From contig JAJRUJ010000068.1 of assembly GCA_024277855.1 (NCBI GenBank), positions 1 through 64,000 on the forward strand: a stretch of 64,000 nucleotides of DNA, read 5' to 3'. Positions 1 to 64,000 of this stretch are shown here, in pieces. The notes beneath the pieces are model-generated. The model did not search any database. It was not told the DNA's origin and worked only from the letters and a program-made list of their open reading frames with translations. The translations under genes were made by a program, and so were the position numbers. Position 1 is the stretch's first letter. Each line of letters begins with the position of its first letter. The stretch is from Candidatus Zixiibacteriota bacterium (GTDB lineage: Bacteria > Zixibacteria > MSB-5A5 > WJJR01 > JAJRUJ01).

Positions 1-501
1 GGCTGGTCGGACTGGTGCGCAGGCGGGCCACTTATTTTGACGATTCCGGATATGCCCAAAACTGGATTTACACAATTCGCTTGATGGTATCAGCTTATAA
101 AGAGGGCCGGATTTTCCTTGACTTTTTTGTTGAAAATCCTCTTAATAACAACGGCCATCCGGTACACTTTTCAACTGGTCTTTACAGGTCACCGGCTTTC
201 CGATATTTTCGCCGATTTCGACCTGAGAAGTTCGTTTATCAGGTATTCCGGCAGGGTATGGGGCGTAATCCGGCCACTTTACCGACTGGCAACCAATCCG
301 ACCACTTCTCCCAACCTTTTGATCGGTTGCTGTTCCGGCGGACCCGACGTGAGAGCCGTATTGGGGTAGTCTCACTCAGGCACCGGCTAAAGTTCGCAGA
401 GTTTCGGTAAAGTCCCCGTGGAGATTCCCTCGAGGTATAATGCCGGAATCAGGGCATTGACACTCGGCATCCGACGACTCTGGACGGCGACATGTAATCA
501 A

Positions 502-3117
502 TCAGATACGCACCCTCCGAAGTCTCAGTGCATTTGCAACCACCGACACTGAGCTAAGACTCATCGCGGCAGCAGCGAAGATGGGGCTTAGTAAAAGGCC
601 GAAAAACGGATAGAGCACTCCGGCGGCTATTGGTATGCCGGCTGAATTATAAACAAAGGCGAGAAATAGATTCTGCTTGATATTTCGAATGGTCATACGA
701 CTGAGCTTCCGGGCCCTGATGATGCCTCGAAGGTCGCCCTTGACGAGGGTAACCCCGGCACTTTCCATTGCCACATCGGTGCCGGTTCCCATAGCTATTC
801 CTACCTGCGCCTGAGCCAACGCCGGAGCATCGTTTATGCCATCGCCGGCCATCGCGACATACTTGCCGCGTTCCTGCAGTCGTTTGACCGCCTCCGCTTT
901 CTGATCCGGCAGTACCTCGGCCACAACTTCATCTATTCCCAGTTTTTCCGCGACTGCTGCTGCGGTGGTTTTGCTGTCGCCGGTGAGCATTACAATGGTT
1001 ATACCCTCGTCATGAAGCTGCTTTATCGCTTCAGGCGTGGTTTCCTTAATTGGATCGGCAACACCGATAAGGCCTGCCGGTTTTCCAGTGATGGCGACAA
1101 ACATTGCAGTTTGTCCTTCCCGTCGCATTGCTTCGGCCTTTTCGATAAGCGGTTGGGCATCGACTTGCAGTTGATCGAGCAAGGCCCGGTTACCCAGGGC
1201 GATTTGTTCGCCGTCGATTGTCCCGACAACGCCCTTACCGGTAATGGACTCGAAGTCATCTATGTTGCGGGGAGATACATTTCGTTCTTCTGCTCCAGCC
1301 ACGATGGCCGCGGCAAGGGGATGCTCGCTCCCTTTCTCCAGCCCGGCGGCCGCCGCCAACAGAGTCGCCTCATCCCAGGGAGCTTCAGCGTGGACCAAAA
1401 CGAGCTTGGGCTTGCCGAGAGTTAACGTTCCCGTTTTATCAACCACCAGGGTGTCGACTTTTCTTAAAACCTCGATGGCTTCGGCATTTTTGAATAGTAC
1501 GCCAACAGTGGCTCCTTTACCACTTGCCACCATAATCGACATTGGCGTAGCCAGTCCAAGCGCACAGGGACATGCGATAATTAAAACGGCGACAGCATTA
1601 ATCAACGCATGAGTCAGTTTCGGATCAGGGCCAATCAAAGCCCAGACTATAAATGTTACTACGGCAACACCAATAACTGTAGGCACAAAGTATGATGAAG
1701 CGATATCGGCCATTTTCTGAATAGGCGCCTTGCTCCGCTGGGCGTTGGCAACCATTTGGACGATTTGGGAAAGCAGTGTGTCGGCCCCGACCTTTTCCGC
1801 GACGATGATGATCGATCCAGTTCCATTGACGGTTGCCCCGATCACTTTGTCACCTGCGTTTTTCTCCACCGGCATCGGTTCACCGGTAATCATTGATTCA
1901 TCGACCGAACTGCCGCCCTCTGCAACGACGCCGTCAACCGGGACCTTTTCGCCGGGACGAACTCGAAGCTTGTCACCGAGTTGAACCTGGTCCAGAGGAA
2001 CATCCGCCTCAGTTCCGTCGGCGCTTATCCGGCGAGCCGTCTTCGGGGCCAATCCTAACAATGCTTTAATCGCGGCACCTGTCTGGCTACGAGCACGCAG
2101 CTCAAGAACCTGACCCAACAAAACGAGGGTCACGATTACGGCGGCGGCTTCAAAATAGACCCCGACGTTTCCGGCCTGATCCCGAAATGCGGCAGGAAAA
2201 ATCCCGGGGAACAGCGCGGCAATCAAGCTGTATATATAAGCAACCCCGACACCGAGGCCGATTAGCGTGAACATGTTGGGACTGCGATTAACAATTGACT
2301 GGTATCCCCGGACAAAAAACGGCAGTCCCCCCCAGAGAACGACCGGTGTCGCCAGGATAAGTTCCAGTATTGTAAATGTGCGAGCGGATGCGATTAACTG
2401 CAACCAGTCATGAATTCCCGGCACCAGGTCGCCCATGGCCAGGAACAAAAGCGGTATTGCAAAACCCGTGCTAACCCAAAAACGTCGCGTCATATCACGC
2501 AACTCAAGATTTTCTTCTTCCTCCAGTGTAACCGAGCGGGGCTCCAGCGCCATACCGCAAAGCGGACAATTGCCGGGGCTGTCTTGTACAATCTCCGGGT
2601 GCATTGGGCACGTGTATTCGGTCTTGGCGGGTTGAATAACGGGAGATTTGGGCTCCAGCGCCATGCCGCACTTCGGGCAGTTGCCCGGCCCGGCCTGCGC
2701 AATTTCGGGGTGCATCGGACAAGTATAGGTTCTGTCCGAAGGCGTTCCTGCGGTCGATGACGAGTCGTGCGGATGCGAGTGGTCTGGATGACCGGCATGT
2801 TTCGTATCGCCGGAATGATGCGGCGTCTCCCGGTGGATGAACTCATCAGGGTTTGCCACAAATTTCTCCCGGCAACCTGCCGAGCAAAAATAGAGAGTGT
2901 GATCCTCATGCTCTACACTGTGCGGACTATCAGGGGTTACCTTCATGCCGCAAACCGGGTCTTTTAGCCCAGACTCACGCCCAGCAGAATTTCGTTTATG
3001 CTCGAATTCCTCTTTGCAGTGCGCGCTACAGAAATAGACGGGTTTACCTTCTATCTCAAGACGATGAGGTGATGTATCTTCCACTGACATCCCGCATGTG
3101 GGGTCAATATAGCTCAT
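502..3117 (-). CDS. copA: Copper-type heavy-metal translocating P-type ATPase with two N-terminal YHS and two HMBD (YTCPMHPEI) modules
   Basis: [11 protein letters not shown] phosphorylation motif, CPC metal site ([12 protein letters not shown]), [10 protein letters not shown]; two CGM...YFC..C YHS-like units; two YTCPMHPEI...GNCP.CGMALEP units. Start placed at [10 protein letters not shown], 12 codons inside the ORF-track start. Confidence 0.93.
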
Positions 3118-3161
3118 CTTGTTTACCTCCTCGGTCTCGTCTCCACGCACCATCCATCAGG

Positions 3162-3332
3162 TTAGTGGCAGCTTGAACCTTTTTCGTTGGTCGTTTTAGT
3201 CTCGCCGGACGTTTTGTCTTCGGCATGTCCTTTATGTCCGCCATGAGAATGCCCGCCACCGCAGCAGCCACCTTTCCGCATCATCAGGAAGATAAGGCCG
3301 CCGATCACCACAAGCCATATAATGTTTTCCAT
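3162..3332 (-). CDS. 56-aa His/Cys-rich membrane-anchored putative metal-binding protein
   Basis: Read directly from the minus strand: MENIIWLVVIGGLIFLMMRKGGCCGGGHSHGGHKGHAEDKTSGETKTTNEKGSSCH*. One N-terminal TM helix then CC/HSH/GGH-rich tail; lies between copper genes on the same strand; below the length cutoff of the ORF track. Confidence 0.75.
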   Translation of the reverse strand: MENIIWLVVIGGLIFLMMRKGGCCGGGHSHGGHKGHAEDKTSGETKTTNEKGSSCH

Positions 3333-3340
3333 CCTGATAC

Positions 3341-3553
3341 CTACCTTTCCAGGATATCACGCTTCATCTTCTCGAAATCACTCCGCGTAATTTCGCCGGC
3401 GGCATACCGCTCTTTTAACAGACCGAGTGGATCCCGCGAACCAGACTCATCCCTGGTTGGAAAGCTAAACAGAACCTTTGCCAGAACGACTACCCCTACC
3501 GCGATAGCAATCCAAAACAGGATCATGCCAAAACCGCCAAATCCAAAGTGCAT
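3341..3553 (-). CDS. SHOCT-domain small membrane protein
   Basis: N-terminal TM helix and C-terminal DPLGLLKERYAAGEITRSDFEKMKRDI typical of SHOCT. Confidence 0.85.
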   Translation of the reverse strand: MHFGFGGFGMILFWIAIAVGVVVLAKVLFSFPTRDESGSRDPLGLLKERYAAGEITRSDFEKMKRDILER

Positions 3554-3567
3554 TTTCCATCATCCCC

Positions 3568-3984
3568 TTAAAAACCGGCCGATACCGACTCCAGCGACGC
3601 CAGAACAGCTTTCAGTCTACTTTGAACATCTTCGGCAACCGGTTCAAGCGTTGTATTTCCAACAATACTGAAGTTCTTCACCGGATCAATGGCGGCCACC
3701 ACGCATTTCCCTTCGCTGGTCTCATAGACTATCACATTGCACGGCAGTAGCAGGCCGAGTTCTATATCTTCGGTCAACGCCTGGTGTGCCAGCGGTGGAT
3801 TGCACGCTCCCAAAATGCGATACCGTCTGAAGTCGACATCCAGCTTCTTTTTGAGTGTCGCTTTGACATCTATATCACTCAGGATGCCGAAGCCCTGGTC
3901 GGCTAAGGCCTGCACCGTGCTTGTCACCACGTCATCGAACGGCCCTTCTTTTTGTATGCCGATTCCATATTGGGTGTCGTACAT
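3568..3984 (-). CDS. DUF302 family protein
   Basis: GPFDDVVTSTVQALADQGFGILSDIDV..., LGACNPPLAHQALTEDIELGLLLPCNVIVYE characteristic of DUF302. Confidence 0.88.
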   Translation of the reverse strand: MYDTQYGIGIQKEGPFDDVVTSTVQALADQGFGILSDIDVKATLKKKLDVDFRRYRILGACNPPLAHQALTEDIELGLLLPCNVIVYETSEGKCVVAAIDPVKNFSIVGNTTLEPVAEDVQSRLKAVLASLESVSAGF

Positions 3985-4022
3985 GAGTATTCTCCTTTTA
4001 CATACGCGTTACACGCAACCGG

Positions 4023-4505
4023 CTATTTATGAGTGTGTGCTTTCGCTGAGGATTCTGCGACCGAAACAATAAAGCGACACACCCCGGCGTGAACCGTCAT
4101 TTTGCTTTGCAGAGCTTCCATCAGCTCCCGATGATCACCAAGCACATTGGGTAAGCTATCAAGTCCTGCCGACTCAGAAACCCGGTCGAAGTGGCGATAT
4201 AGATCAGCAAAGGACCGCTCAATTTCTGAAAAGGCGCTTTGCAGATTTCGGAGCAGGTCGGGATCCCGGGAGAGGACCTCGTCAAGTCCGGTTTCACCGT
4301 TTTGCCGCATGATTTTCTGAGAATGGGCTTTCAAAGCGTAATCCCCAAGAACGGACCGCGCAACGGCAATATAGTGTTCGGGGGCGCGATCAAACTCCCT
4401 TTCGCAGAGTGGGCAACACACCAGATAGGTATGATTGTCACGTTCGATAGTGTTCTGGGCTTTTGGCCTGGTGACTATCTTTCCGCAGGTTATGCATCTG
4501 TTCAT
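4023..4505 (-). CDS. Putative metal-binding protein with N-terminal TRASH/YHS-like cysteine motif
   Basis: MNRCITCGKIV...YLVCCPLCEREFDRAPEHY; start chosen after GGAGG Shine-Dalgarno (CTTGGAGGTTACAATG). Confidence 0.65.
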   Translation of the reverse strand: MNRCITCGKIVTRPKAQNTIERDNHTYLVCCPLCEREFDRAPEHYIAVARSVLGDYALKAHSQKIMRQNGETGLDEVLSRDPDLLRNLQSAFSEIERSFADLYRHFDRVSESAGLDSLPNVLGDHRELMEALQSKMTVHAGVCRFIVSVAESSAKAHTHK

Positions 4506-4527
4506 TGTAACCTCCAAGTGTGATTGA

Positions 4528-4562
4528 CAACCGGGGTGACCCGGTCTGAGCCGCCCCGGTTG
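4528..4562 (-). other. Intercistronic hairpin (9-bp perfect stem CAACCGGGG/CCCCGGTTG)
   Basis: Perfect inverted repeat 4528-4536 / 4554-4562 between the Met-rich gene and the TRASH-like gene; no T-tract on the minus strand, so processing/stability element rather than a clear terminator. Confidence 0.5.
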
Positions 4563-4625
4563 CGGGAAATCAATCAGTGTCTGAGAGATTCCCCCTAATC
4601 ACCTGAGTTCTTATTGCCTGGCCCA

Positions 4626-5033
4626 TTATTTGCCCATCATCATACCACAATCCATCTTACCCATCTTGCCCATCTTGCCATCCGAGTTCATCATCTTCAT
4701 GCACATGGCCTGATGCTCAGCCATGTTATCACTCATGGCCTGCATCATTTCCTGATGTTTCTTCATCTCGGTTTTGAGGGCATTGATGTCGTTTATTTGC
4801 ATCATAGCATTGAAATTCTCCTGAAGCTTGCCGAAGTTATTCGACATCAGTTTACAGTTTTGCGACATCTCGCCCATCTTCCCCATATTCATCATGCCGG
4901 ACTGGGATGTTGAATCGGCCATACCCATAGATGAGCGGTCGTGATTGCCTCCCATCATCTGGGCAACTCCGAAGGAAGCAAGCCCGAGGGTGAGCAGGAT
5001 AACTGTTGCCAGCATTCGGATTGAGTGTTTCAT
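4626..5033 (-). CDS. Exported Met-rich protein, probable periplasmic copper binding
   Basis: Signal peptide MKHSIRMLATVILLTLGLASFGVA followed by MMGGNH, SGMMNMGKMGEM, MMNSDGKMGKMGKMDCGMMMGK. Confidence 0.75.
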   Translation of the reverse strand: MKHSIRMLATVILLTLGLASFGVAQMMGGNHDRSSMGMADSTSQSGMMNMGKMGEMSQNCKLMSNNFGKLQENFNAMMQINDINALKTEMKKHQEMMQAMSDNMAEHQAMCMKMMNSDGKMGKMGKMDCGMMMGK

Positions 5034-5387
5034 TTCAATTCCTCCTTGTTTTGCGTTATGAACCGTGCAAAAGCAATTACCATGCCGGGTGAGGTGTTCA
5101 CCTCATACTCGACTGTCATACCAATAGTTACAGCGTTTGATAACATTCTGTGTCTTGAATTATAGAAACAATTCGTAGAATACTCTTCGGTATTATACAG
5201 CGTTGAAGATAATTCTCTACTTCTGTTCAAGACAATTGTTCTCAATGAACCAAAACGGTTCCGGACATTGGTTCCCAACACGACTATGAGCAAGAATGCC
5301 GGACTGTTTTTTGTTGACAAGTTGTTGTCGGTTATAGATGGTTCGTTTGTTGTGTTGGACTTTTTTGTCTTGGACAAAGGATGACCT

Positions 5388-6578
5388 ATGGACAGGCGAC
5401 GTTTCCTGAAGACCGGAGTTTCAATATCGGCCGCATCGCTTTTTCCCGCCTCGCTTCTTACACCGGAAGCTTTGGCGGCTGTTCCTGAGAGCTTTCCAAA
5501 GCCGATGACCCCAACCCTGGACGGTGATGTAAAGGAATTCCAGATTTCGGTAGATATCCACCAGCAGGAAATAGTACCCGGGTTCAAATTTCACACCCTG
5601 GCCTTCAATAATCGGATTCCCGGTCCCGAAATACGGGTCACTCGCGGCGACAAGATCAGAGTCGTGTTTAAAAATGAGACGGAACTCAACCATACTATTC
5701 ATTGGCATGGGATGTATGTGCCCTGGCGTATGGATGGTGTCCCCTATGTGACCCAAATGCCGGTGATGCCCGGCAAAACATTTGTCTACGAGTTTGTCGC
5801 CGAGCCATATGGCACCCACTTCTATCATTGTCACTGGGGTACGTTACTTCATATGCAAGCCGGGATGTACGGCAGTTTTATTATTGAAGATCCCGATGAT
5901 CCGATCAGGAAACAATTCAACTATGAACGAGAATATACTCTTATCTATTCTGCCCACGATGTAAATTTCATCAGAAAAGAATTGAATACCATGTTGGACA
6001 GAATGAAAGAGCGGATGTACCTGATGAAGCAGGGCCGTTTTGACAAGGAACGATTTGCCACATTCGATACAAAAGATGAGTTAGTGGAGGCAGTAGAGAA
6101 TGGTTATCAACCTCCTTATGCAATCAACCGTCGCTCTCCTTCAGAGCTGCCACAACCGAACTGGTTTACGGTTAACGGCAAATCGTATCCAATGACGCCG
6201 AATCTGCTGATCAAACAAGGCGAAAACATCCGAGTTCGTTTGATAAATGCCGGAACCGAAGAGCATTTTCTTCATTTGCATGGCCACGACTTCTGGCTGG
6301 TCTGCGATGACGGTGTCCCGGTACCGCAACCATGGCAGATGAATACGGTCCGACTCAGCCCCGGTAAAACAATTGATATTATGATTGAAGGAAAAAACCG
6401 TGGGATCTGGACATTCCACGATCATGATACTAGGCGAGTCACAAACAACGGGTTGTATCCGGGAGGAAATCTGCTGGCATTGGTCTATGAAGATACCCCG
6501 CCTGAAGAAATGGAGTTGAACCCCATGGCCAAGAAAATGGGTCTTAACAACCTGCCAATAGTTGCCCTTGATGAATAA
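5388..6578 (+). CDS. Tat-exported multicopper oxidase
   Basis: MDRRRFLKTG Tat signal; HTIHWHGM, THFYHCHWGTLLHMQAGM, EHFLHLHGHDFW, WTFHDHD copper-ligand segments. Confidence 0.9.
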   Translation: MDRRRFLKTGVSISAASLFPASLLTPEALAAVPESFPKPMTPTLDGDVKEFQISVDIHQQEIVPGFKFHTLAFNNRIPGPEIRVTRGDKIRVVFKNETELNHTIHWHGMYVPWRMDGVPYVTQMPVMPGKTFVYEFVAEPYGTHFYHCHWGTLLHMQAGMYGSFIIEDPDDPIRKQFNYEREYTLIYSAHDVNFIRKELNTMLDRMKERMYLMKQGRFDKERFATFDTKDELVEAVENGYQPPYAINRRSPSELPQPNWFTVNGKSYPMTPNLLIKQGENIRVRLINAGTEEHFLHLHGHDFWLVCDDGVPVPQPWQMNTVRLSPGKTIDIMIEGKNRGIWTFHDHDTRRVTNNGLYPGGNLLALVYEDTPPEEMELNPMAKKMGLNNLPIVALDE

Positions 6579-6651
6579 AAACCTGAGAAGTCCGGGCAAG
6601 ATAATGTTTGGGGTATAAATGTTTTGGGCGTTTATCGGTAGGGAGAAGACT

Positions 6652-7845
6652 ATGCTAAAGTATTTTATTCTCGTGAGTATCATCCCGGTTCTCGTTGTGG
6701 GAGCGGCAGGACAAGTAGTCGCGGAAGTAGCCCCGGAAATCCAGTTGGGTGCCCGCGGTGTCATGTCTCTTAATACTGACATCATAAACGACCAGGTCAC
6801 CAACGCTGTAAGTGATTATTCCGACACTGATTTAATGGTTGGTTTCAGACAAAAAATGTATAACCGCTTTCGCGGGCAACTGGTTATCGGCTTCCAATTC
6901 CCCGATGCCGAATCCGATCTTGGCCAGGTATTTTTTCACCAGACATTTATTAAAATAGAAGATCAATTCAACATTCTTAAAATGGGTCGCTCACGTGTGA
7001 AAACAACCCTGTTCGACTTTCCCACATTACGGGATGATGACGCCTTGTTGTTAACCACAGTGCTCAATCCGTTTTCTGACGGCCAGAATAGCGAAGATCA
7101 TCAGTATGGCAATGTATTGGAATACACTCACTTATTTGGACAGCGGTATCAGTTGCAATTCCATGCCGAGCATTTCAGAAAGGTGCCGGAGATCCCCGGT
7201 GCCGCCGAAACAGACTTTGGATTAAACGCTTTAGGTTTTGTGCTGCAATATCGCGTTCCTGAAACTCAGAGATGGAATCGTTCGCTTATTCAATCAGTCA
7301 GTATCGGCAGCAACAACTTCGTGACCAATCGACAGGGGTTTTCCAGTGAATATGACCAGGCATTAAAAAACTTCTTATTTGGTTTTGTTGTCAACCTCAA
7401 ACCTGATCCGGTGCATTTCTGGGATTTGCGTTCGCAAACGATCTATAATACCGGTTTTGCTGAACTGCGGGGCATTGAAAAATTCAGCGATCTGGCTCGC
7501 GCCGAAGCAATTGGCAATTATACTTCCATCCGTTATCTCTACCGTAAGATGGAACGTCCCACGCTTCAGGTCGCATTGTCAGGTGGCTATAAGAATTTTC
7601 CCAATACAATTCAACCAACCGAGCTTTTCCAGGTAGCAAGCAATCTGTTTTACCGAATCGGCCAAAACTTTGATGTCGGTTTGCAGGTTCAGTATAAAGG
7701 TTTTTCGGGTGATCTGAAAAGGATGTATGGTGACGACATGATGCGTATTCAGTTTTCGCTCATTTACTCTATTGATCAATCGTGGAACAATCAGTTTGAT
7801 GATCGCGAGTCTTTGTTAAATCTGGAACACGGATACATACCGTAA
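6652..7845 (+). CDS. Putative outer-membrane beta-barrel protein of the copper island
   Basis: Signal peptide MLKYFILVSIIPVLVVGAAGQVVA and alternating aromatic/hydrophilic strands; co-directional with the oxidase. Family not recognised. Confidence 0.6.
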   Translation: MLKYFILVSIIPVLVVGAAGQVVAEVAPEIQLGARGVMSLNTDIINDQVTNAVSDYSDTDLMVGFRQKMYNRFRGQLVIGFQFPDAESDLGQVFFHQTFIKIEDQFNILKMGRSRVKTTLFDFPTLRDDDALLLTTVLNPFSDGQNSEDHQYGNVLEYTHLFGQRYQLQFHAEHFRKVPEIPGAAETDFGLNALGFVLQYRVPETQRWNRSLIQSVSIGSNNFVTNRQGFSSEYDQALKNFLFGFVVNLKPDPVHFWDLRSQTIYNTGFAELRGIEKFSDLARAEAIGNYTSIRYLYRKMERPTLQVALSGGYKNFPNTIQPTELFQVASNLFYRIGQNFDVGLQVQYKGFSGDLKRMYGDDMMRIQFSLIYSIDQSWNNQFDDRESLLNLEHGYIP

Positions 7846-8258
7846 ATAATAAATTGAAAACAATCACAAGTCGTATCCCCTGGGGACGGCTCGGTGGTGC
7901 GGATGGCTCAGGCGATGAACGGCGCAGCCAGCTCGTTGATTACGGCCGACGTCGCATATTGAACGGATCAAAGGCAAGTTTCGGCGACGGATCGGGATCC
8001 CGGGGCATTGACCAACGGACGTTCCGCACCGGTCTTGCTCGATGGCCTTTGCGCTACCGGCCAAATCAGCATGTACAGAATCCACCGCCGGCGTATTCTG
8101 CGTTAGTCGCGAAAGTAACTTGAAAATGTTGCACAGACGAAAAAAGAAAAGTAAAGTGACCGAGACTTCGTCAGCAATTACCATAAACTTCGGAATATGG
8201 CCGAGTATTTCCGGATAAAATAAGCACCCGTGCCGATATATTCAAAACGGCAATTACA

Positions 8259-8837
8259 ATGACAGATATTGCAAACACGTCCGACGCGAAGCTGGCGGCA
8301 CAGTGTCGGGCCGGTGACGAGGACGCCTGGCGGGAATTTATTCGTCGCTTTGGACCACTAATGTATGGAATCATGCATCGGTTCAACTTTTCCTCTGAAG
8401 AGAGGGATGATATTTTCGGACATGTCTGCCTGCTTATTTTACGACATATCAACGAATTGCGCCGAGACAACCGTATTGCCGCCTACGTGGCAACGACCAC
8501 TTACCATGAGTGCTTGGCGCGTGTCAAAGAGCTGAATCGCTACGCGGATCCCGGATTAAGCCAACACCATCTGGATCAGTTGACAGAAGCCGCCCCTGAT
8601 CAGGAACAACTTATCACCCAGGCCCAGCGTGAACATTTACTTAACCGGGGTCTGGGCCAGCTTGATCAGCGGTGCCGTCAATTATTGGAAATGTTGTTTT
8701 ATGAATCGCCGACTCCAACGTACGTGGAAATCGCCGAACGACTTGGAGTAAAAACATCCGCGGTTGGTCCGATTCGGGGCCGCTGTCTAACCCGGTTACG
8801 GACCTTGCTCAAGCAACTGGGGTTCGAGAAGTTATGA
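8259..8837 (+). CDS. ECF-type RNA polymerase sigma factor
   Basis: DAKLAAQCRAGDEDAWREFIRRF, region-2-like segment (SSEERDDIFGHVCLLIL), region-4-like C-terminus (YVEIAERLGVKTSAVGPIRGRCLTRLRTLL). Confidence 0.88.
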   Translation: MTDIANTSDAKLAAQCRAGDEDAWREFIRRFGPLMYGIMHRFNFSSEERDDIFGHVCLLILRHINELRRDNRIAAYVATTTYHECLARVKELNRYADPGLSQHHLDQLTEAAPDQEQLITQAQREHLLNRGLGQLDQRCRQLLEMLFYESPTPTYVEIAERLGVKTSAVGPIRGRCLTRLRTLLKQLGFEKL

Positions 8838-8892
8838 ATAGAGACGTATTTTTATTGTCCGAAGTATCTCTTATATACGGCAGGGAATATAG

Positions 8893-9495
8893 ATGACTAA
8901 ATTGGATCTGGAGAAACTCGCCCTCTTTCAGGCAGGTCAATTACCGGAGAAGGAGAAAGAGGAGATACACAGATTGGTAAAATCCGGCGATAAAGAATGC
9001 CGCTTGGCAATGGAGTGGCTGTCGCAGATTAATGATATTGCGGCGAAACCTGTTCGACGATCGCTGCCTGATCACCTGAGACAGATGGCCCAGCGGATCT
9101 ACCAGCAATATCAGGCAACTGCGCAACAACCCCGGACGGGTCTAAAACTGGCGATTTGTATTTTCGATTCTGTCTGGACGCCGCAGCTGGTCGGGGTACG
9201 GCCTGCCGTCTCGGATACGCGTCGTTTACTGTATACTTCGGACGGTTATGAAATTGATATCGAAACTAATCCCCTTACCGCCGGCCGACATCTTCTACTG
9301 GGCCATATTACCCGGCAGGGACAACCGTTAGTTAAAGCATCGGTCAAATTGCCGGTCGGCCGCCGAGTGATGAAGACAGAGACCGATGAACTGGGGGTCT
9401 TTTCTCTACGTGGTTTGCCGATTGGTGAATTTGAAATAGAAATCTCGACGGAAACCGATACGATAACTGTCGCGAAAGTCCCTGTTGGCATATGA
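8893..9495 (+). CDS. Anti-sigma-like protein with C-terminal carboxypeptidase-regulatory-like domain
   Basis: Immediately follows the sigma gene; N-terminal helical LALFQAGQLPEKEKEEIHRLV; C-terminal GHITRQGQPLVKASVKL...TDELGVFSLRGLPIGEFEIEI resembles CarboxypepD_reg. Anti-sigma role inferred from position; no zinc-finger cluster. Confidence 0.55.
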   Translation: MTKLDLEKLALFQAGQLPEKEKEEIHRLVKSGDKECRLAMEWLSQINDIAAKPVRRSLPDHLRQMAQRIYQQYQATAQQPRTGLKLAICIFDSVWTPQLVGVRPAVSDTRRLLYTSDGYEIDIETNPLTAGRHLLLGHITRQGQPLVKASVKLPVGRRVMKTETDELGVFSLRGLPIGEFEIEISTETDTITVAKVPVGI

Positions 9496-12296
9496 GTGCA
9501 GCTCGATCCAAAAAAACCGCCGCCCCCTCTTTACAGCATGTTGAGAATGAACGTTTTGACGGCGATCGCAATGCTTTTCTCGATTGGTTAAATCAGGAAA
9601 TCAACCATCTTGTTTTCTCCGATTTATCGGCCTGCCGGGAACTTGTCGACCAATTAACCGAGATCATCGGCAAGATGACCGGTGATGACCGCGCGCGACT
9701 TTTGCGAATGCAGGCGCGTTTTTTTCATATGACCGGCAATCCCAGCAAAGCGTTACAACTCTACCGGCGCGCCGAACAGATCTATCATCGATTGGGCGAC
9801 CGCGAGGCCATCGCGATGATTGCCAAAGCTAAAGTCGATGCGTTGATGTACCTGGGGCGCTACCGCGAAGCCCTGGAGATCGGACGCAAGACTGCGGAAT
9901 ACTTTCGCCGTCGCGGCCGGACAATCGATCAGGCGCAGGTTTTAACTAACATCGGGAATGTCTATCACCGCCTGGACCAACTTCGCCCGGCTTTGCGCAG
10001 CTATAATCGTGCCCGGAAATTGATGGGGAAAAACGCGCCCCCGCGTTTTTTGGCAACTATTGATTACAACCGGGCGAATATTCTCTCCAGTCTCAACAAA
10101 TTAGACCAGGCGGCCGAATTGTATCGCGAAGCTGAACGGCAGTACCAAGCCGCGCAGATGGAGATGCAGGCCGAGCACTGCCGATACTCACTTGGTTACT
10201 TGTCTTACTTGCGCGGCGAATATGCCAAAGCGCAGGAGCGTTTTGAGCAGGTTCGTGAGAAATTAGGGCAATTAGGGGATCGGCGCGGCAAGGCCGTGGC
10301 CGAGTTGGATATCGTGGAAATCCTGGTAGCAACCAATCGCTTTACCGAAGCATTGGCGATGGTGCCCGAACTGACTGATGAGTTTTCGCGACTGAAGATG
10401 AAATATGAATTGGGCAAGGTAATGGTTTTTGCCGGGCGGGCATATATCGGTCTCGCCGACTATCCTGCCGCGGGAAAAGCATTGCGCAAAGCGGGAACCA
10501 TCTTCACCAGTGAGAAGAATCATTTGTGGTCGATGATTGTCCGTTACCATACTGCGGAACTGGCGTTGCTTCGTGGGCGAATCGCCGACGCCCTTCGCCT
10601 GGCGCGCGAAAGCAGCCGTGGTTTTGCCCGAGTCGATGATCGCCTTCGGCACAGTCTCGCGTTGATTTTAGTCGGCCATATCCTTCTTCGTCAGGGCAAA
10701 CCCATGTTGGCGGAACGAGCGATCAGGCCCGTACTTAAGCAAGTCGCATCGTTGCCGGCCTCGATACTTTTTCCGGTATATCATTTGCAGGGCCGGATTG
10801 CCGATTCTCAGGGCCGACAACCACAGGCGATTGCGGCCTATCGCCGGGCAACCAGACAGTTGCGCATCCTGACCGCTGGGGTGAACGCTGACGAATCCCG
10901 GCTGATTTTCCTTGCTGATAAACATGTGGTATTCCGCGACCTAGCGACGGCACTCGTGGAGAACGGTCAATACCGGGCCGGCCTTAAAGTGACCGAAGAA
11001 ATACGACGGCAGGAACAGGATAATTACCGTGTTGAAATCCCCGAAGAACATGAGACTGTCATTCCCGCCAATTTACGCAAGAAGCGGCGGGACCTGCGGG
11101 CAGTATTGCGTAAACTCTATCGGCCGATCCAACCTGGTCGACGCGCGGTGGGCGGTGATGTGGCGGAAATCCGCCGTACGGAGAACCAACTCTGGCATAA
11201 CGAACAGCAAATCCGCCGTGGCTACTATGGATTGTTCGCGTCACCGGATCAATCACTCCCCCGTTTGGCAGACATTTATCGCCGTTTGGGTGAGAATACC
11301 GCATTGGTCGTTTATACGCTGCTCAGAGATTCGTGGGGGGCATATATAGTTGGGCGGGGGAAGCTTACCCTGGTGCCGCTCGCTATCAATACAGATGGTT
11401 TGACTGATTTGCTGAGCCGGACGTACTTTTTCCTGGAGAAGCATGCCTACCCGTACTCCTATCGCCGTCGAAACTATCCGGCGATAAAATCGGGAATTCA
11501 CCGGTATTGTCGGAACCTGGCGGAAAAGATTTGGCATCCACTCGAAGAATATCTGGCGGGGTATGATAATGTCGTGGTGATACCCCACCAGCAAATATCG
11601 ATTGTGCCTTTTCCCGCCCTGTCGGCCAAAACGGATGAATTGTTGTATCAGAAATGGCGGCTTGAAATGGCCGGTTCATTGTCTGAATGGATGAAGACCG
11701 AGACCGACCCGACAAATCCCCGGCATGGCGGCGTGGTTTTCGCGCCCGGATATGACGATTCGGATGCTGTTGCCCGGGAAGCCGATGCTATTCGACAGGT
11801 ATTTCCCGGGGTTGAAGTACTGGCCGGTTCGACCGCAACTCGCGAATCCTTCCTGGAGTCATTGTCCGAACCATTTCGTTTTGTGCATGCCATATCCCAC
11901 GCTTCAGTTTCAGTCGCAAATCCATTTTGTTCGGAGATACTGTTAAGTGACGGACCGTTTTATGGCTTTGATTTGTTTGCTGTTCCGGTTAAAGCGAAAC
12001 TGGTTACCCTTTCGGCCTGCCAAACCGGCCGGCCGGGATTTTTCGGCGAAGTCAATACTTTGGCGCTTTCTGATACCTTTCTTACCGCCGGTGCCGGAAA
12101 CACCGTCGGAAGCCTCTGGCCGATTTCCGAAAACAGTACAGTCGAATTTATGGCCCATTTTTATGGTCAATGGGCAAAAAGTAATTCAATTTATCGGTCC
12201 TGGGTTTCCGCAATTGATTATATTAGAAGTATAGATGACGATCCGTACCATTGGGCCCCTTTTCGGCTCTTGGGTCGGGTGGCAGATCAGGAGTAA
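9492..12296 (+). CDS. TPR-CHAT (caspase-like) protease
   Basis: Multiple TPR units then CHAT domain with candidate catalytic His (FVHAISHASV) and Cys (LVTLSACQTG), and GSLWPISENSTVEFM. ATGA overlap with the upstream gene. Confidence 0.9.
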   Translation: MSAARSKKTAAPSLQHVENERFDGDRNAFLDWLNQEINHLVFSDLSACRELVDQLTEIIGKMTGDDRARLLRMQARFFHMTGNPSKALQLYRRAEQIYHRLGDREAIAMIAKAKVDALMYLGRYREALEIGRKTAEYFRRRGRTIDQAQVLTNIGNVYHRLDQLRPALRSYNRARKLMGKNAPPRFLATIDYNRANILSSLNKLDQAAELYREAERQYQAAQMEMQAEHCRYSLGYLSYLRGEYAKAQERFEQVREKLGQLGDRRGKAVAELDIVEILVATNRFTEALAMVPELTDEFSRLKMKYELGKVMVFAGRAYIGLADYPAAGKALRKAGTIFTSEKNHLWSMIVRYHTAELALLRGRIADALRLARESSRGFARVDDRLRHSLALILVGHILLRQGKPMLAERAIRPVLKQVASLPASILFPVYHLQGRIADSQGRQPQAIAAYRRATRQLRILTAGVNADESRLIFLADKHVVFRDLATALVENGQYRAGLKVTEEIRRQEQDNYRVEIPEEHETVIPANLRKKRRDLRAVLRKLYRPIQPGRRAVGGDVAEIRRTENQLWHNEQQIRRGYYGLFASPDQSLPRLADIYRRLGENTALVVYTLLRDSWGAYIVGRGKLTLVPLAINTDGLTDLLSRTYFFLEKHAYPYSYRRRNYPAIKSGIHRYCRNLAEKIWHPLEEYLAGYDNVVVIPHQQISIVPFPALSAKTDELLYQKWRLEMAGSLSEWMKTETDPTNPRHGGVVFAPGYDDSDAVAREADAIRQVFPGVEVLAGSTATRESFLESLSEPFRFVHAISHASVSVANPFCSEILLSDGPFYGFDLFAVPVKAKLVTLSACQTGRPGFFGEVNTLALSDTFLTAGAGNTVGSLWPISENSTVEFMAHFYGQWAKSNSIYRSWVSAIDYIRSIDDDPYHWAPFRLLGRVADQE

Positions 12297-12300
12297 TATA

Positions 12301-13767
12301 ATGAACCGGACATTTATAAAACCGACTATTGCTTGGTGTGTCTTCCTCTCAGTCATCCTGGTATTTCTGGGTGGAACATCCGCCGCCGGCCAAGAAATAC
12401 CCAACCAGGTTATCGTGACATTCGATGAGGGAACGTTCCCGCCGGGGATTATCCAATCGTTGGGCGATTCACTTATTACTCAAATCGAGGATCATTTTAT
12501 TGTCCTGGTTGGTTTCGATCGTTTCCCATCGGTTATGGAGGCGGTGCACTTTTATGAGGGCCTGGACGTAGTCATCGCAGCGCAACCGAACCGTGTCGTA
12601 AATATTCCGCAAAGTCATCAGATCAGTCACGGGTTTTTGGACGACGATTCAGAGTCCTATGTAGAGAGTGTTTCACCAGGGGAATATTATCTTCAAACCG
12701 CTGCCTATCAGGTGGGCTGTCCGTCGGCTCACGAAACGGCAACCGGCGCCGGGATCACCGTAAGCATCGTCGATAATGGCTGTGATCCTGCTCACGCGCT
12801 TCTGCAGGGACATTTGCTGCCCGACGGCTACGATTTCTGGTCGATGGACGACGATCCTTCACCCGATTCCGGTGAGGTGGCGTCGCATGGCACTTTTGTC
12901 GCCGGGATGATTTTGCGGGCGGCCCCCGATGTAATGCTTTTGCCGATTCGGTCCTTTGACGGCGACGGCTCGGGGACGGTATTTGCGGCGGCGGCGGGCA
13001 TCGAATACTCTATCGATGCCGGCGTCGATATAATCAACCTGAGTTTCGGCATGGACGATCAAGACGCACTTATTGACCGAGGCCTGCAGCGGGCGGCCGA
13101 TTCGGGGATTGTGGTCATCGCCTCCGCAGGCAATGATAGTCTCATGGAACCGGCGCCATTCCCGGCATCTGACTCAACGACTATCGCGGTTGCCGCCGTT
13201 GATGACCAGGATATCAAGACCGCGATCTCGAATTACGGGACTTTTATAGATGTCTGTGCCCCCGGCCAGGATTTGTACGGGCCATTTATTGGCTCGGATG
13301 CCTGGGGGTATTGGCAGGGCACCTCATTTGCCGCCGGGTGGGTCAGCGGTTTGGCTGCTCTATTGCGGGAAAAACACCCGGCAGAGGCGGTGGATTGGAT
13401 TCGCGGGGCCATTGAAGATGGGTGTGATGATATCTCTGCGGCCAATCCCGGTATGGACGGTTTGCTGGGAGCGGGGCGAGTGTATTTCCCGGCCAGTCTT
13501 AATCTGGCAATGGGTGCATGCAATTGCCTGCTTTGGGGCGACGTGAATTACGACGATGCTGTCAACCCGGTGGATATGGTGGAAATCACAAACTATGTCT
13601 ATAAGGCGTATTCGTTCTCGCAACCCCCACCGCCGGAATGGAATTGCCCATATGAACGCGGTGATGTCAATTGTTCCGGCGGGCAACCAAACCCGGTTGA
13701 TGTCGTTGTTTTCGTCAATATGGTTTACAAAGGATTCCCCGCCTGGCCGTGTGCGGGATGCCCATAA
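12301..13767 (+). CDS. Secreted subtilisin-like (S8) serine protease with C-terminal dockerin-like repeats
   Basis: Triad motifs: Asp VSIVDNGCDP, His VASHGTFVAGM, Ser QGTSFAAGW, plus ASAGND; signal-like N-terminus; C-terminal WGDVNYDDAVNPVDMVEITNYVYK and GDVNCSGGQPNPVDVVVFVNMVYK. Confidence 0.9.
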   Translation: MNRTFIKPTIAWCVFLSVILVFLGGTSAAGQEIPNQVIVTFDEGTFPPGIIQSLGDSLITQIEDHFIVLVGFDRFPSVMEAVHFYEGLDVVIAAQPNRVVNIPQSHQISHGFLDDDSESYVESVSPGEYYLQTAAYQVGCPSAHETATGAGITVSIVDNGCDPAHALLQGHLLPDGYDFWSMDDDPSPDSGEVASHGTFVAGMILRAAPDVMLLPIRSFDGDGSGTVFAAAAGIEYSIDAGVDIINLSFGMDDQDALIDRGLQRAADSGIVVIASAGNDSLMEPAPFPASDSTTIAVAAVDDQDIKTAISNYGTFIDVCAPGQDLYGPFIGSDAWGYWQGTSFAAGWVSGLAALLREKHPAEAVDWIRGAIEDGCDDISAANPGMDGLLGAGRVYFPASLNLAMGACNCLLWGDVNYDDAVNPVDMVEITNYVYKAYSFSQPPPPEWNCPYERGDVNCSGGQPNPVDVVVFVNMVYKGFPAWPCAGCP

Positions 13768-13874
13768 TCTGTGTTTGCCCGGGTGATCCTGCCCCGTTTC
13801 CCGGAATAACCGGTTACCGATCAGTACCGACAGACAAAAAAGTCACCTGGCGTTGTATTTTTCGGCGGTGTTCC

Positions 13875-13888
13875 ACCTCTTAAGAGGT
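13875..13888. promoter_or_regulatory. 14-bp perfect palindrome ACCTCTTAAGAGGT, candidate operator
   Basis: Self-reverse-complementary sequence in the intergenic region about 100 bp upstream of the 13986 gene. Confidence 0.35.
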
Positions 13889-13985
13889 AAGGGAAGCAAC
13901 ATCGAGCAGAGGATGTTTGGTGCGGTCATTGAATAAAGTTGAAATGGAAAAAGGTCGTTATAAACCATAGGGAGAGGAGAGGTTC

Positions 13986-15080
13986 ATGCTCAGAAAGGTT
14001 TTGGTGCTGCTTTTGGTTTTACCGTTGCTGGCGTTTGCGGTTGTTGCCCAGGCCGATGATTGTGTGGAAGTTGACTTGGAAATCACACCATATGCCGGTC
14101 CCGGTGATCAGGTCGATTTTTCGTTTGAGTTGACCAACTGCGGAACGGAAGCCGCCTTGGTTGACCTGACTTTCGAGTTTACATTTGAATTCGATAATGA
14201 CACATTGGTGTTTCCCGGAAACACTGATTTCAGTATTCCCCTGCAGGTATCGGTAGGCGCCGGAGAAACTATCAACCGCGCATTCATGACGGTGCTCCCT
14301 CCGGTAGTCCCCTCAGGCACTTACACCGTTTGCGCCGAAGCGGTAATCGGTGAGGCGGTAGACAGCGATTGTGGCGTACTCGTAGTCGAGGGCGTTGGAG
14401 GAACCAGCGCAACGATAGATTTCCCGGATCCCCTGAGTCCGGAAGCGGTCGTTGACGGCCTTAATTTGGTTGCCGCGGCCCAGGAAACCGAATGTGTGGA
14501 AGTAGACATCGAAATCACCTCACCTGTCCAGCCACTTGACGAGATTGCTTTCTCGTTTGAGGTGACCAACTGTGGTACGGAAGCCGGAACCGTTGTCCTC
14601 GACCTGGAATTGACCAGTTCGTTGATCAATGAAAATGTTCCGGTGATCACCGTGGAGTTTCCGCTGGGGGCCGGCGAAACAGCCACCCGTTCATTCACGG
14701 CAGTATTGCCGCCGATCGTACCGGCGGGATCACACGAAATATGCGTTACCGCGACGATCGGTAATGCCACCGCCACCGATTGTACGACTCTGGTAGTTGA
14801 GGAAGGTGGTACACTGAATAAGACGTCACTGGGGCAGAATTATCCCAACCCGTTCAACGCAGCGACAATGATAAACTTCAGTTTGAATAGGCCTTCAGAA
14901 ATCAACCTGAGTGTTTATAATGTGCTTGGTGAAAAGGTGGCGACCGCAGCCAGCGGGTTTTACGAAGCCGGTCCGCATACGGTCAATTGGGATGCGGAAA
15001 ATGTCTCCTCGGGGATGTATTTTTACCGGTTGATCACTAATGAAGGGGTTCAAACCAAGAAGATGATCCTGACAAAATAG
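13986..15080 (+). CDS. Secreted protein with two tandem homologous domains and a YPNPFN C-terminal sorting domain
   Basis: Signal peptide; duplicated ~150-aa unit (CVEVD.EIT...TNCGTEA...VLPP.VP.G); C-terminal LGQNYPNPFNAATMINFSLNRPSEINLSVYNVLGEKV...YFYRLITNEGVQTKKMILTK. Confidence 0.88.
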   Translation: MLRKVLVLLLVLPLLAFAVVAQADDCVEVDLEITPYAGPGDQVDFSFELTNCGTEAALVDLTFEFTFEFDNDTLVFPGNTDFSIPLQVSVGAGETINRAFMTVLPPVVPSGTYTVCAEAVIGEAVDSDCGVLVVEGVGGTSATIDFPDPLSPEAVVDGLNLVAAAQETECVEVDIEITSPVQPLDEIAFSFEVTNCGTEAGTVVLDLELTSSLINENVPVITVEFPLGAGETATRSFTAVLPPIVPAGSHEICVTATIGNATATDCTTLVVEEGGTLNKTSLGQNYPNPFNAATMINFSLNRPSEINLSVYNVLGEKVATAASGFYEAGPHTVNWDAENVSSGMYFYRLITNEGVQTKKMILTK

Positions 15081-15145
15081 CTGGATTATCGGACAGGCAA
15101 TTTGCAGCGTGTTAACATTGGTTTCCCTTCTGTGATAGAAGTGAC

Positions 15146-15183
15146 GGCAGATGGCGGGAGTACTGATTACTCCCGCCACTGCC
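15146..15183 (+). terminator. Strong stem-loop between secreted-protein genes
   Basis: GGCAG(A)TGGCGGGAGTA-CTGAT-TACTCCCGCCACTGCC: 16 bp with one bulged A; additional outer arms TGTGAT 15131-15136 / ATCACA 15190-15195. No strong T-tract, so terminator assignment is tentative. Confidence 0.6.
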
Positions 15184-15217
15184 ATCTGGATCACACTTAT
15201 TTGGTTGGTTGGTGTCT

Positions 15218-17116
15218 ATGAGAACTCGCATCATTTACCGCGGCATACATCTTCTCCTTTTGGCTGTAGCTTTGTTGATTATTACCCCGGTTTTTCCCCG
15301 GGCCGCCGATATCGACACGCTGAAACAAATCGGCGTCCTGGACGGGGAATTGACCGGAGACCAGTTCGGTGTCGCCATTGCCGGGCGTGGTGATCTTAAC
15401 AATGATGGTTTTACCGATCTGATCGTTGGGGCCAACGCCAACGATGAAGGGGGAGACGCGGCAGGGAAGACCTATGTCTACCTGGGCGGATACTCATTTG
15501 ACCTCACCGCCGATTTGACTGTCGTCGGCGGCGCCGCAGATTTTCTCGGCGGTTCAGTGGCCGTTTTGGGCGATGTGAACAATGACACTTATGACGATTT
15601 CCTGATCGGAGCATCGTTTAATTCCGATGTTGCCCTACGCGCGGGTAAGGCGTTGCTGTTCTATGGCGGCAACCCGCCGAACAATACCGCCGACCTGACT
15701 TTCTTCGGTGAGGCGCAACAGGATTATTTTGGCGATCGTGTGGCCAATGTTGGGGATTTGAACAACGACGGTTATGCTGACTGGGCTATCGGTGCGTACA
15801 AGGCCGATACCGATCTCGGGGAGAATACCGGTAAAGTGTATGTATATTTTGGCGGGAGTTCGCCTGACAATATTGTCGACCTGGTGATTCCCGGTTTGAG
15901 CGATGGTGAACGATTCGGTGCATCCATTGCCGGTATCGGGAATTTTAATAACGATAATTATGACGACCTTGTTGTCGGGGCCTATTCTTATGACAATGGG
16001 GTTGATTTGAACATCGGGCGGGCCTACGTCTTCTTCGGCGGTGTGGACATGGATTCATTGCCGGACCTTATCTTTACCGGTGAGTATGCATTCGATTTCT
16101 TCGGGACGACCGTGGCCGCCGGCGGTGATCTGAATAATGATACTTACGACGACGTCGTTATCGGCGCAACCGGCTATGATTATCAGACGTTTCTCGATGC
16201 CGGCAAGATATATGTCTTTTACGGCGGGGCGGCGCCGGATAACACGCCCGACTTTACTTATACGGCTCAACGATCGAACGATGATCTGCTTGGTGCGGCC
16301 GCGACGATTATCGGCGATATAAACGGCGACGCATCTGATGAACTCCTGGTCGGGGCTGAAGATGACAATGAGGCGGCCACCGACGCCGGCAAAGCATATC
16401 TTTTCTATGGACCGCCGTTCTCGGTCGATACCACGTTTACCGGTGAACTGAGCGGCGCATCATTCGGCTCGGCGGTCACCGGAGCCAAGGGGATTGCCGA
16501 CGGATACCAGGGCGCCTTCGCTGTGGGCGCATGGGGGCACAGTGACTCAATCGGCCGGGTATACGTGTATGGTATGACGCAACAGCAAGCCAACCAACCT
16601 CCAGAGCTGGCCGCCATTGACCCGCAATCTGTATTGGAGGGGAACACCCTGACTTTCACTGTCTCAGCATCGGATCCCGATGGGACGGTTCCCGATCTTA
16701 TTGCCGAAAACAAACCTCCCAATTCTTCGTTTACCGATCATCATGACGGTACCGGCACTTTCGACTTTACGCCGGACCTCACTCAGGCCGGGGTTTACGA
16801 AGTGCGATTTATTGCGACAGACGGGGAGCTGGATGATACCGCGTTAGTCGAGATAACCGTGACCGACTCTGAAAATTGCGACTGCGGTTTTTGGGGTGAC
16901 GTTAGCGGTGACGGAGCAATCAACCCGGTGGATGTGGTCTTTATGGTCAATTATGTCTATAAGAATTGGGATTCTCGCGTCCAACCGCCTGCCTGTCCGC
17001 TCGAAGCAGGGGACGTCGATTGTGGCGGGTCGGTAAATCCGGTCGACGTTGTTTATTTTGTCAACTATGTTTACAAGAACTGGGATGTACTGTGCGGTGA
17101 TCCGTGCCTGCCATGA
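15218..17116 (+). CDS. Secreted FG-GAP beta-propeller protein with Ig/cadherin-like and dockerin-like domains
   Basis: Repeated GDLNNDGY.D..VGA / FG..VA units; LEGNTLTFTVSASDPDGT...; C-terminal GDVSGDGAINPVDVVFMVNYVYKNW and GDVDCGGSVNPVDVVYFVNYVYKNW. Confidence 0.9.
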   Translation: MRTRIIYRGIHLLLLAVALLIITPVFPRAADIDTLKQIGVLDGELTGDQFGVAIAGRGDLNNDGFTDLIVGANANDEGGDAAGKTYVYLGGYSFDLTADLTVVGGAADFLGGSVAVLGDVNNDTYDDFLIGASFNSDVALRAGKALLFYGGNPPNNTADLTFFGEAQQDYFGDRVANVGDLNNDGYADWAIGAYKADTDLGENTGKVYVYFGGSSPDNIVDLVIPGLSDGERFGASIAGIGNFNNDNYDDLVVGAYSYDNGVDLNIGRAYVFFGGVDMDSLPDLIFTGEYAFDFFGTTVAAGGDLNNDTYDDVVIGATGYDYQTFLDAGKIYVFYGGAAPDNTPDFTYTAQRSNDDLLGAAATIIGDINGDASDELLVGAEDDNEAATDAGKAYLFYGPPFSVDTTFTGELSGASFGSAVTGAKGIADGYQGAFAVGAWGHSDSIGRVYVYGMTQQQANQPPELAAIDPQSVLEGNTLTFTVSASDPDGTVPDLIAENKPPNSSFTDHHDGTGTFDFTPDLTQAGVYEVRFIATDGELDDTALVEITVTDSENCDCGFWGDVSGDGAINPVDVVFMVNYVYKNWDSRVQPPACPLEAGDVDCGGSVNPVDVVYFVNYVYKNWDVLCGDPCLP

Positions 17117-17276
17117 AATTTCTGCAGGAAACTCGCCATGGTCACGTTTCAGATATGATTTTGCTCATTGCCTCTAACTCACAATTTTCCTCGGGCGGAT
17201 TGTCAGAATAAATCTTAATTATTCCACCTGATCGCCGAGGCGACCACAATCCCCCAGGGCCGGATTCCCATATCTT

Positions 17277-17792
17277 TTAGGGTGTACACGGGTCGGAACA
17301 AAATGCGCCCCAGTTTTTGTAGACGAAATTGACGTAATAAACGACATCCACCGGGTTTACGTTATCGTCGCAGTTCACATCTCCAGCGGTCCTCGGGCAA
17401 TTTGGCGGCGCACAGAGTAATTGCCAGTTTTTGTAGACATAATTGACCATAAAGACCACATCCACCGGATTTATCGCGCCGTCGCATGTCACATCACCCC
17501 AGTTGCCGCAGTCGCAATCTCCCCTTTTTACAGCCGGCTCGTACCCCGAAAGGCCGGCGACCAGCGTAAAACCATCCGCCGGTACAGCAGAGAAAAAGTA
17601 TTCGCCGGCGGCGTTGGTCGTTGTCGTATCGCTGGTTTCCCAGAGAATGACGACTGCTCCCGCGATCGGCTGATTAGTCGATACATCGGTTACTACTCCG
17701 GACGCGTCGCCGGCAGCGGCGGGTTTGATCATGACCGCCAGAAACACGAAGACAAATAGTTCGATCGCATATTTTTTGAGATTGTGCACCAT
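17277..17792 (-). CDS. Secreted carboxypeptidase-regulatory-like + dockerin-like protein
   Basis: Signal-like N-terminus; SGVVTDVSTNQPIAGAVVILWETSDTTTTNAAGEYFF; two INPVDVV..VNYVYKNW repeats. Confidence 0.82.
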   Translation of the reverse strand: MVHNLKKYAIELFVFVFLAVMIKPAAAGDASGVVTDVSTNQPIAGAVVILWETSDTTTTNAAGEYFFSAVPADGFTLVAGLSGYEPAVKRGDCDCGNWGDVTCDGAINPVDVVFMVNYVYKNWQLLCAPPNCPRTAGDVNCDDNVNPVDVVYYVNFVYKNWGAFCSDPCTP

Positions 17793-17863
17793 GATCGTTG
17801 CCTTTCCGACCATCCTGGACGGCCAGCCGTTTATCAGAAATGTTTGCATGCCAGCTCCTGTTC

Positions 17864-19069
17864 TCAGTATTGCAGACTGATCCCGGTCCCCATCGTCAGA
17901 TTGTAATAATCGAAGGAAGGGTCGTTTGAGACTTTATTATAGTTTCTCAGATATGCCGACAGGGTGACGAGGGGTGATAATGCCAAGTGATGTTCCAATT
18001 GAATATCTGCGTAGTCAATCGTCACCCGATTATTTTGGCCGGTGTTGCCGGTATGATAATTTGTGTAATCCTTGCTTTTGAACCTGAATGAGATAGTCGA
18101 TAAATTGTTGGTCGACCAGCGGAGGTTTGTCTTGATCTTGTATTGCCACTGAGCAAACCCGTAGAAGTTTTCGAAATTGTCTTTACGTTTTGCGTACACG
18201 ACCTCGATGACGAAGTCACTCATTTTCAGCAGCGGAAACTCAATTCGACTTTCAATTGTATTCTCTCGGTATTTCCGGATTGCATATGGTCGTCCCCTGA
18301 TTGCCCCGTACTGAACAGTGTATGTCCGCCGCTCATCGTAAGAGCGGTTTTTATTCGCAAAAGTCAGACGAAGATAAAACCGCCGCGAAATTTTATAACG
18401 GGCCAAGAGTTCCCAGGATATATCATGGTAATCGTAGGAAATCAATTTTGTTCGGGTCGTATCAACCGCAGTAATGACGACAGTGTCTCGTTCGTCGTAA
18501 TCATCGATACCGTAAAAAATGCGTTGCTCCAGCCGTAAATCACCGAGATTTAAGCGGTTGCTCAACGCAAAATCCAACTTTGATTTTTTGAGTGTGCGGG
18601 CCAGGCTTTGACCGGAATCGTCGGTCAGATCCTTGTTACGCCGTGATATATCGATTTCCGCCGAGACGCGAGCGAAAGGCGCATAGCGATATATTGGTTT
18701 GCTGACGAAGCCAACGGATGTCTTATTGCGATTGGCATACCCGGAGTACAGGTCGAAAACCGCATAGCCGACAAAAGAATGCTTAAGACGTGTTGAGAGA
18801 TTGGCTTTATAGCGGGCGCGGGCGGAAACAAGATTGAGCAACGCGCCGGTCACATTGGTGTCTGCGTAAGAATGGTAAATATTCGATTCGTACATCGGGC
18901 GATATTCAAGTTCGAATCCCGCTCTGGACTGGCGCGCGTGGGCGTAGGTAAAACAACCGGTAAACAAAATAATCAGCACCGCCGCCAACGCTGTCTGTCG
19001 GCAAAGAGGCAGTCGGCCGGGGTGCAGTTTCTGAAACCGGAGATTAAGGATTCTTGAATAGCTTTTCAT
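17864..19069 (-). CDS. Putative outer-membrane beta-barrel protein
   Basis: Signal peptide region (QTALAAVLIILFTGCFTYAHA), alternating amphipathic strands, C-terminal aromatic-rich strand ending SLQY; overlaps the upstream TPR gene. Confidence 0.65.
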   Translation of the reverse strand: MKSYSRILNLRFQKLHPGRLPLCRQTALAAVLIILFTGCFTYAHARQSRAGFELEYRPMYESNIYHSYADTNVTGALLNLVSARARYKANLSTRLKHSFVGYAVFDLYSGYANRNKTSVGFVSKPIYRYAPFARVSAEIDISRRNKDLTDDSGQSLARTLKKSKLDFALSNRLNLGDLRLEQRIFYGIDDYDERDTVVITAVDTTRTKLISYDYHDISWELLARYKISRRFYLRLTFANKNRSYDERRTYTVQYGAIRGRPYAIRKYRENTIESRIEFPLLKMSDFVIEVVYAKRKDNFENFYGFAQWQYKIKTNLRWSTNNLSTISFRFKSKDYTNYHTGNTGQNNRVTIDYADIQLEHHLALSPLVTLSAYLRNYNKVSNDPSFDYYNLTMGTGISLQY

Positions 19070-20780
19070 ATTCTCTCGCAAATTTGTTCGATTCGGGATG
19101 GGTCGCCGCGGCGATTTTATATTCGGCACGTGCCTCGTCCAGACGGCCAAGCTGGACGTAAACCTGACCCAGTTTCCAGTGACTCTTCCAGTTGTTTGCA
19201 TCCGAGGCAATGGCATGTTGCAAAAGCGAGACCGCCTCTGACAGGTTGCCGGTGGACTCTTCGAGAATGGCCAGATTATGGTAGGCCTTGGCATAGTCGG
19301 GGCGCAGGGCTATCGCCCTGCGATAGTCGTCTTTGGCGTCGTCGATCAGGCCGAGTTCTTTCGCGGACTTGGCCCGGTTGAAATACGCTTCAGGACTATT
19401 GGTCAGCCGGACAAGCCGATTGAAAAGAACATATGCTGAATCGTAATCCCGGAGTTTAAGAAATGTTGTGCCGAGGTTGTTGATGCCTCTTTCATGTACC
19501 GGGTCCTGGTCGACGAGCAGGCGATAGGCCTTCACCGCGTCGGGAAGGAGGTTGGTTTTGCCGTACATGAGTCCAAGATTAAAAAGCGCCTTGAGATTCT
19601 CCGGATCGCGGTCGATCACCTTTTGATAATAGGCCGCCGCGGAATCATACTGTTTCCGGGATGAAAACATGCGTGCCAGATTATAATATGCCTTGGTATA
19701 TCCGGGGTTGAGCATAATCGCTCGGCGATAATGGGCGATGGCACTGTCCGGGGCATTCTGTCGGGCGAAGAGCAGGGCGAGGTTGTATTGGGCCTCGACG
19801 AAGGTGCTGTCGGCGGCCAGGGCGCGGCGGTACGCGGCGATGGATTCATCTTGTCGATCCATATCATTCAGCGCGATAGCGAGATTAAACCATCCGCCCG
19901 CATCGGATGAGTCGAGTTTGACCGCTTGACGGTACGCTGCAATGGCCTTGACGGTTTGCCCCATCCGGCTGTAACAGATGCCAAGATTTTTGTACAGTTT
20001 CGGCTTTTTAAACCCCAGAGCGGCGACTTTGGCAAAACCGTCTGCCGCCTCAGCATAGCGCCCGTCGGACATCCGCAGTAACGAGAGGTTATATCGCGCT
20101 TCAAGATATCCGGGCTTGAGCCGTAATGCCTCCAGATAACTTTTCTCGGCGGCGGATCGATCACCGAGGCGGCGGTATACCAGCGCGAGATTATAGTGGG
20201 CGGCAGCGGATTCCTGGGATCGGCGTATCTCGGTCGCTCGCTGCAACCAGTTGAGTGATTTCTCATAATCGCCAATCGACAAATAGAGAAGTCCAAGGTT
20301 ATATATCGGGGCATAATAAAACGGCCGCAGGGCAATGGCCTTTTCATACTCGGCAACGGCATCACCTATCTTATTGGTGTGGTGATAGGCCACAGCGAGG
20401 TTGTAATGGGCGCGGGCGTATTCAGGGTCTTCCGCAACGGCCCGTTGTAGATATCGGGTTGCCCTGCGATCGTCACGTTGTGCCAGCAGCACAGCCCCGG
20501 AATCATTGAGGGCAACCGCCAACATGTTTTTACTCGATAGCTCGGGATTGTTCTGTGTGGTATCCGTGAGAACCGTCTGGTCGCCCATGTCCGCCGCCAA
20601 ATAGTCCGGTTGGTCTTTGGCCAAGGAAGTGGAATCCGACAGTAGTTTACCGGTCGTCGAGTCATCGATCCTGATTATTTCGGTGCGAGTGTCTGTGACG
20701 GTGCCAATACGACTAAGCGCAAAACTGAGCACCGCCGCCGCAATCAGCCACGCCGAAATGTTGAGTATCCTGGCCTTCAT
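19044..20780 (-). CDS. TPR-repeat protein with N-terminal membrane anchor
   Basis: Many A..YNLA..Y...G....A...Y..A..L.P units; N-terminal hydrophobic segment AWLIAAAVLSFALS. Confidence 0.9.
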   Translation of the reverse strand: MKARILNISAWLIAAAVLSFALSRIGTVTDTRTEIIRIDDSTTGKLLSDSTSLAKDQPDYLAADMGDQTVLTDTTQNNPELSSKNMLAVALNDSGAVLLAQRDDRRATRYLQRAVAEDPEYARAHYNLAVAYHHTNKIGDAVAEYEKAIALRPFYYAPIYNLGLLYLSIGDYEKSLNWLQRATEIRRSQESAAAHYNLALVYRRLGDRSAAEKSYLEALRLKPGYLEARYNLSLLRMSDGRYAEAADGFAKVAALGFKKPKLYKNLGICYSRMGQTVKAIAAYRQAVKLDSSDAGGWFNLAIALNDMDRQDESIAAYRRALAADSTFVEAQYNLALLFARQNAPDSAIAHYRRAIMLNPGYTKAYYNLARMFSSRKQYDSAAAYYQKVIDRDPENLKALFNLGLMYGKTNLLPDAVKAYRLLVDQDPVHERGINNLGTTFLKLRDYDSAYVLFNRLVRLTNSPEAYFNRAKSAKELGLIDDAKDDYRRAIALRPDYAKAYHNLAILEESTGNLSEAVSLLQHAIASDANNWKSHWKLGQVYVQLGRLDEARAEYKIAAATHPESNKFAREYEKLFKNP

Positions 20781-21661
20781 CTTAATCTGCTCTTTAGACC
20801 GGATTGGTTGGCAATCTGGATGTTAAGCCCGGGACGAGCGTTCACTTCGAGAGCTACCGGCCCGGACCGATGATCACAAGCAAAATCGATCCCGATATAT
20901 CCCAAACCGACAATTTGGCTGATGTGTTTGCTGAACTCGAGCATGTCCGCGAAACCCGGGACGGAGATGCCGCGAAAAGCCCGCCCTGTTTCCGGGTGGG
21001 TCGTGACAATTCGGTTGCGATAACACCCGTCGAGAGTCCGCCCCGTAGCCAGATCAATGCCGATACCGATACCACCCTGATGCAGGTTTGCTTTTCCCTC
21101 CGATTCACCTGTGGGAATACGGATCATGGCCATGATCGGTTGTTGTAATCTGACGATCAGCCGGACATCGGCGATGCCCTCGACATCATCGCCAATTAAC
21201 TGTTTAAGCGCGGGATGGTTGACGATCGTCTCTTCAAAAAACGCCGTATCAGAAATGTTATCCAATGAAAATGCCCCGTTACAGATCTGTACCACATGGA
21301 AAGAGATTTCCGCGGTGTCGAGTGTCATCCCGGAACTGATGAATCCGCGACCGTTTCTCCGGATGAGCATGATCCCGTTGCCGCCATATCCCCGGTTGGG
21401 CTTGACGACGAAATCATCTACTTTTGATAGCTTCTCCGGCCAGGCCGCCAGTGTACGCGGCCCATCGACGACATGAAATGTCTTCGGTACCGGTATGTCG
21501 TGGGCGGCCAGAAGTTCCTTACAGCGTATTTTCCCGTCGACATTAGGGAAAAACTGCCGGTCATTATGGGGGTAAACCAACTCAAGGTTGCGGCCGTTGA
21601 TCCCCAGCACGCCTTTGGCTGTCGGTAAATAATTTTTCCACCGCAGGAGAGAAAACATCAA
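20777..21661 (-). CDS. ATP-grasp ligase, RimK-related alpha-L-glutamate ligase-like
   Basis: DDFVVKPNRGYGGNGIMLIRR, GYIGIDFACDHRSGPVALEVNARPGLNIQIANQ; 4-bp overlaps with both neighbours. Confidence 0.85.
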   Translation of the reverse strand: MMFSLLRWKNYLPTAKGVLGINGRNLELVYPHNDRQFFPNVDGKIRCKELLAAHDIPVPKTFHVVDGPRTLAAWPEKLSKVDDFVVKPNRGYGGNGIMLIRRNGRGFISSGMTLDTAEISFHVVQICNGAFSLDNISDTAFFEETIVNHPALKQLIGDDVEGIADVRLIVRLQQPIMAMIRIPTGESEGKANLHQGGIGIGIDLATGRTLDGCYRNRIVTTHPETGRAFRGISVPGFADMLEFSKHISQIVGLGYIGIDFACDHRSGPVALEVNARPGLNIQIANQSGLKSRLR

Positions 21662-23259
21662 CTCCTCGCCAGTAAATGTCGGAAACGTGAAAACTCGGCC
21701 AGCCGGAACCCGCTGTAACGGCCAATGTAGATATGGATAGCAATCACCAGCAGGATGATTTCCGGGAAACTGATTACGACCGATTGCAACAGTCGCCAGG
21801 ACATTAATGAGTAGGCACTGGCCGCGACGAACATCGTCAACAGCGACACCCGAATGGCCTTCCCCAGTCCCGCTTCCTCGTTGATCAGGGAGAACCGTTC
21901 GACGGTTAGCGTAAGGATGACCATCGGGAAAAGCGCTACGCGGGCCAAGTCAAGGAAACCAAGTGAAACCCCCAGCCCGGTCAACGCAAGGATAAACAAT
22001 ACCACACTCGATAAAATAATCGCCAGTCGTGGAGTGTGGAGCAGTTGGAGCCGGTTTAATAAAAGACGAATCACTGCGCCGAAAGCAATAATACATCCGA
22101 ACAGGAGCAGCCCGTTCCACAGGCCGGTATCCCGGAATCCGATGGCGATCAGCGCGGGCATGAATGTGCCGAAGGTCTCGACGCCGATCAGATTGCGGAA
22201 GATCACGACGGCGAGGACGCCGATCGGCAACATGACAATGATTTTCAGTAACTCCAATGAAATGGCCACACGTTTGAACGATGCCCAGACATTCAGGATG
22301 TCCAGAGGGTGGTTTCTAAGGCGGGCCAATCCGGCGGTAGTGGATACCAGCCGTTTTTTCAGATTAAAATAATACTTGAAATTAATGTCCCGCGTATGGG
22401 TGAGAACTGATTGCTCACCGTAATACAGGATCAGGTAATTGGAAGGGATTTCGGCGAAATATCCATTGGTCGGGCAAAATGGCACCCAGTGACCATGAAT
22501 ATACCATTCCAACCAGATATGAGTGGCTTTCGACTGCCCCGTCGAGAGGATTTTGCCTCCGACGAGTCGGGAGGGGATGCCGAGATGCCGAGCGAGGGCG
22601 ACCATCAGGCGCGACTTCCCGCCGCATGAGGCCTCTGCCAGATGGTAGGCGGTCAGTGCATCGGTTGTCCCGGAGTATCTCACGTATTTCAGCCCTTTGG
22701 TGACGAAAGCGAATATCGTCGATGCATTCCAAAGGATCGTACTGTCCGGGGATACACCCAGTGAATCGGCCAATGCGGCGATTTCCGGGCTGTCCGATTG
22801 TATTGTGCTGTCCGGCATCAGCGCCCCGGCGACCGATGCCGGAATCGACTGGACTGTTGCCAGTGATGAATCGATGAGGAACCGGCGGTTTTTGGTGATC
22901 ACCGTCGCCGTATACCCAATACGCTTTTTCCCGGTCGCTGCTTCCGAACGCCAGACGCCCCGGCGACTTCCCGATTTATTTCGGACGATGAACTTGAGGT
23001 CGTCCGAGCTAAACGCCTCGTTGCTTACTGTCTGATTGGCCAGGTTCTGGGGCAGGGCCAGGCTGATTTCAACCGGTGAGCCGTGGCCGTCGAATTCGAT
23101 CACCGTTTCCAGGAAATAACTTTCCGATTGGATGACGGCATTTAAGTCGTATCCCAGGTAGGCGATCTTATAGAAGGCCAGGGCCGAGGCGGTTAACACC
23201 AACACAGCCGGGACGATCGCAATGAGCATTCTCGATGCGTGTCGGACCTTTACGGGCAC
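21658..23259 (-). CDS. Transglutaminase-like domain fused to 7TM region
   Basis: EASCGGKSRLMVALARHLGIPSRLVGG, ATHIWLEWYIHGHWVPFCPTNGYF; multiple TM helices including GVETFGTFMPALIAIGFRDTGLWNG; coupled to the ATP-grasp gene as in known pairs. Confidence 0.85.
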   Translation of the reverse strand: MPVKVRHASRMLIAIVPAVLVLTASALAFYKIAYLGYDLNAVIQSESYFLETVIEFDGHGSPVEISLALPQNLANQTVSNEAFSSDDLKFIVRNKSGSRRGVWRSEAATGKKRIGYTATVITKNRRFLIDSSLATVQSIPASVAGALMPDSTIQSDSPEIAALADSLGVSPDSTILWNASTIFAFVTKGLKYVRYSGTTDALTAYHLAEASCGGKSRLMVALARHLGIPSRLVGGKILSTGQSKATHIWLEWYIHGHWVPFCPTNGYFAEIPSNYLILYYGEQSVLTHTRDINFKYYFNLKKRLVSTTAGLARLRNHPLDILNVWASFKRVAISLELLKIIVMLPIGVLAVVIFRNLIGVETFGTFMPALIAIGFRDTGLWNGLLLFGCIIAFGAVIRLLLNRLQLLHTPRLAIILSSVVLFILALTGLGVSLGFLDLARVALFPMVILTLTVERFSLINEEAGLGKAIRVSLLTMFVAASAYSLMSWRLLQSVVISFPEIILLVIAIHIYIGRYSGFRLAEFSRFRHLLARS

Positions 23260-24800
23260 GAAGGATCTCCCACGATATCCCGGCGAGTCTCGGCGTCAAA
23301 CACACGTGAACAATTGGGATACTGAGTCATTACGGTACAATATTCGGTGTGAGCATCGACGTTGTTCGTACTTCCGTTCAAACGTTCATAGCACCGGCCC
23401 GCCCAATAGTGAGCATCTCCGGCATTTTTGTTTGCGGGGTAGGTCGTGTAGTACGACACGTATTGGTTGAGCGCGTCGGTATAACTGCCGTCGTTGTAAT
23501 ATGCCGTGCCAATTTTATAAGTCGCCTGAGGGACCCAGTCGTTATCCGGTTCGGCAGTGAGATAATCTTGATATAGTGAAATCGCGGTGGGAAAATTATC
23601 GAGGTAATATTCGCAATTCCCCATGTAGTACCGCGCATGCGGTACCTTGTCCGAGCCGGGGAAATTGGTGACGATATATTGGTAGTCCGCCTTGGCATCC
23701 AGATACGTGTAACTTTCCAGTTTGTACTTACTGTGAGCGCGATAGTACCAGGCATCGACGAGCTTATCGCCCGTGGGATAAGTTGTGATCGAAGACGAGA
23801 ACGCGGTAATCGCATTATCGAAATCTTCCTGGTTATAATAGCTCATCCCTTTATAGAAACTTGCTTTGGCCGCCTCTGCGGAATTGGGATATGTCGTCAG
23901 TAACTGGTCAAACTGGGTGATCGCATCGGTATACTGGTCACCGGTGTAATACAGCCACGCCGCATTGTAGAGGGCCGGTGGAATCTCTGTCGAACCCGGG
24001 TAATTTGTTTCGACGGAGAGATAGGCGCTGATCGCCTGCGCTGTATTGCCCAACTCTTCGTGGACCCGGCCAACACGATATTGCGCATGGGCCGCGATCG
24101 GATTGCTGGGATAGTTGGTGACGACGTATTGAAAATCGGCCAGCGCGCCGGCAAAATCCAGTTGGGCATCTTCATACGAACCGCGCCAGTAATAGGCATC
24201 GGGGACCAGATCGTCCGACGGGTAGTCACTGATCACGCGGGTCATATTTGAGACCGCCGAGTCATAATCGTCAGTCTGACCGAAAGCCAAACCAATCCGG
24301 TACTGCGCGGCAGGCGCATATAATCCGGATGGATAGGTGCTCAGTTGAGAGTGCAAGACGGTAATTGCTTCGGGAAAATAATTGTAGGAATATAACTTCA
24401 ACGCCTCGGCAAACATCTCTTCTTCAGTCTGTGCCGCTGTGGGTAACGTCATCGACGGAACCGGAACGACCTGGCCGGGATTCGTGACTGTCAGGCCCGA
24501 TTCCTGTTGATCCACGTAGCCGGGCTTGGTTGCCGTCAATGTATATGTGCCGTAAGGAACCCCGACTATCACATAATTCCCATCGGAATCAGTCGCCCCG
24601 ACTATGTTTGTACCCGAAACGTAAACAAAAACTCCGGCATCGTTCGATTCTCCCTGCAGTTGCGCCGAACCGGTCAATGTCCCGGTAGGCACTAACTCGA
24701 TATTAACAAATGTCGTATCAGCCATGCTCACTTCGGCTAATAGTAATATGCCCAGGATAGACTGAGCTAAAATCTTTAGAGACAGAAATTTCCTCGTCAT
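23250..24800 (-). CDS. Secreted TPR/YbgF-like tetratricopeptide protein with N-terminal carboxypeptidase-regulatory-like domain
   Basis: Signal peptide; GVFVYVSGTNIVGATDSDGNYVIVGVPYGTYTLTATKPGY; repeats of ...YPSN..A..A.YR.G......G....A......YP. Confidence 0.85.
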   Translation of the reverse strand: MTRKFLSLKILAQSILGILLLAEVSMADTTFVNIELVPTGTLTGSAQLQGESNDAGVFVYVSGTNIVGATDSDGNYVIVGVPYGTYTLTATKPGYVDQQESGLTVTNPGQVVPVPSMTLPTAAQTEEEMFAEALKLYSYNYFPEAITVLHSQLSTYPSGLYAPAAQYRIGLAFGQTDDYDSAVSNMTRVISDYPSDDLVPDAYYWRGSYEDAQLDFAGALADFQYVVTNYPSNPIAAHAQYRVGRVHEELGNTAQAISAYLSVETNYPGSTEIPPALYNAAWLYYTGDQYTDAITQFDQLLTTYPNSAEAAKASFYKGMSYYNQEDFDNAITAFSSSITTYPTGDKLVDAWYYRAHSKYKLESYTYLDAKADYQYIVTNFPGSDKVPHARYYMGNCEYYLDNFPTAISLYQDYLTAEPDNDWVPQATYKIGTAYYNDGSYTDALNQYVSYYTTYPANKNAGDAHYWAGRCYERLNGSTNNVDAHTEYCTVMTQYPNCSRVFDAETRRDIVGDPSCP

Positions 24801-25410
24801 CTTTTTACCTCCATTGATTTATTTCGGATTCACCGGACTTATCTCAGATTCGCGTACAAGAAAAAGACCGGTGCCTGCACGTAAATCTGCATAACATATA
24901 TATCGGCAATAACTTATCACGCGTTAATTTTCATCCTCATGGTCTGTGCGGTTTATCTCCTGCCACTCCCGCCTCGCCACCGCCGTAGGCATCCATCTTG
25001 GAAATATTCCACGACAAACAGCAATCGATCTGAGCTATCATCCATCGCACCACTCCGGCCAGATATGTACTTTTGGCCAGTCGGAACGATTCGGGGCGAA
25101 CTTACCTTGCCGACATTATGTGACCTGATCGCCTTACGGCTAAGCCGGGCTACACCCTTACCAATCATTCGGTAAAACTCAGATACGACCTCCATACGCG
25201 GATTTGTCAATTGGTAACTTACGTAGTAAACAAGAAGACAAAATGTTGCTGTGGCGTTTCATTGAAAAAAAATATATCTATTTTAGGCGAATTGTCAAGT
25301 CGTTTTCGGACAAAATTCATCTTTTATCTTCTACCGCCAGCCGGTCAACCTCGACTAAGCATTATTATCCATTCATTTACGTTTCTTTATATTTCCGGTT
25401 TTTTTCGCAG

Positions 25411-26451
25411 TTATTCCGGCCGTATTTCTCGGTACACTTCAGGATTTTTCAGGTATGGTCCGGGGTGCAGGCTGTCGGGCCAATTCAATAACATATATGC
25501 CAGAATGTTGCGGTGTTCGCCCTTTTCGAGATTGTCATTTCCCCTCGGGGAGAGGATCATGTGCTTTTGTTCATCGAACGCGGCCAATATGGCCTCACGG
25601 CTGCGTCGAACCATTCGGTGTCCGTTCTGGCCGGTCAGGAGAAAGCACAAACCGACCTCGGCAATAATATCCGGCGTGACCTCGGTCATGATTCTGTTTG
25701 CATTATCGTCGAGATAATCGAGGATCCATTGGAATTCATCGGTGGGAACGGTCTGCTGGTAATATCCGCTGGCGGCAAGAATGAAATGAGTCAGGCCGTA
25801 AATTTTGTCTCGGAATTCCGCCTTGGTCAGTGAATCATCTTGAGAGTCGGGGAAAACAACACGGAAGGCCTCACGATAATTGTGCCGGAGATCGATGATG
25901 CCGAGGTCATGAAGATAGCAAATGTCATTGACCGCCTGTGGCGCATAGATGCGAATTACCGCGGTGTCAAGCAATAACGCGGATAAATCGGCCCGGCGGA
26001 GTATGTTGATGCTTTTGACCAGCAAGGTGTCACAGCCGAGGCCGTTGGTTGCATACTCGGTGAGTTTGTTGGTCGAATAAAGTAGATTTAGATAGAAAAG
26101 TGCATAACCACGGTTCCGGAAAAGCTCAGCCCGCAATCGGCCCTTACGCGTTCTCGTGTTGAAATCACTCAAGAGTTCTAAAAGTCGTTTCTGGATGTAC
26201 ACGGAATCGTTTACCTGCCCGACATCGTCTTGGAGTTCGTTCAGCGTAATCTCAAAATCGCAGATAATTGGCGGCATATACTGATCGTCACCGGTGATTC
26301 TGAACATACGGATCGCATAATGTCGCTGAACCGCCGGGGCCAGGGTTGACAGAGCCGATTCAAATTTGTTCTTCAATTGAGTTGAGATTCGCGGAATATC
26401 CGCGGTCCAGGATCGTGTGAACAAAGTGGCCAACAAAAGGAGCGTCATCAT
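25411..26451 (-). CDS. Hypothetical exported helical protein, possibly DUF3541-like
   Basis: Signal-like MMTLLLLATLFTRSWTA; helical domain ending EHRNILAYMLLNWPDSLHPGPYL. Start chosen at the internal Met before the signal peptide; ORF extends to 26574. Confidence 0.5.
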   Translation of the reverse strand: MMTLLLLATLFTRSWTADIPRISTQLKNKFESALSTLAPAVQRHYAIRMFRITGDDQYMPPIICDFEITLNELQDDVGQVNDSVYIQKRLLELLSDFNTRTRKGRLRAELFRNRGYALFYLNLLYSTNKLTEYATNGLGCDTLLVKSINILRRADLSALLLDTAVIRIYAPQAVNDICYLHDLGIIDLRHNYREAFRVVFPDSQDDSLTKAEFRDKIYGLTHFILAASGYYQQTVPTDEFQWILDYLDDNANRIMTEVTPDIIAEVGLCFLLTGQNGHRMVRRSREAILAAFDEQKHMILSPRGNDNLEKGEHRNILAYMLLNWPDSLHPGPYLKNPEVYREIRPE

Positions 26452-26975
26452 TGAAATCCGCAGACCACCCGGAGATAGAAACGGCTGCTGTGGCTGTTTA
26501 CCGCAAGAAGTGATTGGGGATGATGGCCTCATAGAATATATACATCTTTGAATCGGTAACTGATTGCAGACCACGCTGGATTTCGGCCCGTGGCATTCTA
26601 AGAGCCGATCAGGAATGATCCGGTTTTTCTCTTTTCACCAAAATACAGAGATTCCCGCCGATTTTGGCCCGGGGAATATACTCCCCGGGTTTTTCGCGGG
26701 ATTTGAGGTGTGATCGAACCGTCCTATCGAGTCACGCATTCCACGAGATGCAATCCTCCAACCATTTGATAAATAGCCACTTCCAACCGATCACGATAAA
26801 GAGTCGCCGGAGTATACATAGTTTGGAAACTTACTGACCTCAATAGCCGCGGAGCATAAGTAGTCGCTGGACTCCCCAGAAAACATTATCCTGCAGTGAA
26901 TCCCCGCTTACTGGTGACTCCCGGTGACATCTGCAAATAAAAGCTCGGGATGGGGGAATAATTGACCAGAGAAGA

Positions 26976-27788
26976 TTATTGCGTTCCCTCGGCAATGCTG
27001 CAAAACAACTCGTAATCTATTAATTCTGTGATTGTCGGTCTATCGCCACACACCGGGCAGTCTGCGTTCCTCGGGATTTTTACCTGGCGAAATGAAGAAT
27101 TCAACGCGTCGAAAATCATAATTCTCCCTACGAGGAGATTACCGATACCCATAATATACTTGATGACTTCATTTGCCTGCATAGTGCCAATAACGCCCGC
27201 AACCGCGCCGAGGATCCCTGCCTGCTGGCAACTGGGGACCGAGCCGGGGGGAGGAGGCGCCGGAAACAGACAGCGGTAACACGGTCCCTCAGCGGGCAAG
27301 ATAGTCATTACCTGGCCGTCGAATTTCAGGATGCCCCCATGAAACAACGGCTTGGATGTCATGACGCAGGCGTCATTGACCAGGTACCTGGTGGGGAAAT
27401 TATCCGATCCGTCGATCACCAGGTCGTAGTCTTTAATGAGATTCAGAATATTCTCCGAGGTGAGCCTGATTTCGTAGGGCACGACTTCCACATCGCCGTT
27501 AAGATCATTCATCCTGAGTCTGGCCGACTCGACCTTGGACCGTCCGACGGTTGTCGTCGAATGAAGGATTTGCCGTTGAAGGTTATTCAATTCGACGCGG
27601 TCGGAATCAACGATACCGATTCTCCCGACACCCGCGGCCGCCAGATAGAGCGCACAGGGAGATCCCAGACCACCCGCACCGATTACCAATACTTTCGCGG
27701 CCAGTAATTTTCTCTGACCCTTCCCGCCGACTTTGGGCAGAATAAGCTGTCGTGAGTATCTCTCGATTTGATCATCCCGCAATTGCAT
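26976..27788 (-). CDS. HesA/MoeB/ThiF-type sulfur-carrier adenylyltransferase
   Basis: RYSRQLILPKVGGKGQRKLLAAKVLVIGAGGLGSP, GRIGIVDSDRVELNNLQRQILH, DGSDNFPTRYLVND, C-terminal CPVC. TAATG coupling to the upstream gene. Confidence 0.92.
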   Translation of the reverse strand: MQLRDDQIERYSRQLILPKVGGKGQRKLLAAKVLVIGAGGLGSPCALYLAAAGVGRIGIVDSDRVELNNLQRQILHSTTTVGRSKVESARLRMNDLNGDVEVVPYEIRLTSENILNLIKDYDLVIDGSDNFPTRYLVNDACVMTSKPLFHGGILKFDGQVMTILPAEGPCYRCLFPAPPPPGSVPSCQQAGILGAVAGVIGTMQANEVIKYIMGIGNLLVGRIMIFDALNSSFRQVKIPRNADCPVCGDRPTITELIDYELFCSIAEGTQ

Positions 27789-28294
27789 TATTTCTTCCCT
27801 CCGCCGTTTTTTACCACCACCCGATAGAACCCCTGCTTATCTTCAATCCCGCTGATCTCATGGCCGTCCTCTTTCAAGCTCCGCGGAACATTAACAATCG
27901 GCTCACCCTCATCAAGCAACACGGCCAGGATCGCTCCGAATTCAAGTTCTTCCAAAACCAGTTTCGTCTTCACGTAGTTGATCGGACACGGGGTCCCTCT
28001 CAGGTCAAGTTCGTTGACCCGGGTTTCACTCTTTTGCGTAATTTTTTCCTGGAGCGGGAAATTGAAACTGGAATCCATGCTTGCATAGAGTTCTTGAATA
28101 TGCTGCAAAAATCCTACCGCATAGTGCAAAATATCTCCTCGGGCCCCCGGTGCCAGTTTGTCGGTTGCTCGATCGTACATTTCCTTAACCGCCGTGTACT
28201 TATTCGAAACTATCCGGCCCTCAATGAACACGTCGGCAAAACGCGCGAATGTTTCCTGATCATCCCTGGGGTCATGCCCCTTGACGATAAGCAA
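27788..28294 (-). CDS. HEPN-like + TusA sulfurtransferase segment; in frame with the sulfite reductase upstream across one TAA
   Basis: LDLRGTPCPINYVKTKLVLEEL (TusA CP motif); N-terminal segment AARALLIVKGHDPRDDQETFARF has no good ATG/RBS (ORF caller uses TTG) and continues the sulfite reductase frame. Confidence 0.75.
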   Translation of the reverse strand: MLIVKGHDPRDDQETFARFADVFIEGRIVSNKYTAVKEMYDRATDKLAPGARGDILHYAVGFLQHIQELYASMDSSFNFPLQEKITQKSETRVNELDLRGTPCPINYVKTKLVLEELEFGAILAVLLDEGEPIVNVPRSLKEDGHEISGIEDKQGFYRVVVKNGGGKK

Positions 28295-28327
28295 GGCCCG
28301 GGCCGCATAAGACAGCGCCCGCCTGAT

Positions 28328-30118
28328 TTACCGCGGCGAGCAGTGATCGGCAGCGGCTTTGTCTATGGCTGACCAGGCATCCTTAAGATCCGCTTCGATC
28401 ATATCCAGCACCCCGGCCCCACACTCACCGGGGCCTAAGCCATCGAGTGAGAATTCTTCGTTTTTGCCCCAGTCGATATAGTAATCACGGTCTTCTTCAT
28501 ACGCCGGGATGCAAGAGTGTCTTGCCAGGATCGATGTTGCGATTGATTTGCCTTGCTCGGCCAGGAATCGGTAGAGATCATCGTGCTCCCCGATACTTTG
28601 CTCCACCCGGTCAAAGAATTCCCGAAGGAAATTGACGACATTCTTTGCCGGAATTATCCCCACGGCTTCGGCCAGTCTGGTCTTTTCTATCCCCTTTCTT
28701 CCGCCGAGAAATAGTTTGTAGTACGGTGCCCGGTGATTATCAATTTGCCGGGCCATTCCGCAGAGCGAGACCATGCCGACCGGATGCTGCCCGCAGGAAT
28801 TGGGACAGCCGTTCAACTTTAGTTGCAGTTTCCCGAAAATTTTCTTGCCGACCATTTCTTTTTGCAGCGAAGTCTCGATGATCTCGGCCAACCCCGGAGA
28901 ATTACAGAGGCCAAGGTTACACGTCAATGCCCCCTTACAGGCCACCACGTCCATTGCCGTTTCGGGGTATAAAAAATCATCCAGGATCTCTTTCAACTTT
29001 ACGAAAAGTCGATAGGTGTCTTTATTCCGGACGCCGGTGATTATCAGGTTCTGGTTCTGGGTTGTGCCGAATGAAATGTTTTCAAAATCTTCAACTAACG
29101 CGGCAATTGCGGAGAGTTTTTCCGACGAGATATCGCCTCGTGGAATGCGCAAATCTATACTGCTCAATCCTCTCTGCCGCTGGGGCTTGACATTATATTG
29201 CAGGAAGTCCTGAAATTGTTCGTCAGCAACTATTGGAATTTTCCCCTCGGTGTCAGACATCGAACGGAACTGGATTTGCCGCAGCGTTATGTCCGTATCG
29301 CGTTTCAGGCGGGTGAATTCCTGCACATAAAGTTCTCTGAATTTTGCCATACCCATATCTTCGATTAAAAAACGTAATCGATTGTGATGTTTGTTTCGTC
29401 TGTCCCCGGTATGGCAATAGACATTATTCATCGCGGAAACACAGTATCCGAGATCCTCTTCCGGGAGGAATTCGGTTAGCGATTGTCCAATCCGGCTATG
29501 CGCGCCCAGACCCCCGCCGACAAACACGGCGAATCCCTTTTTCTTGTCTTGATACTTTGCCTGGAACCCGGCATCATTCACCAGGCATCCCGCGCAATCA
29601 TGTGCGCAACCGGAAAACGAAATCTTAAATTTGCGCGGCAGATTAAAAGACGACTCTTGCTGTAGAAGATATTCCGTGAGGCCGACCGCATACCCCCGCA
29701 CATCAAAAACCTCGTCGGGGCATATCCCGGAACGGGGACAGGCCACGACGTTTCTTATTGTGTTTCCTCCGCCACCCCTGGGGCTGAGATCATAATCTTT
29801 CAAGTATTCTATTACCTTCGCCGTATCCGTCAGTTTTACATTGTGAATTTGAATATCCTGTCTTGTGGTAATATGTAAACTTGCCTTACCGTATTTTGAC
29901 GCCACCTCGGCCAAGGCGTGTAATTGCGACGATGTAATCGCTCCCACCGGTATCCTCACCCTGGTCATAAAAACCTTGCCGCCACGGTGCGAATATATTC
30001 CCCAGGGGACCCGTATGCCCCTAAAACGGGAGGGAGTAAGCCTTTCCCGCCGGACGTCGGACAAAGAATGTCTGTATTCGTCGATACTCTGTTTTACTTT
30101 CTCAGGAAGTCTAAACAT
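28328..30118 (-). CDS. Ferredoxin-type nitrite/sulfite reductase (siroheme, 4Fe-4S)
   Basis: RQDIQIHN, NVVACPRSGICPDE, KISFSGCAHDCAGCLVNDAGF, CKGALTCNLGLCNS, KLNGCPNSCGQHPVGMVSLCG. Confidence 0.9.
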   Translation of the reverse strand: MFRLPEKVKQSIDEYRHSLSDVRRERLTPSRFRGIRVPWGIYSHRGGKVFMTRVRIPVGAITSSQLHALAEVASKYGKASLHITTRQDIQIHNVKLTDTAKVIEYLKDYDLSPRGGGGNTIRNVVACPRSGICPDEVFDVRGYAVGLTEYLLQQESSFNLPRKFKISFSGCAHDCAGCLVNDAGFQAKYQDKKKGFAVFVGGGLGAHSRIGQSLTEFLPEEDLGYCVSAMNNVYCHTGDRRNKHHNRLRFLIEDMGMAKFRELYVQEFTRLKRDTDITLRQIQFRSMSDTEGKIPIVADEQFQDFLQYNVKPQRQRGLSSIDLRIPRGDISSEKLSAIAALVEDFENISFGTTQNQNLIITGVRNKDTYRLFVKLKEILDDFLYPETAMDVVACKGALTCNLGLCNSPGLAEIIETSLQKEMVGKKIFGKLQLKLNGCPNSCGQHPVGMVSLCGMARQIDNHRAPYYKLFLGGRKGIEKTRLAEAVGIIPAKNVVNFLREFFDRVEQSIGEHDDLYRFLAEQGKSIATSILARHSCIPAYEEDRDYYIDWGKNEEFSLDGLGPGECGAGVLDMIEADLKDAWSAIDKAAADHCSPR

Positions 30119-30154
30119 ATTCCATCCCAGAATTGATTGGATGACCGGGGGATT

Positions 30155-31291
30155 TTACGCTGCGAAATATTGTTCCATCGAGAGATACCGTTCGCCGGAA
30201 TCCTGCAGCATCACGACCAGCTTTTTCCCTTTACCCAGTAGTTTGGCCACCTGCAGTGCGGCATGCGTAGCGGCGCCGGCGGAAATCCCAACAAATAATC
30301 CTTCCTCTTTGGCCAACCGGCGCGATGTTTTGTATGCGTCGGAATCATCAACCTGGATTATTTCATCAATCACCCCAAGATCCAGAACCTGTGGTACAAA
30401 ACCTGCGCCGATACCTTGAATCCTGTGGGGGCCGGGCTTATGACCCGACAGGACAGCGCTCGCCTTCGGCTCCACGGCAATAATCTTGATTTCCGAATCG
30501 GCTTCTTTTAATATCTGCCCCACGCCCGTGATCGTTCCCCCCGTACCGACTCCGGCAATAAAGGCGTCAATATTTCCCTCTGTCGTCGCCAGGATTTCCT
30601 TGACGGTGGTTTGGCGGTGTATTTCCGGGTTTGCCGCATTCTTGAATTGCTGGGGGATGAAACTGTCGGGAATTTTTTGGGCGAGTTCTTCGGCCTTGCG
30701 GATCGCACCCAACATTCCGTCGATGCCCGGCGTGAGGATAACCTCAGCACCGTGCGCTTTGAGAATGAAAACTCTCTCCGGACTCATCGTTTCCGGCATC
30801 GCGAGAATGCACCGATAGCCTTTGACACAGCAGACTACTGCCAACCCTATCCCGGTATTGCCGCTTGTCGGTTCAATAACGGTCGACCCGGGCTTAAGAA
30901 TTCCCTTTTTCTCGGCATCTTCAATCATCGAAAGACAGATTCTGTCCTTGACGCTGCCGCCGGGATTGTAGGATTCAAGTTTCGCAATGATTTCAGCCAT
31001 GTCCGGTTCGACAAGCTTATTAAGTCTTACCATCGGCGTATTGCCGATCAGCTCCAGGACACTATCGGCTACTTTTCCGTTGTGTTGTCCCCCACCCATA
31101 TAAAAGACAAATTCTACCCGGTCTTCCGCTTTGAGCAAGATTCCGGGATATCTGTCGCGTTGAATAATTTCATCATTGAGTTCCACTGTAACGACTTCCG
31201 GCCGAATATTCCGGGCCGTCAACAACTGTGAAATACTCGTTTCCGCGTTGATCTGCTCTTTTTCCCCGTTTACTGTAATCGTTATTTCCAT
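30155..31291 (-). CDS. ThiS-like sulfur carrier fused to cysteine synthase (CysK-like)
   Basis: Residues 1-70 ThiS-like ending EFVFYMGGG; then VADSVLELIGNTPMVRLNKL, NPGGSVKDRICLSMIEDAE, EPTSGNTGIGLA, GTGGTITGVG. Confidence 0.92.
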   Translation of the reverse strand: MEITITVNGEKEQINAETSISQLLTARNIRPEVVTVELNDEIIQRDRYPGILLKAEDRVEFVFYMGGGQHNGKVADSVLELIGNTPMVRLNKLVEPDMAEIIAKLESYNPGGSVKDRICLSMIEDAEKKGILKPGSTVIEPTSGNTGIGLAVVCCVKGYRCILAMPETMSPERVFILKAHGAEVILTPGIDGMLGAIRKAEELAQKIPDSFIPQQFKNAANPEIHRQTTVKEILATTEGNIDAFIAGVGTGGTITGVGQILKEADSEIKIIAVEPKASAVLSGHKPGPHRIQGIGAGFVPQVLDLGVIDEIIQVDDSDAYKTSRRLAKEEGLFVGISAGAATHAALQVAKLLGKGKKLVVMLQDSGERYLSMEQYFAA

Positions 31292-31356
31292 TGTTTCTCC
31301 TCTGCAGATCTTAACGTGCCGTACTTGATCATTTGTTACACCGCGACGAAAAGGTT

Positions 31357-31818
31357 CTATCCACCGGTCACGTCTGAATCATCGTTAATTCGGCATTGCT
31401 CATGTCGACCGTCTGACCTGCGGGCAATAATTACGTGTTCTTCCTCAATATTACCTTCAATGATTCTATAAGACCTTATTCTTGGCTTACTGTTTGCCAA
31501 CAATGAAACGATGACATACGAGACGCTGGAGTCGTGGGCCATCGCCACGTCATGGACCGATGGATATGCGGCGGTTGCCGGGTGCGAGTGATAAATTGCC
31601 ACCGGCTGCAGGCGACGATTGCGAATATCCCTGATGACCTTGAATTGTTGTTTTGGTTCCATGAAGAACGTCGTCGGGCTCTGTTTTATATTGGTCATCC
31701 GATACACCATCGCGACCCGCTTACCCCGACCCGCCAGGAGCCCACAGGCTTCGTTGGGCGATTCTGCTTTCGCATGTTCCCACAACGCGTTGGCATGCTG
31801 TTCGGCCAAATAGAGCAA
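31357..31818 (-). CDS. JAMM/MPN+ (M67) metallopeptidase, Mec-like
   Basis: NEACGLLAG and exact H-S-H-x7-S-x2-D (HSHPATAAYPSVHD). Confidence 0.92.
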   Translation of the reverse strand: MLYLAEQHANALWEHAKAESPNEACGLLAGRGKRVAMVYRMTNIKQSPTTFFMEPKQQFKVIRDIRNRRLQPVAIYHSHPATAAYPSVHDVAMAHDSSVSYVIVSLLANSKPRIRSYRIIEGNIEEEHVIIARRSDGRHEQCRINDDSDVTGG

Positions 31819-31901
31819 GCTTTCCTCCTATAAGTGTGACTGAAATCGCGATTGCCGCAAAGGGCAAGATTCACCTTCGGACTACCGGCGAGGCAAAAGG
31901 C

Positions 31902-32627
31902 CTAGATCCCATCACCATCCAAATTTATTTTTAATGGACGCGTGTGGATTCCACATTCACCGCCGCACTTGCTTGTGCCGATCCACCGGCCGGCGCGTTC
32001 ATCCCCCGTAGTTGAAATCCTGGTGCATGGCGCACAACCTAAAGACCGAAACCCCTGAGCATAAAGCGGATTTACTCGCACCTTGTTTATCGCCAAATAT
32101 TGCCAAACTTCTCTTTCATTCCAGATCAAGATAGGATTGAGCTTGATGAGGTCTCGATCGCGTTCCTCAACCTCCAGGAAATCTGTCCGGGTTCGTCCCT
32201 CGGTACAACGTAAACCGGTAACCCAACACTTGACCTCCATCTCTTCGATAGCCCGCCGTGTAGGTCGAACCTTCAGGATATCACAACATCTGTCCGGATC
32301 GGTGGCGTATAATTGCTTCGGTATCTTCGCATCGTTTTGGAAAACCTGAAGCTCGGGGTATTCGTCGACGGTATCATGCATGAAAGCAACGGTTTCTTTC
32401 GGTTTAAACCGTGTCGTGACAACGAATCCCGAGATCTTAGGAGCCACTTTTTTGGCCATATCCCATACACAAACCGAGTCCTTGCCCAGACTATTGGCGA
32501 CCACCAACCCGGCACCGTATTCCTTGTATGCTTCACCGATCAGGGTCAGTGCGCGATCGACTTTTTGTTTGAAATTTAAGTGATCGACGAGGTATTTCGG
32601 ATCATCGCCATTTTCCATCAAATTCAT
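31902..32627 (-). CDS. cysH: APS/PAPS reductase, Fe-S cysteine type
   Basis: ANSLGKDSVCVWDMA PP-loop-like, RCCDILKVRP, LGCAPCTR (paired Cys), ECGIHTR catalytic motif. Confidence 0.9.
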   Translation of the reverse strand: MNLMENGDDPKYLVDHLNFKQKVDRALTLIGEAYKEYGAGLVVANSLGKDSVCVWDMAKKVAPKISGFVVTTRFKPKETVAFMHDTVDEYPELQVFQNDAKIPKQLYATDPDRCCDILKVRPTRRAIEEMEVKCWVTGLRCTEGRTRTDFLEVEERDRDLIKLNPILIWNEREVWQYLAINKVRVNPLYAQGFRSLGCAPCTRISTTGDERAGRWIGTSKCGGECGIHTRPLKINLDGDGI

Positions 32628-32683
32628 CGAGCATATCTCCCGGTTTATGCTGCCAAAGGGACTCCGCCGCTTGGGGAAATGAC

Positions 32684-33106
32684 CTATATTTGATAGACCA
32701 TGGCTTGCCGTGAAGCTTTCGCCTTGTTCAGAATATCCTCGAAAGTAACTCGATCCAATACCGTTGCCATCGCATTCTCAACTTCCCGCCAGATTTCGGC
32801 AAGCGGGGATTCTTGATTTGTCGGGGAATTCGCCACCGGCAAGAGCGGACCGCCAATCTCCCTGAGCGCTTTACCCAGGTTGATTTTGCCTGGCGATTCG
32901 GCCAGGCGGTACCCACCGTCTTTTCCCCGGATGCTCTCGACAAGTTTCATCCGCTTAAGCTGAATGAGAATCTGGACTAAATACCGCATCGGAATATCCT
33001 GTTCCTCGGAGATTGTCTGGAGGCGAATAGGTTCCTGACTCGGCTAACGCCATGACAGCCCGATTAGAGCTCGGCAGGCATATTCACATCGTGCGGAAAT
33101 CCTCAT
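32684..33106 (-). pseudogene. Disrupted Rrf2-family transcriptional regulator
   Basis: Reading from ATG at 33106: MRISARCEYACRALIGLSWR* then in the same frame PSQEPIRLQTISEEQDIPMRYLVQILIQLKRMKLVESIRGKDGGYRL...; the missing MALAESG segment is in another frame at the TAG (33044-33046). Confidence 0.75.
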
Positions 33107-33245
33107 TTTTGCCCCTCCCGTTCAATGTTTATTATCCTTATCAACTAAGTAAAGTATATAACATTTGATGCTTTCTGTCAAGTAAAAATCGATAAGTTGT
33201 GGGGCCGTCAATACTTACGCGTGAATTCGTCTACGTAAGGTTCGT

Positions 33246-35414
33246 TCAGTTCCGCATCCGTAATAGTCGCAGGCCGTTAAACACCACCAGCAGGGTCGCG
33301 CCGGTGTCAGCAGCGATAGCCATCCATAGCGAAGCCAAGCCCAGCAAAGTCAGGATAATGAACAGCAGTTTAAGACCAAGGGCAAAGGCGATGTTCTGTT
33401 TGATAATGCGGAGTGTTCGTCGCGAGTGCCGGATCAACCAGGGCAACTTGCTTAGATCGTCACTCATCAGCGCGATGTCCGCAGTCTCCAGGGCGGCGTC
33501 GGTGCCCATGGCCCCCATCGCGATGCCGAAGGTTGCGGCGGCCATCGCCGGTGCATCGTTGACGCCATCGCCGACCATTGCCACATAACGGTACTTCCGG
33601 ACCAGGGCTCCAATGGCTTCGACTTTATCCTCCGGCAAGAGTTCACAGCGGAATTCGTCTACACCAGCGGCTTCGGCAATCACGCGAGCGGTACCCTCAT
33701 TGTCGCCGGTGAGCATGATGACTACCTCTACACCGGAATCCTTGATCTTCCGAACAATTGTGGACATGTCGGCACGCAGCTCATCGGCGATACTGATCAG
33801 CCCACAGACATGACTGTCGTTGCCGATCGCGACCACGGTATGACCGGCATTCTCCAGTTCCAGCGCCCGGACATGGACTTCTTCCGTTTCCTGGCCTTTC
33901 TCGTGCATGAACCGATGGTTGCCGATCCAGAAAGTCCGTCCGTCGATCGTGGCCTCAGCTCCCTTGCCCTTAATGGCTTGGAAGTTTTCTGCGGACGGAA
34001 TGGAGACACTTTGTTCCTTCACTTTCCGCAGGATGGCGCGGGCGAGGGGATGTTCGCTGCTGGTCTCCAGGGCGGCGGCTCTTTCCAGGAGTTCGGTTTC
34101 ACTGTGGTCGTTGAGTGGTACAGTCCGTTGCACCTCGGGGCGGCCATAGGTGAGTGTGCCGGTTTTATCCACGGCCAGTGCCCTGAGTCGGCTTACTGCT
34201 TCGAGATATACGCCGCCCTTAATCAACACGCCTTGGCGCGCCGCCGCCGTCAGAGCCGAGACAATGCTCACCGGCGTGGAGATTACCAACGCACAGGGAC
34301 AGGCGATGACCAGAATCACCAAACCTCGATAGATCCATTCGGACCAATTCAGGCCCATCAGTAGCGGGGGCAGCACGGCAATACCGAGTGCCAGGACCAT
34401 CATGATCGGCGTGTAGAAGGTAGCAAAGCGGTCCACCCACTGTTCACTATGTGCCCGTCGGGACTGGGCCTGTTCAACCATATGAATGATGCGGGCCAGC
34501 GTAGTATCGCCCGCTGGTCGGGTGGCTTTGAACTCCACCGCACCATCCTCGTTGATGGTTCCGGCGTAGACTTCGTCGCCGGGATCTTTGGTCACGGGCA
34601 TCGACTCCCCGGTGATGGGGGCTTGGTTAATGGTGGATGTGCCTTTGGCGACGACTCCGTCCAGGGGAATGCGCTCACCCGGGCGGACGAGTACTGTCGC
34701 ACCGACCGGTATATCCTCAACCGACACTTCCTGGATATCGCCCTCGACGGTTTGATAGCGGGCTGTCGGCGGTGAAAGGTCCAATAACTTCCCGATCGCC
34801 CGCCGGGCACGGTCCACGCTCCAGTGCTCAAGCAGGAGCGAAACGGCAAAGAGAAAAGCAACTGTTGCCGCTTCGAACCACTCACCGATGGCCATGGCTC
34901 CGATTACTGCCACGGTCATCAGGAAATTCATGTCGGGTCGAAGGCGGCGAATGGACCGTAACGCCGGGGGGATGACATACCAGGCCCCGGTGATAGTCGA
35001 CATCATGTAGAGAAGCAAAGAAACCAGCGGGAAGACGTGCTTTTGGCCATGGCCGCCGGCGAAGGTGTCCATGAAACTGCCCTGATGAATGATCCAGTGA
35101 GAGAGGAACCCGCTCAACAGCAAAACGCCGCTTAGGCAGGCCATGATCAGTCGTCCGTGACGTGACCAGAATGAAACGGGCTCTTCCTGCAGGCGGCTGG
35201 CCCACGGCGTGGCCTTCATGCCGGTCGCATCAACCGCATTGACCATACGTCCGGGTTCAACGACCTGGGGGTCGTACTCCACGGTCATGCGGGCATTGAT
35301 AACATCAAATTCAAGATCCCGAATGCCCGGCAGGCCGCCGACTTCCCGCCGGAGGATCACAATCTCCTCGGAACAATCCAGCCCCTGCACTTTGAAGTCA
35401 ACTCTTTTCAGCAT
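33246..35414 (-). CDS. Heavy-metal P-type ATPase, Zn/Cd/Co type
   Basis: N-terminal HMA-like VQGLDCSEEIVILRREV, IACPCALVISTPVS, DKTGTLTYGRPEV, GDGVNDAPAMA. Confidence 0.92.
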   Translation of the reverse strand: MLKRVDFKVQGLDCSEEIVILRREVGGLPGIRDLEFDVINARMTVEYDPQVVEPGRMVNAVDATGMKATPWASRLQEEPVSFWSRHGRLIMACLSGVLLLSGFLSHWIIHQGSFMDTFAGGHGQKHVFPLVSLLLYMMSTITGAWYVIPPALRSIRRLRPDMNFLMTVAVIGAMAIGEWFEAATVAFLFAVSLLLEHWSVDRARRAIGKLLDLSPPTARYQTVEGDIQEVSVEDIPVGATVLVRPGERIPLDGVVAKGTSTINQAPITGESMPVTKDPGDEVYAGTINEDGAVEFKATRPAGDTTLARIIHMVEQAQSRRAHSEQWVDRFATFYTPIMMVLALGIAVLPPLLMGLNWSEWIYRGLVILVIACPCALVISTPVSIVSALTAAARQGVLIKGGVYLEAVSRLRALAVDKTGTLTYGRPEVQRTVPLNDHSETELLERAAALETSSEHPLARAILRKVKEQSVSIPSAENFQAIKGKGAEATIDGRTFWIGNHRFMHEKGQETEEVHVRALELENAGHTVVAIGNDSHVCGLISIADELRADMSTIVRKIKDSGVEVVIMLTGDNEGTARVIAEAAGVDEFRCELLPEDKVEAIGALVRKYRYVAMVGDGVNDAPAMAAATFGIAMGAMGTDAALETADIALMSDDLSKLPWLIRHSRRTLRIIKQNIAFALGLKLLFIILTLLGLASLWMAIAADTGATLLVVFNGLRLLRMRN

Positions 35415-35589
35415 TCATCTCCATTCTCTTGATCGCCGATGCTATTTAGCTTTTGCAGAGAGATTTGTCAATTCGTATGTCTGTTCTCCACTGAGCGGGG
35501 ATACTGTTATCCTGCGGCCCCGGATGTGACCTGGCCGTTATACAAGCCGACTCGAAAAACGGGTCGAATTTGTTGTCGGGACAGATTTG

Positions 35590-35626
35590 AAAAAAAGCGG
35601 GGGTGGTGAAGCAAGGCACCACCCCC
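35590..35626 (-). terminator. Rho-independent terminator for the minus-strand unit ending at 35651
   Basis: Perfect 10-bp stem GGGGGTGGTG (35599-35608)/CACCACCCCC (35617-35626), 8-nt loop; on the minus strand followed by GC then seven T. Confidence 0.88.
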
Positions 35627-35650
35627 TGTTGTTGAAAGCCGGTCTTGGTT

Positions 35651-35986
35651 CTACCGGGCCAGGACCATTTTTTTCGTTTGCGCGTAGTCGTTGACTACGA
35701 GACGGTAGAAATAGACGCCGCTCGACACATCCCGACCGTCGGAATCTTTAGAGTCCCAGGTCACCCGATGCTGTCCCTCAGATAAAACATCATGGGCCAG
35801 CGTCGCCACCAACTCACCAAGGACGTCATAGACCTCCAGCCTGGCCTCACCCGGTTCAGGCAGATAGAACCGGATTTCGGTCGAGGGATTAAATGGGTTG
35901 GGGTAGTTCTGGTCTAACTCGTACCCGGTTGGCATCGTTTCCTCGTGAGATGTTTTATACGCGATTTGCATGATGTCTACCGACAT
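35651..35986 (-). CDS. Stand-alone YPNPFN C-terminal sorting domain, translationally coupled (TAATG) to the upstream secreted protein
   Basis: LDQNYPNPFNPSTEIRFYLPEPGEARLEVYDVLGELV...SGVYFYRLVVNDYAQTKKMVLAR; ATG overlaps the upstream TAA. Confidence 0.75.
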   Translation of the reverse strand: MSVDIMQIAYKTSHEETMPTGYELDQNYPNPFNPSTEIRFYLPEPGEARLEVYDVLGELVATLAHDVLSEGQHRVTWDSKDSDGRDVSSGVYFYRLVVNDYAQTKKMVLAR

Positions 35987-38745
35987 TATTCCATGCACGG
36001 ATTGCACGGGCCGTCACCGATGGATTTATAAACATAGTTGACATACATCACGACATCGACCGGGTTTCTCTGACCATCGCAATTCCAGTCGCCGTTAATG
36101 CCCGGACAGGTGGGAATCTCGACAATCGCTTCGCATTGTCCCTTGTATACGCAGTTGACAATATAGACAACGTCCACCGGATTGATGGCGCAATCCCCGT
36201 TGAGATCGCAAAAGCAGGTGCAATCACACGGTCCGATTGTGATAACTCCCGGCTTGAAGGTGACTTCACCCGTACCCCTTGGCCCGTGATCGGTGCCGTC
36301 AGGTTCGATCATAAATATGGTGGTGATTTCGGTGGTGGCGCAGGCCGTATCGAAGACAAATCGTCCCTCGACTTCCGTGACGCCGAATTCCAGAGTCACG
36401 CATACTCTGCCATCGGGTTCAGCAGGCGTCGAATTTGAGAGACTTGCCGCTTGAATAACAAAATTGTCGGGGGATACACCGTCATAGAGATTTTCCGGTG
36501 TTTCGCAACCCTCGACGGGTCTGACGGCTTGCATCAAATCGGCCCAGCCGGGATTGGACCAGTTCCAGGTCACGCCATTGGCGGGAAGCCGCAGGAGGTT
36601 TGTGCTGTCGTATGGCAATGGGGGAGTCCAGAACGATCCGGCGTCAAGTTCCCTGACGACCAGCGGAACAGCAATAGTATTCAAGTCCGCCGCCCAGTAG
36701 AACGTGAAATCCACTGTCACATCCGGGCAACCCGCATAAACATCTTTGGTCTCTACCTCAACGCGCCAATCATTGATTTGACAAACATCACCGATACCAT
36801 CACTGTCGCTGTCTCCTTGTGTGGGATTCCACGTGTCGGGGCAGTTGTCGCAGAGGTCGCCGACATAATCAATGTCAATGTCTGCCTGGTCCTCATTACT
36901 TATGTCAGGACAGTTATCGCAGAGATCACCCAGAGCATCTTCATCGGAATTTTGCTGGTCCGCATTCGGGACTGTCGGGCAATTGTCGCAGACATCGCCG
37001 ATATTGTCGTCGTCGCCATCTTCCTGCTCCAGATTATAATCATTCGGGCAGTTGTCGCAGAGGTCACCAATATTGTCATCGTCGGCGTCAGCTTGATCCT
37101 CGTTAGCGTATTCGGGGCAATTATCGCAAGCATCACCATAGCTATCAGCGTCTGAATTAACTTGGTCCGCATTCGGGACTGTCGGGCAATTATCGCAGGC
37201 ATCGCCGATATTGTCGCTGTCACCATCTTCCTGCTCCGGATTATAATCGTTCGGGCAGTTGTCGCAAACATCGCCAAAGGTGTCCCCGTCACTGTCGATT
37301 TGATCAGGATTATAAACATCGGGACAATTGTCACATTGCGAGAATATATCGTCCCCGTCATGGTCAGCCACAGAAAGAACATACGCTCGCCCGGCATCGG
37401 CACCACCAGCGTCGTTTAAGCGCGCGCCTATTATCGCATCTTGAATGCCATCCCCATCTACGTCTCCGGCTCCGGATAACGCAAAACTGAATTCATCTCC
37501 CGAGGCTTCACCGGCAAAAATATAATCGGCGTCCGCCGCCAGAACATTGATCGGAAATGGGCCAATTCCACCCCTGAATATATAGGCCCGTCCGATATTC
37601 GATCCTCCGACATCGCTCAAATAACCGCCAACGAGCATGTCAGAATATCCATCCCCGTCGACGTCTCCGAGTTCAGATGCAAGGTCCGGGCCTGCAAAAC
37701 GATCGCCAGTGTTTTCCCCAGTGAAGGTATACATCAATGCCCCGTCCTGGCCTGAGTACACATACGCGCGTCCCGTCGAGCTTGTATAGAGGTCGGCTCC
37801 CACGATGACATCGACAAAGCCATCGCCATTGACGTCCCCCGTGCCACAGACAGATATACCGAAGTGGTCGTTCGCATTTTCCCCGTAGAAAACAAACAGG
37901 GTATCTGTGGTATGGGGAGAGATCACATAGGCAGCTCCGGCATTATTCCCGCTGGCATCATCTCCTTGTTCGCCTACGATGATGTCGTCAAATCCATCTT
38001 TATCTATATCACCCACTTTTTTGACCGGATATCCGAATCTTCCATCGTCATCATCACCGGTAAAGATGTAATCAGCATTTCCCGCGTTGATGGTCATCGG
38101 GAAAGGTCCATATGTTCCGAGGAATACATACACCCGTCCAGCATTATTTCCACCAAGGTCGTTTTCCGATGCTCCGACGACAATATCAGACAAACCGTCA
38201 TTATTCACATCGCCCGCGCCAGAGACAGATGTGCCAAACCAGTCGCCAGCCGTCTCGCCGGTAAGAATGATATCTGCATCAGCGGCATTAATGCTGATAG
38301 GAAAAGGTCCGGATCTTCCCAAAAAGATATAGACACGCCCGTCGTTGTTGAATAACGCAGAGACAACAAAATCCACGCGGCCATCGTTGTTTACGTCACC
38401 GGCCCCGGTCGCATGCATGCCGAAAAGATCTCCGACTGCTTCCCCGGTAAATGTGTAAAGGAGCTGACCATTTTGTCCGGAATAAATATATGCCAACCCT
38501 GCGTCATTCCCCGCTATGTCACTATATGGTGCACCGATGATGACGTCCGCATAGCCGTCTCCATTCACATCTCCAACTCCCGATACTGACTCAGCAAATT
38601 TATCTCCTGCAACAGGACCGGTAAAAACATGGATAAGTGAGCAGTTCATCTCTGTCGCTTGTACTGGCCATGGGGCGAGATAAAAGATGATCATAGTCAC
38701 TGCTAAGACGGTCAGAACGAGAGGTGTGCATTTGCAATTCTTCAT
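35986..38745 (-). CDS. Secreted FG-GAP propeller / thrombospondin type-3 repeat / dockerin-like protein
   Basis: FG-GAP repeats, eight DNCP..YN.DQ.D.D.D..GD.C units, C-terminal dockerin-like repeats; start at MKNCKCTPLVL after a GGAGTATAAA region. Confidence 0.9.
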   Translation of the reverse strand: MKNCKCTPLVLTVLAVTMIIFYLAPWPVQATEMNCSLIHVFTGPVAGDKFAESVSGVGDVNGDGYADVIIGAPYSDIAGNDAGLAYIYSGQNGQLLYTFTGEAVGDLFGMHATGAGDVNNDGRVDFVVSALFNNDGRVYIFLGRSGPFPISINAADADIILTGETAGDWFGTSVSGAGDVNNDGLSDIVVGASENDLGGNNAGRVYVFLGTYGPFPMTINAGNADYIFTGDDDDGRFGYPVKKVGDIDKDGFDDIIVGEQGDDASGNNAGAAYVISPHTTDTLFVFYGENANDHFGISVCGTGDVNGDGFVDVIVGADLYTSSTGRAYVYSGQDGALMYTFTGENTGDRFAGPDLASELGDVDGDGYSDMLVGGYLSDVGGSNIGRAYIFRGGIGPFPINVLAADADYIFAGEASGDEFSFALSGAGDVDGDGIQDAIIGARLNDAGGADAGRAYVLSVADHDGDDIFSQCDNCPDVYNPDQIDSDGDTFGDVCDNCPNDYNPEQEDGDSDNIGDACDNCPTVPNADQVNSDADSYGDACDNCPEYANEDQADADDDNIGDLCDNCPNDYNLEQEDGDDDNIGDVCDNCPTVPNADQQNSDEDALGDLCDNCPDISNEDQADIDIDYVGDLCDNCPDTWNPTQGDSDSDGIGDVCQINDWRVEVETKDVYAGCPDVTVDFTFYWAADLNTIAVPLVVRELDAGSFWTPPLPYDSTNLLRLPANGVTWNWSNPGWADLMQAVRPVEGCETPENLYDGVSPDNFVIQAASLSNSTPAEPDGRVCVTLEFGVTEVEGRFVFDTACATTEITTIFMIEPDGTDHGPRGTGEVTFKPGVITIGPCDCTCFCDLNGDCAINPVDVVYIVNCVYKGQCEAIVEIPTCPGINGDWNCDGQRNPVDVVMYVNYVYKSIGDGPCNPCME
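36781..37332 (-). repeat. Eight tandem 69-bp (23-aa) thrombospondin type-3 units
   Basis: Direct count: eight x 23 aa, from GAC at 37330-37332 to TGT at 36781-36783, in exact register. Confidence 0.93.
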
Positions 38746-38921
38746 TTTATACTCCTTTTTGAATGGGATCCATAACAGCTTCAAAGCATAAAGATGATTC
38801 TGCAACACTCGGCTACTCCTCGCATCTGTGACATCCCTGCTGATTTATAAGCAAGGATGTCTGATTATTGAGATCGTCTATAGGAGAATAGCTACCGAAA
38901 AGTCGGTTTGTAGAAAATAAA

Positions 38922-41213
38922 TTAGGAAGATTCGCGAAGCATTGCTTCAGATATCCACGCGCCATTTATCCAGTATTTTACAGAATCTCGAAGCGTATCG
39001 GTATATTGTTGCCATTCGACGGGTTCTAGTTTCCCGTCAGCGACTAGAAAATTGCGGACTTGGCAGAAATTGTCGGTTAATTTGACATCCATTACCCGTA
39101 AATTTGCGCCCAGACGATAGATGACTTCAGCCTGATCCTTACCCATCGATTCAAACGTCTCGATACAGAGGACGGAGTCGCTTTCGAGGCGAATCATCCA
39201 GGGTGTATTATACAATCTCTGTAAGGACTTACAAACGTCAGTCGAAGGAAAAAGGATATAATATTTCTGGTTGCCCTTTGTCACCCATGATAGATCATAA
39301 TTTTCTGATTGATAAGGAGGAGAGACCCCGTAGCTCGAATCGGGCGTCAATGCAAATAGACAAGTCGCACCTTCTTTATTATTCACTCCCGCGAACACAA
39401 AACCAAAGACATCCGATGCCAACCATACATTTTCTTTTGCGGAGGCACCACCGGCATTAATATACCAGCCAACTTCAGCCCCTTCTGAGTTCAAAATGCG
39501 GATGTGTGTCCGGGACGGATATGATGCGGTGGCCGTCGTAACAATATATGTGGAACCATTCACATCGGTGAAATTAACCACTCCCGGTGAATAGATTTGT
39601 TCGTCGGTGCTATCACCCGGATACTTACCGTATATCGTGGAGCTTTGACTGACTTTCAGTCGGCCTTGATGATCATACACGAACAACCTTACGTTGTCTG
39701 TACAGATATCCTCAAATCTCGGGAGTATTGCTATTTCGTTTTTCCCGTCGCCATCAAGATCACCAATCCGCCATTGGGTTTCGGGCCTTAAATTGGAGCA
39801 ACCATAGTCTATATCCCAGAGACTGACGGAATCGGCATTTGCTACGGTAAATCCAGTATTTGATACCTGTACGTAAGCCGGATTATGATCAAACCAGGGA
39901 TCAAAAATCTTTGGGAATAATATGGCGAGGAACACCCACAAAAGAGCGGCAAGTAACGGGATCTGTATCTTTGCCGCCCGGCTGTATTTAACGGCCTTGC
40001 GCGTTAAAAAAGCACCCAGGCAAACTTTTTCCGACCGGACGATGTTGTGGTTCTCAATCACATCAGCAAACCGCCTATGACCGATGAGAATCAAATTGCG
40101 GCACGGATATTGTTGAGCAAGTGGTTCCAGATATATGCCGGCGTCAGGAAGACACTCCTCCGCCAGAACCAGGTATTTCAACGGCGAGAAAAATGCTCGG
40201 TGAATCTTTGCTGGCAGCGTGTCTTGGTTTACCGGCAACAGGGTGCCCTGTTCGTCAATTCCCCCGGTGAACCCCACCTCGCCGGCGATAAACCGCTCCT
40301 GACGCATGATTTCCAGTTTGAGTAGTTGCGTGTATGTAATTAACGCGGCCGCAAGGCCGATTGAATCTCCGGTGAATGTCTGCTTGCTGTCGGCAATTGA
40401 GAAACGGGCATCATATTGCGCATGATGATTACCTGCACGAGTTCTCGCCCGGAGTTCTTTCACCGCCGCAAGCGAATGGTAGACGACACCGATAAACTTG
40501 TCGTCCGGTGTCTTGATCTGATTGTCAAACGTCACCGTATCGGCGATATTGTCGGTACCCGATTTTCGCTTGCTCGATTCCACCGTGCCGCGCAATTGAC
40601 GGAGTCGGCCGCGATTGTCGGACGTCGACTGATTTTGCTCCACGAACAAACACCAGGCGCGGTCATTATTGACACAAGATCGTTCCGCTCCCCAGCGATC
40701 ACGGACCTCCGTCAGTATTTCGGCGATATCTGGGTGTTTATCGTGAAGTCGGTCTATGAAGAGGTCCAGGGCGTCAAACGCATCAAGGTCTTGTAACTCA
40801 CCAAGAATATCAGGGTCTATCGGATCCCCCCGGACCAATTCCCATGCCTTTTTGAAATCTCCGAGATAGCAGTGCATTGTAATCAGGCGGTATGTCAGCA
40901 AGCGGCCCGATTGTTCCAGCCGCTCGTTTGTCTGATCAGTTGTCAAATGTTCTTTCAGTCGGCCGTGGATTGCCCTGGCTTCGGTAAGCTCATCAATGGT
41001 CAGATCGAAGAGCACCTGCTCATTTATCAACCGCAGGAAAACAAGGCAGTACTCATCAAGATATGTCCGGTAAGATTCCTTTGCCGCAACGGACTGCATC
41101 TGTGGCCAGAACGCAATCAGACGCAATAGCTGCGAATCAGCGACCGACTGAGCGGCCGACTCTGATTTGAGCCGGGCGAAATCCTTGGCGAACTGTACCG
41201 CACCGGGACTCAT
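38922..41213 (-). CDS. Membrane Lon-like (S16) protease with extracytoplasmic propeller-like domain
   Basis: FTGDSIGLAAALITYTQLLKLEIM ... VGFTGGIDEQGTLLPVNQDTLPAKIHRAFFSPLKYLVLAEECLPDA matches the Lon proteolytic-domain pattern (Ser then Lys); single TM IPLLAALLWVFLAILF; C-terminal IGDLDGDGKNEIAILP. Confidence 0.75.
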   Translation of the reverse strand: MSPGAVQFAKDFARLKSESAAQSVADSQLLRLIAFWPQMQSVAAKESYRTYLDEYCLVFLRLINEQVLFDLTIDELTEARAIHGRLKEHLTTDQTNERLEQSGRLLTYRLITMHCYLGDFKKAWELVRGDPIDPDILGELQDLDAFDALDLFIDRLHDKHPDIAEILTEVRDRWGAERSCVNNDRAWCLFVEQNQSTSDNRGRLRQLRGTVESSKRKSGTDNIADTVTFDNQIKTPDDKFIGVVYHSLAAVKELRARTRAGNHHAQYDARFSIADSKQTFTGDSIGLAAALITYTQLLKLEIMRQERFIAGEVGFTGGIDEQGTLLPVNQDTLPAKIHRAFFSPLKYLVLAEECLPDAGIYLEPLAQQYPCRNLILIGHRRFADVIENHNIVRSEKVCLGAFLTRKAVKYSRAAKIQIPLLAALLWVFLAILFPKIFDPWFDHNPAYVQVSNTGFTVANADSVSLWDIDYGCSNLRPETQWRIGDLDGDGKNEIAILPRFEDICTDNVRLFVYDHQGRLKVSQSSTIYGKYPGDSTDEQIYSPGVVNFTDVNGSTYIVTTATASYPSRTHIRILNSEGAEVGWYINAGGASAKENVWLASDVFGFVFAGVNNKEGATCLFALTPDSSYGVSPPYQSENYDLSWVTKGNQKYYILFPSTDVCKSLQRLYNTPWMIRLESDSVLCIETFESMGKDQAEVIYRLGANLRVMDVKLTDNFCQVRNFLVADGKLEPVEWQQYTDTLRDSVKYWINGAWISEAMLRESS

Positions 41214-42067
41214 CGACGGAAAATCCTGATTTTGAGTTCATGATCCGGAGTGGCGAGATCAAACGTCACGGTATCGCCCGGTCCGACATCCGCAAGCTCA
41301 TTGCCGGCGGGCTGGATGATCGCAATTCTGACCCGTCCAAAATCACTCTGCCCGTCCAGAGCGAGAATCTGGAGACTGATTTGTTTCCCGACAGTTTTCC
41401 CCTCGAACCGTATCCGGATACGGTCTTTGTTTGCCGATTCCAGCGTGGTCTCGTCGGCGTATTCAGTGTGCTCGGGGTCGTAGACCAGCGGTTGAAGCGA
41501 AAATACCGCGTCCGGCATCTTGATCTGCCATTTCGCCTGCCGATAATCATCGACCGGGCGGTCTGCCAAAATCGCCCGACCATGATCATCGGTGAGATAT
41601 TCTGCTCCCGACTCGGGTAGTTGCAGTAAGACACCCGCAACGAGGGCCGGATCATCGCTGATTAATTGCAACTGGTCCCGGTTTTCGGCGGCCGAGTGGG
41701 TAATTCGCAGGACAACATCGGGATTTTCGGAATACAGGGTGGCTACCTCTTCCGGGTCGTCTAATCGCCTGTTGGCGCCGTCGGCCGCAAGAAGAACTTT
41801 CCGGTCGGTTCCCGGTTGGATTAACGGGGCAAGATCGATTACCGCTCCTCGGAGCGCGTCTTGGTACAACCGATCGGCCAACTGTTGGGCGACCGCTGAA
41901 TTTTCGATCCCCGGTGATGTCTTCATCGCCTTGAGGTAGGCCTGATAGTCATTTACGTGCTCCCGACACAGTTCGCACTCATCCAGATGACGCCGAATCT
42001 TCTCGGCAGTGACCGTGTCGAGTCGGTTTTCGGAATATTTCCGCAATTCGTCTGTTAGCGGATGCAC
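41210..42067 (-). CDS. zf-HC2 anti-sigma-like protein
   Basis: KIRRHLDECELCREHVNDY (H-x3-C-x2-C); 4-bp overlap with the Lon-like gene. Confidence 0.72.
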   Translation of the reverse strand: MHPLTDELRKYSENRLDTVTAEKIRRHLDECELCREHVNDYQAYLKAMKTSPGIENSAVAQQLADRLYQDALRGAVIDLAPLIQPGTDRKVLLAADGANRRLDDPEEVATLYSENPDVVLRITHSAAENRDQLQLISDDPALVAGVLLQLPESGAEYLTDDHGRAILADRPVDDYRQAKWQIKMPDAVFSLQPLVYDPEHTEYADETTLESANKDRIRIRFEGKTVGKQISLQILALDGQSDFGRVRIAIIQPAGNELADVGPGDTVTFDLATPDHELKIRIFRR

Positions 42068-42088
42068 AATCCACCCCTTTTGATCATA

Positions 42089-43186
42089 CTACTCATCATT
42101 AGGTAGCGACCAGAAACCGAACTTGTCGGCTTTTTTTGCCCGGTGTTGGAAATCCTCAACCGCCTTGTGTATAGTTGTTTCAAAGATATGCTTGTACCCA
42201 TCCAGATATCGGGGATGTTCACTTTTGGGCATCACCTCGCGGAAATATGCCGGGAGGAGGTCCACTCCCCGCGAATAGAGCAAATCCAGCAAATATCGAT
42301 CAACCGCCTGACGGAAACAAATGCCATGATCGGGCGTGATTTTTTCTTTTTCTACAAACCCGGCCAATACCGTTTTCGATATCCAGTTTAAGGTTTCATC
42401 TTTGGCTTTGAGCAGTGTTTTCTCTTTGATTTCCCAGTCGGCCAGATTGGGGGGAAAGGCCCAGATGCTGTTGTCCAGCACATGACGGGAATTAACTACA
42501 ATAACCGCACGGATTAGCTCATGTTTGATCAGCGCATTCCTGACACTGGTGTATTTATTCAGCCAGTCGAATATCCCGTAACACCATTCTGTGTATTTTA
42601 TGTTATCGAGATAGGCTCGGTCGACAATTTCGAGTAACTGGTCACGTTCGATGAACGGGCGATTTGGTCGTAACTGAGATTCATATTTGTGCAGGCAGAA
42701 AATTGCCGTCCGGTCGTCAGTCGAGGAAAGTCGTACGTAATTATGGCCGTTAAGGATATCGCGAAACCTGCGTTTGAGTTTCTCAACCTGAGGATCGGCT
42801 TTGGCACGAATCCGACTCAACTCCTGGCGGATATAGCCAAACAATAACGAGCAATAGCTATCACAAGCCTCAGCCGGTTTCCGGGAATCGATATCATCGC
42901 CGTATTTCTGCCGGAAGTAGCGGAAAATAATCACGAACGGTTTATTTGGTTCACTCCTGAGGAAGCTGCCCAGAATATCCAGCGCCAAATCGTCAAGAGC
43001 CTGCTTTATATTTGACTGCTCAACCAGAGGCAGAGTGTGTCCAAGTGCCCGCAGGTATCGCAGAAAGCCCGTGGTAAACTGGCGAGTCAATTTGAAGAAC
43101 GCATCGAAATGCGCACGATCCTGCGGGCACGCAAGGAAATCCTTGATGATTTGGCCGCACTGATGGCTATCCACGATCCCCGCCAT
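42089..43186 (-). CDS. Hypothetical protein, possible divergent sigma-region-2-like N-terminus
   Basis: First gene of the zf-HC2/Lon-like operon; QALDDLALDILGSFLRS...FVIIFRYFRQKYG weakly resembles sigma region 2; no recognised region-4 HTH. Confidence 0.4.
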   Translation of the reverse strand: MAGIVDSHQCGQIIKDFLACPQDRAHFDAFFKLTRQFTTGFLRYLRALGHTLPLVEQSNIKQALDDLALDILGSFLRSEPNKPFVIIFRYFRQKYGDDIDSRKPAEACDSYCSLLFGYIRQELSRIRAKADPQVEKLKRRFRDILNGHNYVRLSSTDDRTAIFCLHKYESQLRPNRPFIERDQLLEIVDRAYLDNIKYTEWCYGIFDWLNKYTSVRNALIKHELIRAVIVVNSRHVLDNSIWAFPPNLADWEIKEKTLLKAKDETLNWISKTVLAGFVEKEKITPDHGICFRQAVDRYLLDLLYSRGVDLLPAYFREVMPKSEHPRYLDGYKHIFETTIHKAVEDFQHRAKKADKFGFWSLPNDE

Positions 43187-43530
43187 TGCCAGCGTAGTTT
43201 TATCCAGTCTTGGTTATTTGAAGATATGAAATTTTTATGCTGGATCAAACCAATAGTTGGTCGTTACAAGCGACAACAGGCATTACTTGTTATCTCCTTT
43301 GCATAATGCGTGTTATGCGAAACGGTCGGTCAATATGATGGCTCGGTCAGACTGGTTGGGGAGAAGGTTGTTCAGGTTTCTTTCTATCGGTTATCACAAA
43401 TCATTCTGCTTATTAGGCCGTGCTTGCTTTCGGGTTTCTTTTCCGGGGAAGGGAAACCCCGCATCCCTGCAAATCCTGTTTGTAGACGAAGGAGTGATTC
43501 AGGATCGAGGCGCATGTATCACCGCGCGCT

Positions 43531-44490
43531 TTATTGCGTCCCGGTACTTCCGGGCAGTGGCGGACGGGGCCGCCGCAGACATACGTCCACAAGTTCATTA
43601 ATATCTGCGGTGCCGGCGCACATCACGGTATCCGCTCCGCCCCAGTAGATTTTCACCGTTCCATCCGCTTCAGGAACCGCGCCGCAGCAAAACACCACGT
43701 TGGGCACATAGCCGGAACGTTCCCACGGTGACTCCGGTTCGATGATCCACTCATCGGCTACCGCCACGATCCTCGCGGGGTCATCGAGTGCGTGGAGAGC
43801 GGCACCGAGCCGGTAGACAGCACCGTTCATTGTCTGGAAGACGCCATGAAAGATGTGCAGCCAGCCTTGGTCGGTAGCAAATGGTGTGGCGCCGGGACCG
43901 ATCTTGAGTTCGTCCCAGTGGTATGGCATGGGTGCCATCAGCCGTCTCGATTCACCCCAGTGGATGAGGTCGGAAGAATAGGAAATCCAGATAGACCAGG
44001 GGTCAATGCCCGTGTGTGGTCGATCCAGACGCGCATATCGGCCGTCAAAGCGCTGGGCGAAGAGGACGACGTTGCGGTGATCCGCCTGGGTGATCAGGGC
44101 GATACGTTCGACGTGTTGAAAATCTTCCGTCCGGGCCAGCGCAATGCGTACACCGTGTGCCGAATAGGCGCTGTAAGTGATGTAGTAGATCCCATCAATC
44201 AGGCAGATGCGGGGGTCCTCCACTCCAAAGGCCTCGTATTCAGCGAACAGGCCGTCGGCAGCGGGTATCAGCCAGGGATCGGGTCGAACCGTGAAGTGGA
44301 ATCCATCGCCGCTTTCGGCCAGGCCAATGACCGAACGGCCGTTACGCAAATGGGCGCGAAAGAGCATCACGTAGCGGTCGTTATAGCGCGTCACGGCCGC
44401 ATTGTGTACGGTGGCCACCGCGTAGGGCACGTCATCCGGCGTCAGGATCGGATTGTGCTCGTGACGGTGGATAAGACTATAACCGGCCAT
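43531..44490 (-). CDS. Glycoside hydrolase/phosphorylase family GH130
   Basis: HEHNPILTPDDVPYAVATVHNAAVTRYNDRYVMLFRA, FGVEDPRICLIDGIYYITYSAYS, conserved with the paralogue at 45841. Confidence 0.88.
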   Translation of the reverse strand: MAGYSLIHRHEHNPILTPDDVPYAVATVHNAAVTRYNDRYVMLFRAHLRNGRSVIGLAESGDGFHFTVRPDPWLIPAADGLFAEYEAFGVEDPRICLIDGIYYITYSAYSAHGVRIALARTEDFQHVERIALITQADHRNVVLFAQRFDGRYARLDRPHTGIDPWSIWISYSSDLIHWGESRRLMAPMPYHWDELKIGPGATPFATDQGWLHIFHGVFQTMNGAVYRLGAALHALDDPARIVAVADEWIIEPESPWERSGYVPNVVFCCGAVPEADGTVKIYWGGADTVMCAGTADINELVDVCLRRPRPPLPGSTGTQ

Positions 44491-45823
44491 AATCATCCTC
44501 CAGTCGTTCGATGTCGTCTTCGCCGAAATACTTCCCCTGCTGCACCTCGATAAAGGCCAGGTCTGCTTCGCCCACGTTGGCAATGCGATGGAGGGTGCCG
44601 CTGGGGATATCGATGGAATCTCCGGCGGCCAGGCGAAGTTCCGTTTCTCCGGTTTGCGCCACGGCCGTGCCCCGCACGATGTGCCAGTGTTCGGACCGGC
44701 GCCGGTGCTTTTGCAGCGACAGGCGCTTGCCTGGATATAGGGTAATACGCTTGACCTTGTGGTCCAACCGGCCGGAGAGCACTTCGTAAAAGCCCCATGG
44801 CCGCATATTTTCCTGTCCGGCAATGATCTTCTCATAGACGGCGAGATAATCTTCTACCATGCGCCCGGCGGAAAAGCGTGTCTCCGCCTCCTGTCGGCAC
44901 TTGGCCCGTGAGATTTTTGGGACCTGCTTGATGGCGCGCACGGCGTCATCCACATTCTGCACGATAAATCCTGTTTCGCCGTCCTTGATCAACTCCGGCA
45001 AAGAACCCTTGGCAAAGGCCACCACTGGTGTGCCGCAGGCCATGGCCTCTACGACGGAAAGGCCAAATGGCTCGGCGAATGCGATGGGGTGCAACAGCGC
45101 GTAAGCGCCGCCGAGCAGGTGGTTACGTTCCTTGGGACCGACTGTGCCGAGATAACGGACCGCCTGGCCGTCTACCTGTGGTTTGACTTCGCTTGCGAAA
45201 TAAGATTTATCCTGCACCGGACCGGCCATGACCAGGGGCATACTCGCCGCCCGGGCGATGGCAATCGCTTCGGCTGCGCCCTTGTCCGGGTGCATGCGCC
45301 CGAAGAACAACAGGTAACTTCCTGCCCCGGGCTGAAAGGTAAATTGTGCGAGGTCAATACCGTGATAGACGGTGGCGGCATAATCGAGCCGCTCACTCCG
45401 GTCGGCGTCACTGATGGATACATAGGCGGTTTTGCTGTTGTAGCGTTCGTATGCCGGCAGGATGGCCGGAGAGGAAAAGCCGTGGATCGTTGTTACCACC
45501 GGAGTGGAAACCAGGCACGAATAGCTCAGCGGCAGGAAATCGAAGTGATTGTGGATGATGTCGAAATCATCCGCGTGTTCAAACACTTCCGCGATATGCA
45601 TGCATTCCCACACCTTGGGGTCCAGCGACTTGTCTTCTTCATAGGGACGGGGGCAGACGGCGCGCAAACGTGCGGCAGTGTGTGAATCGGCCGTGGCGAA
45701 CAGGGTGACATCATGCCCCCTCGCCGCCAGCCCGTCCGCGAGTAAAGCGACCACCTGTTCCCAGGGACCATAACCTCTGGGCGGTGTGCGCCAGGCAATG
45801 GGTGAGATCAAGGCAATTCTCAT
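44477..45823 (-). CDS. GT4 glycosyltransferase fused to type II phosphomannose isomerase-like cupin
   Basis: GT4 motifs (GRMHPDKGAAEAIAIARAA, EPFGLSVVEAMACGTPVVAFAKGSLPELI); C-terminal RPWGFYEVLSGRLDHKVKRITLYPGKRLSLQKHRRRSEHWHIVRGTA. Confidence 0.9.
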   Translation of the reverse strand: MRIALISPIAWRTPPRGYGPWEQVVALLADGLAARGHDVTLFATADSHTAARLRAVCPRPYEEDKSLDPKVWECMHIAEVFEHADDFDIIHNHFDFLPLSYSCLVSTPVVTTIHGFSSPAILPAYERYNSKTAYVSISDADRSERLDYAATVYHGIDLAQFTFQPGAGSYLLFFGRMHPDKGAAEAIAIARAASMPLVMAGPVQDKSYFASEVKPQVDGQAVRYLGTVGPKERNHLLGGAYALLHPIAFAEPFGLSVVEAMACGTPVVAFAKGSLPELIKDGETGFIVQNVDDAVRAIKQVPKISRAKCRQEAETRFSAGRMVEDYLAVYEKIIAGQENMRPWGFYEVLSGRLDHKVKRITLYPGKRLSLQKHRRRSEHWHIVRGTAVAQTGETELRLAAGDSIDIPSGTLHRIANVGEADLAFIEVQQGKYFGEDDIERLEDDYGRL

Positions 45824-45840
45824 TTCAAAACTCCAGATGA

Positions 45841-46776
45841 TCAGTCGCCCCGAAGACAGGCAAGCACTTCTTTAAGGCTGGCTCTGGCGAGAGCGATACA
45901 GGTATCGGCAGCGCCATAGTACAACCGGATCTCATCTCCATCAAGAATCCAACCGCAGGAAAAGACGACGTTAGGGGTATCGCCCACCCGCTCATACCGG
46001 GCCTCGGGGCCAAATACCCAGTGGTTAAGACGGTGGATGACGTGGGTTGGGTCCGCAAGATCGAGCAATGCCAGGCCCAGGCGATAGACATCTCCCGCCC
46101 CCATGCGGCGCACACCATGATACAGGATCAACCAGCCCGCAGGGGTTGCCAGAGGTGGCGCGGCAATCCCGATTTTTGCGGTATCCCAGAAACCCGGCCC
46201 CCGGGTCGGCAGCAACAGCCGGTGCCCGCCCCAGTTGCGCAGGTCGGGAGAGAAGGAAATCCAGATGTGTGCGGGGATACCCGGCATAGCCGGAACAGGA
46301 CGGTGCAGCATGCAATAACGGCCGTCGATGCGCCGGGAAAAGAGCGCGGCATCCTTGTTCTCGGGTGGCAGGGCCGGGCCCAACCGTCGGCAGGAACAGA
46401 AATCCTTAGTCGTGGCAAGAGACACAAGAGGGCCGCATTCGGAATAGGCCGTGTAGGCGATGACCCATTCCGCCCGTTCTTCAATCCAGGTAATACGGGC
46501 ATCCTCCACCCCCCAGGCCTCCTCGGGATATGCTCTTTCCCCGGGCGACAGGATAGGGACGGTGTCTACCTGCCAATCTCCGATACCATCGTGGCTGCGG
46601 GCGCAAGCCAGATGGGAGCGGCCGCCAAGATCCTCGACCCGCATGAGCAACAGGGTTTCGCCGTTTATCTCGGTGGCGCCGGGATTGAACACGGTATTCG
46701 CCGCATACGGTAACGCCCGTGCCGTCAGGATCGGATTGTCCGGATGGCGGCGAAACAGATCCGTCGAGCCGGCCAT
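45841..46776 (-). CDS. Glycoside hydrolase/phosphorylase family GH130
   Basis: HPDNPILTARALPYAANTVFNPGATEINGETLLLMRVED, WGVEDARITWIEERAEWVIAYTAYSE. Confidence 0.9.
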   Translation of the reverse strand: MAGSTDLFRRHPDNPILTARALPYAANTVFNPGATEINGETLLLMRVEDLGGRSHLACARSHDGIGDWQVDTVPILSPGERAYPEEAWGVEDARITWIEERAEWVIAYTAYSECGPLVSLATTKDFCSCRRLGPALPPENKDAALFSRRIDGRYCMLHRPVPAMPGIPAHIWISFSPDLRNWGGHRLLLPTRGPGFWDTAKIGIAAPPLATPAGWLILYHGVRRMGAGDVYRLGLALLDLADPTHVIHRLNHWVFGPEARYERVGDTPNVVFSCGWILDGDEIRLYYGAADTCIALARASLKEVLACLRGD

Positions 46777-48002
46777 CAGTCAAACTCCATGGGCAATTTT
46801 GGCGTTTTCCCCGTTTGTTTTGCCTCACGGGCAAGTTGGTAGGCCGTGTTGTACTGTTCGGCAACCACGTCCCAGGACACCACCTCATCCAGATAGCGTC
46901 GGAGATTGCTGCCCAGCCTCATGCGTAGTTTTTCAGAGCAGGCCAACCGGATAACCTTTTCCCGCAACATTTTCTTTGTGGTGAACATGAGGCCACCTTC
47001 ACTTTCCAGAGTCTGGGAAGTTAATCCCTCCATCGGCGCCGTGGTAATATATGGTTTGTTCAGAGCGATGATCCGCGCCAGAGTGCCGGATTGCGTTTCA
47101 TCCTGGGAAGGCAAGACGATAAAGTCGCAGACGGCCATCACCCTGTAGTAAATCTCTCCCCGTGGTACAAACTCGTAGTAATGCGCCAGCCCCTCGCGCT
47201 CCAGTAGTTTTGCCTCGCTTTTATATTTCTCGTAGTGCTCCCGGTCGTGAGGGTCACGCATGGTCCCGGCCGCCAGCAAATCCCACTCCTCGCCGGTGCG
47301 GCGGTTGATTTCGCGGGCGATTTCCTCCCACATGGAGAGCAGGATATCCCAGCGTTTATTAGATTGGATCCAGCCCACGAGACCCACCAGATGGGGGCCC
47401 AGATGAGCGACCTTGTCCAGCCCAAGCTCGGCTCTTATCTCCGGCACCTTTTCCACCGGCCAGCGCCGATCGGGGCGGGCGCCATGTGGTACGATCATAA
47501 TGTTACTCGGCATTATCCAGCCGAAACCGTCAAAGGTCCAATGGAGCCGCCATTTTTGGTAGGCACACTTGAACAACACCACGTCTGCGAGGTTACATAC
47601 CTGGTAAATGAAATTGGCCTCCACATCGCGTAAACGGCCATGTACTGTATGCGGTTCGACCACGACGGGACAGTCCCGGAGGGCCTCGAGCAAGGCCAGA
47701 AAGCCGGCGTTGGTGTCGCCGATCCCACGTTCGTCATGGTATTCGTAGAGACCATATTCATGTTCGATGTGAATGACAAAGGGATCAAGCTCCCTGACTT
47801 TTTTCGCAACCGGTCTCCACCAGTCACTCCGCGTCATGTCAATCAGGGGGAAGACGCCCTCACCGGCGCCGTCGGTATGGCTGATCACCAGCACCTCTCG
47901 GTCGGGATTATGTTTTTTGATGAATTCGCGCGCCTCTTCGGCAAAGGTTGCAATCCCGCACAATCTCGGTGGCCAGCTGGAGATGATGACGATTGGCTTC
48001 AT
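46776..48002 (-). CDS. GT4 glycosyltransferase
   Basis: PRLCGIATFAEEAREFI, HIEHEYGLY, GLVGWIQSNKRWDILL; TGATG overlap with the next gene. Confidence 0.85.
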   Translation of the reverse strand: MKPIVIISSWPPRLCGIATFAEEAREFIKKHNPDREVLVISHTDGAGEGVFPLIDMTRSDWWRPVAKKVRELDPFVIHIEHEYGLYEYHDERGIGDTNAGFLALLEALRDCPVVVEPHTVHGRLRDVEANFIYQVCNLADVVLFKCAYQKWRLHWTFDGFGWIMPSNIMIVPHGARPDRRWPVEKVPEIRAELGLDKVAHLGPHLVGLVGWIQSNKRWDILLSMWEEIAREINRRTGEEWDLLAAGTMRDPHDREHYEKYKSEAKLLEREGLAHYYEFVPRGEIYYRVMAVCDFIVLPSQDETQSGTLARIIALNKPYITTAPMEGLTSQTLESEGGLMFTTKKMLREKVIRLACSEKLRMRLGSNLRRYLDEVVSWDVVAEQYNTAYQLAREAKQTGKTPKLPMEFD

Positions 48003-48145
48003 TATTTTATTATCTCCTCGTTGTGTTTATTCTTTGTTAACGCAGCAACAGGCCTGTCCGTGGGCTTGCCGGATTGTCGTTCCCTGCGCAAGGTGTCATC
48101 TACCGGCAGGTATCGGCAATTCTGAACCCTTGATGGACTATCTCG

Positions 48146-50419
48146 TCACACATTGGCGGCCTCGACCACGGGTACGGCACTCTGCTCTTCCTCGATACTC
48201 AGGTATGTCAGCATGTAGCTGATCAGACTTTCCGCCCCTTGGTTCAGGTTGACACCATCGGGGGTCAAACCATCGTGACAACCCCGGGACCTGAAATCGA
48301 ACAGGGCGGCGCCTATGTCGTTGTCTCCGAGGAACCAGGAGAATGCCTTGGACATCAATTTGATAAAAGAGGGGTCCCCCGTGGATGCGAACGCCTCGCG
48401 CAAGAGGCGCATGGTGGATGCCGCCTCAATAGGTTGCTGATCAAAATGGGCTTTTTCCCCGCCTTTGGGATACCATCCGTGGCAACCCACGAAAGAAAAG
48501 TGGCTGTCGGTGAAGGTCACCTTGATGAGGAAGCGGCAGGCATCGATGGCCGTTTCACGATATGTCTTGTTCTGTAATGTTTGAGAAGCGACAAAGAGCG
48601 CAGAGGGTAATACTGCGTTGTCATAGCTCAACCGGTCCTCAAACCATGGCCAATCCGCCGTGGCATATTGTCGATACCCTTGCATGAGATAGTCCGCGGC
48701 CTTGCCCATTTCCCGGCGTACGTGCACATCATCGGGAAATCCCCTGATATAATCGGCAAGACCGAAAATTTCGTAAGCCCGGCCGCGCATGCTGAAGTTA
48801 TTTTCTGCAGCGATAGCGTGCAGGAGTACCTCTCGCGCGAGGTCGGCCAGCGACGGCCTTGGGGAGTATGCGATCAGCGTCCCGAGCGCGCCAATGGCCC
48901 TCGCGGTGGCGTCATCGGACTGGACCGGTGCAATGAAGCGCCGCTCATATGACATGAAATTATGGAAGCTGCCGTCCGATTTCCGGGCATGCAGGAGGAA
49001 AGCGAAATAGATTTCCATCAGTCTAAGCGATTCCCGATCCTGATGCTGGTGGTGACAACGGACCATAACCTCCAGGGCGCGGGCATTGTCGTCAGTGCAG
49101 TAGCCACGGCTGCGGTCGGGGATGGTATGTCGAGCATGCTGGAGAATGCCGATATCATCCGACATACGCAGGAAGTGGTCCAGCCGCAGTTCGGGAAGCT
49201 CCTTTACGGTCACCCGCTTTGTGGGTGCGGCTTCGAGATCCAGGGCGACCGCCGGCGTGGCGGGTGATTCCAGGCGCCGGGACAACCGCCAGTAGGCCTC
49301 ACCGATTCTGGTCCAGGTCATGCTGCGGCCAAATTCAAAGGCGCGCCGGCGCATGGCATTGTATGCCGCCGGATCATCAAGCAGGCCGACAATCGCCGCA
49401 GCAATGGCTTTGTGGTCCTGAAAGGGGACCAGGCAACCGCGCCCATCGGCTAGTAGCTCCTCGGCATGCCAATAGGGGGTCGAGATAACTGCTTTGCCCA
49501 TTCCCATGGCAAAGGCCAGCGTGCCGCTGATCAGCTGTTCCTTGTGTAAATAAGGCGTCAAATAGTAGTCAGACGCATTCAGGAATCGATACAATTCGTC
49601 GTCCGTGACGAAACGATTTATGAACACAACGTGGCGTTCAACGCCAAGATCGCGTACCAGTCGTTGCAGGGACAGGCGGTACTCCTCGCCATCATAGCGT
49701 TTCACATCCGGGTGCGTGGCCCCGAGCACGAGGTATAAGATGGACGGATCCCGCTTCACAATCTCGGGAAGTGCGCGTATGCCCCATTCGATGCCCTTGT
49801 TGCGTCCCAGCAGGCCGAAGGTCAGGAATATTTTTCGATCTGCGAATCCCAGGCTTTTCTTATATGGTTCCGGATCCTCGAAGGGTAGATCGGGGATGCC
49901 ATGCGGGATCATCTCGATCTTGTCCGCTGACACTCCGTAGATCTCGCGCAGCATGGACACTCCGCGCCGGCTCATGACTACCAGCTTGGTGGAGGCGTCC
50001 GCGATACGAATCAAAGTGTCGCGATATGATGCTTCCGGCTTTTCTAATAGTGTATGTAAGGTGGTAACTACCGGCACGGCAATACGCTCAATGAGTTCAC
50101 AGATGTAGCTGCCCGCCTCACCGCCGAACAGGCCATATTCATGTTGCAGGCTTACGAGGTTGTCACCGCTGTAATTGATATAGTCAGCAGCGGCCAGGTA
50201 GTCCTTCTTTTGGTCCCGGCGGATGGTGTATTTGACTTCATCGCCATAGCTGAGATGATCAGCCGCCTCCATGGCGATGACCTCCGCAACCAACTCACCA
50301 GAGGACGCTTTTGCGGTATGCGCGATCAAATCAGCGGCAAATGTGGCAATGCCGCATTGCCGCGGAACAAAAGAGGAGATGAACGTGATTCTCTTGGCTC
50401 CCAATTTCTTATGATTCAT
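48146..50419 (-). CDS. GT4 glycosyltransferase fused to alpha-helical glycosidase-like domain
   Basis: N-terminal PRQCGIATFAADL, LQHEYGLFGG, GLLGRNKGIEWGIRALP; C-terminal RGYCTDDNARALEVM..., FVGCHGWYPKGGEKAHFDQQPIEAASTM. Confidence 0.85.
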   Translation of the reverse strand: MNHKKLGAKRITFISSFVPRQCGIATFAADLIAHTAKASSGELVAEVIAMEAADHLSYGDEVKYTIRRDQKKDYLAAADYINYSGDNLVSLQHEYGLFGGEAGSYICELIERIAVPVVTTLHTLLEKPEASYRDTLIRIADASTKLVVMSRRGVSMLREIYGVSADKIEMIPHGIPDLPFEDPEPYKKSLGFADRKIFLTFGLLGRNKGIEWGIRALPEIVKRDPSILYLVLGATHPDVKRYDGEEYRLSLQRLVRDLGVERHVVFINRFVTDDELYRFLNASDYYLTPYLHKEQLISGTLAFAMGMGKAVISTPYWHAEELLADGRGCLVPFQDHKAIAAAIVGLLDDPAAYNAMRRRAFEFGRSMTWTRIGEAYWRLSRRLESPATPAVALDLEAAPTKRVTVKELPELRLDHFLRMSDDIGILQHARHTIPDRSRGYCTDDNARALEVMVRCHHQHQDRESLRLMEIYFAFLLHARKSDGSFHNFMSYERRFIAPVQSDDATARAIGALGTLIAYSPRPSLADLAREVLLHAIAAENNFSMRGRAYEIFGLADYIRGFPDDVHVRREMGKAADYLMQGYRQYATADWPWFEDRLSYDNAVLPSALFVASQTLQNKTYRETAIDACRFLIKVTFTDSHFSFVGCHGWYPKGGEKAHFDQQPIEAASTMRLLREAFASTGDPSFIKLMSKAFSWFLGDNDIGAALFDFRSRGCHDGLTPDGVNLNQGAESLISYMLTYLSIEEEQSAVPVVEAANV

Positions 50420-50947
50420 AATCTTACTCCGTCAGGTTTGCGGGTGATCACATTCATTTGCACAATGGCATCCACTGACCGAACCAAGACAATCACCGCG
50501 TTGCACTTTCCCGGCATCGGGTCGAGTAATGATGCCAGATAATTGAAACGGCATGTTTGGACGATGCGTTTGTGTGATCACGTCGGCCACGAGGCCTGTC
50601 TTAACCATGTATACGTCGTCAGACAAAAGTGGACATCTAAACGCCTAAAGTCAAGAGACAGTATCCTTTCCCCTGGAGTATTTGTAGATTTGCATGGATA
50701 ACGCCGGATATCTCATTCATTTTCGTTACTTTAAGCTCCCGGCATCCCGCTGGTGCCCAAACATTATACCGAACTATACCCTGTGATAAACTTGCCAATT
50801 TGCGATATCGGGTGTATTTTAATAGTACAGGTCTCACGCACGTGATGTGAGATGTGATTACCAAAATCGTCGACCTCAGAACGGGCCGCGTTTACGGATC
50901 CAATTTCTCGTGGGGTTTTCCAAACCTTTCGATTAGTGGAGATTCTT

Positions 50948-53900
50948 ATGTCACTTGTAGCTTACTCTCAATATTTCGGTGATGAAAGACTCGTGTCCAG
51001 GTCGCGCCATAATGCAGTATTTCAAGCTCGTGACAGGGTAGGCGGACAGACAGTTGCGATAAAAAAAACGCTGCCGCAGTCTAACCAGGTCTCACTTGGC
51101 ATCCGGCACGAATTTGAGTTTCTGACGAGACACCGGCATCCGAATATCGTCCCCGCCTATGATTTTGGCCGGGATAATGATGGAAGAGCCTTTTTCTCCA
51201 TGAAATGGATTGCGGGTTATTCTTTGGCCAATCCATTTGCCGCATCTCAAAAAACAACTTATACCAAGGTTCTGCCGGAATTTTTCCGTGCCATGCAGTC
51301 AATCCATGAGGAAGGTTTTGTCCATTGCGACTTAAAGCCGTCGCACATTTTAGTCGAGAACGGGAAGACGTCAGCGGCGGCCAAAATAATCGATTTTGGA
51401 ATGGTCTCAAGGAAGGGGATTAAAAGGCCGCTGGAAATGCGGGGTACCCCCGGATATATTGCGCCTGAGGTATTGCGGGGTGACCCAGTCAATCGGGCGT
51501 CGGATGTCTATTCTGTTGGTGTACTGCTCAAGTATCTAACCGAAATGAAACATGAGAATGACGGCGAAGCAGATTGTTTGCCGATAGTTGAGTCCGCAAT
51601 GAATGATTTGATAGTCCGGTGTATGGCCACGAACCCCAAAGCGCGGCCACCGGATTTCCACTTCGTCGAGAATGTGTGGTCTCGGGATGTGCTTCGAGAT
51701 ACTGGGTACGATTCTCCGGATATCTCTCCTGTTCCTCGAGGGAGAATCATTGCCGGCCGCCAAAAGAGTCTGGGCGAACTCAAAGAAGCTTGTGCGTCAT
51801 TGAGAGAAATCGGCGGAGGCATTGTTGTTGTCGAGGGTGTCGAAGGTGCGGGGAAATCTTTCATAGTCGAGAAACACCGCCGCATAGCGCAGGTGAGAGG
51901 AGATGCCACCCTCAGGCTGAATTGCGGCAATGGCCCGATTAATTATGCGGCTATTCGCGAAGCGATAACAATGTGGATAGATAAGGATTCTGTTCGACGC
52001 GATTCTCGTAATTCGCTGTATATCTATCTGACGCTCGATCCACATTGGGCCGTCAAGCAAAGTGATATCCACCAATTGACCGAGCTGATCGACGGTTCGG
52101 GTGTCGTCTGCGTGGTGCAAGGCGTTGAGGGTATCAGCGGGCAATCGAATAATAAACAGCGGGCGGTAAGACTTGGTCGGTTAGGGGAGTCTGAATTTGA
52201 AATATTGTGCAAATCTCTGTTCGAGAAATATTCTAACTTAGCGTCTCTTATTCCGTTCCTGTCACTTGCGACTGACCGGGTCCCCGGGCGACTCTACGAC
52301 AAGTGGAACGAATATCGCAGATTTGTTCTGCATGGAAAGAATCGATGTGAATTTAACTGGTATGCGGCCCCGGCCAAATACGTCCAATCAACGATGAGGA
52401 CTATTAGTGAGTTATTCCGAGATAAGGGTAATTTACTTTCGATCATTAGTTCTTTAGGGTCCCCCTTTGGGCGGTCAGATCTTCTATCGATGTCAAATAT
52501 GGCGGAGACCGCAATCGATGATGCTCTCCGGTCACTCACACTCAATCATTACCTGAGCAAAACTCCCGCAGGACAGTATGAGATTACGTCTCCCTGGGTC
52601 GATCAGGTACTGCGACGACTTTGTCCGTCAAGCAGAGAGAGCAATTCTGTTGATCGGATCGGTTCGTCGAATATTCTGAAAAATGACCTGAAAAATGCCG
52701 CCTACGCGACACGGACAAGTGTTGATTTATCGGTTTATTCTAATCTGTGTTATCTGCCCGAAGCCATGCAGGCGGGCCGGGCTATTGTCAGGGGAGACGA
52801 GGCCTGGTCTCATGTTGGGATCGACATCCGCTTAATCATCTTGTCGAAATTGGTCTCTGGATTATCGCGTGTTGCCAGGTACAAAGCTGCTCGTCGCTGG
52901 ACGGGACGCCTGGGGGAATTTGCCCTCGCTCGCCTTAAAACAGGTAATGCGCTCTCACTGCCCCAGATAGAATCAATTATAAAAAGGATGACCGAGTATG
53001 GCTCTTTGGCGCAACGAACCAAATGGATGAGGTCGGTATTGGATAGCCCTTCAGCAAAAACCGGTGAGATAAAAGCCCTGATGCTTAGCGAGTTGGGGAG
53101 CCTTGATGTCGCGAGCAATAATATTGAATCGGCTTTACAAAAACTGTTTGAGGCCGATGCAATCTACAATTCGAACGATTGTGTCGACGTTCAGAGCGCG
53201 CGCAATCTCGGCCGCATCGGGAGTGCTTATTACAAATCGCGCAACCTGGAGAAGGCGCTCAAATACTACGACCTCGGCAATCAACTCTGCGCTGAATGTG
53301 ATTCGCCGGAAGTTTCAGCCATTTTAAAATTTAACATCGGCCTGGTTCATTGGGAAGAGGGCCGCCCGGAGTTGGCCCTTCGTTTCTTTGAGCACGCTGC
53401 TAATCATGCGGAACAGTTGGCCAAACCCAGAATACTCGCATCAGTCAAGCGGAGCATGGCTCTTTGTGTGGCGGACTTGAAACCCGCATCACAAGCATTA
53501 CAACTTGCCCGGGAGGCCTATTCCTTGACCGTCGATGCCGGCGCACACGAGTCCATCGTGCCCGCCTTGTCGAACATTGGCTGGACGGCAATGAGATCAG
53601 GTGAGATGGAGTTGGCCGAAAAATATATTTCAAAAGCTCACCACTTTGCCGAATCGTCAGACAACAAATATGTGCTCTGGGCCACCTCGCTTAACTTCGC
53701 CAGGTTCCATCGTCTGAGAGGCGATTATCGTCAAGCATTGGATTTTGCCCGGACTGCCCGGGACATTTCCTCCAAGTTCGATTCGAGTTCCGGTTTCGTC
53801 GAGACCCTGCTTGAGATCGCCTCGATCTCACTGGCGTCGGGGGAGTTGAAAACGGCCGGTAAAATGGTCAGCCAAATCGACCAGCTCGACACTAAGCACC

Positions 53901-55804
53901 GGGGAAGGCGAAACGATTTTTTCTTGGATATGGTCAGAAGTGAAATTGCGATTAAAAAGCGGAAATTGGAATCGGCGATTAAGATTTTGAATTCGTGGCG
54001 ACATCATTTTCACGATAACCCGCTTCCCGGCTGGAAGAGTCACTATCATCGACTGCGAGCCCAGTGGCTTGAGGCGGTGGGGAAACGTGACGACAGTCTT
54101 AGGTGCTACAAACGCAGCATCCGTATCGCGAGGGAATCCGAGAGAGTCGATCTCATGATCCAATCATACGAAGAGATCCTGACCATTGTGTGTCGGCATT
54201 CGAATCCAAGGGTAGCTCTTCCATATTTGCGCGAATTGTCTCTTCTTTGGAAGAAGGTGAATCACATGGGTCCAAGTGAAACGATGCAGAATGCAATTAA
54301 GGCGCTATCGTCCGGTCCGGCAGAATCCCACTTCGCAGACTTGGTTTTCAACCTGTCCGACTCATTGAGGAAATTCTCAAATAAGGTCACCGCACTTGAT
54401 TTCCTGCTTAAAAATGCCGTTCAGTTTTTTGACGCGGACTGCGGTGCCCTAATCTCGAAACATCCATCCTCAGGCCGTCTTTTCATCGAGGCGCAACTCG
54501 GCTTGGATTCTGAGGGAGACCGTGACGATACGTTGGCTATAAGCAAGAGCGTCATCAAGAAGGTCGGGGGCAACTCCGAACCTCTCTGCATCGATGATGC
54601 GCTTGATGATCCCCGGACCAAATCGAAAAAGAGTATCATTCAACACAATATTCAATCGGTTCTCTGTGTTCCTGTGACCGTAGGGTCCATGACATGGGGC
54701 GTTCTTTATCTGGATAACCGGACGGTTCCCGGGGCTTTTAAGGAAACCGACACCAAGATCCTTGAGGCCCTGGCAAATTTCATGGCGATCTCAATTGACC
54801 AGGTTGATGAAATAAACCGACTGCGCTTGGGCGTGGGTAATATCCCGGCCGAGGGAGGATTGCCCGCCGCGACCATCGTCGCCAATTCGTCCAAAATGAA
54901 ATCCATATTGGTCGAAGTAGACCAGCTCGCCGCCCATGATACGAAAATACTCCTCTTGGGGGAGAGTGGCACGGGCAAAGATACAATCGCAAAATATATT
55001 CACCTGAAAAGTCCGCGCGCGGAGAAGCCGTTCATTGTGATGAATTGCGCAGGTATGGTCGAGACATTGGCCGAGTCAGAGTTGTTCGGCATCGAGGATA
55101 GTGTCGCGTCCGGAGTGAAATTCCGCGAGGGAAAATTCCAATTGGCGGAAGGAGGCACAATTTTCCTTGATGAAATTGGCGATCTACCGCTCAGCCTGCA
55201 GGCAAAACTCCTGCGAACCCTTGAAGAGAATTCGGTCGAGCGTGTTGGCGGTAAACCAATGGGGATCGATGTCCGCTTCATGGCGGCGACGAATCGTGAC
55301 CTTGCCCAAATGGTCGATTCCGGAGAATTCAGACTCGACTTATTTTATCGGCTTAATACAAATCCAGTTACTTTGCCACCTTTGCGTGATCGTGTCGAGG
55401 ATATTCCTGTCTTGGTCGATTTGTTCCTCAAATATTTCTCCCGGAAGATGGGCCGCTCGGTGCCCGCAATGAGCACGAAACAACTGGATGAACTGTGTGA
55501 ACATTCATGGCCGGGGAACATCCGTGAATTGAAGAATGTCGTCGAGCACGCGATGATTATGGCCGACAAAGGGGAGATCACCTTCCGGTTAGAGAACCAA
55601 GTGCGACCAAGTATCCGTAAAGAGATGAAAATGCGCAGGACTCTTGCCGATGTCATGGAGTCCGCGGAAAGAGAATTCATCCTGGATTCCCTGGAAAAAT
55701 GTGGTTGGAATAAAGCAAAGACTTCGCGGTGGATCGGCCTGCCCGAATCGAGTCTGAGGACCAAGATGAAGAGACTTAGTATTAAAAAACCGCGCAAGTT
55801 GTGA
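50948..55804 (+). CDS. Ser/Thr kinase - P-loop NTPase - TPR - GAF - AAA+ (sigma54-activator type) - Fis HTH mega-regulator
   Basis: Kinase HCDLKPSHILVE and IDFGMVS; P-loop VEGVEGAGKSFIVEKH; TPR units; GAF near residues 1145-1270; LLGESGTGKDTIAKYIH, GGTIFLDEIGDLPLSLQAKLLR, RLDLFYRLN; C-terminal Fis-like FILDSLEKCGWNKAKTSRWIGLPESSLRTKMKRL. Confidence 0.92.
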   Translation: MSLVAYSQYFGDERLVSRSRHNAVFQARDRVGGQTVAIKKTLPQSNQVSLGIRHEFEFLTRHRHPNIVPAYDFGRDNDGRAFFSMKWIAGYSLANPFAASQKTTYTKVLPEFFRAMQSIHEEGFVHCDLKPSHILVENGKTSAAAKIIDFGMVSRKGIKRPLEMRGTPGYIAPEVLRGDPVNRASDVYSVGVLLKYLTEMKHENDGEADCLPIVESAMNDLIVRCMATNPKARPPDFHFVENVWSRDVLRDTGYDSPDISPVPRGRIIAGRQKSLGELKEACASLREIGGGIVVVEGVEGAGKSFIVEKHRRIAQVRGDATLRLNCGNGPINYAAIREAITMWIDKDSVRRDSRNSLYIYLTLDPHWAVKQSDIHQLTELIDGSGVVCVVQGVEGISGQSNNKQRAVRLGRLGESEFEILCKSLFEKYSNLASLIPFLSLATDRVPGRLYDKWNEYRRFVLHGKNRCEFNWYAAPAKYVQSTMRTISELFRDKGNLLSIISSLGSPFGRSDLLSMSNMAETAIDDALRSLTLNHYLSKTPAGQYEITSPWVDQVLRRLCPSSRESNSVDRIGSSNILKNDLKNAAYATRTSVDLSVYSNLCYLPEAMQAGRAIVRGDEAWSHVGIDIRLIILSKLVSGLSRVARYKAARRWTGRLGEFALARLKTGNALSLPQIESIIKRMTEYGSLAQRTKWMRSVLDSPSAKTGEIKALMLSELGSLDVASNNIESALQKLFEADAIYNSNDCVDVQSARNLGRIGSAYYKSRNLEKALKYYDLGNQLCAECDSPEVSAILKFNIGLVHWEEGRPELALRFFEHAANHAEQLAKPRILASVKRSMALCVADLKPASQALQLAREAYSLTVDAGAHESIVPALSNIGWTAMRSGEMELAEKYISKAHHFAESSDNKYVLWATSLNFARFHRLRGDYRQALDFARTARDISSKFDSSSGFVETLLEIASISLASGELKTAGKMVSQIDQLDTKHRGRRNDFFLDMVRSEIAIKKRKLESAIKILNSWRHHFHDNPLPGWKSHYHRLRAQWLEAVGKRDDSLRCYKRSIRIARESERVDLMIQSYEEILTIVCRHSNPRVALPYLRELSLLWKKVNHMGPSETMQNAIKALSSGPAESHFADLVFNLSDSLRKFSNKVTALDFLLKNAVQFFDADCGALISKHPSSGRLFIEAQLGLDSEGDRDDTLAISKSVIKKVGGNSEPLCIDDALDDPRTKSKKSIIQHNIQSVLCVPVTVGSMTWGVLYLDNRTVPGAFKETDTKILEALANFMAISIDQVDEINRLRLGVGNIPAEGGLPAATIVANSSKMKSILVEVDQLAAHDTKILLLGESGTGKDTIAKYIHLKSPRAEKPFIVMNCAGMVETLAESELFGIEDSVASGVKFREGKFQLAEGGTIFLDEIGDLPLSLQAKLLRTLEENSVERVGGKPMGIDVRFMAATNRDLAQMVDSGEFRLDLFYRLNTNPVTLPPLRDRVEDIPVLVDLFLKYFSRKMGRSVPAMSTKQLDELCEHSWPGNIRELKNVVEHAMIMADKGEITFRLENQVRPSIRKEMKMRRTLADVMESAEREFILDSLEKCGWNKAKTSRWIGLPESSLRTKMKRLSIKKPRKL

Positions 55805-56142
55805 TACCGCTGATTACATATCCTCCTATTATGTGATTCTGCAACACCTTACGCGGAGTCAACAGATTTTCTCCTCCAGCGAGAACAACTCGCTGTCGGG
55901 CGCGCACCAACTTCTTGATCAAGACCAACTTAGACACGTCATTGCCGTAAACCGCGACAAACCGCGTTTTATTGCGATAATAAGATAGCCCACTTCATTT
56001 CTATTTAAAAAAATCCGCCATTCTTCATCCTGCTTGGCCTTGTCCGCCAACACCTTAGGAACGCGACCCGATTGGCCGCCCGGGAAACGGCCCCATTCTT
56101 ACACCACTTATCTCCCAGGAACCATTAGCCGGGAGGCGCTTT

Positions 56143-56382
56143 ATGTCAAGGAAAGTAGGGTTATTCCGCACTCTAATCATCTTGGTTGTCGTCACTGTTC
56201 TTTTCTCTGGAGCGTTCTGGAGTTCGTCTCCGCAAGAGGCCTACGCGGAAGGTGGAGTTGGTGATCCAATACTCATCGACACGAACACAGTGCCCGACAA
56301 CAACGTTACTGGCGGTGGAACCGAATCGGTAAGTACGACGCCCCGATTCGACGCCATTGCCTTTGTATCCACCCCAATTTGA
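56143..56382 (+). CDS. Small exported peptide (79-aa precursor)
   Basis: GGGAGG ribosome site, TM/signal LFRTLIILVVVTVLFSGAFWSSSPQEAYA, followed by its own terminator. Confidence 0.65.
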   Translation: MSRKVGLFRTLIILVVVTVLFSGAFWSSSPQEAYAEGGVGDPILIDTNTVPDNNVTGGGTESVSTTPRFDAIAFVSTPI

Positions 56383-56422
56383 ACTTCTGCGGCCAACGGT
56401 CGCACTGCTTCAAACGCGCAGC

Positions 56423-56452
56423 CGGAGGGGATCAGGTCTTCGATCCCCTCCG
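56423..56452 (+). terminator. Rho-independent terminator downstream of the peptide gene
   Basis: Perfect 11-bp stem CGGAGGGGATC/GATCCCCTCCG with 8-nt loop, followed by ACTTTTGA. Confidence 0.8.
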
Positions 56453-56474
56453 ACTTTTGAGAACGCGAAAAGTA

Positions 56475-56933
56475 ATGAGGAAATTGAGAATGATAAAACT
56501 GGCGAGAATATTTAAAGTAATCCGCCTTCTGCATCGTCGACCGGGGCAAAAAGCTCCGGAATTGGCAGAAGCTTGTGGAGTCTCAGTAAGAACAGTATAT
56601 CGGTACATAGACACCCTCGTTAATATCGGCTTCCCAATTTATTCTTGTGGTGGGTTCCACATTCTTGATTCGAACCAGATGCCGCCGGCGGATTTCTCTT
56701 ATCTCGAACTTCTCTATCTTAATTCCCTGTTACAGGAGAAGAGCGGTCTGGTTACCCCGGAAAAACCGCAGGCCAAGGAAAATATACTCTTCAAGATAAA
56801 TCAAGCTTTCTGCGATCCGGACCATCATCGATTTACTGCGTCCGCAGATTTGCAGAATAAATATGTTGCTGACCATTGTCCGGAATCAAATCGGTCAAAA
56901 TCAATCGGAGAATTAGTAGTTACACACCAATAG
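56475..56933 (+). CDS. HTH_11/DeoR-type DNA-binding protein lacking a recognisable WYL domain
   Basis: LARIFKVIRLLHRRPGQKAPELAEACGVSVRTVYRYIDTLVNIGFPI; start placed after the terminator. Confidence 0.75.
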   Translation: MRKLRMIKLARIFKVIRLLHRRPGQKAPELAEACGVSVRTVYRYIDTLVNIGFPIYSCGGFHILDSNQMPPADFSYLELLYLNSLLQEKSGLVTPEKPQAKENILFKINQAFCDPDHHRFTASADLQNKYVADHCPESNRSKSIGELVVTHQ

Positions 56934-56946
56934 TGCCGGAGGTTTT

Positions 56947-57957
56947 ATGGAGCATGACAGTTTGGCCGCGATCGAGACAGTTCCGCTTCTGGAGCATCCA
57001 ATCATTCGACTGGAGACGCTCATTTTGTATCAATTGCGGAATACGCACTCAAACGTGGATGGCGATCTCGCGGCCAGATTCAAGTTGAATATCTTGGCCA
57101 TCCAGGAACTCGGTCGCCTGGGGCTAATCGGCCCGGACGCCAATCCGGATCACCCCGGTCTTGCAAAGAACCCGCCCAGATGGTGTTGGAGCGCCGGCCT
57201 CGGAGTCGGGAATGGACACAGTCTCCTGGTCGATTTTCTCTCGGCTAACGGTCATCTGGACTTCCACATGCGCGAGCTCTGGAAAAGTCTGATTATTGAA
57301 CGGTCCTTTTTCGAACTTGCGCCGATCCTGCTGAGAGAAGTGGTCTTCGGGTTGAAAGGCTGGACTGCCGAGGAGACGATAAAGGTTATCGATGAAAGTT
57401 TCTGGGCGGGTTCAGGAACCCGCATGCCGGTCCGCGGCAGTGATCTTTATCAGCATTGCAAGGACCATCCGGAGGACCCACGTTGTTGGGTTGCAGAGCA
57501 ATCGTTCGCGGTTCCCCGGGCACGCGGAATGGCCAGTGAGCTGGCCTTCGTTTTCAGTCTCTATAAGCACGATTTCATCAACCCCGAACAGACCCGTGTA
57601 ATTTTCGACGTGTTCTACAAAGGACTGACCGTACACCGGGGTCTGAGCGACATCGATCTGGCGGCAGGCGTCGTCATTGTCGAGAGCAATGTTCGGGATC
57701 GTAAACTTGTAAGCACCATGACGGCCTCCATGGCCAAACCGGAAGTCGGTTACTTCGAGGCCGGGAGCCATTGGGAGGAGATTTGCAGTCAACCGAATCC
57801 TTCGCTACCGTGTCTGGTGATGCGTAATTTCCCGGTTGCCGTTCGGGTTGTCGACCAGTTTGTGAAGGCCAATATCCTGGAGGAGAAAGCGGTTCAGGGA
57901 ATGTGGAATCTTTTGGGGAAGGTCCTCGGGGGAGGACCACGCCAGGTTGACTCCTGA
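56947..57957 (+). CDS. Hypothetical protein, family not recognised
   Basis: 336-aa ORF starting 10 nt after the HTH gene ends, codon usage and composition consistent with a real protein. Confidence 0.65.
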   Translation: MEHDSLAAIETVPLLEHPIIRLETLILYQLRNTHSNVDGDLAARFKLNILAIQELGRLGLIGPDANPDHPGLAKNPPRWCWSAGLGVGNGHSLLVDFLSANGHLDFHMRELWKSLIIERSFFELAPILLREVVFGLKGWTAEETIKVIDESFWAGSGTRMPVRGSDLYQHCKDHPEDPRCWVAEQSFAVPRARGMASELAFVFSLYKHDFINPEQTRVIFDVFYKGLTVHRGLSDIDLAAGVVIVESNVRDRKLVSTMTASMAKPEVGYFEAGSHWEEICSQPNPSLPCLVMRNFPVAVRVVDQFVKANILEEKAVQGMWNLLGKVLGGGPRQVDS

Positions 57958-58200
57958 CGAATTGAGCGAATAAAGTAATATCGAATAGGGCAATCCCGGT
58001 GATGTCACCGCCGGGGTCGCCTTTCTGGCCTGGCAATATCTATTTGTCGGCAAATAAGACAATCCCCTGGGTGGAGCGCTGTTCGAATTTATGATAATGC
58101 TGAAAAGGCGGACGAAAAAAAGGAAACCGCGATCATCCGATGGTCGGGGTCGCCGTTTCAAGTTGATGAATCTCTCATCAAATCGTGGTTAATTACTTCG

Positions 58201-58668
58201 TCAGGATGAAACTCGTTTCCAGACAAAGCTCTTTTTCACAAAAAGAAACTTTATTTGGATTTTCAGGTGACGTTTATCGATGAGAGTTAATTTGGGAGAA
58301 ACAGTTTTCCCTTTTCGGTGCGCATATAACTCTCCACCTCGCCAGGTGTCCTTTCCGTCAAACCTGTAATCTTTCAGTACTTCAAGCCCCAGTAGTGGAC
58401 GGCTTCTTAATTCCTTCTTTTTGTTCTTATTATCCACTAACGGATTCCCGGTTGTATCCGACTGCTTTATCCATACGATTTTTCCACAATACCTGTCGCC
58501 ACACTTATATATCTCGATCTTTTCTACCGGTTTGCCGTTTTCTTCAATAACCCAGACACCAATAATGTCATCTGGCTTAGTCTCGCCGGCGCTGATCATG
58601 GAGAACGAAAGCAGGATGTAGCATAGGATTACCGTAACCGCACTGATACTGTTTTTATTAGCGATCAT
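58201..58668 (-). CDS. DUF2147 family exported protein
   Basis: Signal peptide; DIIGVWVIEENGKPVEKIEIYKCGDRYCGKIVWIKQ...LLGLEVLKDYRFDGKDTWRGGELYAHRKGKTVSPKLTL. Confidence 0.88.
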   Translation of the reverse strand: MIANKNSISAVTVILCYILLSFSMISAGETKPDDIIGVWVIEENGKPVEKIEIYKCGDRYCGKIVWIKQSDTTGNPLVDNKNKKKELRSRPLLGLEVLKDYRFDGKDTWRGGELYAHRKGKTVSPKLTLIDKRHLKIQIKFLFVKKSFVWKRVSS

Positions 58669-58797
58669 TCATAGCCCCCGCATGCTTCGTTTCAATTCGC
58701 CACACCTGTGGTCATTTTTGATGACGGCAGGTTCGACTCATCCGATCATCGCCGTTTATTACCGAGACAGTTGTTCTCTTGAAATTCTCATCCTTCA

Positions 58798-61700
58798 TCA
58801 GCCCACCTGCTCCAGCCCGTTCGCCGGAGATTTGGACAGCTTTACCTGAAGATCATCAAGCCAGTCATATATGATGGGAATGACAATCATCGTCAGTAGG
58901 GTAGAGGCGGTCATTCCACCGATTACGGCAATCGCCAGGGGCGAGAACCGTTCGGCGCCAAGCGCCCATTCCATAGCCAACGGGATCATTCCCACGATCG
59001 TCGACAGTGACGTCATCATGATCGGCCGAAAACGAGTCTGCACCGACCCGATAATGGCCTCTCGTCGCGGGACGCCGTCGAGTCGGCGTTGACGGATTAC
59101 ATCAATCAGAATGATCGAGTTGTTTACCAGAATCCCCACCAGCAGAATCAGGCCGACCATCACCGGCATTGATACCGCCTCACCGGCGATCCACAGGGCA
59201 ATGCCCACACCGATCAGACTGAGGGGAATGCTCATCAACACGGTAATCGGATGCAGGAAAGATCGGAACTGGGCCACCAGCAACAGGTATACTCCGACGA
59301 AGGCGATAATCAGGGCAAAAACAAGCTCCGCCCGCGATTCGGACATGTCCTTATCTTCACCGAGCAGTTCTATTGAGTATCCTTGTGGAACGGTCAGCCG
59401 GTCAAGGGCCTTGCTGATATCAGCCGCGACAAAATTAAGCGGTCGGCCGTGGTGCAGGGCGAGGATATCGAGCGTGGGTTGCAGGTTTTCCCTGGTGACC
59501 AGCCCTTGGACAATCGTTTCACGATTCCCGGTAATCGCGCCGACTGGAATCGCGGTTCCCTCGGTTTGTGAAAAAGCCCTCACCGCGTATGCGTCCTGTT
59601 CCGAGAGTCGGTAGTTTTTACCGTATCGCACCCTGATGGGAGTCTGATTGCCCTTTCCGTCATCAAAAGTTCCTGTCGGGATGCCGTCCAGTGAGTATAC
59701 CAGTTCCTGGGCGATGGACAACGGCGTCAGGCCAAGCTCAACAGCGCGTTCTCTGGTGATGGTTAACGACACGCTACGCTGATCGCGGCGCCAGCTCCGA
59801 TATGGATTAACCACCGAAGGCACGGCCCGGACCGCCTCCAACACTTGATCTCCCAAGTGGTCCAGGACCAGTGGGTCTTCACCCCGAATGCTCACGACAA
59901 TCGAGGAGGCGGTTGTTGATCTGGCGGTACTTCCCGATTCTCGAACTACAAGGTTTTCGATCCCTGGAATTTGGGAGAGTTTTTCCCTGATACGATCCTG
60001 GATATCCCAGATCGTCTCGTCTCGTTCGGTCCGGGGGGAGAGTGTTAGTGAAATATACCCCTGGGTCGGCCCCTGGACCCCGCCGCCGCCGAAAGAGTGC
60101 ATGCCGGGTTCAAAACCTAACTGGGTTGAGACCAGGAGCACTTCCGGTTCTTCCAGGATTACTTTTTCCACTTGTGTGATGATTGCTTCCGTCTGAGCGA
60201 GGGAAGTTCCGGACGTGGTCTCGACAGTCACAAAACTCGTGCCGCTATCCATCCTGGGCAGCAACTCCATACCCTGAAAACGAAGCAGTATCACCCCGAT
60301 CACGAGCAAGACGGCCGCCGATACAAAAACGAGCCAGCGGCGTGAAAGCGCATGTTTCAATAAAAACAGGTAACCTTCCCGGGTTCGGTCCATCAGGAAA
60401 TTCCATGGACTGGATATTTTGCGGGACAGCCGCTCAAAGCGTCCTCCCTCACCCGCCGTGAAAGTCGTAAGAATTGGGACTATAATGAGAGCAACGAGCA
60501 ACGAGGACAAAAAGGCGATTATCAGCGTCGCCGCCAACGGACCGAAAGTTTTCCCGACAAATCCATAGAGGAAGAGAAGAGGGACCAGGACGGTCAGTGT
60601 CGTGGCATTGCCGGCAATCACCGCGAACTGAATTTCCGATGCACCGACGCGTGCGGCTTCTTCAGCGGTGAGCTTATCGATATGATACCGGCGTGCGATG
60701 TTTTCGAGAATGACTACCGAAGCATCCACCACCATCCCGACCGCAAGAATAATCGCGGTCAATGTCACCAGGTCGATTTGTATCCCAATAACTTTCATCC
60801 CGGCAAAGGTCAACAAAAACGACAGCGGCATTGATACGGCGACAACCAAACCTCGACGAAAGCTGCCCAGGAAAAGGAAGATGACCAGCGCGGCAAGGAA
60901 CAGTGCCTGCGCAACGCTGGCCAACATATTACTGACCACTTGTTGAGTAAAAGACGCCGATTCTTCGGCCTCAACAAATCGCAATTGTGGATATCGGTCG
61001 GCTATTTCGGCAAATTTCTCCTGCGCGCGCTTGACCACGTCAACGGTATTCGCATCGTCCTGCTTGAATATTTGCACGGCAATCGCCGACTCGCCGTTGA
61101 CATGGTATTTGGAAAGATCCTCAGCACTGCCGTAATGGATTTGAGCCAGGTCGCCCAATAACAATCGATTACCATCCTGAAGTCGAATAGGGATCCTGGC
61201 AATATCGAAGATCGTTTTACTCTCTTGGTCAACACGAAAAGAGTATTGGACTTCATCCGCGTTGATTTTGCCTGCCGGAATACTGACATTGTGTTCCCTG
61301 ATCGCCCGGGCAACTGCCGCAATCGGCAACTTATAGGTCTCCAGTGTATTCCGATCAACGAGGATCGACACCTCCGGTTCATGCCCGCCGAAAACATCCA
61401 CCATCGCCACTCCCGCCACGCGTTGCAGTTCCGGCGCCAGATCCTCTTCAACCAGTCTCCGAACCGCGACAAGGTTGTCGCCGATAACACCGACGGTAAG
61501 GACCGGTCGGTCACTCGTCGAAAATTTCAACACCTGAGGTTCACGAATGCCGGTCGGCAGTTTGCCGCGGATTCTGGCGATTGCATTCTGCACGTCAAGT
61601 GCGGCCATGTCGACATCGACATCATACCGGAATTCCACGGTCACCACCGACATGCCGTCCTGTGACGATGAAGAAACTTTATAAACGCCTGCCAATGCCG

Positions 61701-61914
61701 CGCATTCCTCTTCAATGGGATCCGACACCATGTCTGCGGCGTCTTCCGCCGAAGCCCCGGGATACGCCGTCAGGATATTCACCAGGGGAGGCGCAGTTTC
61801 GGGGAAAAGCTGGATAGGTATAGTGAAATAAGCGATTATTCCAAAGAATATCGCAGCGATGGCCAGCGCATATACCGTATACCGATTATTGAGGCCGAAC
61901 TCTGGCAGGGTCAT
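58798..61914 (-). CDS. RND-family efflux transporter (AcrB/HAE1-like)
   Basis: 1038 aa; FPETAPPLVNILTAYPGASAEDAADMVSDPIEEE, AVGMVVDASVVILENIARR, GILVNNSIILIDVIRQRR. Confidence 0.95.
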   Translation of the reverse strand: MTLPEFGLNNRYTVYALAIAAIFFGIIAYFTIPIQLFPETAPPLVNILTAYPGASAEDAADMVSDPIEEECAALAGVYKVSSSSQDGMSVVTVEFRYDVDVDMAALDVQNAIARIRGKLPTGIREPQVLKFSTSDRPVLTVGVIGDNLVAVRRLVEEDLAPELQRVAGVAMVDVFGGHEPEVSILVDRNTLETYKLPIAAVARAIREHNVSIPAGKINADEVQYSFRVDQESKTIFDIARIPIRLQDGNRLLLGDLAQIHYGSAEDLSKYHVNGESAIAVQIFKQDDANTVDVVKRAQEKFAEIADRYPQLRFVEAEESASFTQQVVSNMLASVAQALFLAALVIFLFLGSFRRGLVVAVSMPLSFLLTFAGMKVIGIQIDLVTLTAIILAVGMVVDASVVILENIARRYHIDKLTAEEAARVGASEIQFAVIAGNATTLTVLVPLLFLYGFVGKTFGPLAATLIIAFLSSLLVALIIVPILTTFTAGEGGRFERLSRKISSPWNFLMDRTREGYLFLLKHALSRRWLVFVSAAVLLVIGVILLRFQGMELLPRMDSGTSFVTVETTSGTSLAQTEAIITQVEKVILEEPEVLLVSTQLGFEPGMHSFGGGGVQGPTQGYISLTLSPRTERDETIWDIQDRIREKLSQIPGIENLVVRESGSTARSTTASSIVVSIRGEDPLVLDHLGDQVLEAVRAVPSVVNPYRSWRRDQRSVSLTITRERAVELGLTPLSIAQELVYSLDGIPTGTFDDGKGNQTPIRVRYGKNYRLSEQDAYAVRAFSQTEGTAIPVGAITGNRETIVQGLVTRENLQPTLDILALHHGRPLNFVAADISKALDRLTVPQGYSIELLGEDKDMSESRAELVFALIIAFVGVYLLLVAQFRSFLHPITVLMSIPLSLIGVGIALWIAGEAVSMPVMVGLILLVGILVNNSIILIDVIRQRRLDGVPRREAIIGSVQTRFRPIMMTSLSTIVGMIPLAMEWALGAERFSPLAIAVIGGMTASTLLTMIVIPIIYDWLDDLQVKLSKSPANGLEQVG

Positions 61915-61916
61915 GG

Positions 61917-62984
61917 TTATTGCCTCTCTATGTATACTGGATACACAAGATCACCGTCGGTTAAACCGGCGACATTTGAAATGGCCACAAAATCAGAATC
62001 GTTCCAATCAAACTGAACGGCCAGGTTTTCGGATTGCTGAATTCCCACCGAGACCGGCGTCTTGACCGCATGGTTTTCTCGAATAAGGAAGATGTATGGA
62101 GCGCTGTCCCTGTTTAACACTGCTGTCGTCGGGACAGAAAGCGTCCGCTCGGAACTTTCCCGCACAAAGTCAATGACCACTGCCTCACCGACACGGAACC
62201 GATCATGGAGAGACCGTGGAAGGGAGACTTTGACCGTAAAGGTGCGGCTCCGATTGTTGGACACAGGGGCGACTGCGGATACCTGTGATTGGTGTTCCTC
62301 ACCGTTGCCGTCATGAACGATGACCGGCGTGCCCCGCTTGATGCCCGACTGGATATCTTCCTGAACAACCTCCGCTTGTATCTCCAACTCGTCGTTGCCG
62401 ATCTGAAGTAGCGGCATCCCGGGCATTACCGTCTGACCAGGATCGACAAAGTGTTTGAGAACAACACCATCAAATGAGGCCAGCTCGGTGGCCTTCTCCA
62501 GCTGTGATTCGGCTCCACGCAAGCCGGCTTTGGCGCTTTCGAAAGCTTTTTTCGATGTCGCCACCTGCTCTTGGGGAACTGCACCTTTAGCCGCCAATTT
62601 TATATCGGCCGCGTAACGTTCGTTCCAATAGTCAAATTCTGCCCGGAGTCGGTCGACCGTTGCTTCAAGCTCCGGTGTCGAAAGCGATAACAGGACATCA
62701 CCGTTGTTAATCGGTTGTCCTTCCGCAAACGGAAGTGCAACCACTATTCCCTGGACTCGGGCAATCGCGGTAAATTCGTCTGTTGCATGGACAATGCCCG
62801 TATATGATATATGGGCGGTCATGTCCCGGATTTCCGGTCGAGTGACGCGCACCGCCACGGGCGGTAATGTCCTGCCCGTATCATCCTGACCTGAACAACC
62901 AGTCATCGACACCAGCGATCCCGCCACGACGGTTATGAGCATATACACCGTCAGTCTTGTTAACACCCTCGACGATACTTTCAT
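61917..62984 (-). CDS. RND periplasmic adaptor (membrane fusion protein)
   Basis: Lipobox-like MTGCSG, GIVVALPFAEGQPINNGDVLLSL, barrel-sandwich and coiled-coil organisation. Confidence 0.93.
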   Translation of the reverse strand: MKVSSRVLTRLTVYMLITVVAGSLVSMTGCSGQDDTGRTLPPVAVRVTRPEIRDMTAHISYTGIVHATDEFTAIARVQGIVVALPFAEGQPINNGDVLLSLSTPELEATVDRLRAEFDYWNERYAADIKLAAKGAVPQEQVATSKKAFESAKAGLRGAESQLEKATELASFDGVVLKHFVDPGQTVMPGMPLLQIGNDELEIQAEVVQEDIQSGIKRGTPVIVHDGNGEEHQSQVSAVAPVSNNRSRTFTVKVSLPRSLHDRFRVGEAVVIDFVRESSERTLSVPTTAVLNRDSAPYIFLIRENHAVKTPVSVGIQQSENLAVQFDWNDSDFVAISNVAGLTDGDLVYPVYIERQ

Positions 62985-64000
62985 TGTATTCCTCCGGTCA
63001 ACATCGTGGCCTTATTTTTGGAAAGCGTGCCGGCAATGGCTTCGTAGCGCAAGAGAGCAAGCCGGGCGGCATAAAGCACGGCGTTATTATCAATTTGCAG
63101 CCGAAGAAGTTCGGTCTCCTGAGTGTGCAGATCACGCAATGGAATTCGTCCGGCCCTATATAATTCAAGATGGGTCTCAACAGAAATCGTCTTTTCTTTC
63201 ACCGCAGTGGACAGGTAATCACTTTGGTCTAATGCCGAAAGGTAGTCGTTATAGGATAAGCGAAGATTTGATTCCTGTTCCCGTTCGGCGCTTTTAACGG
63301 CCATTTCTGAGGCCCGGGTCAGCGCGGCGGCCTCTTTAACTTTGCCGATACGCGTCCCGCCGGTAAAGATCGGTAACGATACTGTTATTCCGACCGCCCA
63401 CTCACCGACCGGATCCCAATCCGAGCCGGAACGGTAGAGATACAATCCATAACCGGATATCTCCGGCCAGAAATTTCGGGCGGCTAATGACCGGGATGCC
63501 CGGACCTTTCCAAGGCGGGCTTCTGAAATGCGAACAGTCGGTCCGGTATACTCAACTGATGCACAACCACTCCGTGGGTATTCCCTGATCAGGCCGTCCA
63601 TGGTTAAACTGTTTGCCGGTAAGGCGGGAATTACCGCTTGATTGGTTCCCACCAGGAGCCCGAGCCGCGTGGCCAGCCGGTTTTGGGAGCGGGCAATAGC
63701 GCTTGAATCTGACTTTGTCGAAGCAATGAGCGAGGAGACCAGGGCAATATCGCCTTGAGACACTCGCCCGCTCTGTTCCAGGGCTTTTAGGTCCTTTAAC
63801 TGCTGATACAGGGAGGCCAGACGTTTGTTGATCAGTTGTGATTGGTCTGCCGCCTGGCGGGCGAGAAGGAATACTTCGGCAACTTGCCGCAAGATGTCAT
63901 TTTGCACCAGGGCATTTGTCGCCCGGCTTTCCTTGACACCGGCCGTGGCAATTTTCCGTTTGGCCAACCGGCGTCCCCCGTCGAATATCGGCACGGCCAA
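62981..64000 (-). CDS. TolC-like outer-membrane efflux protein (5' end beyond window)
   Basis: VPIFDGGRRLAKRKIA, VSLPIFTGGTRIGKVKEAAALTRASE, long coiled-coil repeats; ATGA overlap with the adaptor gene; open at the window edge. Confidence 0.9.
   Translation of the reverse strand: MAVPIFDGGRRLAKRKIATAGVKESRATNALVQNDILRQVAEVFLLARQAADQSQLINKRLASLYQQLKDLKALEQSGRVSQGDIALVSSLIASTKSDSSAIARSQNRLATRLGLLVGTNQAVIPALPANSLTMDGLIREYPRSGCASVEYTGPTVRISEARLGKVRASRSLAARNFWPEISGYGLYLYRSGSDWDPVGEWAVGITVSLPIFTGGTRIGKVKEAAALTRASEMAVKSAEREQESNLRLSYNDYLSALDQSDYLSTAVKEKTISVETHLELYRAGRIPLRDLHTQETELLRLQIDNNAVLYAARLALLRYEAIAGTLSKNKATMLTGGIQ

Follow-up and report, generated by a model that had tools for sequence, protein, structure and literature searches.

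The locus described here probably encodes a switch in which a sensor-protease, an anti-sigma-type protein and a sigma-type factor serve one adjacent surface protein. It lies in a 64,000-nucleotide window (the whole stretch of DNA analysed, from contig JAJRUJ010000068.1) of a member of the Zixibacteria, a poorly known bacterial phylum for which we know of no genetics. Its features are as follows.

42089..43186 (-): gene 1, a 365-aa all-helical soluble protein, putative sigma-like factor (model pLDDT 88.8)
42098..42131 (-): site A, a degenerate motif copy, AGCCGACAAGTTCGGTTTCTGGTCGCTACCTAAT, in the 3' end of gene 1 and upstream of gene 2
41210..42067 (-): gene 2, a 285-aa soluble protein with a GTG start (ORF, Pfam, profiles)
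41966..41989 (-): zinc motif of gene 2, His27-x3-Cys31-x2-Cys34
38922..41213 (-): gene 3, a Lon-like membrane protein of 763 aa whose frame overlaps that of gene 2 (ORF, family alignment, model)
40674..41213 (-): residues 1-180 of gene 3, a predicted cytoplasmic N-terminal region that is all-helical in the model's secondary structure
40023..40670 (-): S16 Lon-like protease domain of gene 3, residues ~182-397 (profile, fold, conservation)
39918..39974 (-): predicted single transmembrane helix of gene 3, residues 414-432 (model helix, positive-inside rule)
38925..39881 (-): predicted extracytoplasmic beta-rich ectodomain of gene 3, residues ~445-763 (Pfam, model, conservation)
38883..38916 (-): site B, a consensus motif, TTTCTACA (38909-38916) - 17 nt - CTATT (38887-38891), ahead of gene 4
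35986..38808 (-): gene 4, a 940-aa secreted protein, with the ATG at 38745 as its likely start
35651..36007 (-): type-IX-secretion-type C-terminal sorting domain, in a different frame from gene 4

The open reading frame check exactly reproduced the coordinates of the initial annotation, which had described a 763-aa frame overlapping a zf-HC2 gene by 4 bp (ATGA, shared by genes 2 and 3). The order sigma-like/zf-HC2/Lon (genes 1-2-3) was intact in 39 of 47 loci; seven of the other eight are interrupted by contig ends and one is without the protease. Gene 1 was the first gene of the triad in all cases. An RNA element at the locus was ruled out by an Rfam scan of positions 38000-44000, which gave no match.

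Searched against Pfam as a single protein, the product of gene 3 gave no Lon domain; the family profile and the fold were needed to recognise it. Relatives were recovered from genome contigs using a narrower alignment as query. The family profile matched PDB Lon domains (E 2e-5), Pfam Lon_C matched 10 of the 38 family members, and Foldseek aligned the AlphaFold model with Lon domains at E values down to 8e-9 (TM ~0.8 against the Lon domain of E. coli). Aligned with archaeal Lon 1z0b, gene 3 has its GDS and K at the matching positions. Ser284 (codon 40364-40362, motif F-T-G-D-S-I-G) and Lys336 (codon 40208-40206) are each present in 38/38 homologues, divergent down to 23% identity, and are among only six invariant columns of that alignment. 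Because both residues are invariant and both profile and fold match S16, the finding goes beyond chance: the domain is, judged from sequence and model, a genuine S16 (Lon) fold and a putative Ser-Lys protease. The initial annotation had proposed an S16-like domain with a GDS serine region and an AK lysine region, and had named a missing S16 fold or unconserved Ser and Lys as what would speak against it; the fold was found, and both conserved residues fall inside the regions it had indicated.

The single transmembrane helix and the external FG-GAP-like C-terminal region that had also been proposed were both recovered. Five Lys/Arg residues precede the one transmembrane segment and none follow it, and by the positive-inside rule the S16 domain is computed to be cytoplasmic, with the N-terminus in. 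The ectodomain is predicted to be beta-rich and carries one FG-GAP motif only (DLDGDGKNE, residues 485-493, 39726-39764), which scores under the Pfam cut-off in gene 3 and is largely conserved in the family; across the family, the C-terminal half gave only FG-GAP-type matches in Pfam. The Walker A pattern GxxxxGK[ST] was found in 0/38 members, and there is no AAA+ module.

Gene 2 comprises an N-terminal zinc anti-sigma-type domain and a beta-rich C-terminal region, and no transmembrane segment was predicted in it. Its His-Cys-Cys residues are invariant in 31/31 members. The zf-HC2 assignment of the initial annotation was weak for the single protein (E 0.0036, under the cut-off) but firm for the family: Pfam zf-HC2 was matched in 13 of 31 members (best E 1.8e-5), the profile matched the anti-sigma-type PDB chain 3hug (E 9e-4) as well as RsiW and DdvA, and NCBIfam RsrA/ChrR/anti-sigma models were also matched. 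We infer that gene 2 is a zinc anti-sigma-type protein, and predict from its sequence that it inhibits a cognate factor.

A possible sigma-like protein had been suggested for gene 1. This was not borne out by homology or fold, but gained indirect support from a dedicated promoter-like motif that occurs twice in the locus and on which the initial annotation was silent. As a recognisable sigma factor gene 1 failed throughout: no match was obtained with Pfam, NCBIfam or PDB profiles, hhalign against sigma profiles from relatives did not recognise it, and Foldseek of the model listed sigma-S only at E 4.8-9. A viral fold search with the model gave nothing. Similarity to sigma regions 2 and 4 is absent in both sequence and fold, and the sigma identity of gene 1 is not provable by homology; its binding of the motif is a prediction.

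The motif, TTTCYACA-N17-CTATT, is bipartite. Site B lies just past gene 3, ahead of the secreted-protein gene. The motif search downstream of gene 3 gave an EM score of 317, compared with 93-96 in two shuffles, and 33 of the 44 strong sites in 1.44 Mb were located directly after gene 3 (with a PWM trained on those positions). A motif at the gene 1/2 junction was found independently de novo, 17 of 48 scoring above all 274 control windows; site A of the window itself is a weak copy, at 7.1 bits (95th percentile of control windows 1.4, maximum 9.4). Within a locus, sites A and B differ less (0.65 mismatches) than sites from different loci do (1.32; 0/5000 permutations), and the sites form covarying subfamilies (TTTCYACA versus CTCCGGCA).

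It is unlikely, yet a serious contender, that gene 1 is instead a DNA-binding activator or adaptor and that the motif serves it, or some other regulator, as an operator. The absence of sigma homology by all methods would fit this, as would the end of the model, a single long helix (321-353) with no obvious helix-turn-helix. However, the two boxes are spaced 17 nt apart in a -35/-10-like manner and do not form a palindrome, the partner gene 2 is of the zinc anti-sigma type, and the sites vary in step with the module subfamily, all of which speak against this reading.

In its own 3.07-Mb genome, site B is the sole match to the exact pattern, and relaxed (2-mismatch) matches showed no excess over control. 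Among 129 genomes, the exact pattern was about as frequent as its reversed control after sites beside gene 3 had been dropped; therefore a large or widespread regulon is not supported. As the consensus site hardly occurs outside the modules, each of them appears to act as a private line to a single gene. Autoregulation of gene 1 through the same motif was also rejected, the best motif upstream of it being sigma-70-like and only slightly above shuffles.

Gene 4, likewise absent from the initial annotation, has a signal peptide, ~7 FG-GAP repeats, thrombospondin type 3 repeats and a dockerin. In the window the sorting tail is out of frame with it, reflecting either a frameshift or a separate short ORF. 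Among the genes downstream of gene 3, 34 of 38 were co-directional, and a dockerin or sorting tail was present in 18 of 38 compared with 21 of 344 in the background (p 2e-10).

We propose that gene 1, probably transcribed from an ordinary sigma-70-type promoter, would recognise the TTTCYACA-N17-CTATT promoter and be kept inactive in the cytoplasm by gene 2, as the domain and operon position of the latter suggest. In gene 3, a predicted single-pass protein of the inner membrane, the ectodomain would act as a sensor controlling the ATP-independent S16 protease, for which fold, dyad and cytoplasmic location were computed. On gaining or losing a ligand, which might be the surface protein encoded next door or that protein's substrate, the ectodomain would trigger the protease to cut the anti-sigma-like gene 2 product and so free gene 1. 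Free gene 1 may then activate site B, giving the surface protein as output, and site A, raising gene 2 and gene 3 as negative feedback; the sites and their covariation were computed, and regulation through them is the predicted part.

Genes 2 and 3 both follow site A, which makes gene 3 a probable member of the regulon, and a protease downstream of site A may be an output and not the trigger. On such an account, gene 3 would be a regulon output or adaptation factor acting on another substrate, for example a different membrane protein or the surface protein while it is being made, and genes 1 and 2 would respond to a different signal. We regard this as quite unlikely given the strict co-occurrence of gene 3 with the anti-sigma gene and their operon coupling, the fit to CalpL logic (PMC11417357) of an S16 domain that stands alone and is joined to a sensor-like ectodomain, and a positive-inside topology by which the protease would share the cytoplasm with the soluble products of genes 1 and 2.

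The nearest likeness to the sensor-protease switch is CalpL/CalpT/CalpS of type III CRISPR, a set of S16 Lon protease, anti-sigma and sigma factor in which CalpL senses cA4 through a SAVED domain in CRISPR immunity (PMC11417357, PMC12751052). Both are three-protein sets in which a sensor-fused Lon domain without an AAA+ engine leads to a transcriptional response. Unlike the Calp set, the present locus has a transmembrane helix and an external beta-rich domain, an anti-sigma protein of zf-HC2 type, a gene 1 in which no sigma homology could be recognised, and an apparent target that is a surface protein; the PDB profile match of gene 3 to CalpL itself reached only E 0.35. That the module is a Calp-like antiviral one, with an infection-triggered protease and the surface protein an unrelated neighbour, is very improbable: weak PADLOC matches to CRISPR-Lon, CARF-Lon and SAVED-Lon cover the S16 domain alone, whereas no SAVED or CARF domain was found in gene 3, the tie to secreted proteins is strong, and the neighbouring genes examined are metabolic, with none cas-like. 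A CRISPR/Calp setting was ruled out by the absence of CRISPR-like repeats or arrays in a 24-kb search (28000-52000). Least credible of all is a non-catalytic Lon-like scaffold: other Lon-fold domains, such as those in RadA or ChlI-type proteins, are generally regarded as non-proteolytic, but Ser and Lys would then hardly be invariant in all 38 members.

Other systems resemble the proposed switch in part. Gene 2 shares with RsrA, RsiW, ChrR and DdvA an N-terminal H-x3-C-x2-C zinc domain and an adjoining putative sigma gene, but is soluble with a large beta-rich C-terminal region. In RseA/DegS/RseP and RsiW/PrsW an envelope signal reaches the sigma factor by proteolysis of a membrane-spanning anti-sigma protein, the cuts being made by site-1/site-2 proteases; here, by contrast, the anti-sigma-type protein is predicted to be soluble and the protease bears the membrane anchor and ectodomain. 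YlbL-type (TM-PDZ-Lon) proteins and LonB/LonC have the S16 Ser-Lys dyad in common with gene 3 and are either membrane-anchored or independent of ATP. The YlbL-type domains are generally taken to face outward, and we know of no YlbL-type, LonB or LonC protein with a C-terminal FG-GAP ectodomain or an adjoining anti-sigma gene. ATP-dependent Lon (LonA/LonB) differs from gene 3, which has no Walker A and an all-helical N-terminal region. An operon of ECF sigma, anti-sigma-like and TPR-CHAT genes (for example L067 12543-16478) also combines a sigma factor, a small anti-sigma-like protein and a peptidase, but the latter is of the caspase-like CHAT type, with no transmembrane segment or FG-GAP ectodomain by Pfam. 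PorA-PorXY-SigP of P. gingivalis (PMC7712824) functionally links a type-IX-tailed surface protein with a sigma pathway; it uses a two-component system and not a protease/anti-sigma pair, and is a precedent only.

The architecture was described nowhere in the papers searched, few of which were from subscription journals. We raise, tentatively, the possibility that this is a kind of trans-envelope switch not described before: an ATP-independent Lon protease would itself be the transmembrane receptor, cutting a soluble zinc anti-sigma protein and freeing a promoter-recognition factor in which no kinship with known sigmas is detectable, and each copy would use a promoter variant of its own to serve a single neighbouring surface protein. 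With the motif in hand, the identity of gene 1 and the circuit would be directly testable in a laboratory host. Several genomes (e.g. G005) have more than one copy of the module with differing promoter variants, which suggests parallel private surface-sensing channels. If the proposed switch is real, a Lon-type protease would serve as a one-piece membrane receptor relaying an outside signal to transcription, a role otherwise known to us only in CRISPR Calp, with an internal second messenger.

Gene 3 lies at the end of a three-gene module in the window, and the ORF coordinates agree with the initial annotation on the positions of its genes, all on the minus strand, and on their 4-bp gene 2/gene 3 overlap:

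42089-43186, minus strand: gene 1, ORF of 365 aa
42098-42131: site A, degenerate promoter-like motif at the gene 1/gene 2 junction
41210-42067, minus strand: gene 2, ORF of 285 aa
38922-41213, minus strand: gene 3, ORF of 763 aa, overlapping gene 2 by 4 bp
38883-38916: site B, copy of the motif between gene 3 and gene 4
35986-38808: gene 4, dockerin-ended ORF of 940 aa
35651-36007: type-IX-type sorting domain in another frame than gene 4 (TAATG overlap)

Gene 3 had been described as carrying an S16-like domain with GDS serine and lysine regions. No Lon domain was found by a Pfam search of the single sequence. An alignment of 38 family members matched archaeal Lon domains among PDB sequences (hmmsearch, E 2e-5), and Lon_C (Pfam) was matched in 10 of these members (best E 3e-5). 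The AlphaFold model (mean pLDDT 91) matches Lon proteolytic domains (Foldseek E down to 8e-9, target-normalised TM ~0.8), so that the S16 fold is present. Only six columns are invariant among the 38 members (G202, G282, S284, G323, K336 and R339); in the profile alignment two of them, the catalytic positions S284 and K336, fall opposite the GDS and Lys motifs of archaeal Lon. Since a Walker A motif is absent from all 38, gene 3 has an S16 domain without an AAA+ engine. The single TM helix (~414–432) also held up, being seen in nearly all members long enough to reach it; positive charge on its N-terminal side predicts a cytoplasmic S16 domain and an external location for the C-terminal 320 residues. 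This ectodomain is beta-rich in the model and its one DxDxDG motif is largely conserved, but FG-GAP matches fall below the Pfam cut-off and therefore 'propeller' is plausible, no more.

The zf-HC2 anti-sigma-like identity of gene 2 was borne out: His27, Cys31 and Cys34 are invariant in 31/31 members, zinc anti-sigma structures match the family profile (3hug, E 9e-4; RsiW, 0.002; DdvA, 0.006) and the NCBIfam matches are RsrA, ChrR and generic anti-sigma models. No TM segment was predicted, and the beta-rich C-terminal region matched nothing known. Gene 1, found essentially only within modules of this type, is modelled confidently as an all-helical protein (pLDDT 88.8). It had been labelled possibly sigma-like; as no sigma factor was matched by Pfam, NCBIfam, PDB profile, Foldseek or hhalign with sigma profiles derived from relatives, homology cannot carry that label.

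Gene 3 homologues are present in 42 of the 149 related genomes, mostly fragmented MAGs. Their source is Candidatus Zixiibacteriota, apart from one whole module with a consensus site (L119, QZKI01000069.1) in a MAG labelled Candidatus Abyssobacteria, for which horizontal transfer and mis-binning are candidate causes. All three genes occur in the same order in 39 of 47 gene 2-bearing loci; seven are interrupted by contig ends (five flagged directly, plus L103 and L107, where the contig stops a few hundred bases or less from gene 2), and one shows genuine loss. In this decayed copy (L099, G018:C85, 4199-6228), genes 1 and 2 remain, with unrelated sequence containing RHS-like genes in place of the gene 2 end and the whole of gene 3. 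In 20/40 cases there is no gap between genes 2 and 3, which either abut or share 4 bp. One genome (G005) has four paralogous modules (L049, L052, L060 and L061) with differing promoter variants, which are candidates for parallel insulated channels.

In 34/38 loci the gene immediately 3′ of gene 3 is co-directional, and its product nearly always begins with what resembles a signal peptide. Of the 38 downstream genes, 18 encode a dockerin or a type-IX-type sorting tail, compared with 21 of 344 genes in the background (Fisher P = 2e-10). A precedent for a surface protein with a type-IX tail tied to a sigma pathway is PorA of P. gingivalis (PMC7712824). In many gene 4 homologues tail and body form a single ORF; the out-of-frame tail in the window may reflect a frameshift, a sequencing error or a coupled short ORF, and because of it this copy may have undergone some decay, or been misassembled, at gene 4. 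Tandem 69-nt repeats at 36839-37321 code for thrombospondin type 3 repeats of gene 4.

The gap before gene 4 contains a two-box motif, TTTCYACAAA...(T)xGK..CTATT, whose boxes are separated by 17 nt. Its EM score is 317, compared with 93–96 for two shuffled sets; the score controls consist of two shuffles for each set. Across the 1.44 Mb of sequence fetched, 44 sites reach at least 15 bits and 33 of them fall directly after gene 3, a measure of specificity and not independent discovery, since the matrix was trained on post-gene 3 sites. The same motif was recovered de novo at the gene 1/gene 2 junction (tCtaCAa...tttgG...CTAt), where 17 of 48 junctions score higher than any of 274 control windows. 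Site pairs are more alike within than between loci (0.65 vs 1.32 mismatches; 0/5000 permutations), as in one subfamily where CTCCGGCA accompanies GGCGGCA-type sites. Relatedness contributes to this similarity; nevertheless, because the sequences around the two sites are not homologous, one site being inside a coding region, a common trans-acting factor would be the simplest cause. In the 3.07-Mb own genome the only exact match to the pattern is site B, and among 129 genomes the full-consensus matches lie after gene 3, the remaining matches being at the level of the reversed-pattern control. Junction motif, within-locus covariation and genomic uniqueness are three independent supports for the motif. 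The best motif 5′ of gene 1 is weak and sigma-70-like. At locus L038 a second consensus site (7175-7208) stands behind the fourth gene with no obvious same-strand gene following; a short gene or RNA behind it is possible.

At L067 a canonical ECF sigma/small anti-sigma-like/TPR-CHAT operon (12543-16478) lies directly behind a module copy, so the phylum has the sigma–anti-sigma–peptidase pattern in other versions too. A very strong motif copy (12309-12342, 32.6 bits) stands 5′ of this operon, and a cascade linking two sigma-peptidase systems is possible. In the window, a beta-mannooligosaccharide phosphorylase (GH130) and a glycosyltransferase-cupin fusion (43531-45823; mannan metabolism) adjoin the module, and genes for a JAB-domain protein, a PAPS-reductase-type protein, an Rrf2 regulator and a heavy-metal P-type ATPase (31357-35414) probably form a sulfur/metal cluster.

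The closest recorded mechanism in the open-licence literature is that of CalpL/CalpT/CalpS, in which an anti-sigma factor is cut by a sensor-fused Lon domain (PMC11417357; PMC12751052). Unlike Calp, the module has neither SAVED/CARF nor, in a repeat search of 28000-52000, CRISPR, and thus appears Calp-like in working, yet is not a Calp. Fold, dyad, topology, zinc motif, synteny and the motif with its covariation are established by computation; sensing, cleavage, sigma activity and feedback are what we infer. Probably, gene 2 would hold gene 1 until an outside cue is sensed by the gene 3 ectodomain and gene 2 is cut by the cytoplasmic S16 domain; freed gene 1 would then fire site B, giving the surface protein, and site A, giving gene 2 and gene 3 and hence feedback.
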